Positions 1 through 64,000 of a stretch of DNA of 64,000 nucleotides are shown here, one piece after another. The stretch spans positions 4,154,001 to 4,218,000 of the forward strand of contig CM055823.1 of the NCBI GenBank assembly GCA_029582265.1. The letters are read 5' to 3'. The translations under genes were made by a program, and so were the position numbers. Origin of the DNA: Zoroaster sp. YZ-2022. Its lineage: Eukaryota; Echinodermata; Asteroidea; Forcipulatida; Zoroasteridae. The notes beneath the pieces were generated by a model, which did no database searches, was not told the DNA's origin, and was given only the letters and a program-made list of their open reading frames with translations. How positions within the stretch are numbered: position 1 is the first letter of the stretch; each line of letters starts with the position of its first letter.

Positions 1-24
1 TAAAGACTGTTTGCGGTGACACCA
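1..24 (+). repeat. Edge of a satellite/terminal-repeat copy
   Basis: The first 24 bases match the core word of the 63-bp array at 23561-24740 (TAAAGACTGTTTGCGGTGAC plus ACCA). In copy 2 of the segmental duplication the array lies about 300 bp left of the duplicated block. Finding the same word at the left edge here suggests that an equivalent array, and the 5' half of gene A, lie just outside the window. Confidence 0.6.
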
Positions 25-390
25 CCTTTGCTTTGCGTCCGTCAGATCAACATTAGACACAGGAAATTTTATCCATGTTGGGCGTTGAGCAGATATGCGG
101 TCCAAAGTACTTGCAACGTATGTACTTACAGTGGGCTGGGTTATCCCCATCACCTCTGCTACTGAGGTCTGGTAGCCTGGATCTGCTAAGTAACGCAAAG
201 TTGTCTCCATGCGCTCCACTGGTGACAAGCATCCACCACGTGTCTCATGCCTTTTGGGCAGAAATGTTTGTGCAAGCCAATCAACATTTTCCTGATCAAA
301 TCGAAATTTTCGATAGGTGCCAGGAGATGTCTCAGCACGATTAATCCTGTTTTTATACACCTTATGACCTTCTCTTACATGCATGAACAT
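1..390 (-). pseudogene. Harbinger (PIF) transposase, N-terminal fragment
   Basis: The minus strand is open from an ATG at 390 to the window edge (130 codons). It reads as the helical DNA-binding region that precedes the DDE nuclease of PIF/Harbinger transposases: it begins MFMHVREGHKVYKNRINRAE, continues through FRFDQENVDWLAQTF and has RMETTLRYLADPGYQTSVAE, then VMGITQPTVSTYV, a helix-turn-helix-like stretch. The catalytic DDE part is absent. The last eight codons (positions 1-24) are not transposase; they are the motif of the 63-bp satellite at 23561-24740, so the reading frame runs by chance into another repeat. Two more copies of the same N-terminal region lie at 789-914 and 1909-2070. Family assignment is from motif recognition; the piece is truncated and probably dead. 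Confidence 0.7.
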
Positions 391-788
391 GGTGCTCACA
401 GTTAAGCATGAAGGCGTGAGTAAAAGATCAAGCTGGTATGGAGGAGCTTGCAAAACTACGAGCAAATGCTTCTGGTTACAAGTAAAAGATAGGTTTTATT
501 TAATGGGCCGGATAAATAAAAAGTAGCAATTGCTTTTACTAGTCATTTTCTTAAATCTTCATTAATAAAAGTGAGCAATTACTTGCAAGTAATTGCTTCC
601 AGTAGTTAGCAAAAGCAATTGCTATGATTTTTAAGCAATTACTAGAGAGATTAGCACTTGCTTGGAAGCATATAAATAAACCAGACCTTTTACTAATGAC
701 TTGTAGCACTTGCTAATATTTTTACAAGATACTAAATGAGGAGCTTACGCATTTGCTAACACTTGCATGTTGCATTACTCCTGCCATC

Positions 789-914
789 ATGGCCGAGTTT
801 ATGCATGTAAGGGAACATGAAAAGGTGTACAATGAAAGAATAAATCGTGATGAAGTAAATCCTACCAGATACCGGAAATTATTTCGTTTCAATTTTGAAA
901 ATTTGGAGTTGCTA
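789..914 (+). pseudogene. Harbinger transposase N-terminal relic
   Basis: The plus strand reads FMHVREHEKVYNERINRD, then EVNPTRYRKLFRFNFENLEL, clearly homologous to the minus-strand fragment at 1-390. Homology stops near 914, exactly where the Myb-like relic begins on the opposite strand, so an internal deletion has joined the 5' ends of the two genes of the element. Not functional. Confidence 0.6.
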
Positions 915-929
915 GCAGCAGTCGAAGTA

Positions 930-1260
930 CTTGGTTTGAAACCAGCAGAAATGGCGCATGGCATCTTCGTAATAGTCGGGTTTTCATCCCCTTTGAAGAT
1001 GTTGTACAGATCTTGTTCCCATGGAACCAAAACAATCTTCCTATTTCCTGTTTTCATTCCATCTGTTTTCTTCTTCACTTGACTTTTCATGTTTGCTATC
1101 TTTTTCAAAATTTGTTTCTCATCCATGGCTTTACCTGTGTTGGTAGCAATTGACATTTGTGCTTTTTTAAGTGCATTTTCCTTCATGTCTTTTACCCCCG
1201 GCAACTGACTTTTCTCGATTAGAACAGGGTACTCTTTGATTATACTAACGAACAGTTCGT
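930..1260 (-). pseudogene. Myb/SANT-like protein of a Harbinger element (relic)
   Basis: A minus-strand reading frame (722-1423, 233 codons with non-homologous ends) contains LNELFVSIIKEYPVLIEKSQ followed by a lysine-rich helical stretch with LKKIANMKSQVKKKTDGMKT and a tail with VLVPWEQDLYNIF. This resembles the trihelix/Myb-SANT-like DNA-binding protein encoded beside the transposase in many Harbinger elements, where it assists nuclear import and end binding. The C-terminal third of the frame is just the antisense of the transposase relic at 789-914. Family call from general resemblance. Confidence 0.5.
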
Positions 1261-1717
1261 TCAAAGATTGCTCACTATTTGTACCACTCCCCAATTCTTC
1301 GGCAGCATCCATGTTGCTAACACATGCCTCATATACAACCACTAGGCTAATCGGAACTGACCTCCCATCATTGTTATACCCATAAGCAATTGCTAACCCA
1401 CCCAAGCAACAGGTGCTAGTCAAAGAAGAAGGTTATTTATACATTTTTAAGCAATTGCTTAACCTTGAGCTTTTACTTGTTAAGCAATTGCTATTGCTTG
1501 AGCTTTTACTAGATAAGCAATTGCTAACTTTTATTTATCCGGCCCAATGTTTTCAAGCATTTGCTAATTTGTAAAGCATTTGCTTACAAGAAACGAGCTT
1601 GTGCTTCTGCTTATAAGCAGAAGCTTTTGCTTATGAGCAATTACTTAGTTTTATTTATAAAAATTCAAGAAAAAGCCTAGAAAAAGCAAATGCTACTTTT
1701 TATTTATTCGGCCCAAT

Positions 1718-2362
1718 AGGCCGTATTCATAAAAATAAGTAATTACTTACTAGTAAATGCTATAAGTAAAAGCAACAGCAAGGTAAGTAAAAGGTCTAGT
1801 CTAAGCAATTGCTAAAAATCTTATTCATAACCATTTGCTAAATGATTACAGTTGTTAATTGCCACGGCTAGTAAGTTCTCAAGTAGTTGCTATTGTACTA
1901 CAGTACCATCCACGAGTCTCGGTATTTGGTGGTATGAAGGTGTTTGCAAGCCATTCCACATTTTCTTTCTCAAACCTAAATAAAGTTCTGTAAGTGGTAG
2001 GGTTGACTTCATCACGATTAAGCCTGATGTTATACACCTTAGGTTGTGGTCTTGGACGTAAAAACATGGCAGAAGATGTGATATGTCTGTACTGGCTAAA
2101 CAGCAAGCCAAAAATTAGGTGCTTGTACAATCACTAGTAAATGCTAGTCAAAGGTCATTTTTATGAATACAAATTGAAGTAGGCGCTAATTTCTCTAGCA
2201 TTTACTTATAAGTAAAAAGCAATTACTAATGCTTAAAATTTGTAGTTTTTACTTGAAAGTCATTGCTATGTTATTTCTATGAATACACATTTAAGTAAAA
2301 GGTTAGTAAAAGGGGGTTGTTACTTTAGTAAAAGCAATTACTTATTTTTATGAATACGGCCT
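1718..2362. mobile_element. Harbinger-type MITE B with AAT target duplication
   Basis: Terminal inverted repeats AGGCCGTATTCATAAAAATA (left) and its complement (right, ending 2362) are flanked by AAT at 1715-1717 and 2363-2365. The right flank continues with DNA that has a counterpart in duplication copy 2 at about 25053 without the element, an empty-site comparison. The left AAT is shared with element A, so the elements inserted side by side or one into the other. Internal words AGTAATTACTT and AGCAATTACT match the sub-terminal repeats of element A. Confidence 0.7.
1909..2070 (-). pseudogene. Harbinger transposase N-terminal relic
   Basis: The minus strand encodes VYNIRLNRDEVNPTTYRTLF and then RFEKENVEWLANTFIPPNTE, a third copy of the transposase N-terminal region, inside element B. 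No DDE domain follows. Non-functional internal cargo of a deletion derivative. Confidence 0.6.
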
Positions 2363-2546
2363 AATGACACGACAAAATTGCAATCGGTAAATTAAATGAT
2401 GATAAAGAAAATATAATTCATGACGATGATACTATGTAATATTATTGTTCAATAATTAAAATGTTGTTCCTCATCAATGGGTCCCGTCCTAAATTACTTT
2501 TGGATGTTAATTGTTGTTAATCTAGACTTCTGGCAATTATTTTGTG

Positions 2547-2718
2547 AAATATATCATTCCTAAATATTAGTTATTCTATCTCAAAGGACATTCCCATAGA
2601 TAATATATCATTCCTAAATATTAGTTATTCTATCTAAAAGGACATTCCCATAGATAATAAATATATCATTCCTAAATATTAGTTATTCTATCTCAAAGGA
2701 CATTCCCATAGATAATAC
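2547..2718. repeat. Tandem repeat, about 58 bp x 3
   Basis: Three consecutive copies of a unit beginning ATATATCATTCCTAAATATT and ending near CCCATAGATAAT. Duplication copy 2 has only one unit (about 25236-25288), so the expansion followed the duplication or contracted in copy 2. Confidence 0.85.
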
Positions 2719-2826
2719 AAAATATTCCTAAATTACCGGGAAAAAACACGAAAATCATGAGTGATGCATCCTTTAACGTTTTCTTTACTGTTTTCTTGTT
2801 GTAATTCATCACATTACTTGGAGCAG

Positions 2827-2835
2827 CAATGTCAG
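2827..2835 (+). CDS. Gene A micro-exon, 9 nt (QCQ)
   Basis: Candidate micro-exon CAATGTCAG (Gln-Cys-Gln, phase 0) followed by a strong donor GTAAGATATG. The acceptor is a NAGNAG pair (GAGCAG), so splicing at the first AG would give 12 nt (QQCQ); both keep the frame. A pyrimidine-rich stretch (TTTTCTTTACTGTTTTCTTG) lies upstream. The exon and its splice sites are identical in gene B (25389-25397). It supplies one of two cysteines in the predicted peptide. Supported by signal strength, frame and conservation between copies; no transcript seen. Confidence 0.55.
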
Positions 2836-3164
2836 GTAAGATATGAATATTTAACAGATTACGTAATATCATGATTGAAGTTTTATCATTATTAATTGAT
2901 ATCAAAAGTATATCGATCCGATTCATGGATGTTTCATGAGGTTGCATTTTGTCAGATGAAATTTTTACTTTAAATCTAAATGAGAGCAAATAAGACAAAA
3001 TAATTTCTCAGGATGACTGATACTTGAGAAAACTTTACACCATTTCTTTGTTTGATAATGATTCATTCATTTGACAATCTGAGAATAACGAATATTATAC
3101 CGTCCCTTTAAAGATATATTCTACCGTGTTTTTCGCTCGTTGTTTCGCTCATATTTTAACAAAT

Positions 3165-3495
3165 AAAAATGGACTTTACACCTCTTAAAACAAAACTGAA
3201 CATGAAATTATCTGACATCATGTTCACATTAATAACGTCAAATGTTTCTTCTTTTTATTGTAAACTAGTTATATTTACGTATTTATCCGATTGATAGATG
3301 TTTCATGAGGTTGCATTTTGTCAGATGAAATTTTGAGTTTAAACATAAACTAGAATTGCCAGCTACGAAAGTTCAAGAAGATTTTTAACAAATATGTATG
3401 GAGTTAATACCACTTAAAACAAAACTGAACATGAAATTATCTGACATCATAATCACATTAATAACGTCAAATGTTTCTTCTTTTCATTGTATTTT
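3165..3495. repeat. Local duplication of about 90 bp
   Basis: The stretch around 3180-3265 (AAAACAAAACTGAACATGAA and following) is repeated at 3410-3495. Copy 2 of the segmental duplication has one version (about 25590-25665), so copy 1 gained a local duplication. No gene in it. Confidence 0.75.
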
Positions 3496-3564
3496 TCATT
3501 TCATTTCATTCATATTTACGTACTTATTTTATAATCTCTTTTACCAAACCATTGCACTGTCAAG

Positions 3565-3576
3565 CTGGACTCAAGG
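3565..3576 (+). CDS. Gene A micro-exon, 12 nt (LDSR)
   Basis: CTGGACTCAAGG (Leu-Asp-Ser-Arg, phase 0) lies between an acceptor (CACTGTCAAG) and a consensus donor GTAAGTAG. In gene B (25728-25739) the exon is identical and the acceptor is the better TGTCCAG. Exon size and phase fit the symmetric micro-exon pattern of the gene. Confidence 0.55.
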
Positions 3577-4090
3577 GTAAGTAGTTTTCCAGATTCTACC
3601 ACAAGAGGGCGCTAAGTGGTTACAAAAATACAACTACAGAATTATATTTGTTATCACGTATCAGTCTGTAACAAGGGATACCTTTAGGAGCAACCGACTA
3701 TACAGACCAGGTTGTAAACTTACTTACATTTGAAGCGTCCTCTGTTGGTCTTGACAGCTAGGAATCTAGCCAACCAGGAATTATAATCCTGGTACAATAA
3801 TCTTACAAAATTCTGTGAATATTTTAAGCATTACTTCTTAAATCGTCTACACAAAGTACACAAAAAAATCATATTGTGTTTACTAACTTTAAAATGTGAC
3901 GGACAATCCATATAAAAAAGAAATAACACTGGAAACTGCATATTTCAAAATCTTTCAGTCCAATTTACTGATGGAATTCATGCAAACTTGTATGGTGCTT
4001 GTCTTCAGACAAGACACATGCATTTTCATGCTCGAAAGAAGACCAGTGTCAGATATAAAAGTCTAGTGTGGCGCCCTCCATCGGTGGATG

Positions 4091-4150
4091 CACACCAACT
4101 AGATGCACACCGACTAGATGCACACCGACTAGATGCACACCGACTAGACA
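4091..4150. repeat. 15-bp minisatellite
   Basis: About four copies of ACTAGATGCACACCG. The copy-2 counterpart at 26029-26105 has diverged units (ACTAGATGGACACCG) and a different copy number. Intronic in gene A. Confidence 0.85.
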
Positions 4151-4785
4151 TAATTCTATGTCAATAAACATGACATGGGCCAATTAGCTCCATGAACTTC
4201 TTCCTTCGTATACACTACGTCAGAGTTATATCGATGAAACTTCACCCCCGCACAAAGGATCAGTTGCAGATGAAAATGCGCATGCGGGCAAACTTCCTTC
4301 ATGTCTGACAGCTGCCTGTATGTGTCCATGATCATTTTAGCCACCGAAGCAAAAACAAGTAGGAAATATGAACATTTTCAGGTAACATTAATTTTACGTA
4401 ATCAAAGGTCCGGCGACCATCGTCAGCTTACATAGAAACAGAAAGTGTTCTTTAACGGGCGAAAACGGGAAGGGGAAATAGTGGGAAATGCATAATTTTA
4501 TTCAACATATTGAATGTACGAGGGTAATGAAACTTCATCGGGATGACTCTGACGTAGTATATAACATAATAAAAGGGGCGGGGCTTGAGGGCTAGGGGCC
4601 AATTAGCCCTGATAGGACCCTATCTACAGTGCAAAGTACACTTCCGATAGGGTCCTGACCTAAATAATACAAGAAGGGGGGAGGTGGCTTGAGGGCTAGG
4701 GGCCAATATGTTCAGTAAATGTATCACATGATCACCGATACGTACCAGAAGGAAATAGCGAAAAACAGCATCATCTCTTTACGTA

Positions 4786-4876
4786 CTGATGGATGACGGC
4801 TGATGGATGACGGCTGATGGATGACGGCGGATGGATGACGGCGGATGGATGACGGCGGATGGATGACGGCTGATGG
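4786..4876. repeat. 14-bp minisatellite
   Basis: Six to seven copies of TGATGGATGACGGC (with CGGATG variants). Copy 2 has barely two diverged units at about 26295-26322. The surrounding intron DNA from 3577 to 5544 otherwise holds no gene that I can support; a G-rich repeated phrase, GGCTTGAGGGCTAGGGGCCA, occurs at about 4579 and 4690. Confidence 0.8.
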
Positions 4877-5544
4877 ATGGCTGTTGCAGAGCTTTTGTTT
4901 TACTGGTCCCCTTTAAACAAGTTTCGTTTGTCCATAATGAATGCAAAACAATTGTACTTTAATTTATACACTCAAGCTCCGGTTACAGTAACAGACTAGT
5001 ACAATTTAAAAGTGAATATATTGAGGGAGAGGTAATTCATTTCTTAATCAAGTTACAAGTAATTATGTTTCAACTAAAGGGTTCATAACAAGTCGTATTA
5101 CACTAAACAAACAGTGAGTCAATCGCCTTGCTGTCATTTTCACTGTCATTTTGCTGTCATATAAGTGTATCCCCAATCTCTCTTTGTAACCATGGTAATG
5201 AAAACAAGATAACAGTTTGAGTATTTTGGCTGAAGTTTTTTATTTGAATTGTTTTTGTTTTTTATTTGTTGTTTAATTGAAGAATGTCAACAAGTCATTT
5301 CTGTTCATGTCAAGTCAAGTATGTCGGCCTAATTTCGTAATTTAAAGTAAAATGTGGCATGAGTTAGATTCAAGTCAAGTCACTGACTTGAGTCAACATC
5401 TCTGGGCGGTAAGCTCCTACCGAAAAACCTTTCGACTTTGTCCATAAACTTTTCACCACACAAATGGTTTATAGTCTTCTATTCATAAACTAATCTGTAT
5501 TTCTTTTTATATCCTTGCTTCTGATGTTCCATTCTATATGAAAG

Positions 5545-5559
5545 AAATGCCCGGCTCAG
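5545..5559 (+). CDS. Gene A hypervariable micro-exon, 15 nt (KCPAQ)
   Basis: AAATGCCCGGCTCAG (Lys-Cys-Pro-Ala-Gln, phase 0) sits between acceptor CTATATGAAAG and donor GTAAGTTTCGCC. The gene B equivalent (26981-26995) is AACTGCCAAGGAACG (Asn-Cys-Gln-Gly-Thr). By eye 7 of 15 bases differ, yet the 54 bases before and about 30 bases after are identical between copies. Only the cysteine codon and a few bases are kept. The sharp change at the predicted splice sites is independent evidence for the exon limits and points to diversifying selection on this segment of the peptide. The upstream pyrimidine tract is moderate (TATTTCTTTTTATATCCTTG). Confidence 0.7.
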
Positions 5560-6359
5560 GTAAGTTTCGCCTGTTTTTACCAGTATAGAACCATTCTCAC
5601 GTTGCGCCATCCTCGTCAGATTCCATGATATAAGGAAGTCTGACCATACGTGTCTCAGTTTGGTCACGTAGACGTGAACGAAAGAAAAACAAAATGGCTG
5701 CCCCAAGTCTATAATAAGTGTTGTTTTTGTCATATAAGCATTGGAACGATTTGGGCGCCGATCGGTCCTTGGGCGCTCAAAATCGGACAAAAACTTTAGT
5801 TTTGTAGAAGTCAATTTAAACAATTTTCCTTCGTCTTTTCTAGCAATTGCAAGAACATATAGCCTGGTAGCAACCCTACCATTTAGTCTGGATAATTATT
5901 CGACATGTTACGTCGAAACGTCATTGAGGCAGTGTCAATTACCGAAATATGACGATTTTCCAGCGGTATTTTTTATGTTCAAACAATTCCATTTATCATT
6001 TCGTCTAAGAAATAAAGGGCGCCCAACATCGCCTAATAACGCCCAAGCGTTTTGTTTGAATGCACACAATTTCGTTTTCACTAAAAATGCATTTTCTTTT
6101 TTTTTGGTTTTTATTATTTAAAAATAAATTGTGCATTTATTAAGAAATACTGGACTTGAGTTCTTTAATATATTTTGCTGCCCCAGAAAAGCACTGGTAC
6201 AGACATGACACTGTCCCTCAACAGCAGTATATGGCATTCAATCCTACCATCCTTCAACACTCACAACCTACAGTATAGTGACACGCCTCAACGAGTAACC
6301 CACACACTTCATAAGTGACCAATCAGAACACTTCCCAACACAACACATAATCCCAACAA

Positions 6360-6730
6360 ATACTACTTAAGGAGCTGCATCTCCAAACCTCTTCATTCTC
6401 CTGATGAAGATTAGAGCTGGCTCATTGAAACGTAGAGAAGTCCCCGTAAAAATCGCCATGGTTCTCCCTGAAACATGTTCTCACTTAGTGATAGTTGAGA
6501 AACGAGTTGCCCAATACTGGTTCTCCCTGAACCACGTTCTCACTTAGAGATAATTGAGAAACAAGTTGCCCAATATTGGTTCTCCACTGAACCATAATCT
6601 CACTTTATAGCGACAGTCGAGATATGGGTTGTGCGATAAGGTTCTTTTCAGAACCTGTTACCTCACTTAGGGATAGTTGAGATAAACACATGGTGTTACC
6701 ACAAACCGAAACGATACTATTATAATAATG
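6360..6730 (+). repeat. Penelope-like terminal repeat copy
   Basis: Contains CTGATGA and GAAACGT around a short hairpin, then three units of a TTCTCACTTAG-type inverted motif, and ends with CATGGTGTTACCACAAACCG. The same family occurs at 27940-28235 (duplicated copy), 34735-35110, 35205-35310, 38455-38590, 48282-48565 and 62190-62450. The CTGANGA-hairpin-GAAAC arrangement recalls the hammerhead ribozyme motif reported in terminal repeats of Penelope-like elements; no reverse transcriptase is seen, so the family assignment is inference. Confidence 0.45.
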
Positions 6731-6757
6731 TTCTTTTTCAATTAATTTCACCTGCAG

Positions 6758-6784
6758 AGCTGGGAGGATTTAGCGAAATTAAAA
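6758..6784 (+). CDS. Gene A hypervariable micro-exon, 27 nt (SWEDLAKLK)
   Basis: The exon encodes Ser-Trp-Glu-Asp-Leu-Ala-Lys-Leu-Lys in phase 0. The acceptor is strong (AATTAATTTCACCTGCAG) and the donor is consensus (GTAAGTATTC). The gene B exon at 28263-28289 encodes DWENLNKLK. By eye 7 of 27 bases differ, changing Ser/Asp, Asp/Asn and Ala/Asn with one silent change, while about 175 bases of downstream intron differ at only two positions. Kept residues (W, E, L, K, L, K) suggest an amphipathic helix that continues into the terminal exon. Confidence 0.75.
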
Positions 6785-6936
6785 GTAAGTATTCAAATTG
6801 CACATGTGTTCACTGACATGGTGACGTTATTATGATGTCACAGCGTTCCAAAAACGAATGCCCCGCGTCACCAAACAGAAACTGTTTTTATTGCATGCAA
6901 TTTTGCTACGACTTTTTTCCATTAAATATATTGCAG

Positions 6937-6941
6937 TTTCT
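6937..6941 (+). other. Possible 5-nt frame-changing cassette (gene A)
   Basis: TTTCT is bounded by a good acceptor (CTTTTTTCCATTAAATATAT then TGCAG) and by GTAAGAATTG. It is identical in copy 2 (28442-28446). Five bases would shift the terminal exon frame. In gene A the shifted frame stops quickly (TGA 9033-9035); in gene B it stays open to 30234. It may be only a pair of cryptic sites. Confidence 0.2.
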
Positions 6942-7133
6942 GTAAGAATTGCCGAAATTCATTTATTGACCATTTGTAATGGTTCCTATGATCCGTATTA
7001 TACTTACTATAGATAGAAGTTCAGGGTCAGGTAATTGGTGTCTAACAAATGAATGAATCCACCACGAGGCCATTTTACTACTCCACAAATACAAATACCA
7101 CAAAGGACTACAACAATGTAGAATGCAGTGGTT

Positions 7134-7600
7134 TATGAGAGTGGTAACATGGGACCCAGTGGCTTCAATGTAAGCACATGACCCTCTATCCAGTCAGTAT
7201 AATAGAGATCAGTGATTGCAATGCGTGGTTTATGAGAGTGGTAACATGGCATCCAGTGGCTTCAATGTAAGCACATGACCCTCTATCCAGTCAGTATAAT
7301 AGAGATCATTGATTGCAATGCGTGGTTTATGAGAGTGGTAACATGGCATCTTCAGTGGCTTCAATGTATGCGTATGACCCTCTATCCAGTCAGCATAATA
7401 AAGATCATTGATTGCAATGCGTGGTTTATGAGAGTGGTAACATGGCACCCAGTGGCTTCAATGTAAGCACATGACTCTCTATCCAGTCAGTATAATAGAG
7501 ATCATTGATTGCAATGCGTGGTTTATGAGACTGGTAACATGGCACCCAGTGGCTTCATTGTTAATGTATGATCCTCTGTCCAGTCAGTATAATATAGATC
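7134..7600. repeat. Minisatellite, about 97 bp x 5
   Basis: Units carry GGTTTATGAGAGTGGTAACA, then CCAGTGGCTTCAATGTAAGC and CTATCCAGTCAGTATAATAG. Units differ by a few substitutions and one 10-base insertion. Copy 2 has only about two units (28620-28835). Short open frames across it are repeat artefacts. Confidence 0.9.
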
Positions 7601-8009
7601 AGTGGCCAGTACCCACGACAGTTGTTTGTTATCATAGTCTGAATTAACAAACTCCATTTCACTGGGTCCGAGGAACAGCCTTCCCAAGCTTAAAACTACA
7701 CATAGAGGGCGCTATTCATTACAACCTCATTCCTTATCTTACTTTACAAAACAGGAAGAATATTTAAGTAGAGCAAGGCAACGGCAACGACGACCGACGG
7801 AACAGCCATCTTGAACAAGACCGTACAAATTGATGAGGTCATGCAAACAAGGTATTCAAGACTTAATTATTATTTCGCGTAAGCACAACATGAAAAGAAA
7901 GATCTTGTTTTCCTTTCTGCCGGTTACACCACAAGTCCCATATCCTGAGGAAACCTGTAAACAAGGGCGATTGCTATGTGAACCAGAAACAGTTCTAGTG
8001 CATTACTTG

Positions 8010-8135
8010 AATAATCTTGTACATAGGACATGTCTTAACGTCCCATCCGAAGGACGAAGCAATTATATGGTTAAGTGTCTTGCTCAACGACACAAGTGCC
8101 GCAACCAGCCAGGCCGGGATTCAAACCCACATTCT
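8010..8135 (-). mobile_element. tRNA-derived SINE fragment
   Basis: On the minus strand it carries the box-B-like GGGTTTGAATCCCGGC and the phrase CACTTGTGTCGTTGAGCAAG, the domain shared with the SINEs at 23045-23350, 49961-50247 and 59501-59842. The same fragment is present in duplication copy 2 at about 29255-29370, so it inserted before the duplication. Confidence 0.6.
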
Positions 8136-8270
8136 AAATGATATAAATAAGTCCTTGTACATCACTGGTATTCTCGGAATTATAAATGATCACAGATTGA
8201 AATGAAACTTATTTGCTGTAAAATTGTTTATGGTGGAAAAAAAATTCCCTACCTTACCGTCAAAACCAAT

Positions 8271-8495
8271 GTTGCGTCAGGAAGGGCATCCGGCGGAAAA
8301 CCCATGCCAAATCAAATATGCGGAGAAGAAGAAGAAGAAGAAGAAGAAGAAGAAGAAGAAGAAGAAGAAGAAGAAGAAGAAGAAGAAGAAGAAGAAGAAG
8401 AAGAAGAAGAAGAAGAAGAAGAAGAAGAAGAAGAAGAAGAAGAAGAAGAAGAAGAAGAAGAAGAAGAAGAAGAAGAAGAAGAAGAAGAAGAAATT
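8271..8495 (+). mobile_element. RTE-type tail with long (GAA)n tract
   Basis: GTCAGGAAGGGCATCCGGCG begins a 3' tail also seen in the SINE at 50146 and typical of RTE-clade retrotransposons; it leads into about 58 GAA triplets (8319-8492). Duplication copy 2 lacks both, so this is a copy-1 insertion. The tract gives meaningless poly-Glu, poly-Lys and poly-Arg frames. Purine-only tracts of this length can form triplex DNA. Confidence 0.65.
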
Positions 8496-9010
8496 CACAT
8501 ATAAATTAACCTGTGAAAGTTTAAATTTATTTTATTGCAAGAAAATAGTGGAATATTTCAAGGAATGTTTGATACCATCATCAACTTTACACCAAGTTTA
8601 TTAAACAATTTGATTATCTATGTTTCTCGTGATTACTAAAATAAGTGTACAATGATAGTGGTTTTTAAAAACCATAATTTTTGTGTAATTAACATTGCTG
8701 TAATGGTGCTTCAAGAAATACCACATTCGAAAGGAACAGAGAACATTTTCATTCAAACATTTTTTTCTAAATTTGTTCGCAATTTGTTTCTGGTATATTG
8801 CTGTGTGCATTCTTGCTCCTGTTGCTATGCAAGTAATCCGAGAAGAGTTGCTTGTATGTCTTGTGCATATTTAAAAAAAAATTATTTAGATTTTTAATTT
8901 TCTTATTTTATTTTAAGCCACTATTTTATCTATAACTTGCGATTCATGTGTTGAAATTTAGCAAGATTCGTTTATTTATCAGTACTTTATTCTTTCTTTT
9001 TATTTTTCAG

Positions 9011-9058
9011 GTACTTCTGTCCAAAGTCAACTTGAATTTTCTCAGTAGTTTTGTTTGA
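9011..9058 (+). CDS. Gene A terminal coding exon (VLLSKVNLNFLSSFV, stop)
   Basis: A strong acceptor (TTTCTTTTTATTTTTCAG) is followed in phase 0 by 15 codons and TGA at 9056-9058. Gene B has the same exon at 30123-30170 with one replacement (Asn to Asp). The C-terminus is hydrophobic and helix-prone and has no Gly-basic amidation signal. The 3' untranslated region would run to AATAAA at 11053 and now contains a 1.29-kb transposon. Gene A exons in the window are 2827, 3565, 5545, 6758 and 9011; the signal-peptide exon and two to four further exons should lie left of position 1. Confidence 0.65.
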   Translation, partial: VLLSKVNLNFLSSFV

Positions 9059-9395
9059 AAGGATTGGATTATTTGTCGCAAAGGACACTTTCTGTATGCT
9101 CTGCAACTTCTATCAAAAATAGGCTTAACCTAGATGACCCTTGAGGGCGCTATATCATAGAACATTGGTTGCGATGGGAAAAATTGCTACTAACTCCGTA
9201 TTTGCTGGTGTGTGAAATCACTGTGTGTTCAGTTTACATAATGCAGTAAAGTGAAATATTTCATCCAAGAGCCATAGGCCTACATACATAGAGTTGTGGT
9301 ATAAAGAGTACCAACAACATGAGAACAACATGGACATTTAACGTTCCGTTGCACAGAGAAAAATTCACACAATAGCTACACACACCAGTATTACG

Positions 9396-10203
9396 AATAA
9401 GCCTCATCGGAATTGAGCGCGCAATGAATTATGGGAGTCGGGTTTTGGAAAAAAGTTGTAAACAAACGCGCATGTTTGTGCAAAAGTCAATGGAAGAGAA
9501 AAGTGGTCGGTCAGAAAATTTACGTTTTTTACGTATTATAGCAAAATATTTGAAAAAATTATTAAGAATTAGTTAAATTACATACAGAACATTTGTATAA
9601 TTAAGAAAAGAATCATTTTTTATTCCCAGAAACCACGCAAACGGAGGATTTCTCAGCTGATTTCTGGATTGACAGTTATATTCTAATTTGCTCGTCGCAC
9701 TGTACTTTTTAGGCAAACTCGATCACTACTAACGGCCGAGAAGCTCTTCAGTTCGGTTTTCGGAACATATTTTCTTTTAGAAATATTGCCCCCCCCCATC
9801 GACAAAAATTCTATATTATGTATAAATTAAAGGATGGTAAAAAGGAGAAAACAGTGCCTTGTGCCACTTGTCTTTTTTATACGTTCCTGATATTCAATTG
9901 CTATTATTTTTTGTACAATCTAATTAGCGGTAGAAACAACAATTTATTGGCGTTTGACAAAAGCTATAATTAGTAAAATATTAATCCCGAGGGGATTAAA
10001 ATAGGCAAGTCTAATTTCAGATCTGATGGGCGGCGATCCGTGTCCCCAATCTACGATCAGGGAACGTGATGCAGTAATCAGACGGTCCCAAAATAATATA
10101 ATAAGATAATAGTTTCTTGATAAGATTATAGTTCTTGTCTCAACTAGCACTTTGCTTGATTTTAATTATTTTGTTTAATGGTTTGCTTTTTGGGGTGGCA
10201 GCA

Positions 10204-10234
<31 letters not shown>

Positions 10235-10683
10235 TTATGTTTTATTAATGTTTTTCATTTTACGCTCGACCGACATCCCCAATTTATAATCATCATTATT
10301 GTGGATTTGACCACGGTTTGACCATAATGCTTAATTTGTTTTTTTAAATACGATGAAATTATTTGCAATTTATCCCTTTTTTTGAAGAAAAAGTGCTTAA
10401 AAGACTAAAATATGGTCGTCGCAACCAAGGATCAGAAATCAGCTGAGAATTCCTCCATTTGCGTAGTTTTCGGGGGAAAAATCAATTCTTTTCTCAATTA
10501 TAAAAAATGTTGTTTATAATTTAACTGATTTCTTAAAAAACTTGCTATAATACGTCAAAAACGTCAAAAAACCACCTTTCTCCTCCATTGACTTTGCGCA
10601 CAAACGTGTGCGTTTGTTTACCATTTTTTCCCAAAACCCAACTCCCATAATTCATTACGCGCACAATTCCGATAAGGCTTATT
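9396..10683. mobile_element. DNA transposon with about 280-bp terminal inverted repeats
   Basis: Left end AATAAGCCTCATCGGAATTG and right end (complement) AATAAGCCTTATCGGAATTG extend into inverted arms of about 280 bp (9396-9680, 10400-10683) at roughly 80% identity by eye. The arms include the palindrome-like CAAACGCGCATGTTTGTGC. Duplication copy 2 has an uninterrupted site at about 30508. No transposase is seen inside, so it is non-autonomous. The exact target duplication is unclear. It lies in the predicted 3' untranslated region of gene A. Confidence 0.8.
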
Positions 10684-11052
10684 GTTACAACTCTCTATAT
10701 ACGACTCTCGTACATTCCAATTATTTCGTTGGAAGGTTGCACAGGTAGCCAGTCGGTTGCTTCACTTGAATGTTTCGGTTATTTTTACCAACCTTGTTCT
10801 GATAAATCTTCTCTAAATTACCCATTTGTAATGATGGTGGAATTGTGAGTAAGATGGTGAATGTTTATGTCACCAACTGTTGGGATTTTGGGGTCTAATT
10901 TGAGGTGTAGAGTTAAAAGGGGAATACTACATTAGTCAGCATTTGCTACATAACTCGTGCTGTTCATTTAACTATATATTGAATTTAATGTGTTATTAAC
11001 TACTTTCCCGTATATCTGTATTCACATGATATTATGTTTCGCAAGTTCTGGA

Positions 11053-11058
11053 AATAAA
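11053..11058 (+). promoter_or_regulatory. Candidate poly(A) signal, gene A
   Basis: AATAAA in the context GGAAATAAACCAGATTG, conserved in gene B at 30909-30914. It would end a 3' untranslated region of about 0.7 kb once the inserted transposon is discounted. Chance occurrence is possible in AT-rich DNA. Confidence 0.35.
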
Positions 11059-11393
11059 CCAGATTGAAATTCAAAGTCAATTTCTGTCTCAAGAATCGCC
11101 TTTGTCCGTTAAAAATCAAGGAATTTAGGTTAAATTACACACAACGGTATGCCAGTTTTGGAACCGGAAGTAGCGAAAAGAATGCACATACTATCAATGC
11201 GCGTGCGTATTACATATCAATTTACGAACAGGGCCAATTTCATATAACTACTAAGCTGAAAATTATATTTTTGCTAAGCAATAAAAAACAGAATGCGAAA
11301 GAAATGCGACATATTGCCATTGAGAGGGATTACAAGTGGGTAACGGGGACTTCTTCTCTATCTCACAACGTTTTTGGTCTCGATAAACATATC

Positions 11394-11434
11394 AGGGGAG
11401 GGGAGGGGAGGGGAGGGGAGAGGAGGGGAGGGGA
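11394..11434. repeat. (GGGGA)n tract
   Basis: About eight GGGGA-like units; copy 2 has a plain G run at about 32465 instead. Low-complexity slippage site. Confidence 0.8.
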
Positions 11435-11775
11435 GACCCACAACTACAGAACAAGTACCAGTGTGCACGCACCTTCCCTTTAATTCAATATTGGGGGACG
11501 TGTTTGTGAAAGCATCATTGCTCATCGTGAAGATAACTGTGCCGTTGGTGCTGACATGGAGACTAGCCCATATTGACCAATCTACTCATTGATCAAACAC
11601 TCTACCCTACGGCGTACGTTAAGTGGTTTTGTCAGCAGAGAAAGCAAATACATCAAGAACACTCAAGGGATTTAGTGCTTCCATTAATCGAGTAAACGAT
11701 TAGAGATTTTTTATCAAATATAACAAGATTATTAACCCAAACTGGCGCTATCACACCGTTAATCCCCGAGTGAAT

Positions 11776-13176
11776 TAGCCTTGACTAAGTCTGCTGTCGT
11801 AGTGCACACTTACCACAGTACTCCCACCCCCGTACCAATTTCTGGCACAAGAAATTCAGCACACACGGCCGGTGCGCTGTCCCCGGCCCCGCACACGGAC
11901 AGTGTACAGTGAGATCAATAACCGAGTCGTGGATACGATTGTGTGCGCATTGCAACCTCGTACATTCGTATAGATATTCCAACGGAAAGTCATATGCAAG
12001 AATTGTTGATTTGTGGGCGGTTCATATTAAATGATGGCCAATCACAGGCCCCTAGCTTTGACCCCTTGATCCCACACACACTGCACAATACATGCATACA
12101 CACGTTGTACATGCGTTCAGGAGAATGTACATCGCGCACATCGAGCAGTTGCTGGGCCAACCAATAACCAATGAGAATACGTCTTTCGTTTTTGAATTTG
12201 CTATATTAGCATAATGAGCTCCGCCTCGAATTTTTGCATGTGCAGAAGGATCAAAGCGCGACGACAAATGGTCACTGTACAGTAATGTACATGCAGTGAT
12301 GATGACATTGTACACGTATACAGTATAAATTATGGATCCGTGTACTGTGTGGAGCACCTTCCTCCATGGTGCATGTGTGCTGGAGTTTGGATAGCCGAGC
12401 CGAGCGGTCGCATATTTTCCCCATTTAGCTATCCGAACTGAAGCCCACATTCACACATTGTATGGACTCATATACATATTGTATACTTTTACATCTACAT
12501 GTACATAATGTATGTAGTACACTGTACACTACTGTACATATACTGTACATACAGTGACACATTCGTCGTCGCGCCTTGATGTTTCTGCACATGCCAACAT
12601 TTAAGGCGGAGCTCATTAATGCTAATATACCAAATTCAAAAACCAAAGACGTATTCTCATTGGTTACTGGTTGGCCCAGCAACTGCATGCTCGCTGTGCG
12701 CGAGACATGATTGTACTGTACATGTACAACAGCCCAGGTTGAACTTTGACCTTCGTGTATACAGAGACGGAGTCCATATTTGGGCTAATGTGTACGACGT
12801 GTGTTTGCATGCATTGTGCTACGTGTGTGGGATCAAACGGGGTCAAAGCTAAGGGCCTGTGATTGGCCATCATTTAAAATGAACTGCCCACATCTTGCAT
12901 ACGACTTTCCATTGGAATTCCAATGGGAAAATAAAGAAACGCATAAGCTTTCGGTTACAGAAGGATCAAGGCTGTTGTTTGAGTTCAAACGCATACGATG
13001 TCGCAATGCACAACCGTATCCACGACTTAGTTATTGATCTCGCTGTACAGTGTACGTGTCCGGGGCTGGGGACGGCGCACTGTGTGTGTGTTCTGAATTT
13101 CTCGGACAGGCAATCGATACGGGCCGGGGTGGCGCACTGCGACAACAGCCTTGGTCAAGGCTATGGTCAAGGCTAC
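11776..13176. mobile_element. 1.4-kb foldback element, 8-bp target duplication
   Basis: Almost the whole element is one imperfect palindrome with arms of about 690 bp meeting near 12470. Ends read TAGCCTTGACTAAGTCTGCT (left) and TAGCCTTGACCATAGCCTTG (right, complement; the end word is doubled). Flanks are GAGTGAAT (11768-11775) and GAGAGAAT (13177-13184), an 8-bp duplication with one mismatch, which fits hAT-like insertion. Copy 2 has the empty site (GAGTGAATAAGCAGAAC at about 32834). No transposase. Many TGTACATGTACA-like words occur near the centre. Confidence 0.85.
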
Positions 13177-13205
13177 GAGAGAATAAGCAGAACATGACAC
13201 GTATT

Positions 13206-13424
13206 TGATTTAATTTTGCCCTACACCGACGTGTGTATATAGCACAGTATGCTCAGTGCTTTCCGAGTGTCTGTGAAAAAACTACACAGGCGACTCGGGC
13301 GGGATTCGAACCCACGACCTCCTGCTTACTAGTGCAGACGTCTTGACCGCTCGACCACCGAGCTTGCCCGATGACGATTGGCCGGCTAGAATCCTATATA
13401 GCAGCGGGTTCCGCGATATATATA
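13206..13424 (-). mobile_element. tRNA-derived SINE, complete, 10-bp target duplication
   Basis: The minus strand holds a tRNA-like head: GGTGGTCGAGCGGTCAAGAC (box A region) and GTGGGTTCGAATCCCGCC (box B). The insertion is flanked by GACACGTATT at 13196-13205 and 13425-13434, and duplication copy 2 has the single uninterrupted site at about 32853. It therefore inserted after the duplication. A second family member, interrupted by a LINE tail, is at 17784-18223. Confidence 0.85.
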
Positions 13425-13989
13425 GACACGTATTGTACCGTACGATACGACTGGTCTCTTTCCTTTCCATTTCAAGAAGGTGTGAATTTGATGAAAGACT
13501 GTTCTAAACGGGTTCTATAATAAAATCGACTGTTGGATGATGTATTAAGCCTATACAAAGGCATGCTAACTTGCCAGCCGTTATTGCTCGCAAATGAGTG
13601 ACGCAACAATACAAATCCATGGTGAAGACGCACGCGCTGCTCTGAATTTTCTTGATAACTTATGAAATACGCTTATGCTTAAGCAAATTAATTTGTCTGC
13701 TATAGTTTAATAGCACGAAGGTTGCCTTACCGGTAAGTAGCGCTATGAATACGTTATGCGCGCATTTGCTTTTTGCGCGCTGCCATGCATTAGTTGACTG
13801 TAACTCCACTACAAGAACGTTGTGTTTGCGTTTACCAGTGAAACCATAACACTTTCTCTAACGCCAATTCGCGCGCAAGCATTGTTATTTTTTAGCAACC
13901 AATAACATCCTATAGTTCGTGTTTTTCTTCCTTGTCAGGATATTAAAAGTGATAACAAGACGTATTATTTAGTCTTTGTTTTTTCGGAA

Positions 13990-14345
13990 CGTTTGAAGTC
14001 ATTGTACTTCTACCTTCATTTTTTGTTTTAAAACAAATCTACATTCTCCAGGATTTGGCATTTAGTCGGATATTCATCTTTGAATGAAATTTTGTATTGT
14101 TCTCATAATTCTGATTCAAATCGAGATATTTCATTCCATTATCTTTGTGTATCTTTCGTCTGTTATCCTTGTCGGAATATTAAAGGTGATTATAACCTAC
14201 AGACATTATTCTTCGTTTTCGGCATAAAAAATATAACTCATACTTTTCGTCTCTCACAGACCGGAACAAATTGATGCCATCGTACTTCTATATACCCGTA
14301 GCTTCTGCTTCAACTGGGCATAAAGTCATCTCGTTGACATACGTT
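13990..14345. repeat. Decayed upstream repeats shared with 16262-16345
   Basis: The phrase GAAGTCATCGTACTTCT occurs near 13995, 14273 and 16271 in variant forms; the last two are followed by TTGACATACGTTTGTTTAA-type DNA. The 16271 copy lies about 150 bp upstream of the gene B TATA box. These may be broken copies of a promoter-proximal segment or an unrecognised repeat. A perfect 22-bp palindrome, CCTCGCTATT plus its complement, is at about 14347-14368. No gene seen from 13560 to 16410. Confidence 0.4.
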
Positions 14346-14639
14346 TGTTTAAAGACCTCGCTATTATAATAGCGAGGATTGTGAACCTAAAGTACACTTG
14401 ACTCTATTGGCTACCAATGCCTACCATTACAGAGATAGAATTGCATTGAAATCGTGAAATGTGAAATAAAGGTTCTGAGTCTTTGTAATTTACACAGTGA
14501 CTTATTCTTGCCTTGGACCGACAGGTCCTTAGTAAATTATCGGCCCTTTTACCGTTTTAATCAAAGTGCACGTGCCTTCTTTGTCCCCTCATGGGGTGGG
14601 GGTACAATGTTTGGTAAATTCTTCGTCTTAATTCAAAGA

Positions 14640-15010
14640 AAGAAAACCTCCTTAGAGAAGCAGTTGTGTCTATATAGCGAATGTTGTGCTATCCATTTTA
14701 AAGGAATTGTACACCATTGCCAAATGTCTGTTAAAACATCCATACTCGAAAAGAAAAGATTTTAAAAATGTGTGCAGAAACTAACCTGTGAAAGTTTGAG
14801 TTCATTTTCCCTGTGTCATTAACGAGAAAAGAGTTAACACGTTATTTGTTAGCATTTATTCTTATGTAGAAAATGTCCGTGAACCATTTCAAATGTGTGC
14901 ATTGGAATAATACATTGGAATAATTTCAAGAGAGTTTTAAGATTACAACTGTGTACACACTCCCTTTTAAGACGGGGTTGTCATCTGATCTAGCGAAGTC
15001 TAGTTCATTG
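14640..15010. repeat. Inverted duplicate of 32975-33420
   Basis: Phrases such as CATCTGATCTAGCGAAGTCT and GCATTTATTCTTATGTAGAA occur here and in reverse complement at 32975-33200. The block abuts the end of duplication copy 2, so the duplication breakpoint joined this piece in inverted orientation. Confidence 0.75.
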
Positions 15011-15109
15011 TTAATGGTTAGTAGCGATGAAATGAAAAACATACAGTAAGCAAAAAATCGGCTGCTTAGCGTCTGGTCCAAGTACAATAATGTCCAGTGA
15101 TATAACCCT

Positions 15110-15320
15110 TATTATTTTCTTTAATAACCCTTTTTAATAATTTATATTTATTTTTCTTGTTTTATTTTTATTTGATATTAATCCACTTTTACATAGATCC
15201 ACAAAACAAAATATTATCATTTTCATCATAATTTTTTTAAATTTTGATTTTTTTTAAATTTTTTTTATTTATGTATTTTTTTTAATTTTTATTATTATTA
15301 TTTTGTTATATATATATTTT
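15110..15320. repeat. AT-rich low-complexity stretch
   Basis: Runs of T and A with TTTTATTTTTATTTGATATT-like sequence and a short TATATATATA. Nothing coding seen. Confidence 0.8.
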
Positions 15321-15744
15321 TAAAATTTAACCTTAGAACACACAACCCTTTTACCCTTCTTAATCAGATTTTACAACTTATAATAATAAATCATACAACA
15401 CATCTAACATTAAATATTCGTATCCACAACCCACTATTTTGTTGGTATAATTTTTCTTCCTTTCGTGCCGAGTTTGACAAAGTCTGAATCTTTATAATCA
15501 GTCGTCACTCTCATTCTACGCACTTCTTGGAATAGTTTTAATCCATTTGTCCACGGTGATAGAATTAACGTTTTTGCATATCGTGAGATATGTTTAGGGC
15601 TAAATAAACCTTATGTTTATTTATAAGCATGGTGGTAGATCTTTGGTACAATGTATCTAATTAAATCCCTTGAATGGTAACAGCTGAAACAATACGTAGT
15701 TGTGTTGTTAAACTGAACACAAACAATACAATAAAAGCATGGCA

Positions 15745-16000
15745 AAGGCAAAAAATAAAGGTTTCCGGTTACCGGTTTCCCTTTTTATTTATTTTTATTT
15801 TTTAAAACTATGTCCAATTGCAGCCAAAATTGCTGGATCGTTTGGAATTCTGCCGTGCTGTGTTTTAAACAAAATAAAACAAACAAAGCGTCACCGCACC
15901 AATTCACCAATTTTGAAGCCGACCTATGACCAGAAACGTGTGGTATTTGCGAAGAGATCTGTGCACAACAGATTTTTCGTGATGTAACATAAGCCACGAT
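15745..16000. repeat. Dispersed repeat shared with 62600-62850
   Basis: AATTGCAGCCAAAATTGCTG, GGAATTCTGCCGTGCTGTG and TGACCAGAAACGTG recur at 62660-62830 with small changes. The 82-codon open frame here is not conserved in the other copy, so I treat it as chance. Family unknown. Confidence 0.6.
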
Positions 16001-16415
16001 AAATAAAAACTGTTGAAAGTATATAGGCCTACCTCCAAAAGGCTCCCAGTTGTTTCAGACACATACAAATTAAAACTGAACAGTAATTTTAATTTTGTTT
16101 AACGAAGTATTATTTAAAAACTTTCTTGAAAATTCGGGGTAGCAAACGAAACACCTTAATTAAACACGGTTCCAAAGTCCAAATTTTCTTCGTCCCTCAC
16201 CATGCTTCACTGACTACAATAATTTTTTTCACGGCTTACAAAATAACATCTCAACGTGTCAATAAAATGTGAAGTCATCGTACTTCTGTCGTCATCTTTT
16301 ATAGGGCGGAATAAACCGCGTGTTGACATATGTTTGTTTAACGAACTCGTTTTAAAATACGCTAAAGTCATAAACAGTAATACGTATTTCACACCGTTCA
16401 GAAAATTGTTTGGAA

Positions 16416-16421
16416 TATAAA
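16416..16421 (+). promoter_or_regulatory. TATA box of gene B
   Basis: TATAAA in the context TTTGGAATATAAAGATG. The next 25-35 bases (CATCTGATCACATCAGT) offer a start site near 16445, giving a 5' leader of about 100 nt to the ATG at 16546. Spacing is what a TATA-type promoter needs; no transcript seen. Confidence 0.45.
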
Positions 16422-16545
16422 GATGTCTACATTCATCTGATCACATCAGTTTGGAACATCTCACCTGTGACTTGCTACGCCGTGCATAGGGATAGTTCTA
16501 TCATAATCTGAAATTGACTTGACTTTTACGCACAGCATTTTCACA

Positions 16546-16630
16546 ATGATGGGTACAACAAGAATGACCGTCTTTGGCGTCGTTTTGCTACTTGTCTGTA
16601 TTTTCAGATTGGGGATAGCTGATGTTGACG
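16546..16630 (+). CDS. Gene B exon 1: signal peptide
   Basis: ATGATG starts a 28-codon exon. After MMGTTRMT comes a hydrophobic core VFGVVLLLVCIFRLGIA, then DVD, and the exon ends after one base of the next codon at a consensus donor (GACG/GTAAGAATT). This is a textbook secretory signal peptide with likely cleavage after GIA. The phase-1 end matches exon 2 exactly (G plus AA makes Glu). A TATA box lies 130 bp upstream. The gene codes for a small secreted peptide of about 83 residues, roughly 58 after signal removal; the function is unknown. I recognise no named family. Confidence 0.7.
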
Positions 16631-17169
16631 GTAAGAATTATTGTCATTATTGATTGGGCCCAATGCAAGTCTGTATGTATTGTTTATTTTCGCTTCGAAC
16701 CTGTGCGTGGGCATTTTCAGTGAAAACGACTCACACAGGAGGTATAAACGTTTGCCTGATTTGTGAGGCTTCTCTTAGCCACCATACTTTGTATATTGGA
16801 AATTTGGTCTGGTTCCAACACCCGCGTATACATGTATCACGTATTTCTCTGGGCTGGGAAAAAATTGTGCTATTAATTTTCCTTTGAACGGGCCAAATGG
16901 TCTCACCCTTCGCTGCTTCCTCGGCTATGAGCCTGGGTACATGGGTACCAATCATCAAAAGTCTCAAAAATAAATACTGAATTATGAGTGTTGTGAGTAG
17001 TGGCGTGGCGAAGGGGGGAAGGAGTCAGACACCCCTCTAGCCGGATTTTTTGGGGAAAATCGGAAAGTAGGGCTTTTGGGAGAATAAAACATAAGACACA
17101 AGACGAAGAAAAATATATTATATTATTTAAGGATTGTTGATTATTCCGACAGCCCATAATTCCAACGGC

Positions 17170-17360
17170 CAATCAGCGGCGTAGCCAGGACTTTTTCAGT
17201 GCGGGGAGGGTGAACAGGGGGCGCCGCAGGGGGTATGGGTTGGGTATGGCCAGATATAACCACACTTATCCGCTTAGGACTATACTTGTAAAACTGCTCG
17301 TTAACCCTGACCACCCCGTATCCTCCAAAATCCTCCAAGGGGCATTTTAGGGGGAAAAAC
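17170..17360. mobile_element. MITE end, GGCGTAGCCAGGA family
   Basis: CAGCGGCGTAGCCAGGACTT followed by G-rich DNA (GTGCGGGGAGGG) is the same end as the element at 35745-36226. The other end is not clear here. A second end-like phrase lies at 17580 (CCAGTAGCGTAAATGATTG then G run). No gene in 16631-17780. Confidence 0.5.
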
Positions 17361-17783
17361 GGCACTGTTTGAAATGGGTACTTTCACCTACTCAAATGGG
17401 GCAAAATTACGATCTGGCACGAAGTACAGGCCATACGTGCTGGATATGAAAGATCAACGAAAATGCATGGTGCATTTTGCAGATAAGGGCATGTTTCCAA
17501 AAGTGCACTGATGGATTTTGGATGATTCAGGAAGGTTCCTAGCCAGAATACCTAGGTGGTTAGGGTTAATATTGCTCCGACCAGTAGCGTAAATGATTGG
17601 GGGGGGGGGGGATTTTGACAGATATTTCGGAAGTAAAGAATGTTTATGATAAAGAATGAAATAAAGGAAAAACTAAATACATAGCTTATATTCCGACTGC
17701 CTAATACTAATTTTCCTTAGTCGGACAAACAATCCGATCGCAAAACTGACTTTTGTTAGAGATGTCTATTATTTCTGATATAT

Positions 17784-18223
17784 TGATTTAGTTTTGCCCT
17801 ATACCGACGTGTGTATAGCACTGTATATGCTTTCCGAGTGTCTGTGGAAAAAAAAACTTCACAGGCGATTTGGGCGGGACTCGAACCCACGACCTCCTGC
17901 TTACTATATTTTTATACATTTTTCTTTTCTTTTTTTTGTTTTTCGCCACTGCAATTTTGCTGTTTTGACAACAATTTTTTTTTCTTTCTTTTAAATGGCT
18001 TAATATGTATTTTTTAAATGCTTTTTGTATAGTTGTAATTGTAAGCAAGGTTATTTCAGTCACTTATGTGACTGCCAACCATGTTTTTTTTAAAATAAAC
18101 CAGAATAAATAAATAAATAAATAAATACTAGTGCAGACGTCTTAACCTCTCGACCTCCGAGCTTGCCGGATGTCGATTGGCTGGCTAGAATCCTATATAG
18201 CAGCGGGTGCCGCGATATTTATA
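17784..18223 (-). mobile_element. tRNA-derived SINE interrupted by a LINE tail
   Basis: Second copy of the 13206-13424 SINE: same ends (TGATTTAGTTTTGCCCTA and GCGATATTTATA complement side), same box B (GGGTTCGAGTCCCGCCC, minus strand). It is split at 17906/18126 by a younger insertion. Confidence 0.8.
17907..18125 (+). mobile_element. LINE 3' end inside a SINE
   Basis: A 219-bp insertion ending AAAATAAACCAGAATAAATA with an (AAAT)n tail, flanked by TACTA at 17902-17906 and 18126-18130. AATAAACCA before the tail matches the minus-strand LINE ends at 33722 and 42508. 5'-truncated, no coding sequence. Confidence 0.7.
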
Positions 18224-18479
18224 GTTGATGAAATTCTTGCGTCGGGTGATAAACAATTTATTTCATTTTGCCCTGACATAGCAATGCTCAAATAGAATAT
18301 CCAGAACGGGGTAGTCTGCCCCTTCGTTACAGTATTTCATAATTATGGTCAGGCCATCTGTAGTCTATGTGTGGTTCTGAATTGACAAAAATAGGCCTAT
18401 TGATGATTCTTTTTTTTCCAGTTAGATCATTTGACCCAAAGAATACAGTTAAATATCCCATTTTAACAAATCAATCCGC

Positions 18480-19270
18480 CCGGAAGCCCATACACACACA
18501 AAAATACACAAGTTGTGTAAAATTTTACTATTTTGCAATGTTGTATACGAACCTCCTAATTGTTTGGTAAAGTTTTACAAAATAAGTGTTTGGTAAATTT
18601 TTTCATAAACATTTTGTAAACTTTAATTCAAAAATCAGTAAAAAGATTTACCTCTTAAAAAGGTAAACATAAATGATGTAAATTGTTACTGAATGTATTG
18701 GTAAAAAATACTAAATTTTCGTGTAGAATACTAGACTCTTTTTACTATTTGACCTTGTAAACTTTTACTACATTGTTTGGTCTGCATAATTCATTACATA
18801 TTTATTAAATAAAAATAATGTAAATGAAACAAGGCACCCCACTATACTTGTACAGTTTCAAAAACGTTTCTTTTATTTATTATCAATAAAATGAAAACAT
18901 CTCTTCAAATCCCCACTTCACGAGGTTCTCTCTCATTTACTCCATGTTGTGAGGCGATTGTCGACTTGACAGGCACACACTGCTTTTGCACACACGTCGC
19001 GCACACACAATGCATGATCACATGGTGGGCTTTCCACAATTAAAAGTGAATTTTTACACAACGCACGGCAATGCTCAAGTTCCTTGTGGTAAAAGTTACA
19101 CGGGCCAGGTAAAGACTTGAATTAGTTACATAAATTATGTCTAAATAAAATTTAATACATTTAAATTACGTAATTGTTTAACTTACACAGCAATTGTGTT
19201 CTTTATTTTCCCGAAATTTTACCTAAATTGTGTAATATTTTACAAAACATGTTTTACCCATTTTTTTTAC
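18480..19270. repeat. AT-rich block with repeated GTAAA/TTTTAC words
   Basis: Phrases such as TTGTGTAAAATTTTAC, GGTAAAGTTTTACAAAATA and GTGTAATATTTTACAAAACA recur in both orientations from 18500 to 19255, suggesting decayed inverted-repeat elements. No gene or clear ends. Confidence 0.4.
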
Positions 19271-19555
19271 CATTCATTTTGTTTGTGCATAATTCAAACA
19301 ACTTATTACGTTTGGATTTCGAAAAAAATGTTCAGAAATGTTTGGATTTCGAAAGAAAAAAAATCAGAAATGTTATAATTTCTTACAAAGTGAACAGACT
19401 ATGTAGAGTAAGTTTAAGTCGATTCGCTTAGTAGATAGATAATAGGCTGTACAAATAGAAAAGGAAAAATAAATGAAAAAACATTTTTTGTTTATTTCTT
19501 AAAAAGAAAAACGTGATTCCCTATTGGATATGAAAATGTCACCGTTTAGTTTTAT

Positions 19556-19783
19556 TATATGTGATGTGATCTGGAAAACCCTTCAGAACTTAAAAGCTTG
19601 ATTTCTCAAAACGAGGTCAGCTGGTTTTTCGAACTTACTGAGAGCGTAAGTTATATACAACCAAGAATCCTGAATAAAACAATTTTGAAATAAGCACAGT
19701 GTCCTCATTAATTTGATGTATTAAAACACAAACATTACAAATTTCACCATGTGAAGGGTTTCCCAGATCACATCACATATATT
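19556..19783. mobile_element. MITE with about 28-bp terminal inverted repeats
   Basis: Left TATGTGATGTGATCTGGAAA then ACCCTTCA; right TGAAGGGTTTCCCAGATCAC then ATCACATA. Flanked by TATTA on both sides. Inside is AT-rich and non-coding. Confidence 0.75.
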
Positions 19784-20109
19784 AAAAAACAGAGAATAGA
19801 GAATAGAATTAAAACAGAGAATAGAAATTAACATACGTTTTCTAAACGCCAATGTTATTCCTGTCGTTTAACAGGAAAAAAAACACTCCTCCAAAATAAA
19901 CAAACAACACTGACAATAAATTAACGTGACAATATGGTTTAGCTTTTATTTTGGTTGTAACTCGGAAAACTTTGCTTGTCTCTGCCCCCCCCCCCCATTG
20001 GAAAATTCCTGATTATGAGCACATAGATAGGTACGTTGTTGCTACATTTTCATTCACCAATGTAAGAATGTAAGTACAAATAGACCCAAGTGTTGGTGAG
20101 TGCTTTCCA

Positions 20110-20421
20110 TTAAAACCCTAACCCTCCAGGGTATTTTGGCTAGAAAGCCTGCCAAACGCAGCAACGTGCACCATTTGTCAAAACGACAAGCCTGCCCAGT
20201 GCAGCAAGATCCATCTGGTCACAAATCTCAAGGCCGAACTGCCTCAGAGTATGTGGTCACCAAACGCAGCAGGATACAACTCTGGCATTGTTCAATGGGA
20301 CCAGCTCTCAATAGCCTCAGACTTGGCTGCTTATGCACTGGTGTTGACAGCTGAATGTATCAAAGTGCACCAGACTTTTCCACCTGATGCACTGTGCTGC
20401 GTCTGGCAGGGTTAGGGTTAA
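20110..20421. mobile_element. MITE with AACCCTAACCCT ends
   Basis: Left TTAAAACCCTAACCCTCCAG and right CTGGCAGGGTTAGGGTTAAA form inverted ends. The telomere-like CCCTAA words are part of the inverted repeat, not an interstitial telomere. The 84-codon open frame inside is chance. Beyond it, 20620-20710 has (TAT)n and GGCCAAAGGTTGACCATCCC, a likely transposon end. Confidence 0.65.
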
Positions 20422-21407
20422 AAAAATTCTAATAATATTATTCATATGTACTTTATGTACTTTTTAGCAATGGGTACAGGATGGCATAAACATATGGTTC
20501 ATGTTTTTTATTACATAAGTATTACCAGCAATTTAGCGTCAAATAGTATGCTACGTGTACTTTTAAAATTGGCATTGCATTTGCACATGCAGAGAGGTTA
20601 ATATTTTTTAGCGAAAATAGAGGCAATTGTTATTATTATTATTATTTTCTTGAAGAGGTTTCGCGAGCCGCATTAAGACCCTCAACGGCCAAAGGTTGAC
20701 CATCCCTGTCTTAGACATAGTCAATTGTCACCGCCAGAGGGATTTGATGTGCAAACATCGGATAAGGGCCACATATATCTAATTCAAAATAGAAACCAAA
20801 ATTAGATTGTTTGACCATCTCTTTGCAATACTTTCATTCAATGTGTCATACTTTTCTTTACATTGTATTGTTGCAGGGAATTCGTAATTTTTAAATAGTT
20901 TTTTTTGATTTGCAGCAAATTTACATTAAGTAAAAATAGTATTGGTATTTTATGTACATACGTCACAAGGTTTATACATTGATTTAAACAAAAGCAAGAT
21001 GGCACAGGGGAAACGTGTTATACACAAGCTTTCATTTTATCACTTTTAACAGTTGTTAATGTAATAGTTGATAAAGAGTCTATTCCTTTCACCCACAAAT
21101 CAGCCACCGACTTTGTACATTTCTGAATCAATATTTAGGTCGTCTTAAGAATTGTACATAATTTATTTTCTAAAATCAAATTATTCATCTAGAGAAATTA
21201 ATGTAGCTAAAGAAACAATGGAAGTAAATACGTGCGCTGTGCAAAAACTACAAACAATTATCATCTTATATTTCATTAAAATGATTGGTCCTTTTGTTAT
21301 CTATGCAAAATTAGAGAGTGTAAAACAAAAGTGTTCCTCGCTACGTAACTATGTAAAATATATTTGTTTTCTTTGACGAAAGAATATTTAATTTTTTTTT
21401 TCCACAG

Positions 21408-21436
21408 AAGAACGTGCAACGTCTGAAATGCTATCC
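21408..21436 (+). CDS. Gene B exon 2 (EERATSEMLS)
   Basis: A very strong acceptor (AATTTTTTTTTTCCACAG) precedes 29 nt that end at GTAAGTAGTC. With the last base of exon 1 it reads Glu-Glu-Arg-Ala-Thr-Ser-Glu-Met-Leu-Ser and leaves phase 0, from which all later exons are multiples of three. It is acidic and directly follows the signal peptide, so it may be a short propeptide or N-terminal arm. Confidence 0.65.
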
Positions 21437-21767
21437 GTAAGTAGTCCCAAGAGTAAGATATAATGCATGATAAGAAAATACAACGAATACAAAACTTAAA
21501 TAATAAGATAAATATATCTTAACATAAATTAAATGCTGCATGATTTCCATCATTGATTAATTTTGAGACATATTTACTGTAAATCCATGATTATATGCTG
21601 ATTATTTTGAGAAATGTGACAGGTTTATTTCCCCTTTCCTCAAGTGAAACAGTGATGTTACATTAAAACAAAACAAAAAAGCTTTGAATAAGGGAATGAC
21701 AGTTTGTCAGATTAATGACTGGTTTTGGGCGTAATCACGAGCGCCAAGGACCATGTTTGGACAAGAC

Positions 21768-22016
21768 GTTATAATTCGTCCCTAATTTGCAATAGTGACC
21801 AATCCTGAATTAAGTTGCGGTATTGGTCACTTTGCCAAATTACAAAAATAGCCAGTTAGAGCATTCGTCATTTGAATGCATGCTCTATCTCCAAAACTAT
21901 AAGGAATACATGCATGTGGATTAGATACAATGGTAGGTCTCTTCCTGAATGTACTAATGGGCGAGAAAACTTTAAACTGAAAAAAGTGGTCACTATGGCA
22001 AATTAGCGACGAATTG
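21768..22016. mobile_element. MITE with AATTCGTC ends in gene B intron
   Basis: Left ATAATTCGTCCCTAATTTGC then AATAGTGACCA; right TGGTCACTATGGCAAATTAG then CGACGAATTG. Length about 250 bp, ending only 70 bp before exon 3. Confidence 0.7.
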
Positions 22017-22085
22017 TTACCGTTATATTTTGCTGATTTCTCATGTTTTCTTTTTCTTTTTTCCCATTATTTCCTTTTTCGACAG

Positions 22086-22100
22086 GGTCAGATAGACATA
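22086..22100 (+). CDS. Gene B exon 3, 15 nt (GQIDI)
   Basis: GGTCAGATAGACATA is enclosed by an excellent acceptor (CCATTATTTCCTTTTTCGAC then AG) and a consensus donor GTAAGTATGA. Phase 0, Gly-Gln-Ile-Asp-Ile. Very short exons need strong flanking sites, which is what is seen. Confidence 0.65.
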
Positions 22101-22517
22101 GTAAGTATGAACAGTATGTTTTATGAAAACAATAGTTTGAATTTCATGGTACGCCATTATATGCGCGTTACCAGAGGCTCGGGTGGGAACCCCCTTTATG
22201 GACAAAATTATTATAATTTATTTAAATCATTTACAATTAACTCCTGCAATTACATTTTCCTTAATCATATGTTGCATCCCCCAATCGCTAAAATCGCAGA
22301 GCTTTTTGGGGTGAAGCGGTCTTACTTTTAGTAAATATTAGTAAATTATTGCCAAATTGTTTTCTCTTGTTTTCGTCAATTCAATTTTCTCGATGACGAC
22401 ATAAATGAAATAAGCTTAATCTATAGGGATGGTCTCTGTATATATTTCTTATGGATTTCATTTAACTAAAAATTGTATACTCGTTTGTCATTTATTTCAA
22501 TTTTGCTGACTTGATAG

Positions 22518-22526
22518 GGAGCTCAG
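22518..22526 (+). CDS. Gene B exon 4, 9 nt (GAQ)
   Basis: GGAGCTCAG, phase 0 (Gly-Ala-Gln), lies between acceptor TTTGCTGACTTGATAG and donor GTAAGTAAAT. The pyrimidine tract (TTTATTTCAATTTTGCTGAC) is moderate. Size and phase fit the series; a chance pairing of sites cannot be excluded without cDNA. Confidence 0.5.
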
Positions 22527-22555
22527 GTAAGTAAATATTTTGTCGCTGTTCGTTA

Positions 22556-22895
22556 TTATGAGAGGGGAGAGGGGAGAGGGGAGAGGAAGAAGAGAGAGGG
22601 AGAGGGGAGAGGGAGAGGGGAGAGGGAGAGGGGAGAGGGAGAGGGAGAGGGAGAGGAGAGAGGGAGGAGAGGAGGAGAGGGAGAGGGAGAGGGGAGAGGG
22701 AGGGAGGGAGGAGGAGAGGGAGGGAAGAGGAGAGGGGAGTGGAGAGAGAGAGAGAGAGAGGGAGAGGGGATAGGGGAGAGGGGAGAGGGAGAGGGCAGAG
22801 GGGAGAGGGAGAGGGGAGAGGGAGAGGGAGAGGGAGAGGGGAGAGGGAGGGACAAGGGAGAGGGAGGGACAAGGGAAGGGGGAGGGGAAGAGGCA
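22556..22895. repeat. GGGAGA purine tract, about 340 bp
   Basis: Nearly pure purine (GGGGAGA, GGGAGG) on the plus strand, starting 30 bp after exon 4. It gives long Pro/Leu/Ser or Arg/Glu/Gly frames that are artefacts. Likely triplex-forming and hard to assemble. Confidence 0.95.
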
Positions 22896-23044
22896 GAGGA
22901 TACTTCTGATAGCAGTTTGGCCAACATTTCCAATGCTGTACCTTCACTTTATACAGTATTCAATAGTGAATGCCAGTTTTGTATTAATTTGTTTTTTTAA
23001 GTAGTTGTAACTTGCACGACAACATAAGTTTTGTAATTTTTTTT

Positions 23045-23350
23045 TAACGCAAATCGCCCCACACAAGGCCAATGGCCAATCCAAGGTGGGGGCTACTAAG
23101 TCATCGAGTTGTTACAACAACTCCACACTGAAGAACCGGCCCCTCGCACCGAAACAAGACAAGTTAATAACCAGCCTCTTCACGGTGCGAATAGGACTGG
23201 GAGGGGTAACTAGTCCAGAACAAGGCAGTTGTTAAACTGCCTCTGCCCCTATAAGCAATTATGGTAAAAAGTGTCTTGCTCAAGGACACAAGTGTCACGA
23301 CCAGGATTCCAACCAACATTGTCCATCTAACACCAGAACTTGAGTCCGGT
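23045..23350 (-). mobile_element. tRNA-derived SINE, degenerate
   Basis: Minus strand contains GGTTGGAATCCTGGTCGTGA (decayed box B) then ACACTTGTGTCCTTGAGCAA and GACACTTTTTACCATAATTG, the domain shared with the SINEs at 49961 and 59501. The 3' side (23045-23160) differs from those copies. Confidence 0.6.
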
Positions 23351-23505
23351 AAAGTACGACACAATTACATTTTCTTTTATTTAAATTTATTTCTTTTATT
23401 TACATATAATTATTTTACTTCATGATATTTCGCTCTCTGAATATTATTTTGATTTATGTCTATTTATTTATTTCTTTATCTTTCTTCGGAATTTTGGTAA
23501 AACAG

Positions 23506-23508
23506 AGG
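23506..23508 (+). CDS. Gene B possible 3-nt exon (R)
   Basis: AGG (Arg) lies between TTCGGAATTTTGGTAAAACAG and GTATGTATAC. If real it adds one arginine next to the QCQ exon. Three-nucleotide exons exist but are rare, and a recursive splice or chance site is as likely. The frame is unaffected either way. Confidence 0.2.
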
Positions 23509-23560
23509 GTATGTATACAATTTTAAATGTGATTTAATTTTTATTTCTAACTAAAATAAG

Positions 23561-24740
23561 TAAGATTTGTAGCTTTGCACGGTGAAAAGGATAAGTAAAG
23601 ACTGTTTGCTGTGACACCATGTAGTTAGATTTGTAGCTTTGCATGGTGAAAAGGATAAGTAAAGTCTGTTTGCTGTGACACCATGTAGTAAGATTTGTAG
23701 CTTTGCATGGTGAAAAGGATAAGTAAAGTCTGTTTGCGGTGACATCATGTAGTAAGATTTGTAGTTTTGCACGGTGAAAAGGATAAGTAAAGACTGTTTG
23801 CGGTGACACCATGTAGGTAAGATTTGTAGCTTCGCATGGTGAAAAGGATAAGTGAAGGCTGTTTGCGGTGACACCATATAATAAGATTTGTAGCTTCGCA
23901 TGGTGAAAAGGATAAGTGAAGGCTGTTTGCGGTGACACCATATAATAAGATTTGTAGCTTCGCATGGTGAAAAGGATAAGTGAAGGCTGTTTGCGGTGAC
24001 ACCATATAATAAGATTTGTAGCTTCGCATGGTGAAAAGGATAAGTGAAGGCTGTTTGCGGTGACACCATATAATAAGATTTGTAGCTTCGCATGGTGAAA
24101 AGGATAAGTGAAGGCTGTTTGCGGTGACACCATATAATAAGATTTGTAGCTTCGCATGGTGAAAAGGATAAGTGAAGGCTGTTTGCGGTGACACCATATA
24201 ATAAGATTTGTAGCTTCGCATGGTGAAAAGGATAAGTGAAGGCTGTTTGCGGTGACACCATATAATAAGATTTGTAGCTTCGCATGGTGAAAAGGATAAG
24301 TGAAGGCTGTTTGCGGTGACACCATATAATAAGATTTGTAGCTTCGCATGGTGAAAAGGATAAGTGAAGGCTGTTTGCGGTGACACCATATAATAAGATT
24401 TGTAGCTTCGCATGGTGAAAAGGATAAGTGAAGACTGTTTGCGGTGACACCATATAATAAGATTTGTAGCTTCGCATGGTGAAAAGGATAAGTGAAGACT
24501 GTTTGCGGTGACACCATATAATAAGATTTGTAGCTTCGCATGGTGAAAAGGATAAGTGAAGGCTGTTTGCGGTGACACCATATAATAAGATTTGTAGCTT
24601 CGCATGGTGAAAAGGATAAGTGAAGGCTGTTTGCGGTGACACCATATAATAAGATTTGTAGCTTCGCATGGTGAAAAGGATAAGTGAAGACTGTTTGCGG
24701 TGACACCATATAATAAGATTTGTAGCTTCGCATGGTGAAA
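23561..24740. repeat. 63-bp satellite array, about 18.7 units
   Basis: The unit runs AAGATTTGTAGCTTCGCATG, GTGAAAAGGATAAGTGAAGG, CTGTTTGCGGTGACACCATA, TAAT. The first five units (left end) are diverged from each other; from about 23820 they are almost identical, alternating only between GAAGGC and GAAGAC. Because 63 is a multiple of three and no stop falls in any minus frame, three overlapping frames of 286-399 codons appear; they are artefacts. The unit is the end of the Penelope-like terminal repeat family (compare 35205-35230 and 38462-38483) that has become tandem. It lies in a gene B intron. Confidence 0.95.
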
Positions 24741-24748
24741 ACAATTCA

Positions 24749-24836
24749 GAGTTGTAACCTCCAGTTCTTTTCAGAACTATAATTACTACTCAATTTGAGA
24801 ATTTCACATGGTGTTACCGCAAACAGTCTTTACTTA
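24749..24836 (-). repeat. Inverted terminal-repeat copy closing the array
   Basis: GTAACCTCCAGTTCTTTTCA, then CATGGTGTTACCGCAAACAG: the same core word as the satellite but on the opposite strand. The array is thus bounded by an inverted relative, as in the paired copies at 34735-35310. Confidence 0.7.
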
Positions 24837-25388
24837 AAACCAAAATGTTATTTACATGGTTCAGTCAATTTCCATTTATTTTTCGTTAAACCATGAACAA
24901 GTACCAGTTGCATGAATGTGAAGTACATTATTTGTTACGTCTTGGACCAAGACGTAGGTGTTTTATCAATCATGACGATTCCGTTGAAAGCGACTAATCG
25001 CTTTCCGCCGTTGAGGGTGACAGATCGCTGTCGATATTACCCACGGGTACGACAATGACACGACAAAAATTGCAATCGGTAAATTAAATGATGATAAAGA
25101 AAATATAATTCATGACGATGATACTATGTAATATTATTGTTCAAATAATAAAATGCTGTTCGTCATCAGTGCATGGGTCCCGTCCTGTGGCAGTTAATTG
25201 TTGTTAATCTAGACTTCTGGCAATTATTTTGTGAAATATATCATTCCTAAATATTAGTTATTCTATCTAAAAAGACATTCCCATATTCCTAAATTACCGG
25301 GAAAAAACACGAAAATCATGAGTGATATATCCTGTTAACGTTTTCTTTACTGTTTTCTTATTGTAATTCATCACATTACTTGGAGCAG

Positions 25389-25397
25389 CAATGTCAG
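25389..25397 (+). CDS. Gene B exon 6, 9 nt (QCQ)
   Basis: CAATGTCAG in phase 0, identical to gene A 2827-2835, with the same NAGNAG acceptor (an alternative start at 25386 adds one Gln) and donor GTAAGATATG. It provides the first cysteine; the second is in exon 8, seven residues later, so a small disulphide ring is possible. Confidence 0.55.
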
Positions 25398-25727
25398 GTA
25401 AGATATGAATATTTAACATGTTACATAATATCATGATTGAAGTTTTATCATTATCAAATGATATCGAAAGCATATCGATCCGATTGATGGATGTTTCATG
25501 AGGTTGCATTTTGTCAGATGAAATTTTGAGTTTAAATGTAAATGATAGCAAATAATGAAAGTTCAAGAAGATTTTTAACAAATGGAATTTATACCACTTG
25601 AAACAAAATTGAACATGAAATTATCTGACATGTTCACATTAATAACGTCTAATGTTTCTTCTTTTTCTTGCAAACAATTTACGTATTTATTTTATATTCT
25701 CTTTTACAAAACCATTGCACTGTCCAG

Positions 25728-25739
25728 CTGGACTCAAGG
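25728..25739 (+). CDS. Gene B exon 7, 12 nt (LDSR)
   Basis: CTGGACTCAAGG, phase 0, with acceptor CATTGCACTGTCCAG and donor GTAAGTAGTT. Identical in gene A, so this part of the peptide is conserved while the next two exons vary. Confidence 0.6.
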
Positions 25740-26028
25740 GTAAGTAGTTTTCCAGATTCTACCACAAGAGGGCGCGAAGTGGTTACATGGGAGAATACAA
25801 CTACAGAATTATATTTGTTTTTAGGTATCATAGTCTGTAACAAGGGATAGATACTCTTTAGGAGTAATAGACTCATACAGACCAGGTTTATACACTTCTT
25901 TACATTTAAAACGCCCTCTATTGGTCTTGGCAGCTAGTAATCTAGCCAACCACGAACCAGCATTAAATCCTGGAACAATAATCTTACCAAATTCTGTGAA
26001 TATTTTAAGCATTACTTCCCCAAAGTAC

Positions 26029-26105
26029 TAGATGTACACCGACTAGATGGACACCGACTAGATGGACACCGACTAGATGGACACCGACTAACACCGACTA
26101 GACAT
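26029..26105. repeat. 15-bp minisatellite (copy 2)
   Basis: About four units of ACTAGATGGACACCG; one T variant and one shortened unit. Counterpart of 4091-4150 with different unit sequence, showing independent homogenisation. Confidence 0.85.
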
Positions 26106-26980
26106 AATTCTATGTCAACAAACATGACATATGGTGCCAATTAGCTCTATGAACTTCTTCCTTAGTATACATTACGTCAGAGTTATATCGATGAAACTTC
26201 ACCCCCGCACATAGGATCAGTTACAGATGAAAATGCGCATGCGCGCAAACTCTGACAGCAGCCTATAATTATGAATACGCCGTATCGGGGGTACTGATGG
26301 GTGACGGCTGATGGAAGGCTGTTACAGAGCTTTTGTTTTACTGGTCCCCTTTAAACAAGTTTCGTTTGTCCATAATGAACGCAAAACAATTGTACTTTAA
26401 TTTATACACTCAAGCTCCGGTTACCGTAACCGACTAGTACAATTTAAAAGTTAATATATTGAGGGAAGGTAATTCATTTCTTAATCAAGTTACAAGTACT
26501 AAAGGGTTTAGTAACAAGTCGTATTAAAATAAACAAACAGTGAGTCAATCGCCTTGCTGTCATTTTCACTGTCATATAAGTATATTTCCAATCTCTCTTT
26601 GTAACCATGGTAATGAAAACAAGATAACAGTTTGAGTATTTTGGCTGAAGTTTTTTATTTGAATTGTTATTGTTTTTTATTTGTTGTTTAATTGAAGAAT
26701 GTCAACAAATCATTTCTGTTCATGTCAAGTCAAGTATGTCGGCCTAATTTCGTAATTTAAAGTAAAATGTGGCATGAGTTAGATTGAAGTCAAGTCACTG
26801 ACTTGAGTCAACATCTCTGGGCGGTAAACTTCTACCGATAAACCCTTCAACTTTGTCCATAAACGTTGCACCACATAAATGTGCAACACGCATCCAAGTT
26901 TGGTTTGTAGTCTTCTATTCATAAACTAATCTGTATTTCTTTTTATATCCTTGCTTCTGATGTTCCATTCTATATGAAAG

Positions 26981-26995
26981 AACTGCCAAGGAACG
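26981..26995 (+). CDS. Gene B exon 8, 15 nt, hypervariable (NCQGT)
   Basis: AACTGCCAAGGAACG, phase 0 (Asn-Cys-Gln-Gly-Thr), flanked by exactly the same intron bases as gene A exon 5545-5559 (acceptor CTATATGAAAG, donor GTAAGTTTCGCC). Almost every codon differs from gene A except the cysteine. Mutation alone would not stop at both splice sites. Confidence 0.7.
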
Positions 26996-27386
26996 GTAAG
27001 TTTCGCCTGTTTTTACCAGTATAGAACCCTTCTCATGTTGAGCCGTCTTAGTCAGATTCCATGATATAAGGAAGTCTGACTATAAGTGTCTCGGTTTGGT
27101 CACGTGAACGAAAGAAAAACAAAATGGCTGGACCAAGTCTATGATAAGGGTTGTTCTTGTCTTATAAGCATTGGAATGATTTGGGCGCCCTCATCGGTCA
27201 TTGGGCGCTCAAAATCGAACACAAATTTAGTTTTGTAGAAGTCAATTTAAACAATTTTCCTTCGACTTTTCTAGCAATTGCTAGAACATATAGCCTGGCA
27301 GCAACCCTAACATTTAGTCTGGATAATTATTCGACATGTTTACTTAAAAACGTCGTTGAGGCAGTGCCAATTACCGAAATATGACG

Positions 27387-27926
27387 ATGGCACGCTTACT
27401 GACAAATAACTACGATTGGAATATTAGTCCAACTTCTTAAAATGTTAAATATTCCTACAGTTACTCAGAGACGAGATTATTTTAATGGTATTTTAATGTA
27501 TAGGTGTTTAAATGGTACAGCCCCTAATTATATGTCTGATTTTATATCGACGGCTTCCGATTTTAATTTTTATAATACCCGTAATGTTCAAGCTAATATG
27601 TTATATGTTCCAAAACCTAGAGTGACACTTTTTAGACAGTCTTTTCAATATGTAGGACCTTCATATTATAACGAATTATATTACCAAATGTAATAAAAGG
27701 GGCTGGTGATATATTAAGCTTTAAACGTTCATTAAAAGATTATGTTTTAAATGTATAAAGACATCTGTAGCTACATTAAGTATTTAGTTATCTGTAGTAT
27801 CTATATATATCCCTTATTTTTGATATAGTATTGTATTACTTTTGTATCTCCTGGGCGCCTAGGAAGAATACCGGAAGGTAAATGGCCTACCAGGTTAAAT
27901 ATTTTGAAATAAATAAATAAATAAAA
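27387..27926 (+). pseudogene. CR1/L2-like LINE 3' end (RT C-terminus)
   Basis: Starts ARLLTNNYDWNIS, changes frame, and continues LKMLNIPTVTQRRDYFNGIL then MYRCLNGTAPNYMSDFI and SFQYVGPSYYNELYY, changes frame again and ends KGAGDILSFKRSLKDYVLNV with stop at 27756-27758. This is the typical C-terminal tail of CR1/L2-type non-LTR reverse transcriptases. It has at least two frameshifts and is 5'-truncated. The 3' end is an (AAAT)n tail at about 27908-27926. Duplication copy 1 lacks it, so it inserted into copy 2 within a gene B intron. Confidence 0.8.
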
Positions 27927-27939
27927 TAATCCCAACAAA

Positions 27940-28235
27940 TACTACTTGAGAAGCTGCATCTTCAAACCTCTTCATTCTCCTGACGAAGATTAGAGCTCAT
28001 CGAAACGTAGAGAAGTCCGTGTAAAATCCCCATGGTTCTCCCTGAACCACGTTCTCACTTAGCGATAGTTGAGAAACGAGTTGCCCGACATTAGTTCTCC
28101 CCTGAACCATACTCACACTTAGCGATAGTTGAGATACGAGTTGTGCAATAAGGTTTTTCACGAACCTGTATCTCACTCAGCGATATTTGAGATAAACACA
28201 TGATGTTACCACAAACCGAAACGATACTATTATAA
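27940..28235 (+). repeat. Penelope-like terminal repeat copy (copy 2)
   Basis: Counterpart of 6360-6730 with one inverted unit fewer. Includes CTCCTGACGAAGATTAGAGC then CATCGAAACGTAG and ends CATGATGTTACCACAAACCG, 28 bp before exon 9. Confidence 0.45.
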
Positions 28236-28262
28236 TACCTTTTCAATTAATTTCACCTGCAG

Positions 28263-28289
28263 GACTGGGAGAATTTGAACAAATTAAAA
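28263..28289 (+). CDS. Gene B exon 9, 27 nt, hypervariable (DWENLNKLK)
   Basis: Asp-Trp-Glu-Asn-Leu-Asn-Lys-Leu-Lys in phase 0 between TTAATTTCACCTGCAG and GTAAGTATTC. It differs from gene A (SWEDLAKLK) at three residues, all by first- or second-position changes, while the flanking intron is about 99% identical by eye. The Trp and the Leu/Lys spacing are kept. Confidence 0.75.
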
Positions 28290-28619
28290 GTAAGTATTCA
28301 AATTGCACATGTGTTCACTGACATGGTGACGTTATTATGATGTCACAGCGTTCCAAAAACGAATGCCCCGCTTCACCAAACAGAAACTGTTTTTATTGCA
28401 TGCAATTTTTCTACGACTTTTTTCCATTAAATATATTGCAGTTTCTGTAAGAATTGCCGAAATTCATGTATTGATCATTTGTAACAGTTACTATGATCCC
28501 TATTATACTTACTAGATAGGGATCATGTAATCGGTGTCTAACAAATGAATGAATCCACCACGAGGCCATTTTACTACTCCACAAATACAAATACCACAAA
28601 GGACAACAATGTAGTATGC

Positions 28620-28835
28620 AGTCAGCATAATCAAGACCATTGATTGCAATGCGTGGTTTATGAGAGTGGTAACATGGCACCCAGTGGCTTCAATGTAAGC
28701 GCATGACCCTCAATCCAGTCAGTATAATAGAGATCGGTGCTTGTAACGCATGGTTTATGAGAGTGGTAACATGGCACCCAGTGGCTTCATTGTTAATGTA
28801 TGATCCTCTATCCAGTCAGTATAATAATGATCAGT
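28620..28835. repeat. Minisatellite (copy 2), about 97 bp x 2
   Basis: Two units equivalent to 7134-7600: GGTTTATGAGAGTGGTAACA and CCAGTCAGTATAATAGAG. Confidence 0.85.
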
Positions 28836-29254
28836 GGCCAGTACCCACGATAGTTGTTTGTTATCTTAGTCTGAATTAACAAACTCCATTTCATCGGGTC
28901 CGAGGAACAGCCTTCCCAAGCTTAAAAATACACATAGAGGGCGCTATTTATTACAACCTCATTCCTTATCTTACTTTACAAAACAGGAAGAATATTTAAG
29001 TGAAGCAAGGGAAGGACCGACAGAATAGCCACCTTGAACAAGACCGTACAAATTGATGAGGTCATGCAAACGAAGGTATTCAAGACTTAATTATTATTTC
29101 GCGTAAGCACAACATGAAAAGAAAGATCTTGTTTTCCTTTCTGCCGGTTACACCACAAGTCCCATAGCCTGAGGAAACCTGTAAACAAGGGCGCTTGCTA
29201 TATGAACCAGAATCAGTTATTTTACGTGCATTACTTGAATAATCTTGTACATAG

Positions 29255-29370
29255 GACATGTCTTAACGTCCCATCCGAAGGACGAAGCAATTATATGCTT
29301 AAGTGTCTTGCTTACCGACACAAGTGCCGCAACCAGCCAGGCCGGGATTCAAACCCACATTCTAAATGAC
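29255..29370 (-). mobile_element. tRNA-derived SINE fragment (copy 2)
   Basis: Counterpart of 8010-8135, with box-B-like GGGTTTGAATCCCGGC on the minus strand. Shared by both duplication copies. Confidence 0.6.
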
Positions 29371-30122
29371 ATCGGTATTCGCCGAAGTATAAATGATCAC
29401 AGATTGAAATGACAATTATTTGCTCTAAAGTTGTTTAAAGTATCAAATATCTCTTGAAATATTATTTTATGTCTAAATGTGTTAAGTAAATTTAAATAAA
29501 AAACCAAAAACCAAAACAAACAAACAAACAAATTCCCTACCTTACCGTCAAAACCAATGTACATATTTGGTAAAATGTCTGTGAATGCATCCATACTTTA
29601 TAAGAATCAAGATATAATTATGTATATAAATTAACCTGTGAACAAGAAAATAGTGGAATATTTCAAGGAATGTTTGATACCATCATCAACTTTACACCAA
29701 GTAAGTTTATTTAAAACTTTCATTATCTATGTTTCTCGTGATCACTAAAATAATTGTACAATGATAGTGGTTTTTAATTAAACCATAATGTTTGTGTAAT
29801 TAACATTGCTGTAATGATGCTTCAAGAAATACCACATTCTAAAGGAACAGAGGACCATTTTTATTCAAACATTTTTATTTGTAAAATTCTTCGCAATTTA
29901 TTTCTGGTATATTGCTGTGTGCATTCTTGCTCCTGTTGCTATGCAAGTAATCCGAGAAGAGTTGCTTGTATGTCTTGTGCATATATTTTTTAAATTTTAT
30001 TTTGATTTTTAATTTTATTTTATTTTAAGCCACTATTTCATCTATAACTTGCGATTCATGTGTTGACATTTAGCAAGATTCGTTTATTTATCAGTACTTT
30101 ATTTTTTCTTTTTCTTCTTCAG

Positions 30123-30170
30123 GTACTTCTGTCCAAAGTCAACTTGGATTTTCTCAGTAGTTTTGTTTGA
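30123..30170 (+). CDS. Gene B terminal coding exon (VLLSKVNLDFLSSFV, stop)
   Basis: Acceptor TTTTTCTTTTTCTTCTTCAG precedes 15 codons and TGA at 30168-30170. One replacement from gene A (Asn to Asp, A9035 versus G30147). The C-terminus is conserved, unlike the two exons before it. In the +1-shifted frame (reached only if the 5-nt cassette at 28442 were used) the exon stays open to TAG at 30232-30234. Confidence 0.7.
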   Translation, partial: VLLSKVNLDFLSSFV

Positions 30171-30908
30171 AAGGATTGGATTATTTGTCGCAAAGAACAC
30201 TTTCTGTATGCTCTGCAACTTCTATCAAAAATAGGCTTAACCTAGATGACCCTTGAGGGCGCTATATCATAGAACATTGGTTGCGATGGGGAAAAACATG
30301 GCTGCTAAGTCCGTATTTGCTGGTGTGTGAAATCATTGTGTGTTCATTTTACATATGCAGTAAAGTGAAATATTTCATCCAAGAGCCATAGGCCTACATA
30401 TATAGAGTTGTGGTATAAAGAGTACCAACAACATGAGCACAACATGAACATTTAACGTTCCGTTGCACAGAGAAAAATTCACACACAATGGCTACACACA
30501 CCAGTATAACTAATTGTTACAACTCTCTATATACGACTATGGTACATTCCAATTATTTCGTTGAAAGGTTGCACAGGTAGCCAGTATATTAAGTATTCAT
30601 GCTACATCGGTTGCTTCACTTGAATGTTTCAGTTATTTTTTACCAACCTTGTTCTGATAGATCTTCTCTAAATTACCAATTTGTAATGATGGTGGAATTG
30701 TGAGTAAGATGGTGAACGTTTATGTCACCAACTGTTGGGATTTGGGGGTCTAATTTTGGGGTATAGAGTTAAAAGGGGAATACTACATTAGTCAGCATTT
30801 CCTACATAACTCGTGCTGTTCATTTAACTATATATTTAATTTAATGTGTTATTAACTACTTTCCCGTATATCTGTATTCACATGATATTATGTTTCGCAA
30901 GTTCTGGA

Positions 30909-30914
30909 AATAAA
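30909..30914 (+). promoter_or_regulatory. Candidate poly(A) signal, gene B
   Basis: AATAAA in GGAAATAAACCAGATTG, conserved in copy 1 at 11053. Gives a 3' untranslated region of about 750 nt. No other AATAAA between 30171 and here was noticed. Confidence 0.4.
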
Positions 30915-30926
30915 CCAGATTGAAAT

Positions 30927-31110
30927 TCAATGTTTGCTGTGTAGCATAGTTACATAAATTATTTAAATAACCTCATTAAACATTTTCCACCATCTAATAT
31001 ACGTATCAATGCTAATGGTTACCAGGGATGAGCAGTTTCTGCAGTAATTTGTTTGAAACAAAATGGCGGAATGAAGAGCCGTTTCAGCTAATACTAAAAT
31101 AAATAAATAA

Positions 31111-31142
<32 letters not shown>

Positions 31143-31630
31143 ATAGAAATAAAAACTAACAAACAAACACCTCAATGATAAGTTCATGTATGATTTTCGA
31201 GAGAATTAAATGCAACAGGAAGCGTTCCTGTTGTTTGTTTTCATAAAACTATTTTAACAATAACCATTCAAGCGATAAAACTCCGGCGACATGACCGCAC
31301 ACATTTCTCTGTAAATGGACCGTAAAGACATCACTGTGAATTGCCCTCAACTCGCAGCTAAAGTGCATTTCACAGCTAAATTGCATTTCAGGGCTACGAT
31401 ATGCATGAAGTGGTTAATCCATAGACAGACCTAAGACATACACGTACACGGTAATCCTTGTTGGTAGATGAGACGTAATTTCAACATAAACCACGCCCAC
31501 TTCACACGTGCTGGCTCCAACGATCATTAGAAGCCCATTGGAAATGCATTAACCACCCTTTTCTTTAAGGATTTACGCGATAAATAATAAAGATTAAGAC
31601 TTGCATAAAGACTCAAAATCTTAGTAACAA
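30927..31630. repeat. Copy-2-specific insertion of about 700 bp
   Basis: Absent between 11075 and 11076 of copy 1. Contains an (AAAT)n tract at 31098-31145 and CTCAACTCGCAGCTAAAGTG, with no clear ends or coding sequence. Could be a decayed retroposon, or ancestral DNA lost from copy 1. Confidence 0.5.
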
Positions 31631-31787
31631 AGTAAATTTCTGTCTCAAGAATCGCCTTTAAACGTTAAAAATCAAGGAATTTAGGTTAAATTAAACACAA
31701 TGGTATGCCAGTTTTGGAACCGGAAGTAACGAAAAGAATGCACATACTATCAATGTGTGTGCGTATTACATATCGATTTACGAACAG

Positions 31788-31980
31788 GGCCAATTTCATA
31801 GAACTACTAAGCTGAAAATTATATTTTTGCTAAGCAATAAAAAACCAGCAAAACCAGACTACCAGCAAAAATGCATACATTTTGTATGAAAGTTTGGCTG
31901 GTAACCAAAGAACTTTACTAAGCAAATTTTTCTGGTAAGCAATATTGTCTGCTTAGCAACTGTATGAAATTGACCCCTGA
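31788..31980. mobile_element. hAT-like MITE (CAATTTCATA family)
   Basis: Ends CAGGGCCAATTTCATAGAAC and TATGAAATTGACCCCTGACC form inverted repeats; the inside has TTTGGCTGGTAACCAAAGAA. Related copies are at 51690-51870 and 59845-59997 and a broken one at 11228-11290. Confidence 0.7.
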
Positions 31981-32974
31981 CCTTAATGATAAATGCAATA
32001 TCCACCACAATATACGAAAATACAGTGGTTAATTATTGTTCTCTTAATGTAATGACGTATACACAGTCATTAGTGTACATTTCAATGACATTGTCCAAAA
32101 TCACCTATAAGCCTATATACTTTACCAGTCTTTATAATATTTTCTCATTATATTTGAAGCTCTATTTAAAAAAAAGAAAATAAGAAAAAAGAGTACTGTG
32201 TCCGAAATTTAAAATTTACAAAAAATCTTGACGCATGTTCACTAGATTCTCGTTAAAATGATGTGACTTATCAACTGACAAAGCCACATATTGGTTGTAT
32301 TTAAATCTGGATTGAAAGAGAGTAAGCATAGATTATAGTTTTGCCTACATTTCAATAAACTGCACTGACCTAAATAGAGATGTGGACGACATTTTCCCAT
32401 TGAGTGGGTAACGGGGACTTCTTCCCTACCTCACAACGTTTTTGGTCTCGATATAAACATATATTGGGGGGGGGGGTACCCACAACTACAGAACAACTAC
32501 CTATGCGCACCTTCCCTTTAATTCAATATTGGGGGACGTGTTTGTGAAAGCATCATTGCTCATCGTGAAGAGAATTGTGCCGTTGGAGCTGACATGGAGA
32601 CTAGCCCACATTGACCAATCTACTCATTGATCAAACACTACCCTACGGCGTACGTTAAGTGGTTCTGTCAGCAGAGAAAGCGAATACATCAAAAACCCTC
32701 AAGGTATTTAGTGCTTCCATTAATCGAATAAATGAAAACAACACTTTATATTAACTTATTAGACACGTAAAGATTTTTGTCAAATGTAACAGGATTATTT
32801 ACCCAAACTGGCGCTATCACATCATTATTCCCCGAGTGAATAAGCAGAACATGACACGTATTGTACGGCTGGTCTCTTTCCTTTCCATTTCAAGAAGGTG
32901 TGGATTTGATCAAAGACAGTTCTAAAAGGGTTCTATAATAGAATCGACTGTTGGATGATGCGTTAACAATAGAC

Positions 32975-33420
32975 TAGACTTCGCTAGATCAGATGAAAAC
33001 CCCGTCCAGGTGAATGGTGAGTTTAACTTCTACATCTTAAAGGGAGTGAGTACACCGTTAACGAGTTGTAATCTTAAAACTAACTTGAAATTATTCCGTC
33101 TGACAATACTGTCATTTTGTGAAACGTGAAATGTATTACATCTGAAATGGTTCGCGGCCATGATACATTTTCTACATAAGAATAAATGCTAACATTTTAA
33201 CTTTTCTCGTTAATGTGAAAATGAACTGCAACTTTGACAGGTTATATTCTGTGCACATTTTGAAAACATTTCTTATAGAGTATGGAGGTTTTACAGGCAT
33301 TAGCCAATGGTGTACAATTGCTTTCGAATGGATGGCACAACATTGGCAATGTAGACACAACTGCTTCTAAAAGCAGGCTTTCTTTCTTTGAATTAAGATG
33401 ATAAATTTACCAAATCCTGT
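32975..33420. repeat. Inverted copy of 14640-15010
   Basis: GACTTCGCTAGATCAGATGA and TTCTACATAAGAATAAATGC are complements of bases in 14640-15010. It follows directly on the last direct-duplication match (32965). Marks a rearranged duplication junction. Confidence 0.75.
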
Positions 33421-33721
33421 GTGACAATTCCTGCTTATTTCGAAATGGACCAACCACGCGAAAAAAAATCATGTAAAAATTGAAGATTGACAAACACGTA
33501 CTTCGTATTCATTGTAACACTAAATGTTAATTTCATGAAGGAATATATAACACCAGAGTAATCTATGCATCTATATTTTATACAAATCAAGAGATATGTA
33601 TTTTGGAAACAATCCTGAAAGGTAATTTCATTGTGTCATTATAAAGAAATAGTGAAACTGTATTCATATTTGTTTGCATTCATTCTAATATTGAAAATCC
33701 ATTTCAAATTTGTGATACATT

Positions 33722-33900
33722 ATTATTATTATTATTCTGGTTTATTAAAACAATGCATTTGTAGCCCTGAGGCTAAATTGCTACAATGTTTACAATTTAA
33801 AAACATTAGAGTACAAACAATTACTGTAAACAAAGTTACCGACATAGAAAACTACATAAAACACATCTGAAAAAACAACACAATTAATGTAAAAAGATAA
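33722..33900 (-). mobile_element. LINE 3' end
   Basis: (ATT)n followed by CTGGTTTATTAAAACAATGC and a stretch with TAGCCCTGAGGCTAAATTGC. The minus strand ends AATAAACCAG(AAT)n as do the copies at 42508-42700 (minus) and 17907-18125 (plus). No coding sequence visible. 33420-33720 holds nothing recognisable. Confidence 0.5.
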
Positions 33901-34250
33901 AATTATTTTTGGTTCAAAATACTGACGAAGTAAGGCATCGGACTATTTTTATATCTGTTTGTTTGGCACTTAATTACTGAAAGATTGTTACTATTTCTGA
34001 GTTGATATTGAACATTATAACCTCTTGATTGGGGTAACCAATGACATTCAACATTTTCTCAAAAATGACAGCACATCGGATGGAATAATTCATTGGTTTT
34101 GTTAGTATCATCACCCACTTCTCATCTTCAGTAAGTTCTTAGATTAGAATTCAGTAATTGTGTAGTTGGGTAATTACTCAAGGCTTACATTCCCTCTGAT
34201 TTAGTGTGGAAATTATTTAACTAGACTATTATTACATTAGCTGGCCCATG

Positions 34251-34526
34251 GGCGGATCCAGAACATTTTTTAGGCGGGGTGGCTGAGAATCAAAAAAAAT
34301 TATTTTTCAGTACTACAAAAATTACAATGAAATAATCAAAGGGAGAGAAAAACAAAGCACACTGTGGGAATGGGAGTGCGTGCGTTCTCCCCTCCCCTCC
34401 CCTCCCCCTCTCTCTCTCTCTTTTTCTCTCCTTTTTTTAATTTTATTTATTTATTATTATTATTTTTTTACTTTACAATTTTAGGGGGGGGGGGCTACAG
34501 CCCCCTTAGGCCCCCCTGGATCCGCC
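34251..34526. mobile_element. MITE with GGCGGATCCAG ends
   Basis: Left GGCGGATCCAGAACATTTTT and right CCCCCTGGATCCGCC are inverted. The inside has a CT-rich tract (34385-34430) and a G run at 34482. The 60-codon frame is chance. Confidence 0.7.
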
Positions 34527-34734
34527 AATGTGGCCAGGACAAGTAGTTTCCAGAACAGTTTATCCTGGAAAATACTTGGATTGAGGTCAACGAATAACTA
34601 CCCCAAATATTTCGCTGTAGAGAAATAAAACAAAAATAACTATTGTATAATGCTGCAGGGAGAGGGCGACTTCCCCCTCCGCCCCCTACGCGCCTGAATG
34701 GAACCTCATACTAAAATAATCCAAGGGATGTTTG

Positions 34735-35110
34735 ATACATGATGTTAAGTTCTTTCAGGTATAGTATGTATTAATCTCTTCTGAGAAGAGCGGGTTGGTT
34801 GTTCTCAACGTTTCGACTAGTCTGTTCTATCCGTCATCAGGAGACTGGTGATCGGGAGACCGTCATCAGCGTCTCCCGATGACAGCTAGAGTACACTAGT
34901 CGAAACGTTGAGAACAACCAAGCCGCTGAGTTGAGATGTAACCTCCAGTTCTTTTCAGAACTAATTACTACTCAATAGAGAATTTCACATGGTGTCACCA
35001 CAATTAGTCTTACTCATTGAACCCGCTTTTCTCAGATCCATCACTTCTTCCAAGAACAGATTATTACATGGTGTACCCGAAAGAACTTAACATCTATCTC
35101 CACCATGCAA
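34735..35110. repeat. Penelope-like terminal repeats, inverted pair
   Basis: CAACGTTTCGACTAGTCTGT (34818 on) is mirrored by ACTAGTCGAAACGTTGAGAA (34895 on), with CGTCATCA/TGATGAC words inside. The right side continues with GTAACCTCCAGTTCTTTTCA and CATGGTGTCACCACAATTAG, then TACATGGTGTACCCGAAAGA and CACCATGCAAAGCTTCAAAT. Same family as the satellite array. Confidence 0.55.
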
Positions 35111-35204
35111 AGCTTCAAATCCTACATGTTTGATACAATTACCAAATATATTGTATGTACGGAAATATAGCGAATATTCATTAAGATGGTTAGCATTCAT
35201 TCTA

Positions 35205-35310
35205 AGTTAAGACTGTTTGCAGTGACACCGTGTCGTAAATAGTTCTGAAAAGAACCGATTGGTTACAACTCGACGTTTCAGTCAGTATGCTCTGATCGTC
35301 TTCAGAATAG
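35205..35310 (-). repeat. Penelope-like terminal repeat copy
   Basis: GTTAAGACTGTTTGCAGTGA is the satellite core word; then on the minus strand CTGAAGACGATCAGAGCATA, CTGACTGAAACGTCGAGTTG, a CTGAAGA-hairpin-GAAAC arrangement with a six-base stem. Confidence 0.55.
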
Positions 35311-35476
35311 GACTATTCATTCTATTGCGAATTTCTAACAAATCTTTGAAAGTGACAACATCTCATACACACATTTTATGGAAGAATGATAACATCATAA
35401 ACTTTACACCAACTGTAAATTTCACACTACAATTGAAAAAAGAAGAAGTTATTTCTGAATTACCGTTTCTATACCA

Positions 35477-36284
35477 TTAACCCTCCTATGACTGCAAGGG
35501 TCAAAATCAGTCAAAACGTTGATATACTTGCCAAGGTATATCTAGTGCACTTAAAAAGTCAAACACTGTCAAACCTTACGTGTGGTAAGTACATGTTCAA
35601 AATGAGTCGACAGTTTGGTAAAAGTGGTAAAAGCATTGTCTTGTATTGTTGAGGGTGGTCAAAATGACAGTAAAAACCAGTCAAAAATGCCCCTGTGTGC
35701 ACATTCGGTTCAACAGTCGAAACAGGCAGTTGACTGATGTTGACCCAACGGCGTAGCCAGGACTTTTGAGTGGGGGAGGGGGCACAGGGGGAATTGCTTT
35801 TCAGTGGGGGGAACAGGGGGAATTGCTTTTCAGTGGGGGGAACGGGGAATTGCTTTTCAGTGGGGGGGGACAGGGGAATGGCTTTTCAGTGGGGGAACAG
35901 GGGAATTGCTTTTCAGTGGGGGGAACAGGGGAATTGCTTTTCAGTGGGGGGGAACAGGGGTAATTGCTTTTCAGTGGGGGCACAGGGGGAATTGCTTTTC
36001 AGTGGGGAGGGGGCACAGGGGGAATTGCTTTTCAGTGGGGGGGGGGGCCACAGGGGGAATTGCTTTTCAGTGGGGGGGGGCAGGAGGCGCTCCAGGGAGT
36101 ATGATTTTTCCTTTTCTTTTGCTTTTCATTTTTGGGCACTATGACGAATTTTCGTGGGGGCACCTGGGGGGAACTGGAAATTTGTAGGGGGACGTGCCCC
36201 CCTGGCCCCTCGTGGCTACGCCGCTGTGTTGACTTCTCTAGCTACACTGCACTAAAGTTCAGCTATAGTATATAGGAGGGTTAA
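35477..36284. mobile_element. AACCCTCC-family MITE, interrupted
   Basis: Ends TTAACCCTCCTATGACTGCA and TATATAGGAGGGTTAA; internal words GTCAAAATGACAGTAAAAAC and GTGTGCACATTCGG match copies at 49739-50352, 50838-51139 and 53689-54014. Split by a second MITE (35745-36226). Confidence 0.8.
35745..36226. mobile_element. GGCGTAGCCAGG-family MITE with internal G-rich minisatellite
   Basis: Ends CCAACGGCGTAGCCAGGACT and CTCGTGGCTACGCCGCTG, flanked by TGTTGAC (35738-35744 and 36227-36233; eight bases with one mismatch), inserted in the AACCCTCC MITE. Inside, 35771-36075 is about ten copies of a roughly 32-bp unit GGAATTGCTTTTCAGTGGGG. Lies 130 bp before the GPCR start. Confidence 0.8.
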
Positions 36285-36357
36285 AAACTTGAATAATTTA
36301 TTTTATATTTTATTTTGATCTCCAAACAGAAACCCTTTGATTCGGTGAGCTGTCACT

Positions 36358-37410
36358 ATGGATAATATCTTAGAAAACGGAACCACCACTGGTCTACAAA
36401 ATTCACCAAATTCTACTGAGGATAACGTCACCGATAACGTCATAATGATGAATCCTAATCTGATCGGTGGTAGTTTTCAAAGTACTACCCTGAAGGTAGT
36501 GTATGCCATTATAGGTACTCTTGGAGTTGTCGGCAATGGATTGGTATGCGTTATATTTTTAACGCAGAGAAAGTCTTTTCGTTCGGTGACTAATATCCTC
36601 ATCTTGAATCAGACAATTATTGACTTGTTTAATGCTTGCATCTTTCTTATCTTACGGCTGTCTCCATCAATTAAAGAACTTCCTCAGACGTTACTAGGAG
36701 ATGTTATATGCCGACTCTGGGTATCAGAGTACATTATGTGGTCTCTCTTCATTGCGTCTACCATGAATCTTGTGCTGATGTCATTAGAGAGATATTTTGC
36801 TACGTGTTACCCCGTGAAGCATCGGTTTCATTTCACCTCCAGTAAGGCTAAGATCGGTATGGTGTTTTCCTGGCTATGGGGTTTCGTGTACCAACTTTAC
36901 TGGCTCATCATACGAGATTTCAAGGGTGGAATTTGCGGTGTAGGTTGGTCAAGTCCAACCCTCCAGAAGGTTATAGGGGTGTTTCTGTTTCTACTCGAGT
37001 ACCTTCTCCCATTAGGTATCATGACATTTGCTTACGTTAGCATCATTTTAATATTACGTCGACGTGGAGCAGACGGTAGAGTTATTAGCAACACTTTTCA
37101 ACGCGCGAAAAGAAATGTGACATTTACTCTGTGTTTGGTGTTTTTCTTTTACATTGTCTGCTGGACTCCAACTGAAATAACATATCTGTTATATAACTTG
37201 GGGTATCCTTATGATTTTGGAAGCTACACACATATGGTACTGACTGTGATGGTACTGCTTAATATGTCTGTTAATCCAATCATTTATACGATAAAATATG
37301 AACAGTTTCAGAGGCATTTGAAGAGGTTTTTCTGTACTAAATGTCGAGGAAATCGTGTGGGTGATGGATTGGCAGTAAATACGGTCCACATATCACAGAA
37401 TGTTCCTTAA
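36358..37410 (+). CDS. Class A (rhodopsin-like) GPCR, 350 aa, single exon
   Basis: Seven-helix plasma-membrane receptor. Extracellular N-terminus has N-glycosylation sites at N7, N18 and N23. TM1 about 47-69 with N60; TM2 78-101 with D89; TM3 from C118, ending with ERY at 144-146 in place of DRY; TM4 166-185 with W172; C193 in the second extracellular loop, disulphide partner of C118; TM5 205-233 with P218; TM6 254-279 with CWTP at 268-271; TM7 291-312 with NPIIY at 306-310; Cys pair 326/329 in the short tail may be palmitoylated. Length and motifs are those of beta/gamma-type peptide receptors, but I cannot name a ligand. The coding part is intronless. An acceptor-like TTTTGATCTCCAAACAG ends at 36329, so a 5' non-coding exon probably lies upstream. 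The ORF is intact. Confidence 0.93.
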   Translation: MDNILENGTTTGLQNSPNSTEDNVTDNVIMMNPNLIGGSFQSTTLKVVYAIIGTLGVVGNGLVCVIFLTQRKSFRSVTNILILNQTIIDLFNACIFLILRLSPSIKELPQTLLGDVICRLWVSEYIMWSLFIASTMNLVLMSLERYFATCYPVKHRFHFTSSKAKIGMVFSWLWGFVYQLYWLIIRDFKGGICGVGWSSPTLQKVIGVFLFLLEYLLPLGIMTFAYVSIILILRRRGADGRVISNTFQRAKRNVTFTLCLVFFFYIVCWTPTEITYLLYNLGYPYDFGSYTHMVLTVMVLLNMSVNPIIYTIKYEQFQRHLKRFFCTKCRGNRVGDGLAVNTVHISQNVP

Positions 37411-37413
37411 AAG

Positions 37414-37972
37414 CAAGGTACAGCATTGGTAATGTTGGCAAAACTGCTTCTATGAGTACGCTTACTCTCTTTGAATCAAGATATACATTGAAGGGAAGGT
37501 ATAACATTGGTAATGTTGGCAAAACTGCTTCTATGAGTATTCTTACTCTCTTTGAATCAAGATATACATTGAAGGGAAGGTACAGCATTGGTAATGTTGG
37601 CCAAACTGCTTCTATGAGTATGCTTACTCTCTTTGAATCAAGATATACGGTACATTAAATGAAAGATGCAATATTGGTAATGTTGGCAAAACTGCTTCTA
37701 TGAGTATGCTTACTCTCTTTGAATCAAGATATACATTGAAGGGAAGGTACAGCATTGGTAATGTTGGCCAAACTGCTTCTACGAGTATGCTTACTCTCTT
37801 TGAATCAAGATATACATTGAAGGAAAGATACAACATTGGTAATGTTGGCAAAACTGCTTCTATGAGTATGCTTACTCTCTTTGAATCAAGATATACATTG
37901 AAGGGAAGGTACAACATTGGTAATGTTGGCAAAACTGCTTCTGGGAGTATGCTTACTCTCTTTGAATTTGTC
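37414..37972. repeat. Minisatellite, about 82 bp x 7, starting at the GPCR stop
   Basis: Units: AAGGTACAACATTGGTAATG, TTGGCAAAACTGCTTCTATG, AGTATGCTTACTCTCTTTGA, ATCAAGATATACATTGAAGG. The first unit begins four bases after the stop codon, so any GPCR 3' untranslated region is made of it. A second array of the same unit is at 44678-45060. Open frames in both strands are artefacts. Confidence 0.95.
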
Positions 37973-38036
37973 AGTACCTTCATCATATGAGTTTGTTATG
38001 TTATTTGTTTTATATTGTACACTTTCAGTATTATTT

Positions 38037-38275
38037 ATAAAATCGGAATAGATTAAAGAGTGCTTGTTTTACATTAACAAAGTGACTGAAAATAATACCC
38101 CACATAATAAGGTCATATTACCGTCGCTGCTGCATAAATGAATCCGTAATTTTCGGTCACTGTGTTTATCTTAAACTAGACTGTGTTCATCTTAAACTAG
38201 GACACCGATTCCATGCCTTGTAGAAAGTCTGCTCTGATCGTGACAATATTTTCCCATTAATTCCCATAGACTTAC
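38037..38275 (-). mobile_element. TTAA-type MITE, copy 1
   Basis: Contains GAGTGCTTGTTTTACATTAA, CCCCACATAATAAGGTCATA and CTCTGATCGTGACAATATTT, the words of the family AGGGACAATATCGTCACGAT whose full copies are flanked by TTAA. Ends are decayed. Confidence 0.7.
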
Positions 38276-38454
38276 ACCCGTCAATTATTCAGGGAATGTT
38301 AAAATATTGTTTGTTTGCATAAAACAAAAGGGTTGACTTGGCATTATTCAAAGATAAGTTTAACAAGAACATGGATGCGTTTATTACTAAATTGATAATA
38401 AAATTACCATAGTGATTGTTTGAAATCATAAACAAATAGAGATTGCGGATCATT

Positions 38455-38590
38455 AGTTAAGACTGTTTGCGGTGACACCATATGAAATTCTCAAATTGAG
38501 TAGTAATTAGTTTTGCAAAGAACTGGGAGATTACAACTCGACGTTTCGATCAGAATGCTCTGATAGTATTCAGGAGAAACATGTTGTGAA
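38455..38590 (-). repeat. Penelope-like terminal repeat copy
   Basis: Satellite core TTAAGACTGTTTGCGGTGAC, then AATTCTCAAATTGAGTAGTA; minus strand has CTGAATACTATCAGAGCATT, CTGATCGAAACGTCGAGTTG. The first core base of the hammerhead-like motif is altered here (CTGAATA). Confidence 0.55.
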
Positions 38591-39389
38591 TCATGTTGCT
38601 TGCACTGGTTCATTCCAAATTCATGTTTAATAAAACAAGAAAAACAACTTTGTTTTCCTTCTAGTTCATGTCTTTGATTATAAATTACCTCTTTAATCGA
38701 AAATTTCAGTCATGATTCCTTGTAGGCTTAAAGGTTAGTCACCTACAGCCAATTTCGGTCAAGCTGAAACCATGTATGTGGACATAGAAACAATAGACGT
38801 TAACCTTTCAAATTATTGGAGCAGGGAGATTGCAGAAATCCCCTTATGCCCAAAAGAACATAAGAGAAGGTTATTCACGTTACTTGGATAGGATCAGTAA
38901 CAAATAATGGTATAACGGACACTAATTCCGTAGGGTTTAAGTAACACAGGAATCTCCACGGCTGTTTGATTTCTAAGGTAATTTTGTAGATAGAGTTTCT
39001 CTAAAGGGACTTGCTTTCTCGCTACCAGTTGCTTGCGTTACATTGAGTGTATATTGTTGAAGATGATAGGCGTGTTTCTTTCACCAAAGAGCCTCTTTGG
39101 TTTCACGCAGATCCTTAACCTCAAACACTAGACAGCGCGTACGTCAAATACGTTTAGCGATTCGTATCCTGAGTTTGCCGACCCTGCTCACGAGGTGGGT
39201 AATGTGAGATCCAAGATGGCGACGAACGAAAATACAAAGACAGAAATCATCGCTGAATTAACGAAACCTATATTTATATAACTAATAAGGCTTTTTGAAT
39301 GCCAAACCAATAAGTATTGCTATCGAATGATATCTTAAACAGCATGTAACATGTTAACATTTTAATAATCACTCAAAGGCCTTCAATTC

Positions 39390-39640
39390 AGAGGAAGTGA
39401 AACTACTATTACACACGTCACCAACAAATTTGGGAATTTACCATCACATTTCTGTTCAGGCGTCTCCATGCAATTCTTCCATCAACAAGGCCCAGCAGTG
39501 ATAAACGTTACCCTTGAAGTTGCAGGACTTCATGTTTTTAAATCCAACTTCTCCCATGGACACTTTTATTTTGCGTGCTCAAGAGTCACATCCCAAACTC
39601 CCTATACATGTTTCTACAAAGAGAATGCCCAACAGTGCTC
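39390..39640 (+). pseudogene. Helitron helicase C-terminal relic
   Basis: INKAQQ in one frame is followed after a frameshift by TLEVAGLHVFKSNFSHGHFY and FACSRVTSQTPYTCFYK, matching motifs V-VI of the PIF1-like helicase of Helitron transposons (usual form INKAQGQTL and FSHGQLYVACSRV). The rest of the RepHel protein is absent. Frameshift and missing Gly show it is dead. 38590-39390 and 39640-40320 hold nothing else I can support. Confidence 0.7.
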
Positions 39641-40324
39641 ACATCATTCCTACAAACCTCATATCAGCACTACATATTTTATTTCACATAATTATAACCT
39701 ACTTCCTATGTTTACATGCTATCAAAAATCCGATCACGATCGGGTAACTTAGCTTGTATTCTATATTTGCTGGACGAATAAGCCTCGGACACGGTTCAGA
39801 TGTGGTCTCAGCTGCATACAGCATGCATAATTAATTAATCTAGAGGCTGCGTAATGACATGTATTTTGATCTCAAGAACTTCCCGTTTGTCTTTCGCACT
39901 GCGTTATAGATCACACGGTCTTGAGCAGGATCTCGAGTGAAACAAACACACTTGTCACTGGTTCATACAAATATAATTCTGACGTTAACTTTGTACAATT
40001 TACAAACGTTCTTTTCTATACGCTGCAATCTAATTCCTGTGTTGGTAAAAAACACACAAACACAAACAAAACAAATACACTGAGTGATCTTTGTACCCAT
40101 TGATATCGAGATATATGAATGCTTTTAAGAGCATTAGCCAGAGACAGTTAAACAAATATCCACACATCTTACTCTTACCTTCATATGCTTCAAGTGGAGG
40201 GTATCTAATATTATTGGCGAACGTAATCTTGTCAGTAAAACAGCTCCTAGTAAAAAGTAAAGTACATCAAAGGTAATTCAATACATTAATACCAATCTTC
40301 TAGGCCTAAATTATTTATATTCCT

Positions 40325-40734
40325 TTAAAAGGGTATATCGTCACGATCAGAGCAGGTTTGCGGCTTGACATTGAATCCCGAACTGATAGTTTTAGATGAA
40401 CTCAGATGAACCCATCCCACGAGCACGCGCTGGCCTAGATAACATGGGCGCGCCAGACCCATTACCATGACTGCTGCATAAGTAATGAAGGCCTACATGT
40501 TCATGCATTAAGTATCCTAACTACAGATTCATGGGCTCATTATGCAGCCACTGGTTATTACTTATGCAGTAGTCATGGTAATGAATCTGACGCACCCTGT
40601 TATCTAGGCCAGCCCGTGCTCGTGGGGTATTATTTTCAGTCACTGGGTTCATCTGAGTTCATCTAAAACTATCAGTTCGGGATTCAATGTCAAGCCGCAA
40701 ACCTGCTTTGATTGTGACGATATACCCACTTTAA
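40325..40734. mobile_element. TTAA-type MITE, expanded foldback copy
   Basis: A 410-bp near-palindrome: GGTATATCGTCACGATCAGA at the left is mirrored by TTGATTGTGACGATATACCC at the right, and GGCCTAGATAACATGG by TTATCTAGGCC inside. Ends match the AGGGACAATATCGTCACGAT family but the arms are longer than in the 220-bp copies. Confidence 0.75.
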
Positions 40735-40956
40735 ACCTTGAAAATGAACTTTGAACCATGAAACCAAAACGATATTGTTGGTTCAGTTCTTATTAAACTT
40801 CTACTTCTACGCTGGTACTCGTTGGAGGCCTGTTCAACAACTTAACGAGGATGTTGGTGTGGTGCCTCAAAGACTGGTCCCCTGTCTTGATCCCATGTCA
40901 AGGATATAGACAGGCTACAGGCGTACCATTCAAAGAGTTTCATTGGATACGTTGTG

Positions 40957-41104
40957 CTGAAGATCTGACGTCACGCTTCGAGGCTCGCGCACGAGCTACC
41001 AGCCAAGGTCAAAGTTGAACATCAGGGGAAATATGGCGGCCGCACGGCAAGGATCTGGTGTAATTCACGTGCATCAATCACAAATCGTGACGTCAGATCT
41101 TCAG
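40957..41104. mobile_element. Small MITE, perfect 19-bp inverted ends
   Basis: CTGAAGATCTGACGTCACG at the left is exactly complemented at the right end (41086-41104). Inside is GC-rich with GGCGGCCGCACGGC. Contains two TGACGTCA CRE-like words by virtue of its ends. Confidence 0.75.
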
Positions 41105-41941
41105 GCTTGATGCTCTCTGTATAATGCTGTGCAAGTAAAACGAGGTATGAAAAAACGATATTTGTTTGTTTTGTTTGGGGGTGGAATTTGTTTGGGGTGG
41201 GCGAGAGACAATGCCATTACAGTCGCTCCTCGATCCATAAGATATTGAATGTTTAACTCAAGTTTCAGACTGGATTGATATGAGCTTACCACAAGGCATC
41301 GGCTAACACTACTTAATACAAAGTCCTTAAGGGTGACCGTATTCCCAATTTAATTAAAACTGAGTATAGGAAACATGAGTAAATCATCAGTAAAATTTGA
41401 TCTGATTACATTTTATTGTTGGTTACAGACACAATATACCCGTGTGCATATTGTGAAAATTAATTGATACAAACAGTTGGTTTGTGATCGCATCGGTATG
41501 CGCAATGACGTAAACAGTGATATTATGTTCATCCGCTGGCACCTTTCATATAGTCATATATGGATGAATATTGGAAAGTTGTCAAAACTATATTGCAAGG
41601 TAAACTTCTATTTAAAGACCTCGGAAAATATTAATCATCAGTAAAACATGTCTTACTTGCTTTATTCAAACAACCAATAACACTCGAACAGAAATTATTG
41701 TGTATTTTTGTAAAGGAACAATGAATTAAAAACTAGGTTCGTTATTCATCCATACTTAAGAATCAAGAGATATATATACGAGAACAAATTCTACCTAACC
41801 AATCACGACAAGTGAATTCTTTCACTCACGTCCGCCACACCACATCTTATTTCGTGCAACCGCAGAATAGCACTCAGTTGTCTGATGATCGCATAAGCGT
41901 GAAACTCGGAGTTACAACTACCGTTCCAGCAAGTCTTCATT

Positions 41942-41943
<2 letters not shown>

Positions 41944-41980
<37 letters not shown>
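41944..41980. repeat. (AT)n microsatellite
   Basis: About 18 AT dinucleotides. A second, longer one is at 50438-50490. Confidence 0.95.
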
Positions 41981-41984
<4 letters not shown>

Positions 41985-42007
41985 ACTAACCTATGAAACT
42001 TTCAGCT

Positions 42008-42209
42008 TGTTTCATTGCGCCGTTAACAGGGCATGGAATCAGTGTCCTAGTTTAAGATGAACACAGTGACTGAAAACGACTGGCTCATTTATGCAGCAGC
42101 AACGGCAAATGACCTTATCATGTACGGTATTATTTTCAGTCACCGAGTTAATCTAAAACAAGCACTCCGATTCCGTGCCCTGTTGATCGTGACAGTATTG
42201 TCCCTTTAA
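42008..42209. mobile_element. TTAA-type MITE, copy 3
   Basis: TTAACAGGGCATGGAATCAG to TGATCGTGACAGTATTGTCC CTTTAA. The left end lacks the first 40 bases of the family. Confidence 0.7.
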
Positions 42210-42507
42210 CGAGAAACTAGAGAACATGCGTTCGGATCGTTCGTATTCTTCCAACGTGGCATTTCTGTCTTTGGAAATTATACATTTCTATTTGTTACTA
42301 AAATGATTTCAAGAGATGCTTGGTACCATCATAAACTTTACACCTATTATGTTTTATGTATAAAACTGTGATCAATTGTGATTTACGCAATTATCAATAG
42401 TGTACGTAGGGTTTTAAATCAACATTATATTATATATTATGTATAGACATCTTCAAACAAAACTTTGATGTAAGAGTCGAGCTCAAGCAATGTGAACTTG
42501 TTTCTAT

Positions 42508-42700
42508 TATTATTATTATTATTGATGGTTTATTAAAACAATTTGAACTTGTAGCCAAAGGCTAAATTGAGTCAAATTTAACATAAAATATCCAAAATAA
42601 AAACATTACAATTACAGTATAAAAATAGATATGATCATTTATATTTAAAAATTCAGTTATATAAGAGTATTGATATTGACTTTAATTAAAATATTAAATA
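42508..42700 (-). mobile_element. LINE 3' end
   Basis: (ATT)n then GATGGTTTATTAAAACAATT and TAGCCAAAGGCTAAATTGAG; same end as 33722-33900. Non-coding. Confidence 0.5.
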
Positions 42701-43337
42701 TTAAAATAAAATGAAGAATGGATAGAAAACAGACAACCAAGTATACAGTATATTGTGTACACATGCATATTTCACACAATACAGTTTGGAAACCATCAGT
42801 GGTCATTATAAAGGTCTATAAATGTCTTAGACATTGTGGTGTACATTTGGGGGGATGACACCTGGACGCAAGATATAGCTTAATATACCATGAATAAAGC
42901 ACTTAAGATGGTCTAAGCTTATGTTTGGTTTTTAGGGTTTTACTTTTTTTCTGAAATGAAACGAGAGTAAACAAAAACTGAAGATGGTAATGTAACTTAC
43001 GTGGAAAAATATAGGAAACGAAATGTTATCTGTGTGCTTCGACTCGGAAATCTGGTGTTGATTTTTCTCTTGAATCTTGACTTGCGATCACAGTCCTCCG
43101 TCTAATAACGTTCCAGCATTAAGCAGTACTTGAACATGTAATGCAATGTTTGATTAAAGGTTAATCAAATATCTTCGTTTCTTTTCGTTTAGATTCATTA
43201 TCAGCCGATCTCATCAAATGTTTGTTTTGAATCAACAAAGATTGTATAAGATAATAATTAATAACACATCTTTGTTCATTACAACTTGAGTATTATATAA
43301 TTTTAAAGAGGGGAAGCTCTAATCAAAATATCAGAAA

Positions 43338-43547
43338 TTAAAGGGACAATATCGTCACGATCAACAGGGCATTGAATCAGAGTGCTTGTTTTAGGTTAAC
43401 TCGGTGACTGAAAAAATACCCCACATGATAAGGTCATATTACCGTTGCTGCTGCATAAATGAGCCAGCAATTTTCAATCACTATGTTCATCTTAAACAAG
43501 GACACCAATCCCATGCCTGCTCCGATCGTGACGATACTTTCCCTTAA
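43338..43547. mobile_element. TTAA-type MITE, copy 4
   Basis: TTAAAGGGACAATATCGTCA at the left, GATCGTGACGATACTTTCCC then TTAA at the right. TTAA at both ends is consistent with piggyBac- or Kolobok-type mobilisation. Confidence 0.8.
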
Positions 43548-44677
43548 CTTTTCCATTTTTTAGAGAGTATTGAATGTACGTATCCATTTACCAATTACCC
43601 ATTCCTTGTGAGTTAAGGCTTCACAATTTTATGACAAACAAAATATCAATTCATTTGTTTTCATCTTGTTTATGACACAGTGAAATAATACACATTCGTT
43701 TCTATACATATCACAGTCTGCAATCTTATCAAGTATGGATGTATGTACAGACATATGACTGATGGCGTGTAAAGTTCGAAATGTCTAAAGCTATATTGCA
43801 TGTTATCGTCAGTACAATCTCTGAATGATGCATAAAGAGATGTGAAGATTTTCTCTCAGACTAAGTATCTGAAAACATCTTCGCGAAATGTCAGCGGAGG
43901 TAACTTTTATGTCAAGGGGGGATATGGTCCATAAGATACACTCACTTTTTTCCTGTAACACTATATTTCGTGTAAAAATAAATTTAGGGCCTATCATCGT
44001 TTTCAAATGTTGAAATATTTTCCACAAACAATTCGTAAGTCTCAAAATTACCTCAAAATTGGCCTATAACGTTATTAATTTTGTTGTCACAACATTTAAA
44101 AATTTTAATTTAAAACTGATAAATTAATTTATATTAATCTAATGTTTCAAACTCGAGTGGGTGGGGTTAGGACGAGGGTGGTAAATTATGGGGAGATCAT
44201 TTGAATTTTACATTTTGAATCATTTCCCTTCCTCCTCCCCAACTTTGACAACATTTTCTTACGTCACTAGAGATATCTACCATAATGAGATGTGTTACTT
44301 TAGTTCATACACGCACCTGACCATCACCGATTCACGTATACAAAAGCCAATCACTTAGTCACAGGAATTTAGAAATATAATCAAATTAAGAACTGTCTGA
44401 CGTTACAAGACTGTGCGAAGAAAACAAGTTAAATGGCAGAAAGTCAGCTAGTCTCGATGAATAATGCTGCAACGATTTAGAAATTTGAGGTTTACTTATT
44501 AGATTTGGGTTCTTACTTGTGTAACCCTGCTGGAGATTTGTCCAGTTACAGTTATCTGACCAATTAGGCCTAAGCACGTACCGAAGGTGTTATAAAACAC
44601 TGGAGAAACCTGTGAATGTGCGTTGGTGATAAGAGACCTCAACGACTTGGACAACAAATGAAATTTAGAGGGAGTTT

Positions 44678-45060
44678 AGAGGGAAGGTATAACTTGGCAA
44701 TATAAGTAAAATTGCTTTTCTGAGTATGCTTATACTCTCTTTGAATCACGATATACAGTGAAGGAAAAGTACAACATTGGTAATGTTGGCAAAACTGCTT
44801 CTATGAGTATGCTTTATACTCTCTTTGAATCAAGATATACATTGAAGGGAAGGTACAACATTGGTAATGTTGGCAAAACTGCTTCTATGAGTATGCTTAC
44901 TCTCTTTGAATCAAGATATACATTGAAGGGAAGGTACAACATTGGTAATGTTGGCAAAACTGCTTCTATGAGTATGCTTACTCTCTTTGAATCAAGATAT
45001 ACATTAAAGGGAAGACACAACATTGGTAATTTGAGCAAAACCGCTTCTATGATTTCTATG
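44678..45060. repeat. Minisatellite, about 82 bp x 5
   Basis: Same unit as 37414-37972. The first and last units are diverged, the inner three nearly identical. The last unit shortens at GATTTCTATGACATGG. Ends 170 bp before a candidate micro-exon. Confidence 0.95.
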
Positions 45061-45227
45061 ACATGGTAAGATTGTTGGTTTCTGTACATATTTCTTGGTT
45101 CTTATACGAAACGGACTGATTTATATACATTTCATACCTAAAGTATGCACTTCCTTTTAACGGATCAGATCATATAATATAAAACAATACAATATTCATT
45201 AAATTAAAAGTAAGTAAACGTTTATAG

Positions 45228-45248
45228 GTGGACCAATTACGACTGACG
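45228..45248 (+). CDS. Candidate micro-exon, 21 nt (VDQLRLT), gene C
   Basis: Val-Asp-Gln-Leu-Arg-Leu-Thr in phase 0 between AGTAAACGTTTATAG and GTAAGTGATGG. Its size, phase and Leu spacing resemble the 27-nt exon of genes A and B, and a VL-starting terminal exon follows at 45841. The pyrimidine tract is weak and no matching upstream exons were found between 33 and 45 kb, so this may be a gene fragment or chance. Confidence 0.3.
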
Positions 45249-45636
45249 GTAAGTGATGGTAGATATGAAAAGGTCAAATCGGTTCCAGCAACGCTTAATC
45301 TGGGATCCACAGATAGCGATCGACAAATCTACCGGGGGCCTGGGGAGGGTGGATGGATTCAGCCAGAAGGCGAATCTTTCATTTACGTTTTATATACCCT
45401 TGATCTGTTTTGCCTGTCGATAGAGGAGTTTATTAAACCTTAGACTGTCATGGCTATTTCTATTTAAAGGAAATGTATAACAGTGGTATTGTTGGTAAAA
45501 ACTGCAGGTACCTCCTCTCGATCTGTTAATAATGTAGATATGACATAAGTCCACTTTTCCTCATTTTTAATGAAATAAATTTCTGGCAAAAAGAATTTCA
45601 ACATTTGAATAGACATGCATGCTTATCCTAAAGATA

Positions 45637-45780
45637 ATTCGAGTTGATTATTACTATTATTTAATTACCCTAAAATTTATTAACAAATGGACGGAAAAGT
45701 GAGGTAACTTTTTCCGTCCAATTTTTAAATTTGAGGGTAAACAAACAATAAAAAATAAAAAATAAAATAAATCAACTCAA
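45637..45780. repeat. Foldback/hairpin
   Basis: Outer arms GAGTTGATT/AATCAACTC; inner perfect stem TGGACGGAAAAGT/ACTTTTTCCGTCCA around GAGGTA. Probably a tiny MITE. Confidence 0.6.
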
Positions 45781-45840
45781 ATTAGTTCTAGTATAAGTGC
45801 ATGACCATTCACATGTTGAAACACTTTTGGTCGGTTTCAG

Positions 45841-45855
45841 GTACTTAAAAAATAA
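45841..45855 (+). CDS. Candidate terminal exon, gene C (VLKK, stop)
   Basis: Acceptor TTTTGGTCGGTTTCAG followed by GTACTTAAAAAATAA. The first two codons equal those of the terminal exons of genes A and B (Val-Leu), and the preceding CACATGTTGAAACA resembles the CATGTGTTGAAATT found about 60 bp before their terminal exons. Short and weak; could be a decayed paralogue. Confidence 0.25.
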   Translation, partial: VLKK

Positions 45856-46756
45856 ATAACAACCATTGGAAAAACTGCTAACGTGACGGATGCAAAGTGG
45901 CCCCCTCTGGATCTGTTAATGTAGATATGCATTAAAAAACCTGTGGAAGTTTCAGCTTATGATTGCGCCATTAGAAAATAATGAAAATGCATTCAGAATG
46001 TTTTTAGTCATTATAATGTTGAATTTAGGAAAGCGTTCTCTTTCCTAAATGCAAATTATAAAAAAAAATTCTTAAAATAATACCACCTCATACAAAATGA
46101 TTTCTTCGAAAGAAAAAGTAATATTACGGACATGCAGAAGGGGTCTCATTGGTGACGTGGAAACTGGTAATAGCAGATAAAAAAACGTGTGTTATACGCA
46201 GATACGAAACCACTGCCGCATATATTTGTTTGAGGTTAAAGTCCAGCAATTTATCTGTACTTTAAAACAGGGTAATATCGACCTCATATAAGGATCTGTA
46301 GCTTTAAGCAGGCCAGGACAGCTGCGGTAGCCGCCCGACAGCCCGCAGCAAGGAAAGTTGCTTCTTCCTCTTAGCCAATCAACGAACGTACACGTATCCC
46401 CAATGGCTATCTTAATTGATTTTCTCTGTACGTAGCCACACGATATCCTCCACAGGGCATTAAGTCATAGATTTGATGTTGCTTTACATAAGGTAAATGG
46501 CAGAGACAAATAGATGAAATGTCCATCAGAAATTCACTTTCAAATTCAATTACAGCTGTAAAAGGTTATAATGGTAAAACTTCTTGGAAAAGTATTCTCA
46601 GTTTCTTTGAATCAGAACACTTTTGACTTAAACTCTTAATTCATCTTTCAAAAACTAAAGCCAAGAAGGTATTGGTGGGTGACCCAACTAACCGACAAAA
46701 TGAAATACACGTATAGGAGACATCATTCTGTCCATGAAGCTATTATTTATAAGAAT
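45856..46756. other. No gene seen
   Basis: AT-rich intergenic DNA. Only short phrases are repeated (CCCCCTCTGGATCTGTTAAT at 45900 resembles 45510). Nothing coding supported. Confidence 0.6.
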
Positions 46757-47024
46757 ATGTGACCCACTCTGGCAAAACCTGAAAATTCTCGGCATTTACC
46801 ATAATGCGTAACAGCCATGAAAAGGTCAAAAACTTACCCCAGGTACCAGTTTGAGGGACCAGTTTTCATGTCACCATATAGAGCATTTTCTCTAGATTTT
46901 GATGGAAAAAGAAAAATCCTGAAACGTTGTTGGGAACATTGTTAATTTTCACGATAAATTTGTGAGGTCACTCCGAAAAGTTGGGTCCAAGTTTTGGGTT
47001 TTGCCAGAGCCAGTCACATATTCC
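46757..47024. mobile_element. MITE with ATGTGACCCACTCTGGC ends
   Basis: Left ATGTGACCCACTCTGGCAAA then ACC; right GGGTTTTGCCAGAGCCAGTC then ACAT. About 268 bp, non-coding. Confidence 0.75.
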
Positions 47025-47676
47025 AATAAGATTCGTGAATACGAAAAATCACAATTTTTTGTATTACAGACTGAATAAAAATACCACATCAGGATCAAGA
47101 CGAAGTTCACGTTTGCCAACCAACATTTCTGAATAAACTTACACTATTTCCAAAATGGAAGGATTCAAATGGCAAAATCTCCCTTAAAGCTATCCATCTT
47201 TTCGTGTTCTCAATTATAGGGCTGCGTTGGTTCAATACACTACATACTTAACCTAGTTTGTTTTTAACTGACCCTTCGATCGTTGTTGAGCCAACGGTCA
47301 GCAATGTTTTATGGACATAGCATTATTGATCAAAACTGCACTGCGTAAACAGGTACACCCTTAGAGCTATGGTAACCGTCTGTTTATATCAACTATGGTA
47401 CTATTTGTATGAAAATGTAAATCCCCAGGGGAAGGGGGTAAATACCACTTTGTTTGTTTTTTCAAATATGTTTAATCAAATAAATACATTCTATGTTTCC
47501 AAAATGTAATAAAAATAAAATAAAAAACAATATAATATTTTGTATGTTTTTATTTATCTTTCATTTATGATTAAAATGGTTCTCAGTTATTGAGGTTAAT
47601 TACCTGATTACATAACCTAGTTATTATCTTAAAAATTCCTTGATGATAAATTAGTCCCGTCTAAAATACTTTCATT

Positions 47677-47902
47677 TTAAAAGGGACAGTATCGTCACGA
47701 TCAGAGCAGACTTTCAACAGGGCATGGAATCAGTGCCTTTATAGTTTAAGATGAACACATCGTCTGAAAATTACTGGCTCGTTTATGCAGCGGCAACATT
47801 TGTATGACCTATCATGTGGGTATTATTTTTAGTCAACGGGTTAAAATAAAACTAGCACTCCGATTCCATGACCTGTTGATTGTGACGATATTTCCCCTTT
47901 AA
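47677..47902. mobile_element. TTAA-type MITE, copy 5, complete
   Basis: TTAAAAGGGACAGTATCGTC to GACGATATTTCCCCTTTAA; inside, the family words AACAGGGCATGGAATCAGTG and CACTCCGATTCCATGACCTG are themselves inverted. 47025-47676 has nothing recognisable. Confidence 0.8.
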
Positions 47903-48281
47903 CACACAGACAGCTTTGTTTTGGTGTAAACCTCCCGTTGTTCCCTCTATTGTGAAAGCAACTGGGAACGTATTGTCCTTTTTATTATAAGTCCTCGGTT
48001 TGAATGCCTACACAAACTTGCACACACCCACCCCACACACCATACAAGTTTCTGTCGATGTTTAAATACCATGGAGCCTGATTAGTGTGAAAACTGTATA
48101 TAGAAATGCGAACCAATTCAATTGAAATATTCTCGGTCTATAAATACATATTTCTTGACAAAAATAGTGAATTCTGGCTGAAAAGCTAATAAACTATTAG
48201 TAATCTAACAAAAACTATATAAATGATCAGTTTTACATAAACTGTTGTGATAAAGTTGGTAATTTTATCAAGCATCCCTTG

Positions 48282-48565
48282 ACTGTAGGATTTAAGGCTT
48301 TGCATGGTGGAGATAGATATCATTGAGTTCTTTCGGGTGACACCATGTAATGATCTCTTCTTGGAAGAAGTGATGGCTCTGAGAAGAGCCGGTTGGTTTG
48401 TTCTCAACGTTTCGACTAGTCTACTCTAGCCGTCATCAAGTCTCCTGAGTAGACTAGTCCTGACTAGACTAGTCCCAAGTAGACAAACCAACCAGCTCTT
48501 CTCAGAGCCATCACTTCTTCCAATGAGGAGATCATTACATGGTGTCACCCGAAAGAACTCAATTA
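48282..48565. repeat. Penelope-like terminal repeats, inverted pair
   Basis: CATTGAGTTCTTTCGGGTGA at the left is mirrored by CACCCGAAAGAACTCAATTA at the right; CAACGTTTCGACTAGTCTAC and GCCGTCATCAAG in between give a CTTGATGAC-GGCTAG-AGTAGA-CTAGTC-GAAAC fold on the minus strand. The left end reads CACCATGCAAAGCCTTAAAT on the minus strand, like the satellite unit. Confidence 0.55.
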
Positions 48566-49438
48566 CATCCCTTGAATATTTCTATCTTAGGTGCTGTCAT
48601 TTAAGTAAAATTAGTCAAATCATCAAAATGAAGTTCCGTTTTCTGAGGACAGACACTTAACGTAGAAATGAATGCCGACAATTCTAATGCATTTTCACTA
48701 ATGTATCGTTGACGTTATAATGAAATAAACCCAAACATTCTCAGGTTCGTTTTTATAAATAAGTATTGTATTCATATTCTTATGGATGCATTTACAGACA
48801 TTTTAATATTAAAATGTACTGGCTTTTATAATAACAGATAAAGAGAAAATATGATTATCAGAACATTAAAATATAATATAATATACGTTTTCACATTAGC
48901 CACCCGCCGGTCTTAGGAATAGTGCACATGAATGTACAAGTCATTCATATTACTCTCACGTACATCACGACCACACTATATCTCCTCCAAGCACAACCGT
49001 TTTATTAATTGATCAGTTTGCATTCCATTGCCTCAAGCGACGTTAACATGACAAATACAAATCCATCACAGCATAAAAAGCAGTGTCTGAACTAGACGTT
49101 AAACGTGAGTATGTGGCCAGCTTGCATTTTGTTTTCGAGGGATAGAAATGGAAGGTAACATGGATTTTAATGTACTTTAAAAATGGTTTGTTTGCCATAG
49201 TGTTAGTAATTATTTCCTTATATGTGGGGCTGTACATTATCACAATTGTTAAGATTAAGTTTACACGTACAATGTATATGTTTATTACGCATTTGTTATA
49301 ATGGCAGGGCTTCAATGAAAACCATTATTACTGTATTCTTTTTAATGAAGTGAACTTCTAACAATCTGCAATTGCTATTCCACAGTTCAACATACTGCAG
49401 CTTGCTTCATGCTTGTTACAGACTACAGTAGAATATTA
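48566..49438. other. No gene seen
   Basis: AT-rich DNA with no recognised repeat or coding signal. Confidence 0.6.
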
Positions 49439-49439
49439 T

Positions 49440-49735
49440 GTTATTGTATTTGTTTATTAAAACAATTTTTACCTGGACAGATCTTTCATTGAAACACCGT
49501 TTTTTGGGGTCCAGGATAAAACAGCACAATAAAAACAGTTAATTCAATTTAAAAATTATGAAAAATATACAAACAAAAGGATAACAATAAATGAGAATTG
49601 CAAAAATCATATGCACTTTGAGTGTCATTGATAGTGTAAGGTTTATGTCTTCCAAGTCATGCCCCTTCGCTGCATTCATACGTATTAACAACAGTTTGTT
49701 TCTAATGTACCACTTAATGATCACAAAAAAGAAGA
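49440..49735 (-). mobile_element. Probable retroposon 3' end
   Basis: TTGTTTATTAAAACAATTTT then TACCTGGACAGATC and GGGGTCCAGG resembles the LINE ends at 33722 and 42508 in its first 20 bases. Weak. Confidence 0.35.
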
Positions 49736-49738
49736 TAT

Positions 49739-50352
49739 TTTACCCTCCTATTGCTGCACTTTAGTGGGAAGTTGCTATAGAGGTCAAAATCAGCCAACTG
49801 CCTGTTTTCACTGTTGACCCAAATGTGCACACAGGGACATTTTTGACTGTTTTTACTGTCATTTTGACCACCCTGAACAATACCAGACAATGCTTTTATC
49901 AGTCACAAATGGTCGACTCATTTTGACTTGTAAATGTACTTACTACACGTAAGGTTTGACATCTGATGGCTGAGTCGTCAGATTGTGTGGGTTCGAAGCC
50001 TTGCCGCGACCATGGTGCTTGTGTCCTTGAGCAAGACACTTTACCATAATTGCTGCGAGGGCCGAATTGAACCCAGCCACTGGGGATGTACAAGCCAGTG
50101 TATGCTTAGTGCCGGTCCCAAGCCAGGATAAATGGGAGGGTTGCGTCAGGAAGGGCATCCGGCGTAAAACCTATGCCAAATCAAATATGCGGATCATGAT
50201 CCGCTGTGGCGACCCCTAACGGGAGCAGCCGAAAGAGGACAACAACAACACGTAAGGTTTGACAGTGTTTGACTTTTAAGTGCATAAGATATACCTTGGC
50301 AAGTATATTATCATTTTGACTGATTTTGATCCTTGTAGTAGCAGGAGGGTTT
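49739..50352. mobile_element. AACCCTCC-family MITE, split by a SINE
   Basis: TTTACCCTCCTATTGCTGCA to TAGTAGCAGGAGGGTTTTA; internal words match the other three copies. A SINE at 49961-50247 splits it. Confidence 0.8.
49961..50247 (+). mobile_element. SINE with RTE-type 3' tail, 16-bp target duplication
   Basis: Flanked by perfect ACACGTAAGGTTTGAC (49945-49960 and 50248-50263). 5' part has box B GTGGGTTCGAAGCCTTGCC (box A truncated), the shared domain TGTCCTTGAGCAAGACACTT, and a 3' end GTTGCGTCAGGAAGGGCATC ... GTGGCGACCCCTAACGGGAG then (AAC)n. The 3' end matches the RTE tail at 8271. Domains are thus swapped with the SINE at 59501, which has a different tail. Confidence 0.85.
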
Positions 50353-50435
50353 TAATATACAACATGAGCTCACACTTGTCTGCTTTATGAAATATTATAT
50401 TATGAAATATTATATTATATAATTATTAGCAATAG

Positions 50436-50437
<2 letters not shown>

Positions 50438-50490
<53 letters not shown>
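50438..50490. repeat. (AT)n microsatellite
   Basis: About 26 AT dinucleotides. Confidence 0.95.
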
Positions 50491-50493
<3 letters not shown>

Positions 50494-50837
50494 GTTTCGG
50501 TGTTTCAGTAGGATTGCTTTATAATACACATATTCATATACATTTCTGTGATTCAATATTCCTTATACTTATAACTATTAACACGTTTTACAGTAACATT
50601 ACACCACTCCATGTAGTTTAGATTACAATTTTCCATGTTCATTTATATCAAATTGCAATGACCCTCAAAGTCCTTCAAATATCTCTCAGTATTCGTTTCT
50701 AATTTACATGCACTTAGTGTCTTACACGTTTTCGTTCAATTACAATTTTATTAGGTAATTTCACCCTCCACCTGCCCCGCCAGGCCCTTCGGGTTTCTCT
50801 TCTGTATCAACATCACTGTTCCTCTTCAAGCGTTTTC

Positions 50838-51139
50838 TTAACTCTCCTACTGTAGCTGAATTGTTGTGGTCAAAATCAATCAACTGACTGTTTGTGACTG
50901 ATGAACCAACTGTGCACACAAGGGCATTGTCATGACTGGTTTTGACTGTCATTTTGACCACCCTCAATAATACAAGACAATGCTTTTACCTGTCAAAACA
51001 GTCGACTCATTTTGACCTGTAAATGTACTTATTACACATAAGGTTTGACAGTGTTCAACTTTTAAGTGTACCAGATGTACACTGGTATATATATCAACAT
51101 TTGGACTAATGTTGACCCTTGCAGTCATGGAAGAGTTAA
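50838..51139. mobile_element. AACCCTCC-family MITE, third copy
   Basis: TTAACTCTCCTACTGTAGCT to GTCATGGAAGAGTTAA, uninterrupted, about 300 bp. Contains TTTTGACTGTCATTTTGACC and AGGTTTGACAGTG. Confidence 0.8.
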
Positions 51140-51514
51140 ATATTTCGTCAGTTACCCAACAATTCTATTTTATAGTTGCTGGATGTGGCCACAACTGGCA
51201 TGACTGTAACACGAGAGTTTTTTGCAGCATAATGTAATGATTACATTGAGAACCTCTCCACAGGTTTCACACGGGGGCGGGATATTCTGACTTTGGAACT
51301 TCGTTCAAACACGAATCCAGTTCGCCTTGTTCAGATGTACTAATATCCGATGTTTTGAACTTGGAGATCAGTCTCCAAATCACAAATTGTTGTTGCTTTA
51401 TTTACGTGATTTTTTAAGTGGACCGATTATATGATGTCGCCGAGGCGCAGGCGACATTGTGTTTAGTACATCTTTTTGGCCCTACTAATCGTGCGTGCTC
51501 GTTTTATCACGTGG

Positions 51515-51611
51515 CGCAATTTACAATCGGCGGCCTTCGAATATCGAATATTCGATCAAAATCAAAGTTCGAATATCCGGTTACTAAATTATTCGAAAAC
51601 ACACAGCCCTA
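51515..51611. mobile_element. hAT-like transposon end
   Basis: TCGAATATCGAATATTCGAT ... TTCGAAAACACACAGCCCTA ends like hAT elements with a TAGGGCTGTGTG terminus. The other end was not found. Confidence 0.4.
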
Positions 51612-51689
51612 ACGGTAAGAAAAATGAGTGGGCACACTCAATGGTTTATCTGGGACAATATGAACACCATAGAATAAAGTTGAAACACC

Positions 51690-51870
51690 TGGAACCAATT
51701 TCATAGAACTGCTTACCAGACAAATTTGCTTAGCGTATTTCTTTGGTTACCAGCCAAACTTTCATACAAAATGTATGCATTTTGGCTGGTAGTCCGTTTT
51801 ATATTGCTTAGCAAAAATATTTGCTTAGTAAAATTCTCTGCTGAGCAGATCAATGATATTGGCCCCTGGA
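51690..51870. mobile_element. hAT-like MITE (CAATTTCATA family)
   Basis: CCTGGAACCAATTTCATAGA to AATGATATTGGCCCCTGG; internal GGTTACCAGCCAAACTTTCA. Confidence 0.7.
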
Positions 51871-51925
51871 TTATTTTAAAACCGTTTCTGTAGGGTATAC
51901 TTTTTATATCTCCATATATAAACTA

Positions 51926-52111
51926 CAGACCCGTATCCAGGCTGGGATCATTGCCCTCGTAAAGCCCACCTCCACCCCCCCCCCCCCCAGTGCGGCAAGT
52001 CTGCAAATGTAATTTTGTGAAGTATTTGTAGACTCTCGAATACACTGTCAATATTTGTGCCCTTCTGCATAGTGCTTGTGCCCCCAGTTCCAATTCCCGG
52101 TTACGGGCCTG
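51926..52111. mobile_element. MITE with CAGNCCCGTA ends
   Basis: Left CAGACCCGTATCCAGG, right CCCGGTTACGGGCCTG; a C run (51976) inside. Confidence 0.6.
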
Positions 52112-52602
52112 ACGTAACATCAAATATTGAGAAAATGACTTCTGAACATGATTCGAGAAAAAAAGCATCCACACTACCAATGACACCTTAAATGCACATG
52201 AACTTTTGCACTATATGTTTTGTCATGAAATGTATTTGAAGACTTTGATTTTCTCAAGGACGCAGCAGAGATTTCTTTATACATAATATTTTCTTGGTTT
52301 GTGAACAAAAAGGCTATTGTTCTCAAGAGTCACACACACTATTAACCACAGACAATATACTTTTTCAAGGACAGACTAAGTGCAAATTATCAATGAAAAT
52401 CCCTTATTATTTGCGTATTGTCTTGCCTTTAAAAGGATCGTTCATAACAAAGGATCAGAATCAGATTGTAACACATTAGAAAACAATTATGGTGACTGGC
52501 AGATATCAGAGAAAGAAATATTCACAAATATTAAGCGTGCATGAATTGCCAGCAAATTAAATGAAAAGTTTTATTCGTCAAATGCCATTTATCATATAGG
52601 CC

Positions 52603-52872
52603 TATACTACTCAAAACAATTTAGGGAACACCGGATTTTTAACATCAAATAGGTTTGAAATGTTCCATGAACCGGGATTTTCATTTGCAACCCCCTCTCT
52701 CTTTCAGTAGTCATGTCATGAAATGTGTAATCACTGCATGCATCCTTTATCATCTGTTTCATTGTGCAGTTGTTTCTCATCAATTCTGTGAAACATTGTG
52801 TTTATCTGAAATAAATGATCTTGCTTTAACTGAGATTATTCCGGTGTTCCCTAAATTGTTTTGAGTAGTATA
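52603..52872. mobile_element. mariner/Tc1-type MITE, perfect inverted ends
   Basis: TATACTACTCAAAACAATTT then AGGGAACACCGG at the left is exactly complemented at the right. TA at both outer ends fits TA-target insertion. The 69-codon frame inside is chance. Confidence 0.85.
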
Positions 52873-53327
52873 TTTCTTCATCACGTTAGGATTAAACGTA
52901 GATATATCACCTGTGTTTTACAGGCAGTTTGGGGAATTGTTTTTATTGGAAAAATTACCATATCCTTTTTGAAAGGAAAATAAATACTTTGAACAGTGAC
53001 ATTTCACATTAATGTTGTCAGAAGTTTAGTTTAACAATACCATGCTTCAAGAATATTTTTAAAGCATTTTTCCCCTTCATCAAGTACAATTGCTGCTATA
53101 TTACATCTGGACATTTTTGCTATGTTATGCCACGATGTTTTCAGTAAACACTTCCGTGTAATAAGTCATCACACGTTTAACAGATGCATTTCCGTGCGAA
53201 TGCTTGCATTTCCGTGCGAATGCTTACATTTCCGTAATTTATTTTAATAGACCAGATCATATGTTAAGAGTAATTTTGTGAGTAAAAGAAACTAAATTAC
53301 GCAGTACTATCAATCCATAGCTGGACA

Positions 53328-53430
53328 AATAATGACAGATAGTATACATATAAATAATGACAGATAGTATACATATAAATAATGACAGATAGTATACATA
53401 TAAATAATGACAGATAGTATACATATAAAT
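53328..53430. repeat. 26-bp tandem repeat x 4
   Basis: AATGACAGATAGTATACATA then TAAATA, four near-identical units. A 21-bp repeat (CATTTCCGTGCGAATGCTT) lies just upstream at 53187-53235. Confidence 0.95.
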
Positions 53431-53688
53431 AGGGCCTACGCCTGTACAGTTTAATACTTTTTACTCGAGTTACGTTGTACTCAAGTTGCGCATGTTGTCT
53501 TAGGATAAAATATTAACTTTTAAAATCACGATACTTATCAAACTATTATAAGTCACACTTTAACTTATGTTATCAAGAATATTGAAAGGAAAGGGAAACA
53601 TTAATTATATTTGCCAAAGAATTACTCTTACTCTTTTTTGATAAGAATACCTTTTACTAAATTCGAAATGGAATATTTTGTACTTTTC

Positions 53689-54014
53689 TTTAACCCTCTT
53701 ACTGTAGCTGAACTTTAGTAGCAAGTAGCTATAGTGGTCAATATCAGTCAACTGCCTGTTTTGACTGTTGACCCAAATGTGCACGCAGGGGCATTTTTGA
53801 CTGGTTTTTACTGTCATTTGATCATCCTCAACAATACAAGACAATGCTTTTTACCAATCACAAACGGTCGACTCATTTTGACCTGTGAATGTACTTACTC
53901 CACAAGGTTTGACAGTGTTTGACTTTTAAGTGCACTAGATATACCGGTACCTTGGCAAGTATAGGCTATCAACATTTTGACTGATTTTGACCCTTGCAGT
54001 CACAGAAGGGTTAG
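53689..54014. mobile_element. AACCCTCC-family MITE, fourth copy
   Basis: TTAACCCTCTTACTGTAGCT to GCAGTCACAGAAGGGTTA, uninterrupted, with GTTGACCCAAATGTGCACGC inside. Confidence 0.8.
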
Positions 54015-54766
54015 AGTAAAACGAATTTTATGGGGAAGATTTATATATGCATTTCTAAATGACCAAATCTATATACCTTACCTTTAAAACTGTTAGTGGC
54101 AACAATTTATTTTCATCAATTCTCCCGAAAAATATTGTGATCATGGGAATACACGTTGAGATTTAGATGAAGTACAATCTGTATTCCATATCAGTAGATG
54201 AACAGATAAGACCTGGATAAATGATAGAGAAAAAGACGTATAAATTGGACTGTATTCATTGTCGACCTCTCATATCGTAAATTTAATTGTCTTCGAAAGA
54301 CTTGAGACGACTATGTTGCTTAAATTGAAGGTGATGTTCTCAACAACTTAGTGGAAAATTTATTTTAATGCAAATTATAATATTTTCAATCCATGAAAAT
54401 ACTTGTTTAAGCTCTCTCTGCAATTGGGGAATAATGGCTATTTTTAGCAGTCTTGGTTCAATACCTTGCTTTGTTCGTGCTTCTTTGTACATTATTCAAT
54501 TAAATGGAAGGTATAACCTTCAGTTTTTGAAAACGTACTTTCATTCTGTTTTACACAAATACATTACGTTTCATCACAATATTTGCTTAATGTTTTTCAG
54601 AATATGACGAAACACTGCTACAAATTGTTATGGTGATTTTTTTTTCAAAAAGTCGCTGATCGGCAACCTAGACAGCTTTTCCCCTCTTAGATAAAATCTC
54701 TCAAGATGAAAACAATTTTCAAGATGATTAATATTTGTACCAACTTCATAAATATCAAAAATATGC

Positions 54767-54946
54767 TTAAAGGGACATACATCATCACGATCAGAGCAAA
54801 CTTTCAACAGGGCATGGAATCGGTGTTCTTGTTTAAGATGAACACATGAGTGAAAATTACCGATTCATTTATGCAGCAGCAACGGTAGTATGACCTTATC
54901 ATGTGGGGTATTATTTTCATTCACTGAGTTAATCTTAGCTCTGATA
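54767..54946. mobile_element. TTAA-type MITE, copy 6, 3' end replaced
   Basis: TTAAAGGGACATACATCATC begins a family copy that breaks off after ACTGAGTTAATCTTAG into CTCTGATAGGACCCTTTATA, a phrase also at 4606 (CTGATAGGACCCTATC). Confidence 0.7.
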
Positions 54947-55986
54947 GGACCCTTTATATCTACAGGGCAAAGTACACTTCCTACAAACCAGTGGAATACT
55001 ACCAATGCTCTATCTTCCCTTTAAAACCTATGACGTTGTTACACATATCCTCACCGTCCTAAGTATCAAATATTATTTCATCCAATTTCAATCTTCTCAT
55101 CAGGTTGAATATACTTAAGTCTACAAACAGCTACAGGCATTATATCTTATACATTGCTTTATATCGGTCATATATCCTATACATGAATAGCCCTACTTGT
55201 CTTTTTCCATTTTGATAATTGAAGGGGACACGAAACGTGTATTTATGACCGTATAGCGTTAGGTGGCTAAGCTAAACACAGCTGAACAGGTGGGGGGTAC
55301 AAACAGGATTATATTTAATTGGATATAGTAGTTATGTCTCAGTGTGTTTTGGGTGCAGTATACTTAGATTTGTATTAACAAGAATCTTAATAACAGGTGA
55401 CAAGACACAACGTGGGTATCACAAGACAAACAAGACAGGCCGGGATTAGGGAAAGTCACAACCTGAGCCAAAACTCAAAAGGCATTTAAAGGCAATTTAA
55501 AGGAAGCGTAGATTACAGAATTACTGACTTGTAAATTAATAACTTACCGGTACTTGATGTAAAGTTGGTGATGGTTCCAAACATCATGAGAAATGATTCC
55601 GTGTTCCTCCTCCATGGTCAGACATTTTGAGAAACGTTTTACAAATTTAAAATTGAACGCGAGTGGATCCATTTTCCATATTAGAATGCATACTAAAAAT
55701 CTGAATGCATTATCAACATCAATGAAATAAGCTGAAACTGCCACAGGTTGGTCGCCATACAATCCTTGGAAAGAATGTCAAACCCAACCGCCACTTGTGC
55801 AAAATGTCTAAGCTTGTGTTTTTAGCAGACGACAACATGGCTCACATCTCACATGAATGTGCATACTTTCATTGCTCAAAATCTCCCAAAATATTGTTTC
55901 CAATCCTCGCTTGACTACACTTCCCTCTCCTTAAGTGTGTCCTCTATCATCTTTTAAAAGAAAATCTGTAATATTTGATGATATTT
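54947..55986. other. No gene seen
   Basis: About 1 kb with only the repeated phrase GGCAAAGTACACTTCC near 54966 (also at 4630). No coding signal supported. Confidence 0.6.
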
Positions 55987-56108
55987 AGGCCCGTATTTTA
56001 GAACGTTCCTTTACTGCAAAGGACGCCTTTATGCCTATTGTTCTCTTAAGAGAACAATAGGCATAAAGGCGTCCTTTGCAGTAAAGGAACGTTCTAAAAT
56101 ACGGGCCT
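55987..56108. repeat. Perfect 122-bp palindrome
   Basis: Two 61-base arms with no spacer, beginning AGGCCCGTATTTTAGAACGT and meeting at GTTCTCTT/AAGAGAAC (56047/56048). I find no mismatch. Such a sequence can form a hairpin or cruciform and is most likely a young foldback MITE. Confidence 0.95.
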
Positions 56109-58555
56109 TAGACAGAAAAGTGGTGGCTGTATTCTACAGTCTTTCCCAATCCTTATTGGGAAAGATTTGAAACATATTTGAAACATATTGTGATGACGCA
56201 ATCCCTGGTCAGGTTTACACTGAAGAAAAAATACCTTAGTTGTAGTTACGTAATACGAAAGTATCAAATGTGTATGTGCCACTGACTTGTGGTCTATGTC
56301 CCTCCATTCAGGTGTGTCACTGAGTCGTCCAGCCCTGTCTCATTTGTCTGTACAATGTACGGCATGTTTCTTTAATGTATTCTGAGTTTAGTAAAATACT
56401 AAATATCTATTGCAGAAAACACTACCTCAAATTAAGTTCAGTGTGGTGTTGTGGATCCTGTGGACGTGGCTCGCGATTATTTTTTCATACAGCATATTTC
56501 ATCCACTGTGCACTCATGCCACCTGTGTTCTAAAATGAGTTATGGACTTTATTTTCATTGAAAAAAATCCTCCACAATCTTAAATTACTATTATACAAAA
56601 ATGCTTTGCTTCTGAATTAATATTTAGTTACAAAAAATGAATACAAATGTTAGTATTGATCTAGTCTTGATCCCAGTACAATCTACATGGAAGGCGAGCA
56701 TTCTAACCACTACAATTGGCAATAGAATTTGCCACTCGGTGAATTAATTATTGAAAAGCCTTTTTTAATTAGATTTCGAAGCCCATTTCTAAACCATATT
56801 GACGAAATATGCTGCAGAAAAAATCGCTGCCCGCACACACGACCATAACAGTATGCTTTTGTACGGATAATTCACCAATTATGTTACATTCCATTTAACC
56901 ATATCACCTGAATTGTTTAATGGAAACTCCGTTAATCATGATAAGTGCACCTAGCATACTAAAGACATATAATACTACAGGACACGGATCATGTTCAAGT
57001 TACCTCGAGCCAATTTAAGCTTTCCATCACTTTGTTTAATGTAAATGAAGTATACAACACGGATATTAAATGACGTACGTTTGTTTCAACCTTAGGCTAT
57101 ACACTCTTAGAAAAGAAGGTAAATTTGTGCTGGGTAAACTGGTAGAGTAAGAAGGTTGAGTACTTTCTTAAACAATAATGATCAATGTTACAATTTTGTC
57201 ATTACCCATCACTGGAGTTAAATTTGTAATCTGAGCGACACGCTGAAAAGAGGTCAACAATGATCAAATAATGTGTAAAGCCATGGTAAAGCTAAATAAT
57301 ACTCCTGTGCAGCGGATGAAAATGGTCTGTGTGTAGTGAATTTCGCTCAGTTAATATATCCTCAATTTACCCTAAATGACGCACCTAAGGTTTTATAATC
57401 AACTGGACGGTAACTTACAAATGAAATTAGCAGTTTGGTGTTTCAGTTTGTTTCAGTGAAGGATTCTCTTGTAAAATGCTGAATTTCAATGCATGATCAT
57501 ATGCGTGGACGTCTTGAGCGCCGTTTTTTGAGACGCACAGAATTGTGGTCATCAAAAAATTGATGTTGGTATAATGACTCACCCCAAACTGTTAAAGTTG
57601 ATGGGGGCACAGAAAATGTACCCAAGAAGAAAAACAGTTGAATCATGTTTCATCCTATTCCAGATGGTTGTAAAATTGTTTTTAATCTTGAAAATAAAAA
57701 TATTGTTCTAGATTTTAAAAATAAAATGGTAAAATTTGGAGAAGCTCTCAAAACTTTTAATCAATATTCTTGAAAGACCAATAAAATGGAAGGTGGTTAA
57801 AACTTTGGCAAAAAGTACTGTAAAACTTTGAAATGTGTAAAAATTATGTTAACATTTTGTCAAATAAATGATTTCTTTTCATAACCATGATATTAATGTT
57901 TCATTTTCTCAATAATTTTCCACTGCCGACGACATAAACACCAACGAATTAAGTAGTCTTCGTTCGCTTCTTCTATAAGGAATGTGTCCATTTTGAGGAT
58001 CAGTATTTCTTTAAAAAATCATTGCAAATGCAAAGCATTCATATCTTTTGGTTTCCATAGACAATAGCTCGTTGACGGCATAGAACAATAAAATCACAGA
58101 TGTTCGTGAAAAAAAATTGAGGTCATGTATCTAGTAAAATCAGTGGTTAAACAACGCACAAACTTTCCAGTAAATCATACAATTTCACTGTGATTTTTAT
58201 TTTTGTAACAAGTATGGGTACACGTGAAAGTAGAGATGGTTATTGTGTTTGATTATCCCTGTAGCGCCAAAAGAGGTTGCGCATGTATGGGTTGAGTTAC
58301 TCCCCAGGAAGCAGAAAAAGATTACAGGAATGTAATATATATTGGCCCAGTGACCAGGGGATGTAATGTTGAATATTATAAACATGATTTGTTATTATTG
58401 CCATTATCGTATATTCCCTTTAAGTCAGCGAGGCAGTAGATCAGAAAATTGAAGAAAAATAAACTTGTGAATAAGATGACACAACCACGGGCCTTTGGGT
58501 ATTCGTATCTGATGAACTTGATGTTGCATACTGACAGTAGTTATAATAATAATAA
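56109..58555. other. No gene seen
   Basis: About 2.4 kb of AT-rich DNA with no recognised element, tandem repeat or coding frame over 62 codons. An isolated hairpin, CAATCCTTATTGGGAAAGAT region at 56146, is minor. Confidence 0.5.
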
Positions 58556-58870
58556 AGATTTTTAGCGCGCACATATCCACCCTGCTGGGCGCTCAAGGCG
58601 CGGAAACAAAGAAAAAAACATTAATACAAACAATATACAATTATAGCATAGGGAAAACAAATTATGTACCGAGATACATGTACCTACAATGCAATTACAA
58701 ATATACATCATCTTTGAAGAGTTGTGACATAAGATGAGTTTTAAGCATCGACTTGAATCTGGTTATACTATGACAAGATTTGAGTTTAGTTGGAAGATGA
58801 TTCCAGAGTCTCGGAGCTGCGACAGAAAACGACCTATCACCCCAGTGCACATTTTACGCCACAAGTAAGA
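58556..58870 (-). pseudogene. LINE (CR1/L2-like) 3' end with RT C-terminus
   Basis: Minus strand: HWGDRSFSVAAPRLWNHLPT, KLKSCHSITRFKSMLKTHLM, SQLFKDDVYL, stop at 58695-58697. This is the conserved C-terminal tail of CR1/L2-type reverse transcriptases. An in-frame TAA just upstream (about 58850) and 5' truncation show it is dead. The 3' untranslated tail ends GCGCCTTGAGCGCCCAGCAG, GGTGGATATGTGCGCGCTAA then (ATT)n, the same tail as the SINE at 59501-59842. Confidence 0.8.
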
Positions 58871-58954
58871 CTGTCACATTGTACGTCACTGGCTGGGAAC
58901 ATTAAAGGGAAGGTACGTGTTACTTTTAAGATATATTCCTTGAAAACCAGAGAG

Positions 58955-59106
58955 TTAAAGGGACAATATCGTCACGATCATAGCAGACTTTCCACAGGAA
59001 AATGAATCGATATCCTAGTTTATCATGTGGGATATTATTTTCAGTCACTGAGTTAATCTAAAACTAGCACTCCGATTCCATGCCCTGTTGATCATGACGA
59101 TATTGT
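58955..59106. mobile_element. TTAA-type MITE, copy 7, internally deleted
   Basis: TTAAAGGGACAATATCGTCA to CCTGTTGATCATGACGATAT; the middle third of the family is missing. Confidence 0.7.
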
Positions 59107-59391
59107 TGAAGTATTTTGCCAATTATCACAGTTTTACATAAAGTAAACATATCATTTGATGATGGTATCAAACATTCCTAGAAACATTTCTGTATCAGGG
59201 CTATCCCTTTAAGCAATATCAGTGAAATAATATCCAGAATTATTTTCAGTAATCTAAAGAAAAAATCAATATTGTTGCATACTGAAATAAACTAAAACTT
59301 TCACAGGTTGGTATTTATATAATAAACATATTATTTAGTAGAATACTTCCATATTTAACTCTCTGGGGCTGATTTCATTGAGCTGCAGAAG

Positions 59392-59458
59392 AAATAATAA
59401 CAATAACAACAATAACAATAACAATAACAATAACAATAACAATAACAATAACAATAAC

Positions 59459-59498
<40 letters not shown>

Positions 59499-59500
59499 TG
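59392..59500. repeat. (AACAAT)n/(AAT)n microsatellite
   Basis: Compound tract that is the 3' tail of the adjacent minus-strand SINE. Gives poly-Asn and poly-Tyr frames, artefacts. Confidence 0.95.
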
Positions 59501-59842
59501 GCCTTATATAGCGCACGTATCCACCAAACTGGTGCTCAAGGCGCATTATATTGTTATCCCTGCTCATCAGGCTCATAAATCATTCCTGAAACCATCTCAG
59601 CTCCCTGGGGAGTATACAGCTCTCAATTGCTGCCATTACAGCGCATATAGGGCTAATCAAACACAACAACCAACTCTGCCCTCACAGGTACCCATTTACC
59701 CCTGGGTGGAGAGAAGCAATTATGGTAAAGTGTCTTGCTCAAGGACACAAGCACCACGGTCGCGGTTGGGATTCGAACCCACATTCTGACAACTCAGCCA
59801 TCAGAACACAAATCCGATGTACTAAACCGCTCGACCATGGCA
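59501..59842 (-). mobile_element. tRNA-derived SINE, complete, LINE-type tail
   Basis: Minus strand: head TGCCATGGTCGAGCGGTTTA (box A region), GTGGGTTCGAATCCCAACCG (box B), central domain TGTCCTTGAGCAAGACACTT then TACCATAATTGC, and tail GCGCCTTGAGCACCAGTTTG, GTGGATACGTGCGCTATATA before (ATT)n. Transcribed by RNA polymerase III if active. Confidence 0.85.
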
Positions 59843-59844
59843 CT

Positions 59845-59997
59845 AAATGCTTACCAGGAACATTTGCTTAGCAGGTTTTCTTGGTTACCAGCCAAACTCA
59901 CAAAAAGAGTATACTTTGGCTGGTAGTCTGTTTTTATAATGCTTAGTGAAAATATTTGCTTAGGCAAATTCTCTGCTTACCAGCTGTATGAAATCAC
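59845..59997. mobile_element. hAT-like MITE (CAATTTCATA family), truncated
   Basis: AATGCTTACCAGGAACATTT to CAGCTGTATGAAATCACCTC; abuts the SINE head. Confidence 0.55.
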
Positions 59998-60481
59998 CTC
60001 GATCTCAACAGCCCTACAGTTGACCCCATAAACTTACTCTCAAAGGACAATATTCTTGAGGCTAAGTTCCGACCAGAAACCACTGCGGACTTCCCTGGAC
60101 CGTAATTGACTATAGGAAGCGGTGATCTATTTCTGCCCTTACTAGTACAAACAAATAGCTTAAGAATATTAACTGAATATGCTTTACTTGAAAGTACAAG
60201 TCAGGCCTGCGGGGTTATGAACGTGTTTAAGCATATATAGCATATATGAACAGTCGATGATAATTTCTGCTTATATAGGAAAAGGACTACTCATTCGATG
60301 ACTTAATATTTGATTTGGTAAACCATTGTGTTATATATCTTCACCACAACCATATCGATGATTCTAAAAGCATACAAAACCGGGGTGAATAAAGTACACC
60401 AGTACGTGTGGCAATGTATTTTTCAATGGTGTTCATATTGGTCGGATGTTGCCCTCTATATAAAACGATGTAGTTTTTAAC

Positions 60482-60848
60482 AGTGCTGGGCGAGTAGATA
60501 GGTACTACTCGAGTAATCGCACTACTCGAGTAATCGCGAGTAATAACCGTTAATTGTACTCATAGGCCTACTCGTGTCTTTTTACAACTCAGTTAATCGT
60601 CCCAATGCGATTTCCACAAAATACTCGCGAGCAGTAAAACATTTACAAGTAAAGACTGATCCTTTAGCCATTATTCATTTATTAAACATATAAAATCTGA
60701 AATAATATCAGATGTTTTCAGAATAATGATCATCAAATATAATGTATTTGAAAAAATATGCGGTCAATACTCGTGATTAATCGAGTACTTGCAAGTAATT
60801 GCTGTGCGAATAATCGAGTAGTGAATTTTACTAATCGCCAATCACTAT
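60482..60848. mobile_element. hAT-like MITE (CAGTGCTGGGCGAGTA)
   Basis: Left CAGTGCTGGGCGAGTAGATA then repeated ACTACTCGAGTAATCG; right ATAATCGAGTAGTGAATTTT and ACTAATCGCCAATCACTAT is the decayed inverse. The terminus is typical of hAT elements. Confidence 0.65.
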
Positions 60849-61701
60849 ATTTTAACACCCTTGTTTAAGACTTAGAAATATGATTTTCGATTGAAAACCC
60901 TTATCAAATGAAAACCCTTGAATGGTATGCCCGTAGCCTGTCTCTATCCTCGACATGATAAAGACTGAATACCAGTCTATTTCCTATGCTGATTCTGTGA
61001 AGTTCAATACCTTGATGTTTGCAATGAGGGCTAGTCTATTTTCATTCCAGTTTCAGTTTGGTCACGTGGTTTGAATCGAGGAAAAAACAAAATGGTAGCA
61101 GCATAATCAAATTGTATTAAGGCTCAACCACGTCCCCAGGGCTTTCCTCAACCCCACTGTTCTCTCAGCCTGGGATGGGACAATTGGAATATCCTAACAT
61201 TTAAATTAAGTGCTTGCAACCGATGTGTTTTGGATTTAGTCTGATACACAGATACTACTAAGGAGAGAGTGTGCTGCCTGCAGTAGGGTGGCCGGGACTA
61301 GGCCATCCAATTTTTAAATCGTATGCATTGCAGGTAGGCCTGTACATAATTTTGTCCTCATTTGACATTATTTTTCGATCGATGATAGATTCTGCTATCG
61401 CTTCGACGGATGAGTGTTCAGAACATCATTTTCTCGGTTGATGACGTCACATGTGGGATGAGAGGCCAATAATCTTAGTTTGCAAACGGTGGCTGCAAAT
61501 TCTTCAAGTAAAGCCACTGGATATGAGGGACGGGAGAGGCTATACAGAGAACTGGCTACTCCTTTAGGAAGTCGCAAAGTGATCACGTCAACATCGACAC
61601 GTCAACGTCAACATTGAGTTGTGCATCATAGTCTCACAGTGTTATCTCATATTAAACCACAACATGCTTGGAAACAAAAAAAACGATTTCCCTAGTTGAC
61701 A

Positions 61702-61762
61702 CATATCTAGCATTCTTCTATCTTTTCTGTGGTCTATTAGACATAGAAGAATGCTAGATATG
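61702..61762. ncRNA. miRNA-like hairpin
   Basis: Perfect 20-bp arms, CATATCTAGCATTCTTCTAT and its complement (61743-61762), separated by a 21-nt loop. Size and pairing are those of a short pre-miRNA or a tiny foldback. The pairing does not extend outside, which is unlike a typical pre-miRNA with a 30+ bp lower stem. No similar copy noticed in the window. Confidence 0.25.
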
Positions 61763-62189
61763 AAAAGAACAGCATTATCCCGGAATTAAGGGATACAACC
61801 TAGATTTTACTGCTGTGGAGAAACACTCCGTCATACGACAGCTTATATTAATCCAATTTGATCGGTTTTAAGTCCGCTTTTTGCCAGGAAGAAATCGGGC
61901 TCCAAGGTAACAGAATTAGCCACGGACTGTGTTTATTCGAATAACAACAAGTGATCCCTGTTCCGTCGAGTGAAGTTTGTAGTGAGTTGTTATGTATTTC
62001 AAGAGAAGCGCATGTACAAAATCATATTATTACTTGCCGTTCAATGCTCGTTTTAACTGTCCCGCGCCTATGAGCGGTTTGTCACAAAGCGATAATTACA
62101 TTTCAAGCATGTTATCCCTCTTGTTCATCTTGAAGAATATTACATTACATTATTGAATTCTTTACGATTTCAGGCAAATAAAACATTGA

Positions 62190-62450
62190 TATCGTTTCGG
62201 TTTGTGGTAACACCAGGTGTTTGTTTATCTCAACTATCGCGAAGCTGAGGTACAGGTTCTGAAAAGAACCTTATCGCACAACTCGCATCTCAAACTTCGC
62301 TAAGTGAGAACCAATGTCGGGCAACTGTAGATAACGTTATTTTCAGAACCTGTACCTCAGCTTCGTGATAGTTGAGATAAACGCATGGTGTTACCGCAAA
62401 CCGAAACAATATCGATATTCCACCATGCAAAGGTTCAAATCTTATAATAA
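62190..62450. repeat. Penelope-like terminal repeats, inverted pair
   Basis: CGTTTCGGTTTGTGGTAACA at the left is mirrored by TGTTACCGCAAACCGAAACA at the right; AGCTGAGGTACAGGTTCTGA and TCAGAACCTGTACCTCAGCT pair inside. Same subfamily as 6360-6730. The right end reads CACCATGCAAAGGTTCAAAT. Confidence 0.55.
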
Positions 62451-62599
62451 AACATTGGCTATTGTGTGTGTCAGCTTGGATTGCGATCATTAAAAGCAGG
62501 ACTCAGTGGGTAGGTTGTATTGTCTAAACATTCCTACATTAACTGAGGACATTTATTTGAGAATCTGACTGCATTCAAGTCTTTTAATGTCAATAATAA

Positions 62600-62850
62600 G
62601 GCCAGACCCGCGCGTCGGCATTTTTAATTTTCTTTTTTTAATTTGCTATGAAACAATGTCTAATTGCAGCCAAAATTTCTGGATCGATTGGAATTCTGCT
62701 GTGCTGTGCATTAAATGACTTTTTCAAATAGTATGAACGTTTGTATATGGGGAATTTTGTAAAAAAAGATGGCAGAAAAAAGCGCGTCACCACACCGATG
62801 TAGAAGCTGACTGATGACCAGAAACCGTAGACGGATTTTTGTCTGTTAAT
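62600..62850. repeat. Dispersed repeat shared with 15745-16000
   Basis: AATTGCAGCCAAAATTTCTG, GGAATTCTGCTGTGCTGTG and TGACCAGAAACCG. Unknown family. Confidence 0.6.
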
Positions 62851-63209
62851 TGGTATTTTTTGCAGAATGTTGTAAGATTTCTGATATTTTCTTAAAATTC
62901 TGTTTTCAAAGTAACAGAAAGTAGAAATTTAATACAGGGAGGATTTAATACACAAAATAGCAAAAATGTTTTTAAGAGTATGTTCAACGTCTTTAAATCT
63001 AGGTACACATTAAACTAACCAATTGTAATAATTCAGCTAATTACGTTGTGTTGTAAATGAGAAAATTGTAAACACGTATTCAGTTGTTTTTTTTCATTCT
63101 AAAATGAAAATTGAGAAAGTGCTCTTTTCTGAAATCGAACTGGAAATTCACTTTTCCTAAATTCGAAGCGGAAATTATATCACATTTTCTAAGAGTGAAA
63201 GTCCCTCAG

Positions 63210-63227
63210 GAAAAAAAATATCTCTGG
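63210..63227 (+). CDS. Candidate micro-exon, 18 nt (EKKYLW), gene D
   Basis: Phase-0 18-nt block between GTGAAAGTCCCTCAG and GTAAGATTGATT. Its position resembles genes A and B: a GTTTGGTCACGTG...AACAAAATGG phrase (61066) and Penelope-like terminal repeats (62190-62450) lie upstream, as they do before the 27-nt exons. No sequence similarity at protein level beyond a Leu/Trp pair. Tentative. Confidence 0.2.
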
Positions 63228-64000
63228 GTAAGATTGATTCCATCGCCCGCTTCACATCAGATCTTATCAGATTCATTCATCAGCTTCATCATTACAATTT
63301 GACAAATCTATTAATTTTAAATAAATATTTCTATACCCTTTCCCGTAAATGCCAAATATGAACAACTTAAAAGTAATCAATCAATATTACATGTTTAGTT
63401 ATATTAAAGAATTGTGGACCAACCAACGATACTTGAAAGCTGTACATGAGAGGTTTTTTCTTTTTTTTCTCGAAGCACGTGTTTCATGAGTGTGTCAATA
63501 ATTCTCAGACAACCAATATACACTTGTGTTGGCGGGAAACAAGACTAGATAACACCGATACATCATGTTCATTATGATGTCATTCATGACACTAGAGAAA
63601 CACTATTACAAGGACATTGGACCTTTTTAAATTCTTGGTTGATATGAAACAACATTAAGTAGATATATCAAGTGTGAAATAAGTGGTTAAAACAACATAA
63701 ATAATATCGTATCCATCCACGAGCAATAAGTTAATGTCCGAGTTTAGATATGGAAATATTGTAATAAACTTGTTGATATTACTGGTGCTGTTTCTGCAAC
63801 CGAACCATCAGAGTAAAACGATTCGACGAAAAGTATACTTCAGCCTATTTCATTGATCAAAGTTCAAATGGTCAAAGTTCATAATGTTTAATTAGTTTAT
63901 TCAAAACATGAATCTGCTAATGTTGACAAAGATACTCTTAAAAACTAACGATTGATCAGGAAAAGCGTCCGAGTGGCAGACCCATTTTGAGTCAGATTCT
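63228..64000. other. No gene seen
   Basis: AT-rich DNA to the window end. No recognised repeat or coding frame. Confidence 0.6.

Follow-up and report, generated by a model that had tools for sequence, protein, structure and literature searches.

Organization of the duplicated block

The window, i.e., the whole stretch of 64,000 nucleotides analysed here (starfish Zoroaster sp. YZ-2022, assembly GCA_029582265.1, contig CM055823.1, positions 4,154,001-4,218,000 of the forward strand), has a G+C content of 36% and contains no N. It carries two copies of one block in the same direction (a direct repeat), the homologous blocks being interrupted by insertions private to each copy:

2363-13548 (+), duplicated block, copy A; left end truncated by mobile elements, so that the first exon would fall outside the window
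25054-32966 (+), duplicated block, the portion of copy B with a copy-A counterpart

Plus-strand homology between the right flanks ceases at 13548 (A) and 32966 (B), beyond which only short or inverted repeat matches are found. The simplest reading of this layout is a tandem duplication, with the copy-B unit beginning after 13548; the first part of copy A then falls outside the window.

Several repeats and elements were found in or beside the block. Two adjacent elements (508-1551 and 1731-2361), with inverted ends that match by eye and rich in 'AAGCAATTGCT'-like repeats, separate copy A from its upstream part. Within copy A, an element bounded by inverted repeats (about 9396-10683) is inserted in the proposed 3' UTR and is specific to this copy, and a GAA run of approximately 170 bases (8324-8492) was not seen at the matching place of copy B. 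In copy B, about 1.2 kb of head-to-tail 64-base units (23534-24745), open in three minus-strand frames, lie inside the long proposed first intron, and an ORF that looks by eye like a non-LTR reverse transcriptase tail (27403-27693 (+); no Pfam match) is present in a proposed intron of this copy only.

To the right of copy B, an intact single-ORF gene for a galanin/somatostatin-receptor-like rhodopsin-type GPCR (36349-37410 (+)) gave the sole Pfam match among the eight long ORFs scanned; its product shares 96% identity with an ENA contig protein, and 80% and 67% with galanin receptor 2b-like proteins from Asterias amurensis and Acanthaster planci, respectively. These matches mark the window as animal DNA of a starfish, with Asterias the nearest among the hits that carry a species name. 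Large self-complementary stretches occur at 40324-40735, 48316-48569 and 55987-56108, the second of them containing a borderline, likely spurious Rfam match to the histone 3' stem-loop.

Predicted gene model

The predicted features of a gene with very short exons are listed below for copy B, where the model is the fuller, and then for copy A.

Copy B:
16416-16421 (+), predicted TATA box (TATAAA), 25 nt upstream of an initiator-like stretch at 16441; a prediction only
16546-16630 (+), predicted exon 1, signal peptide MMGTTRMTVFGVVLLLVCIFRLGIA-DVD, with a phase-1 end at GACG/GTAAGA
25389-25397 (+), predicted micro-exon CAATGTCAG of 9 nt (12 nt with an acceptor 3 bases earlier), identical in A; it ends at the top-ranking conserved donor of the block
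25728-25739 (+), predicted 12-nt micro-exon CTGGACTCAAGG, identical in A
26981-26995 (+), hypervariable predicted 15-nt micro-exon, 7/15 bases different from copy A
28263-28289 (+), hypervariable predicted 27-nt micro-exon, 7/27 bases different from copy A
30123-30160 (+), predicted terminal coding exon, with the best conserved acceptor of the block
30161-30931 (+), predicted 3' UTR, with AATAAA at 30909 and a putative end

Copy A:
2827-2835 (+), predicted micro-exon CAATGTCAG of 9 or 12 nt, identical in B
3565-3576 (+), predicted 12-nt micro-exon, identical in B
5545-5559 (+), hypervariable predicted 15-nt micro-exon, the most extreme of 787 conserved AG..GT segments when compared with its flanks
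6758-6784 (+), hypervariable predicted 27-nt micro-exon, 7/27 bases different from copy B
9011-9048 (+), predicted terminal coding exon; the other frame stops at 9058
9049-11075 (+), predicted 3' UTR, including the inserted element (about 9396-10683), with AATAAA at 11053 and a putative end

The predicted introns of copy B range from 0.3 to 8.8 kb, the first being the 8.8-kb one. In the terminal exon of this copy, the frame that fits exon 1 ends at TAG 30158-30160 and the other frame at TGA 30168-30170. Two further candidate exons were omitted from the model, as two copies are insufficient to judge them: a possible 36-nt exon at 5283-5318 in copy A (from 26698 in copy B), found in the scan of conserved donors, which follows a long T-rich tract, has one A/B difference and uses the donor GTATGT; and a 9-nt exon at 22518-22526, found in a splice-score scan of the first intron.

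A strict scan of both strands of the window for signal-peptide-like ORFs ending at a donor returned one ORF only, at 16546, with three in-frame ATGs. In 40 Markov resamplings of the region 12000-25389, the mean number of such ORFs was 0.05 and the maximum was one. The signal exon (16546-16630) is single-copy in the window, is located on the strand of the gene and lies upstream of copy B. A looser scan of 12000-25100 yielded three more ORFs (16622, 19249 and 23422), all with phase-0 ends; the ORF at 16622 overlaps the best candidate in a different reading frame.

When the proposed exons are joined, two frames stay open in each copy. The frame proposed in the earlier note reads QCQ-LDSR-(KCPAQ/NCQGT)-(SWEDLAKLK/DWENLNKLK)-VLLSKVNL(N/D)FLSSFV, and the second frame, into which the phase-1 signal exon leads directly, gives A-MSAGLKE-(MPGSELGGFSE/LPRNGLGEFEQ)-IKSTSVQSQL(E/G)FSQ. 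The predicted mature peptide comprises approximately 36 residues in either frame, with 0 or 2 Cys depending on the frame. The Cys, the Trp and the Leu/Lys spacing said to be kept between the copies are indeed residues of the former frame, but they are absent from the latter, which the best signal exon joins; the phase-0 candidates 16622, 19249 and 23422 fit the former. A choice of frame from codon-level counts was tried and abandoned: the two frames are about equal in silent and replacement counts, and hence the only argument for either is the phase of a candidate signal exon. On that phase we lean towards the second frame; the other could be restored by one of the looser signal exons or by an exon overlooked in the 8.8-kb first intron.

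Two rapidly changing segments

The alignment of A and B comprises 5263 columns, 344 of which differ (in a few stretches, overlapping blocks cause B to be counted twice). Below, clean denotes columns that lie outside the minisatellite and at a distance of more than 12 nt from any gap. Clean intron columns differ in 146 of 2992 cases (4.9%) and all intron columns, with no filter, in 302 of 4413 (6.8%), to which many indels and insertions are added; beyond the coding end on the 3' side, 17 of 595 clean columns (2.9%) differ.

Against this background, two segments stand out, and the differences reported for them, 7 of 15 and 7 of 27 bases, were reproduced on realignment at the same coordinates. 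Taken together they differ in 14 of 42 positions (33%), versus 146 of 2992 in clean introns (Fisher test, p ~1e-8), a rate about seven times that of the clean introns; the flanks are less divergent than the segments themselves. The other proposed coding exons are as conserved as the earlier note had it, with one difference in 69 positions. The quiet flanks were likewise borne out: there are 0/50 differences before and 0/25 after the 15-nt segment (4/50 after it when the flank is extended), and 1/45 aligned bases before and 1/100 after the 27-nt segment. The introns described as near-identical have diverged overall by 4.9-6.8% with many indels and contain, some 30 bases past the end of the 15-nt exon (~5588-5619), a stretch with 6/27 differences.

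The two segments are not equally strong. Among clean windows touching neither of them, the maximum is 5/15 (2973 windows of 15 nt) and 6/27 (2490 windows of 27 nt). In the unfiltered alignment, four places reach 7/15, and the three besides the 15-nt segment adjoin gaps or sit in the minisatellite; clusters of 6-7/27, or higher next to gaps, are present elsewhere in the block. Compared with its own flanks, the 15-nt segment gives p 3.2e-6, the most extreme value among the 787 conserved AG..GT segments (uncorrected for the 787). The 27-nt segment reaches only p 0.058 by this measure, its upstream flank being charged with a 5-base gap, and given the 6/27 intron cluster it would hardly stand out alone. 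The 15-nt segment is therefore exceptional by itself and the 27-nt segment mainly in combination with it. The observation of two fast-changing segments is real and was correctly measured.

Evidence for the predicted exon status of the segments

Splice sites were ranked among those conserved between the copies. Of 268 conserved plus-strand GT sites, the four proposed micro-exon donors take ranks 1, 2, 3 and 5, rank 4 (score 4.24) being located in the 3' UTR; the top three score 7.2, 6.33 and 6.33, versus 4.24 for the best of the 237 conserved minus-strand GT sites. The best conserved acceptor opens the proposed terminal exon, beyond which a conserved tail carries AATAAA. The acceptors of the micro-exons are weak: the score for the 15-nt exon is 1.4 in A and B alike, all four fall below 5 in one copy or the other, and the second-best conserved acceptor (5584) matches no exon in the model. 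In the 8.7 kb of copy A, GTAAG[TA] occurs six times on the plus and four times on the minus strand, where about six would be expected by arithmetic from the base composition. Since this number is what chance would give, the donors alone are no proof of exons.

The coincidence of donors and differences was evaluated by sliding the track of A/B differences against the donors over 5203 shifts. The 15 nt immediately 5' of the four donors contain 12 differences, a sum equalled or exceeded in 39 shifts, and the two densest of these stretches contain 11, equalled in five; by contrast, the 15 nt 3' of the four donors contain none in 60 positions. With stretches of 9, 12, 18 and 27 nt, the corresponding numbers of shifts were 335, 104, 51 and 152 for the sums and 182, 31, 9 and 37 for the two densest stretches. 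Thus, 15 nt is the best of the five lengths and 9 nt is marginal.

Could these segments instead be chance or complex-mutation clusters lying beside splice-like sites in non-coding DNA of the duplicated block? Other 6/27 clusters occur in the same block, the acceptors are weak, two open frames are weak coding evidence, and the protein search returned no homologue; moreover, a tally from the exon letters shows the changes to be evenly distributed over codon positions, as expected of non-coding DNA. Three observations speak against such clusters: the densest ones coincide with the best donors (the top two are equalled in 5 to 182 of the 5203 shifts, depending on length), the three top donors are strand-asymmetric, and a predicted signal-peptide exon lies upstream. 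We consider a non-coding origin unlikely, though of all the alternatives it deserves the most weight.

The earlier claim that the segments are exons gains from the donor ranking, the shift test and the predicted signal-peptide exon upstream, though not from the protein search, which gave no homologue. It is plausible, from the sequence, that both belong to a small secreted peptide gene, the predicted model being better supported than chance.

Silent and replacement changes and the mode of evolution

In the frame of the earlier note, the variable exons have 3.5 silent differences at 6.7 silent sites and 10.5 replacement differences at 35.3 sites (path averaging); in the second frame the values are 3.4 at 9.5 and 10.6 at 35.5, respectively. 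That nearly all changes replace amino acids had been taken as a sign of selection. Although 10.5 of the 14 changes are non-synonymous, so are 35.3 of the 42 sites, and silent change is raised too, which removes the force of the argument. The dN/dS comparison proposed at the same time was computed by NG86 for the two copies over all proposed coding exons and revealed no excess of replacement change in either frame (pN 0.133 vs. pS 0.164, and pN 0.151 vs. pS 0.154 in the second frame).

Strong diversifying selection by point mutation, the first of the two mechanisms proposed earlier, would mean that both micro-exons changed base by base within the same gene, with omega about 8-15 and no exchange of segments. 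The sevenfold rate relative to clean introns and the conservation of the other proposed exons are in its favor. In simulations starting from copy A (intron divergence 5%, kappa 2), omega of approximately 8-15 was needed for 14 changes to arise with any frequency at the intron clock, and omega of 10-15 yielded at least 14 changes in 23-80% of runs over both frames. However, silent change is raised as much as replacement change, and pN does not exceed pS. When only simulated runs with a total of 12-16 changes are counted, the silent count seen here had P 0.009-0.012 at omega 8-15 in either frame, i.e., about 1% of simulations; at omega 4-6, P was 0.016-0.062, so that the silent-site argument is weaker there. 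With silent sites above the intron clock, selection on point mutations fits worse than segment replacement, and we regard it as a doubtful explanation, only just behind non-coding clusters.

Exon replacement by gene conversion, the other mechanism proposed in the earlier note, accommodates the counts better than point change, but no source segment is found in the window. In the search for one there, the longest exact matches elsewhere are of 9-11 bases (a length given without a computed chance level). A weak match extends from 28272-28312 of copy B to 63355-63394 (+) (81% of 42 bases, E 0.024) and spans the 27-nt exon's 3' portion together with its donor region; besides it, the matches listed by flank and peptide searches of the window for a third copy were taken by eye for mobile elements. 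Block replacement of exon segments may thus be regarded as a better, though unproven, account than point change.

Raised silent change would also be accounted for if the copies were old, with introns and UTR kept alike by gene conversion and the divergent exons protected by selection, a mechanism argued for Hessian fly salivary genes in PMC2955719. Such conversion must, however, have left islands of 15 and 27 bases untouched between flanks that show 0-1 differences per 25-50 bases, and elsewhere the introns show an ordinary divergence of 5% and private insertions in each copy. Homogenisation of the surroundings thus appears improbable.

Finally, an artefact, in which A and B would be two alleles placed end to end or one of them would carry base errors, is very improbable: a divergence of 5% lies within the known range of heterozygosity of marine invertebrates and would be compatible with it, but the plus-strand homology of the right flanks stops at 13548/32966, the signal exon has no second copy in the window, which is free of N, each copy has its own insertions, and splice sites and open frames survive every change.

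Proposed mechanism and its implications

The reading that we tentatively prefer, short of holding it probable, is that the two copies are tandem starfish copies of a predicted micro-exon gene for a secreted peptide, exon segments of which were likely replaced as blocks, and that diversifying selection would favor the new versions. Here, a stretch of exon with an older divergence would have been imported as a block. A family of paralogues with alike introns may supply such segments through short gene-conversion tracts, and, the donor introns being alike (as in recent paralogues), the visible change would end at the exon borders. The swapped part of the mature peptide of approximately 36 residues might contact a changing partner, such as a microbe, a predator or prey, or a gamete, and new exon versions would be kept by diversifying selection. 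Since only two of the proposed exons have changed in this way and the rest stayed conserved, we infer that selection retains the variants; the changes considered come from two copies only and hence number 14.

A bolder version, which we offer as speculation and consider unlikely as a whole, is a starfish family of micro-exon cassette genes. In such a family, the 15- and 27-nt exons would be exchangeable cartridges put between fixed introns by short conversion tracts. The contact face of the peptide would be rebuilt several residues per step, and the signal, the scaffold and the splicing would stay constant.

Provided that the exons are real, a deuterostome not known to possess vertebrate-type adaptive immunity would have a secreted micro-exon gene whose exons turn over segment by segment. 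The unit of change could then be a whole micro-exon, the locus would offer a natural case for separating point selection from exon exchange, and a peptide would be named whose partner merits finding. Gene finders may miss such genes, as no annotated relative was found even though other starfish proteins are present in the database searched.

Comparison with known systems

Homology searches assigned the predicted peptide to no known family. With the predicted precursor (in the version with the 12-nt first micro-exon), the search of a general protein database, which contains annotated starfish proteins, gave no candidate sharing three 5-residue words; with the other frame, which was given an artificial N-terminus, one candidate shared words, and none scored at E up to 10. 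Neither four versions of the peptide in Pfam nor two versions among solved structures gave a match. No micro-exon secreted gene of starfish was found among the literature matches listed, judged by title or the start of the abstract.

Sea star bindin shows fast coding change under selection, and in work on abalone lysin exons reportedly evolve faster than introns. Fast coding change under selection, for bindin in a starfish, is what these proteins would share with the present case; proteins and gene structures are different.

The build of the predicted gene resembles that of the micro-exon genes (MEG) of Schistosoma mansoni, in which, according to PMC10526429, a signal peptide is followed by 10-20 very short exons (6-81 nt, usually a multiple of three and most often 15 nt) separated by long introns, the product is secreted, and isoforms arise mainly by alternative splicing of central exons. 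The likeness lies in the predicted exons of 9 (12), 12, 15 and 27 nt, the copy-B introns of 0.3-8.8 kb and the predicted secreted product. In contrast to the flatworm genes with their 10-20 short exons, the starfish gene has four predicted micro-exons, and the two are likened by build and not by sequence: neither frame has a homologue in the general protein database, candidates being selected by shared 5-residue words, and thus no sequence link to the schistosome MEG family was found. The bicycle genes of aphids, as PMC9168663 describes them, encode fast-evolving salivary gland proteins that are recognised better by gene structure than by sequence; they differ in being implicated as effectors of plant galls, and are likened by description only.

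Two other systems are comparable in the pattern of divergence. The genes for small secreted salivary gland proteins of the Hessian fly (SSSGP-1) are tandem genes with conserved introns and UTRs and a diversified mature coding region, as stated in PMC2955719. Relative to that account, the starfish copies are similar in being two tandem copies with alike UTR and introns and a predicted secreted peptide, and different in that the fly genes have one intron and vary over the mature region at large, whereas two of the five proposed post-signal exons vary here; the promoter and signal exon of copy A, which the family pattern would include, would fall beyond the window. The term ASSET (accelerated segment switch in exons) comes from viperid three-finger toxin genes, in which intron segments are alike and some exon segments are distinctly different, others being conserved, as a result of segments being replaced instead of point mutation (PMC2474615). 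Membership in the three-finger toxins finds no support, since the peptide has no Pfam or solved-structure match and has 0 or 2 Cys depending on the frame. The snake venom genes consist of three exons and encode a known fold, whereas the starfish exons are predicted ones of 9-27 nt, compared between two copies. The likeness to ASSET is that here, too, introns are alike and some of the predicted exon segments are divergent while others are conserved; in the starfish copies, silent sites are raised as well.
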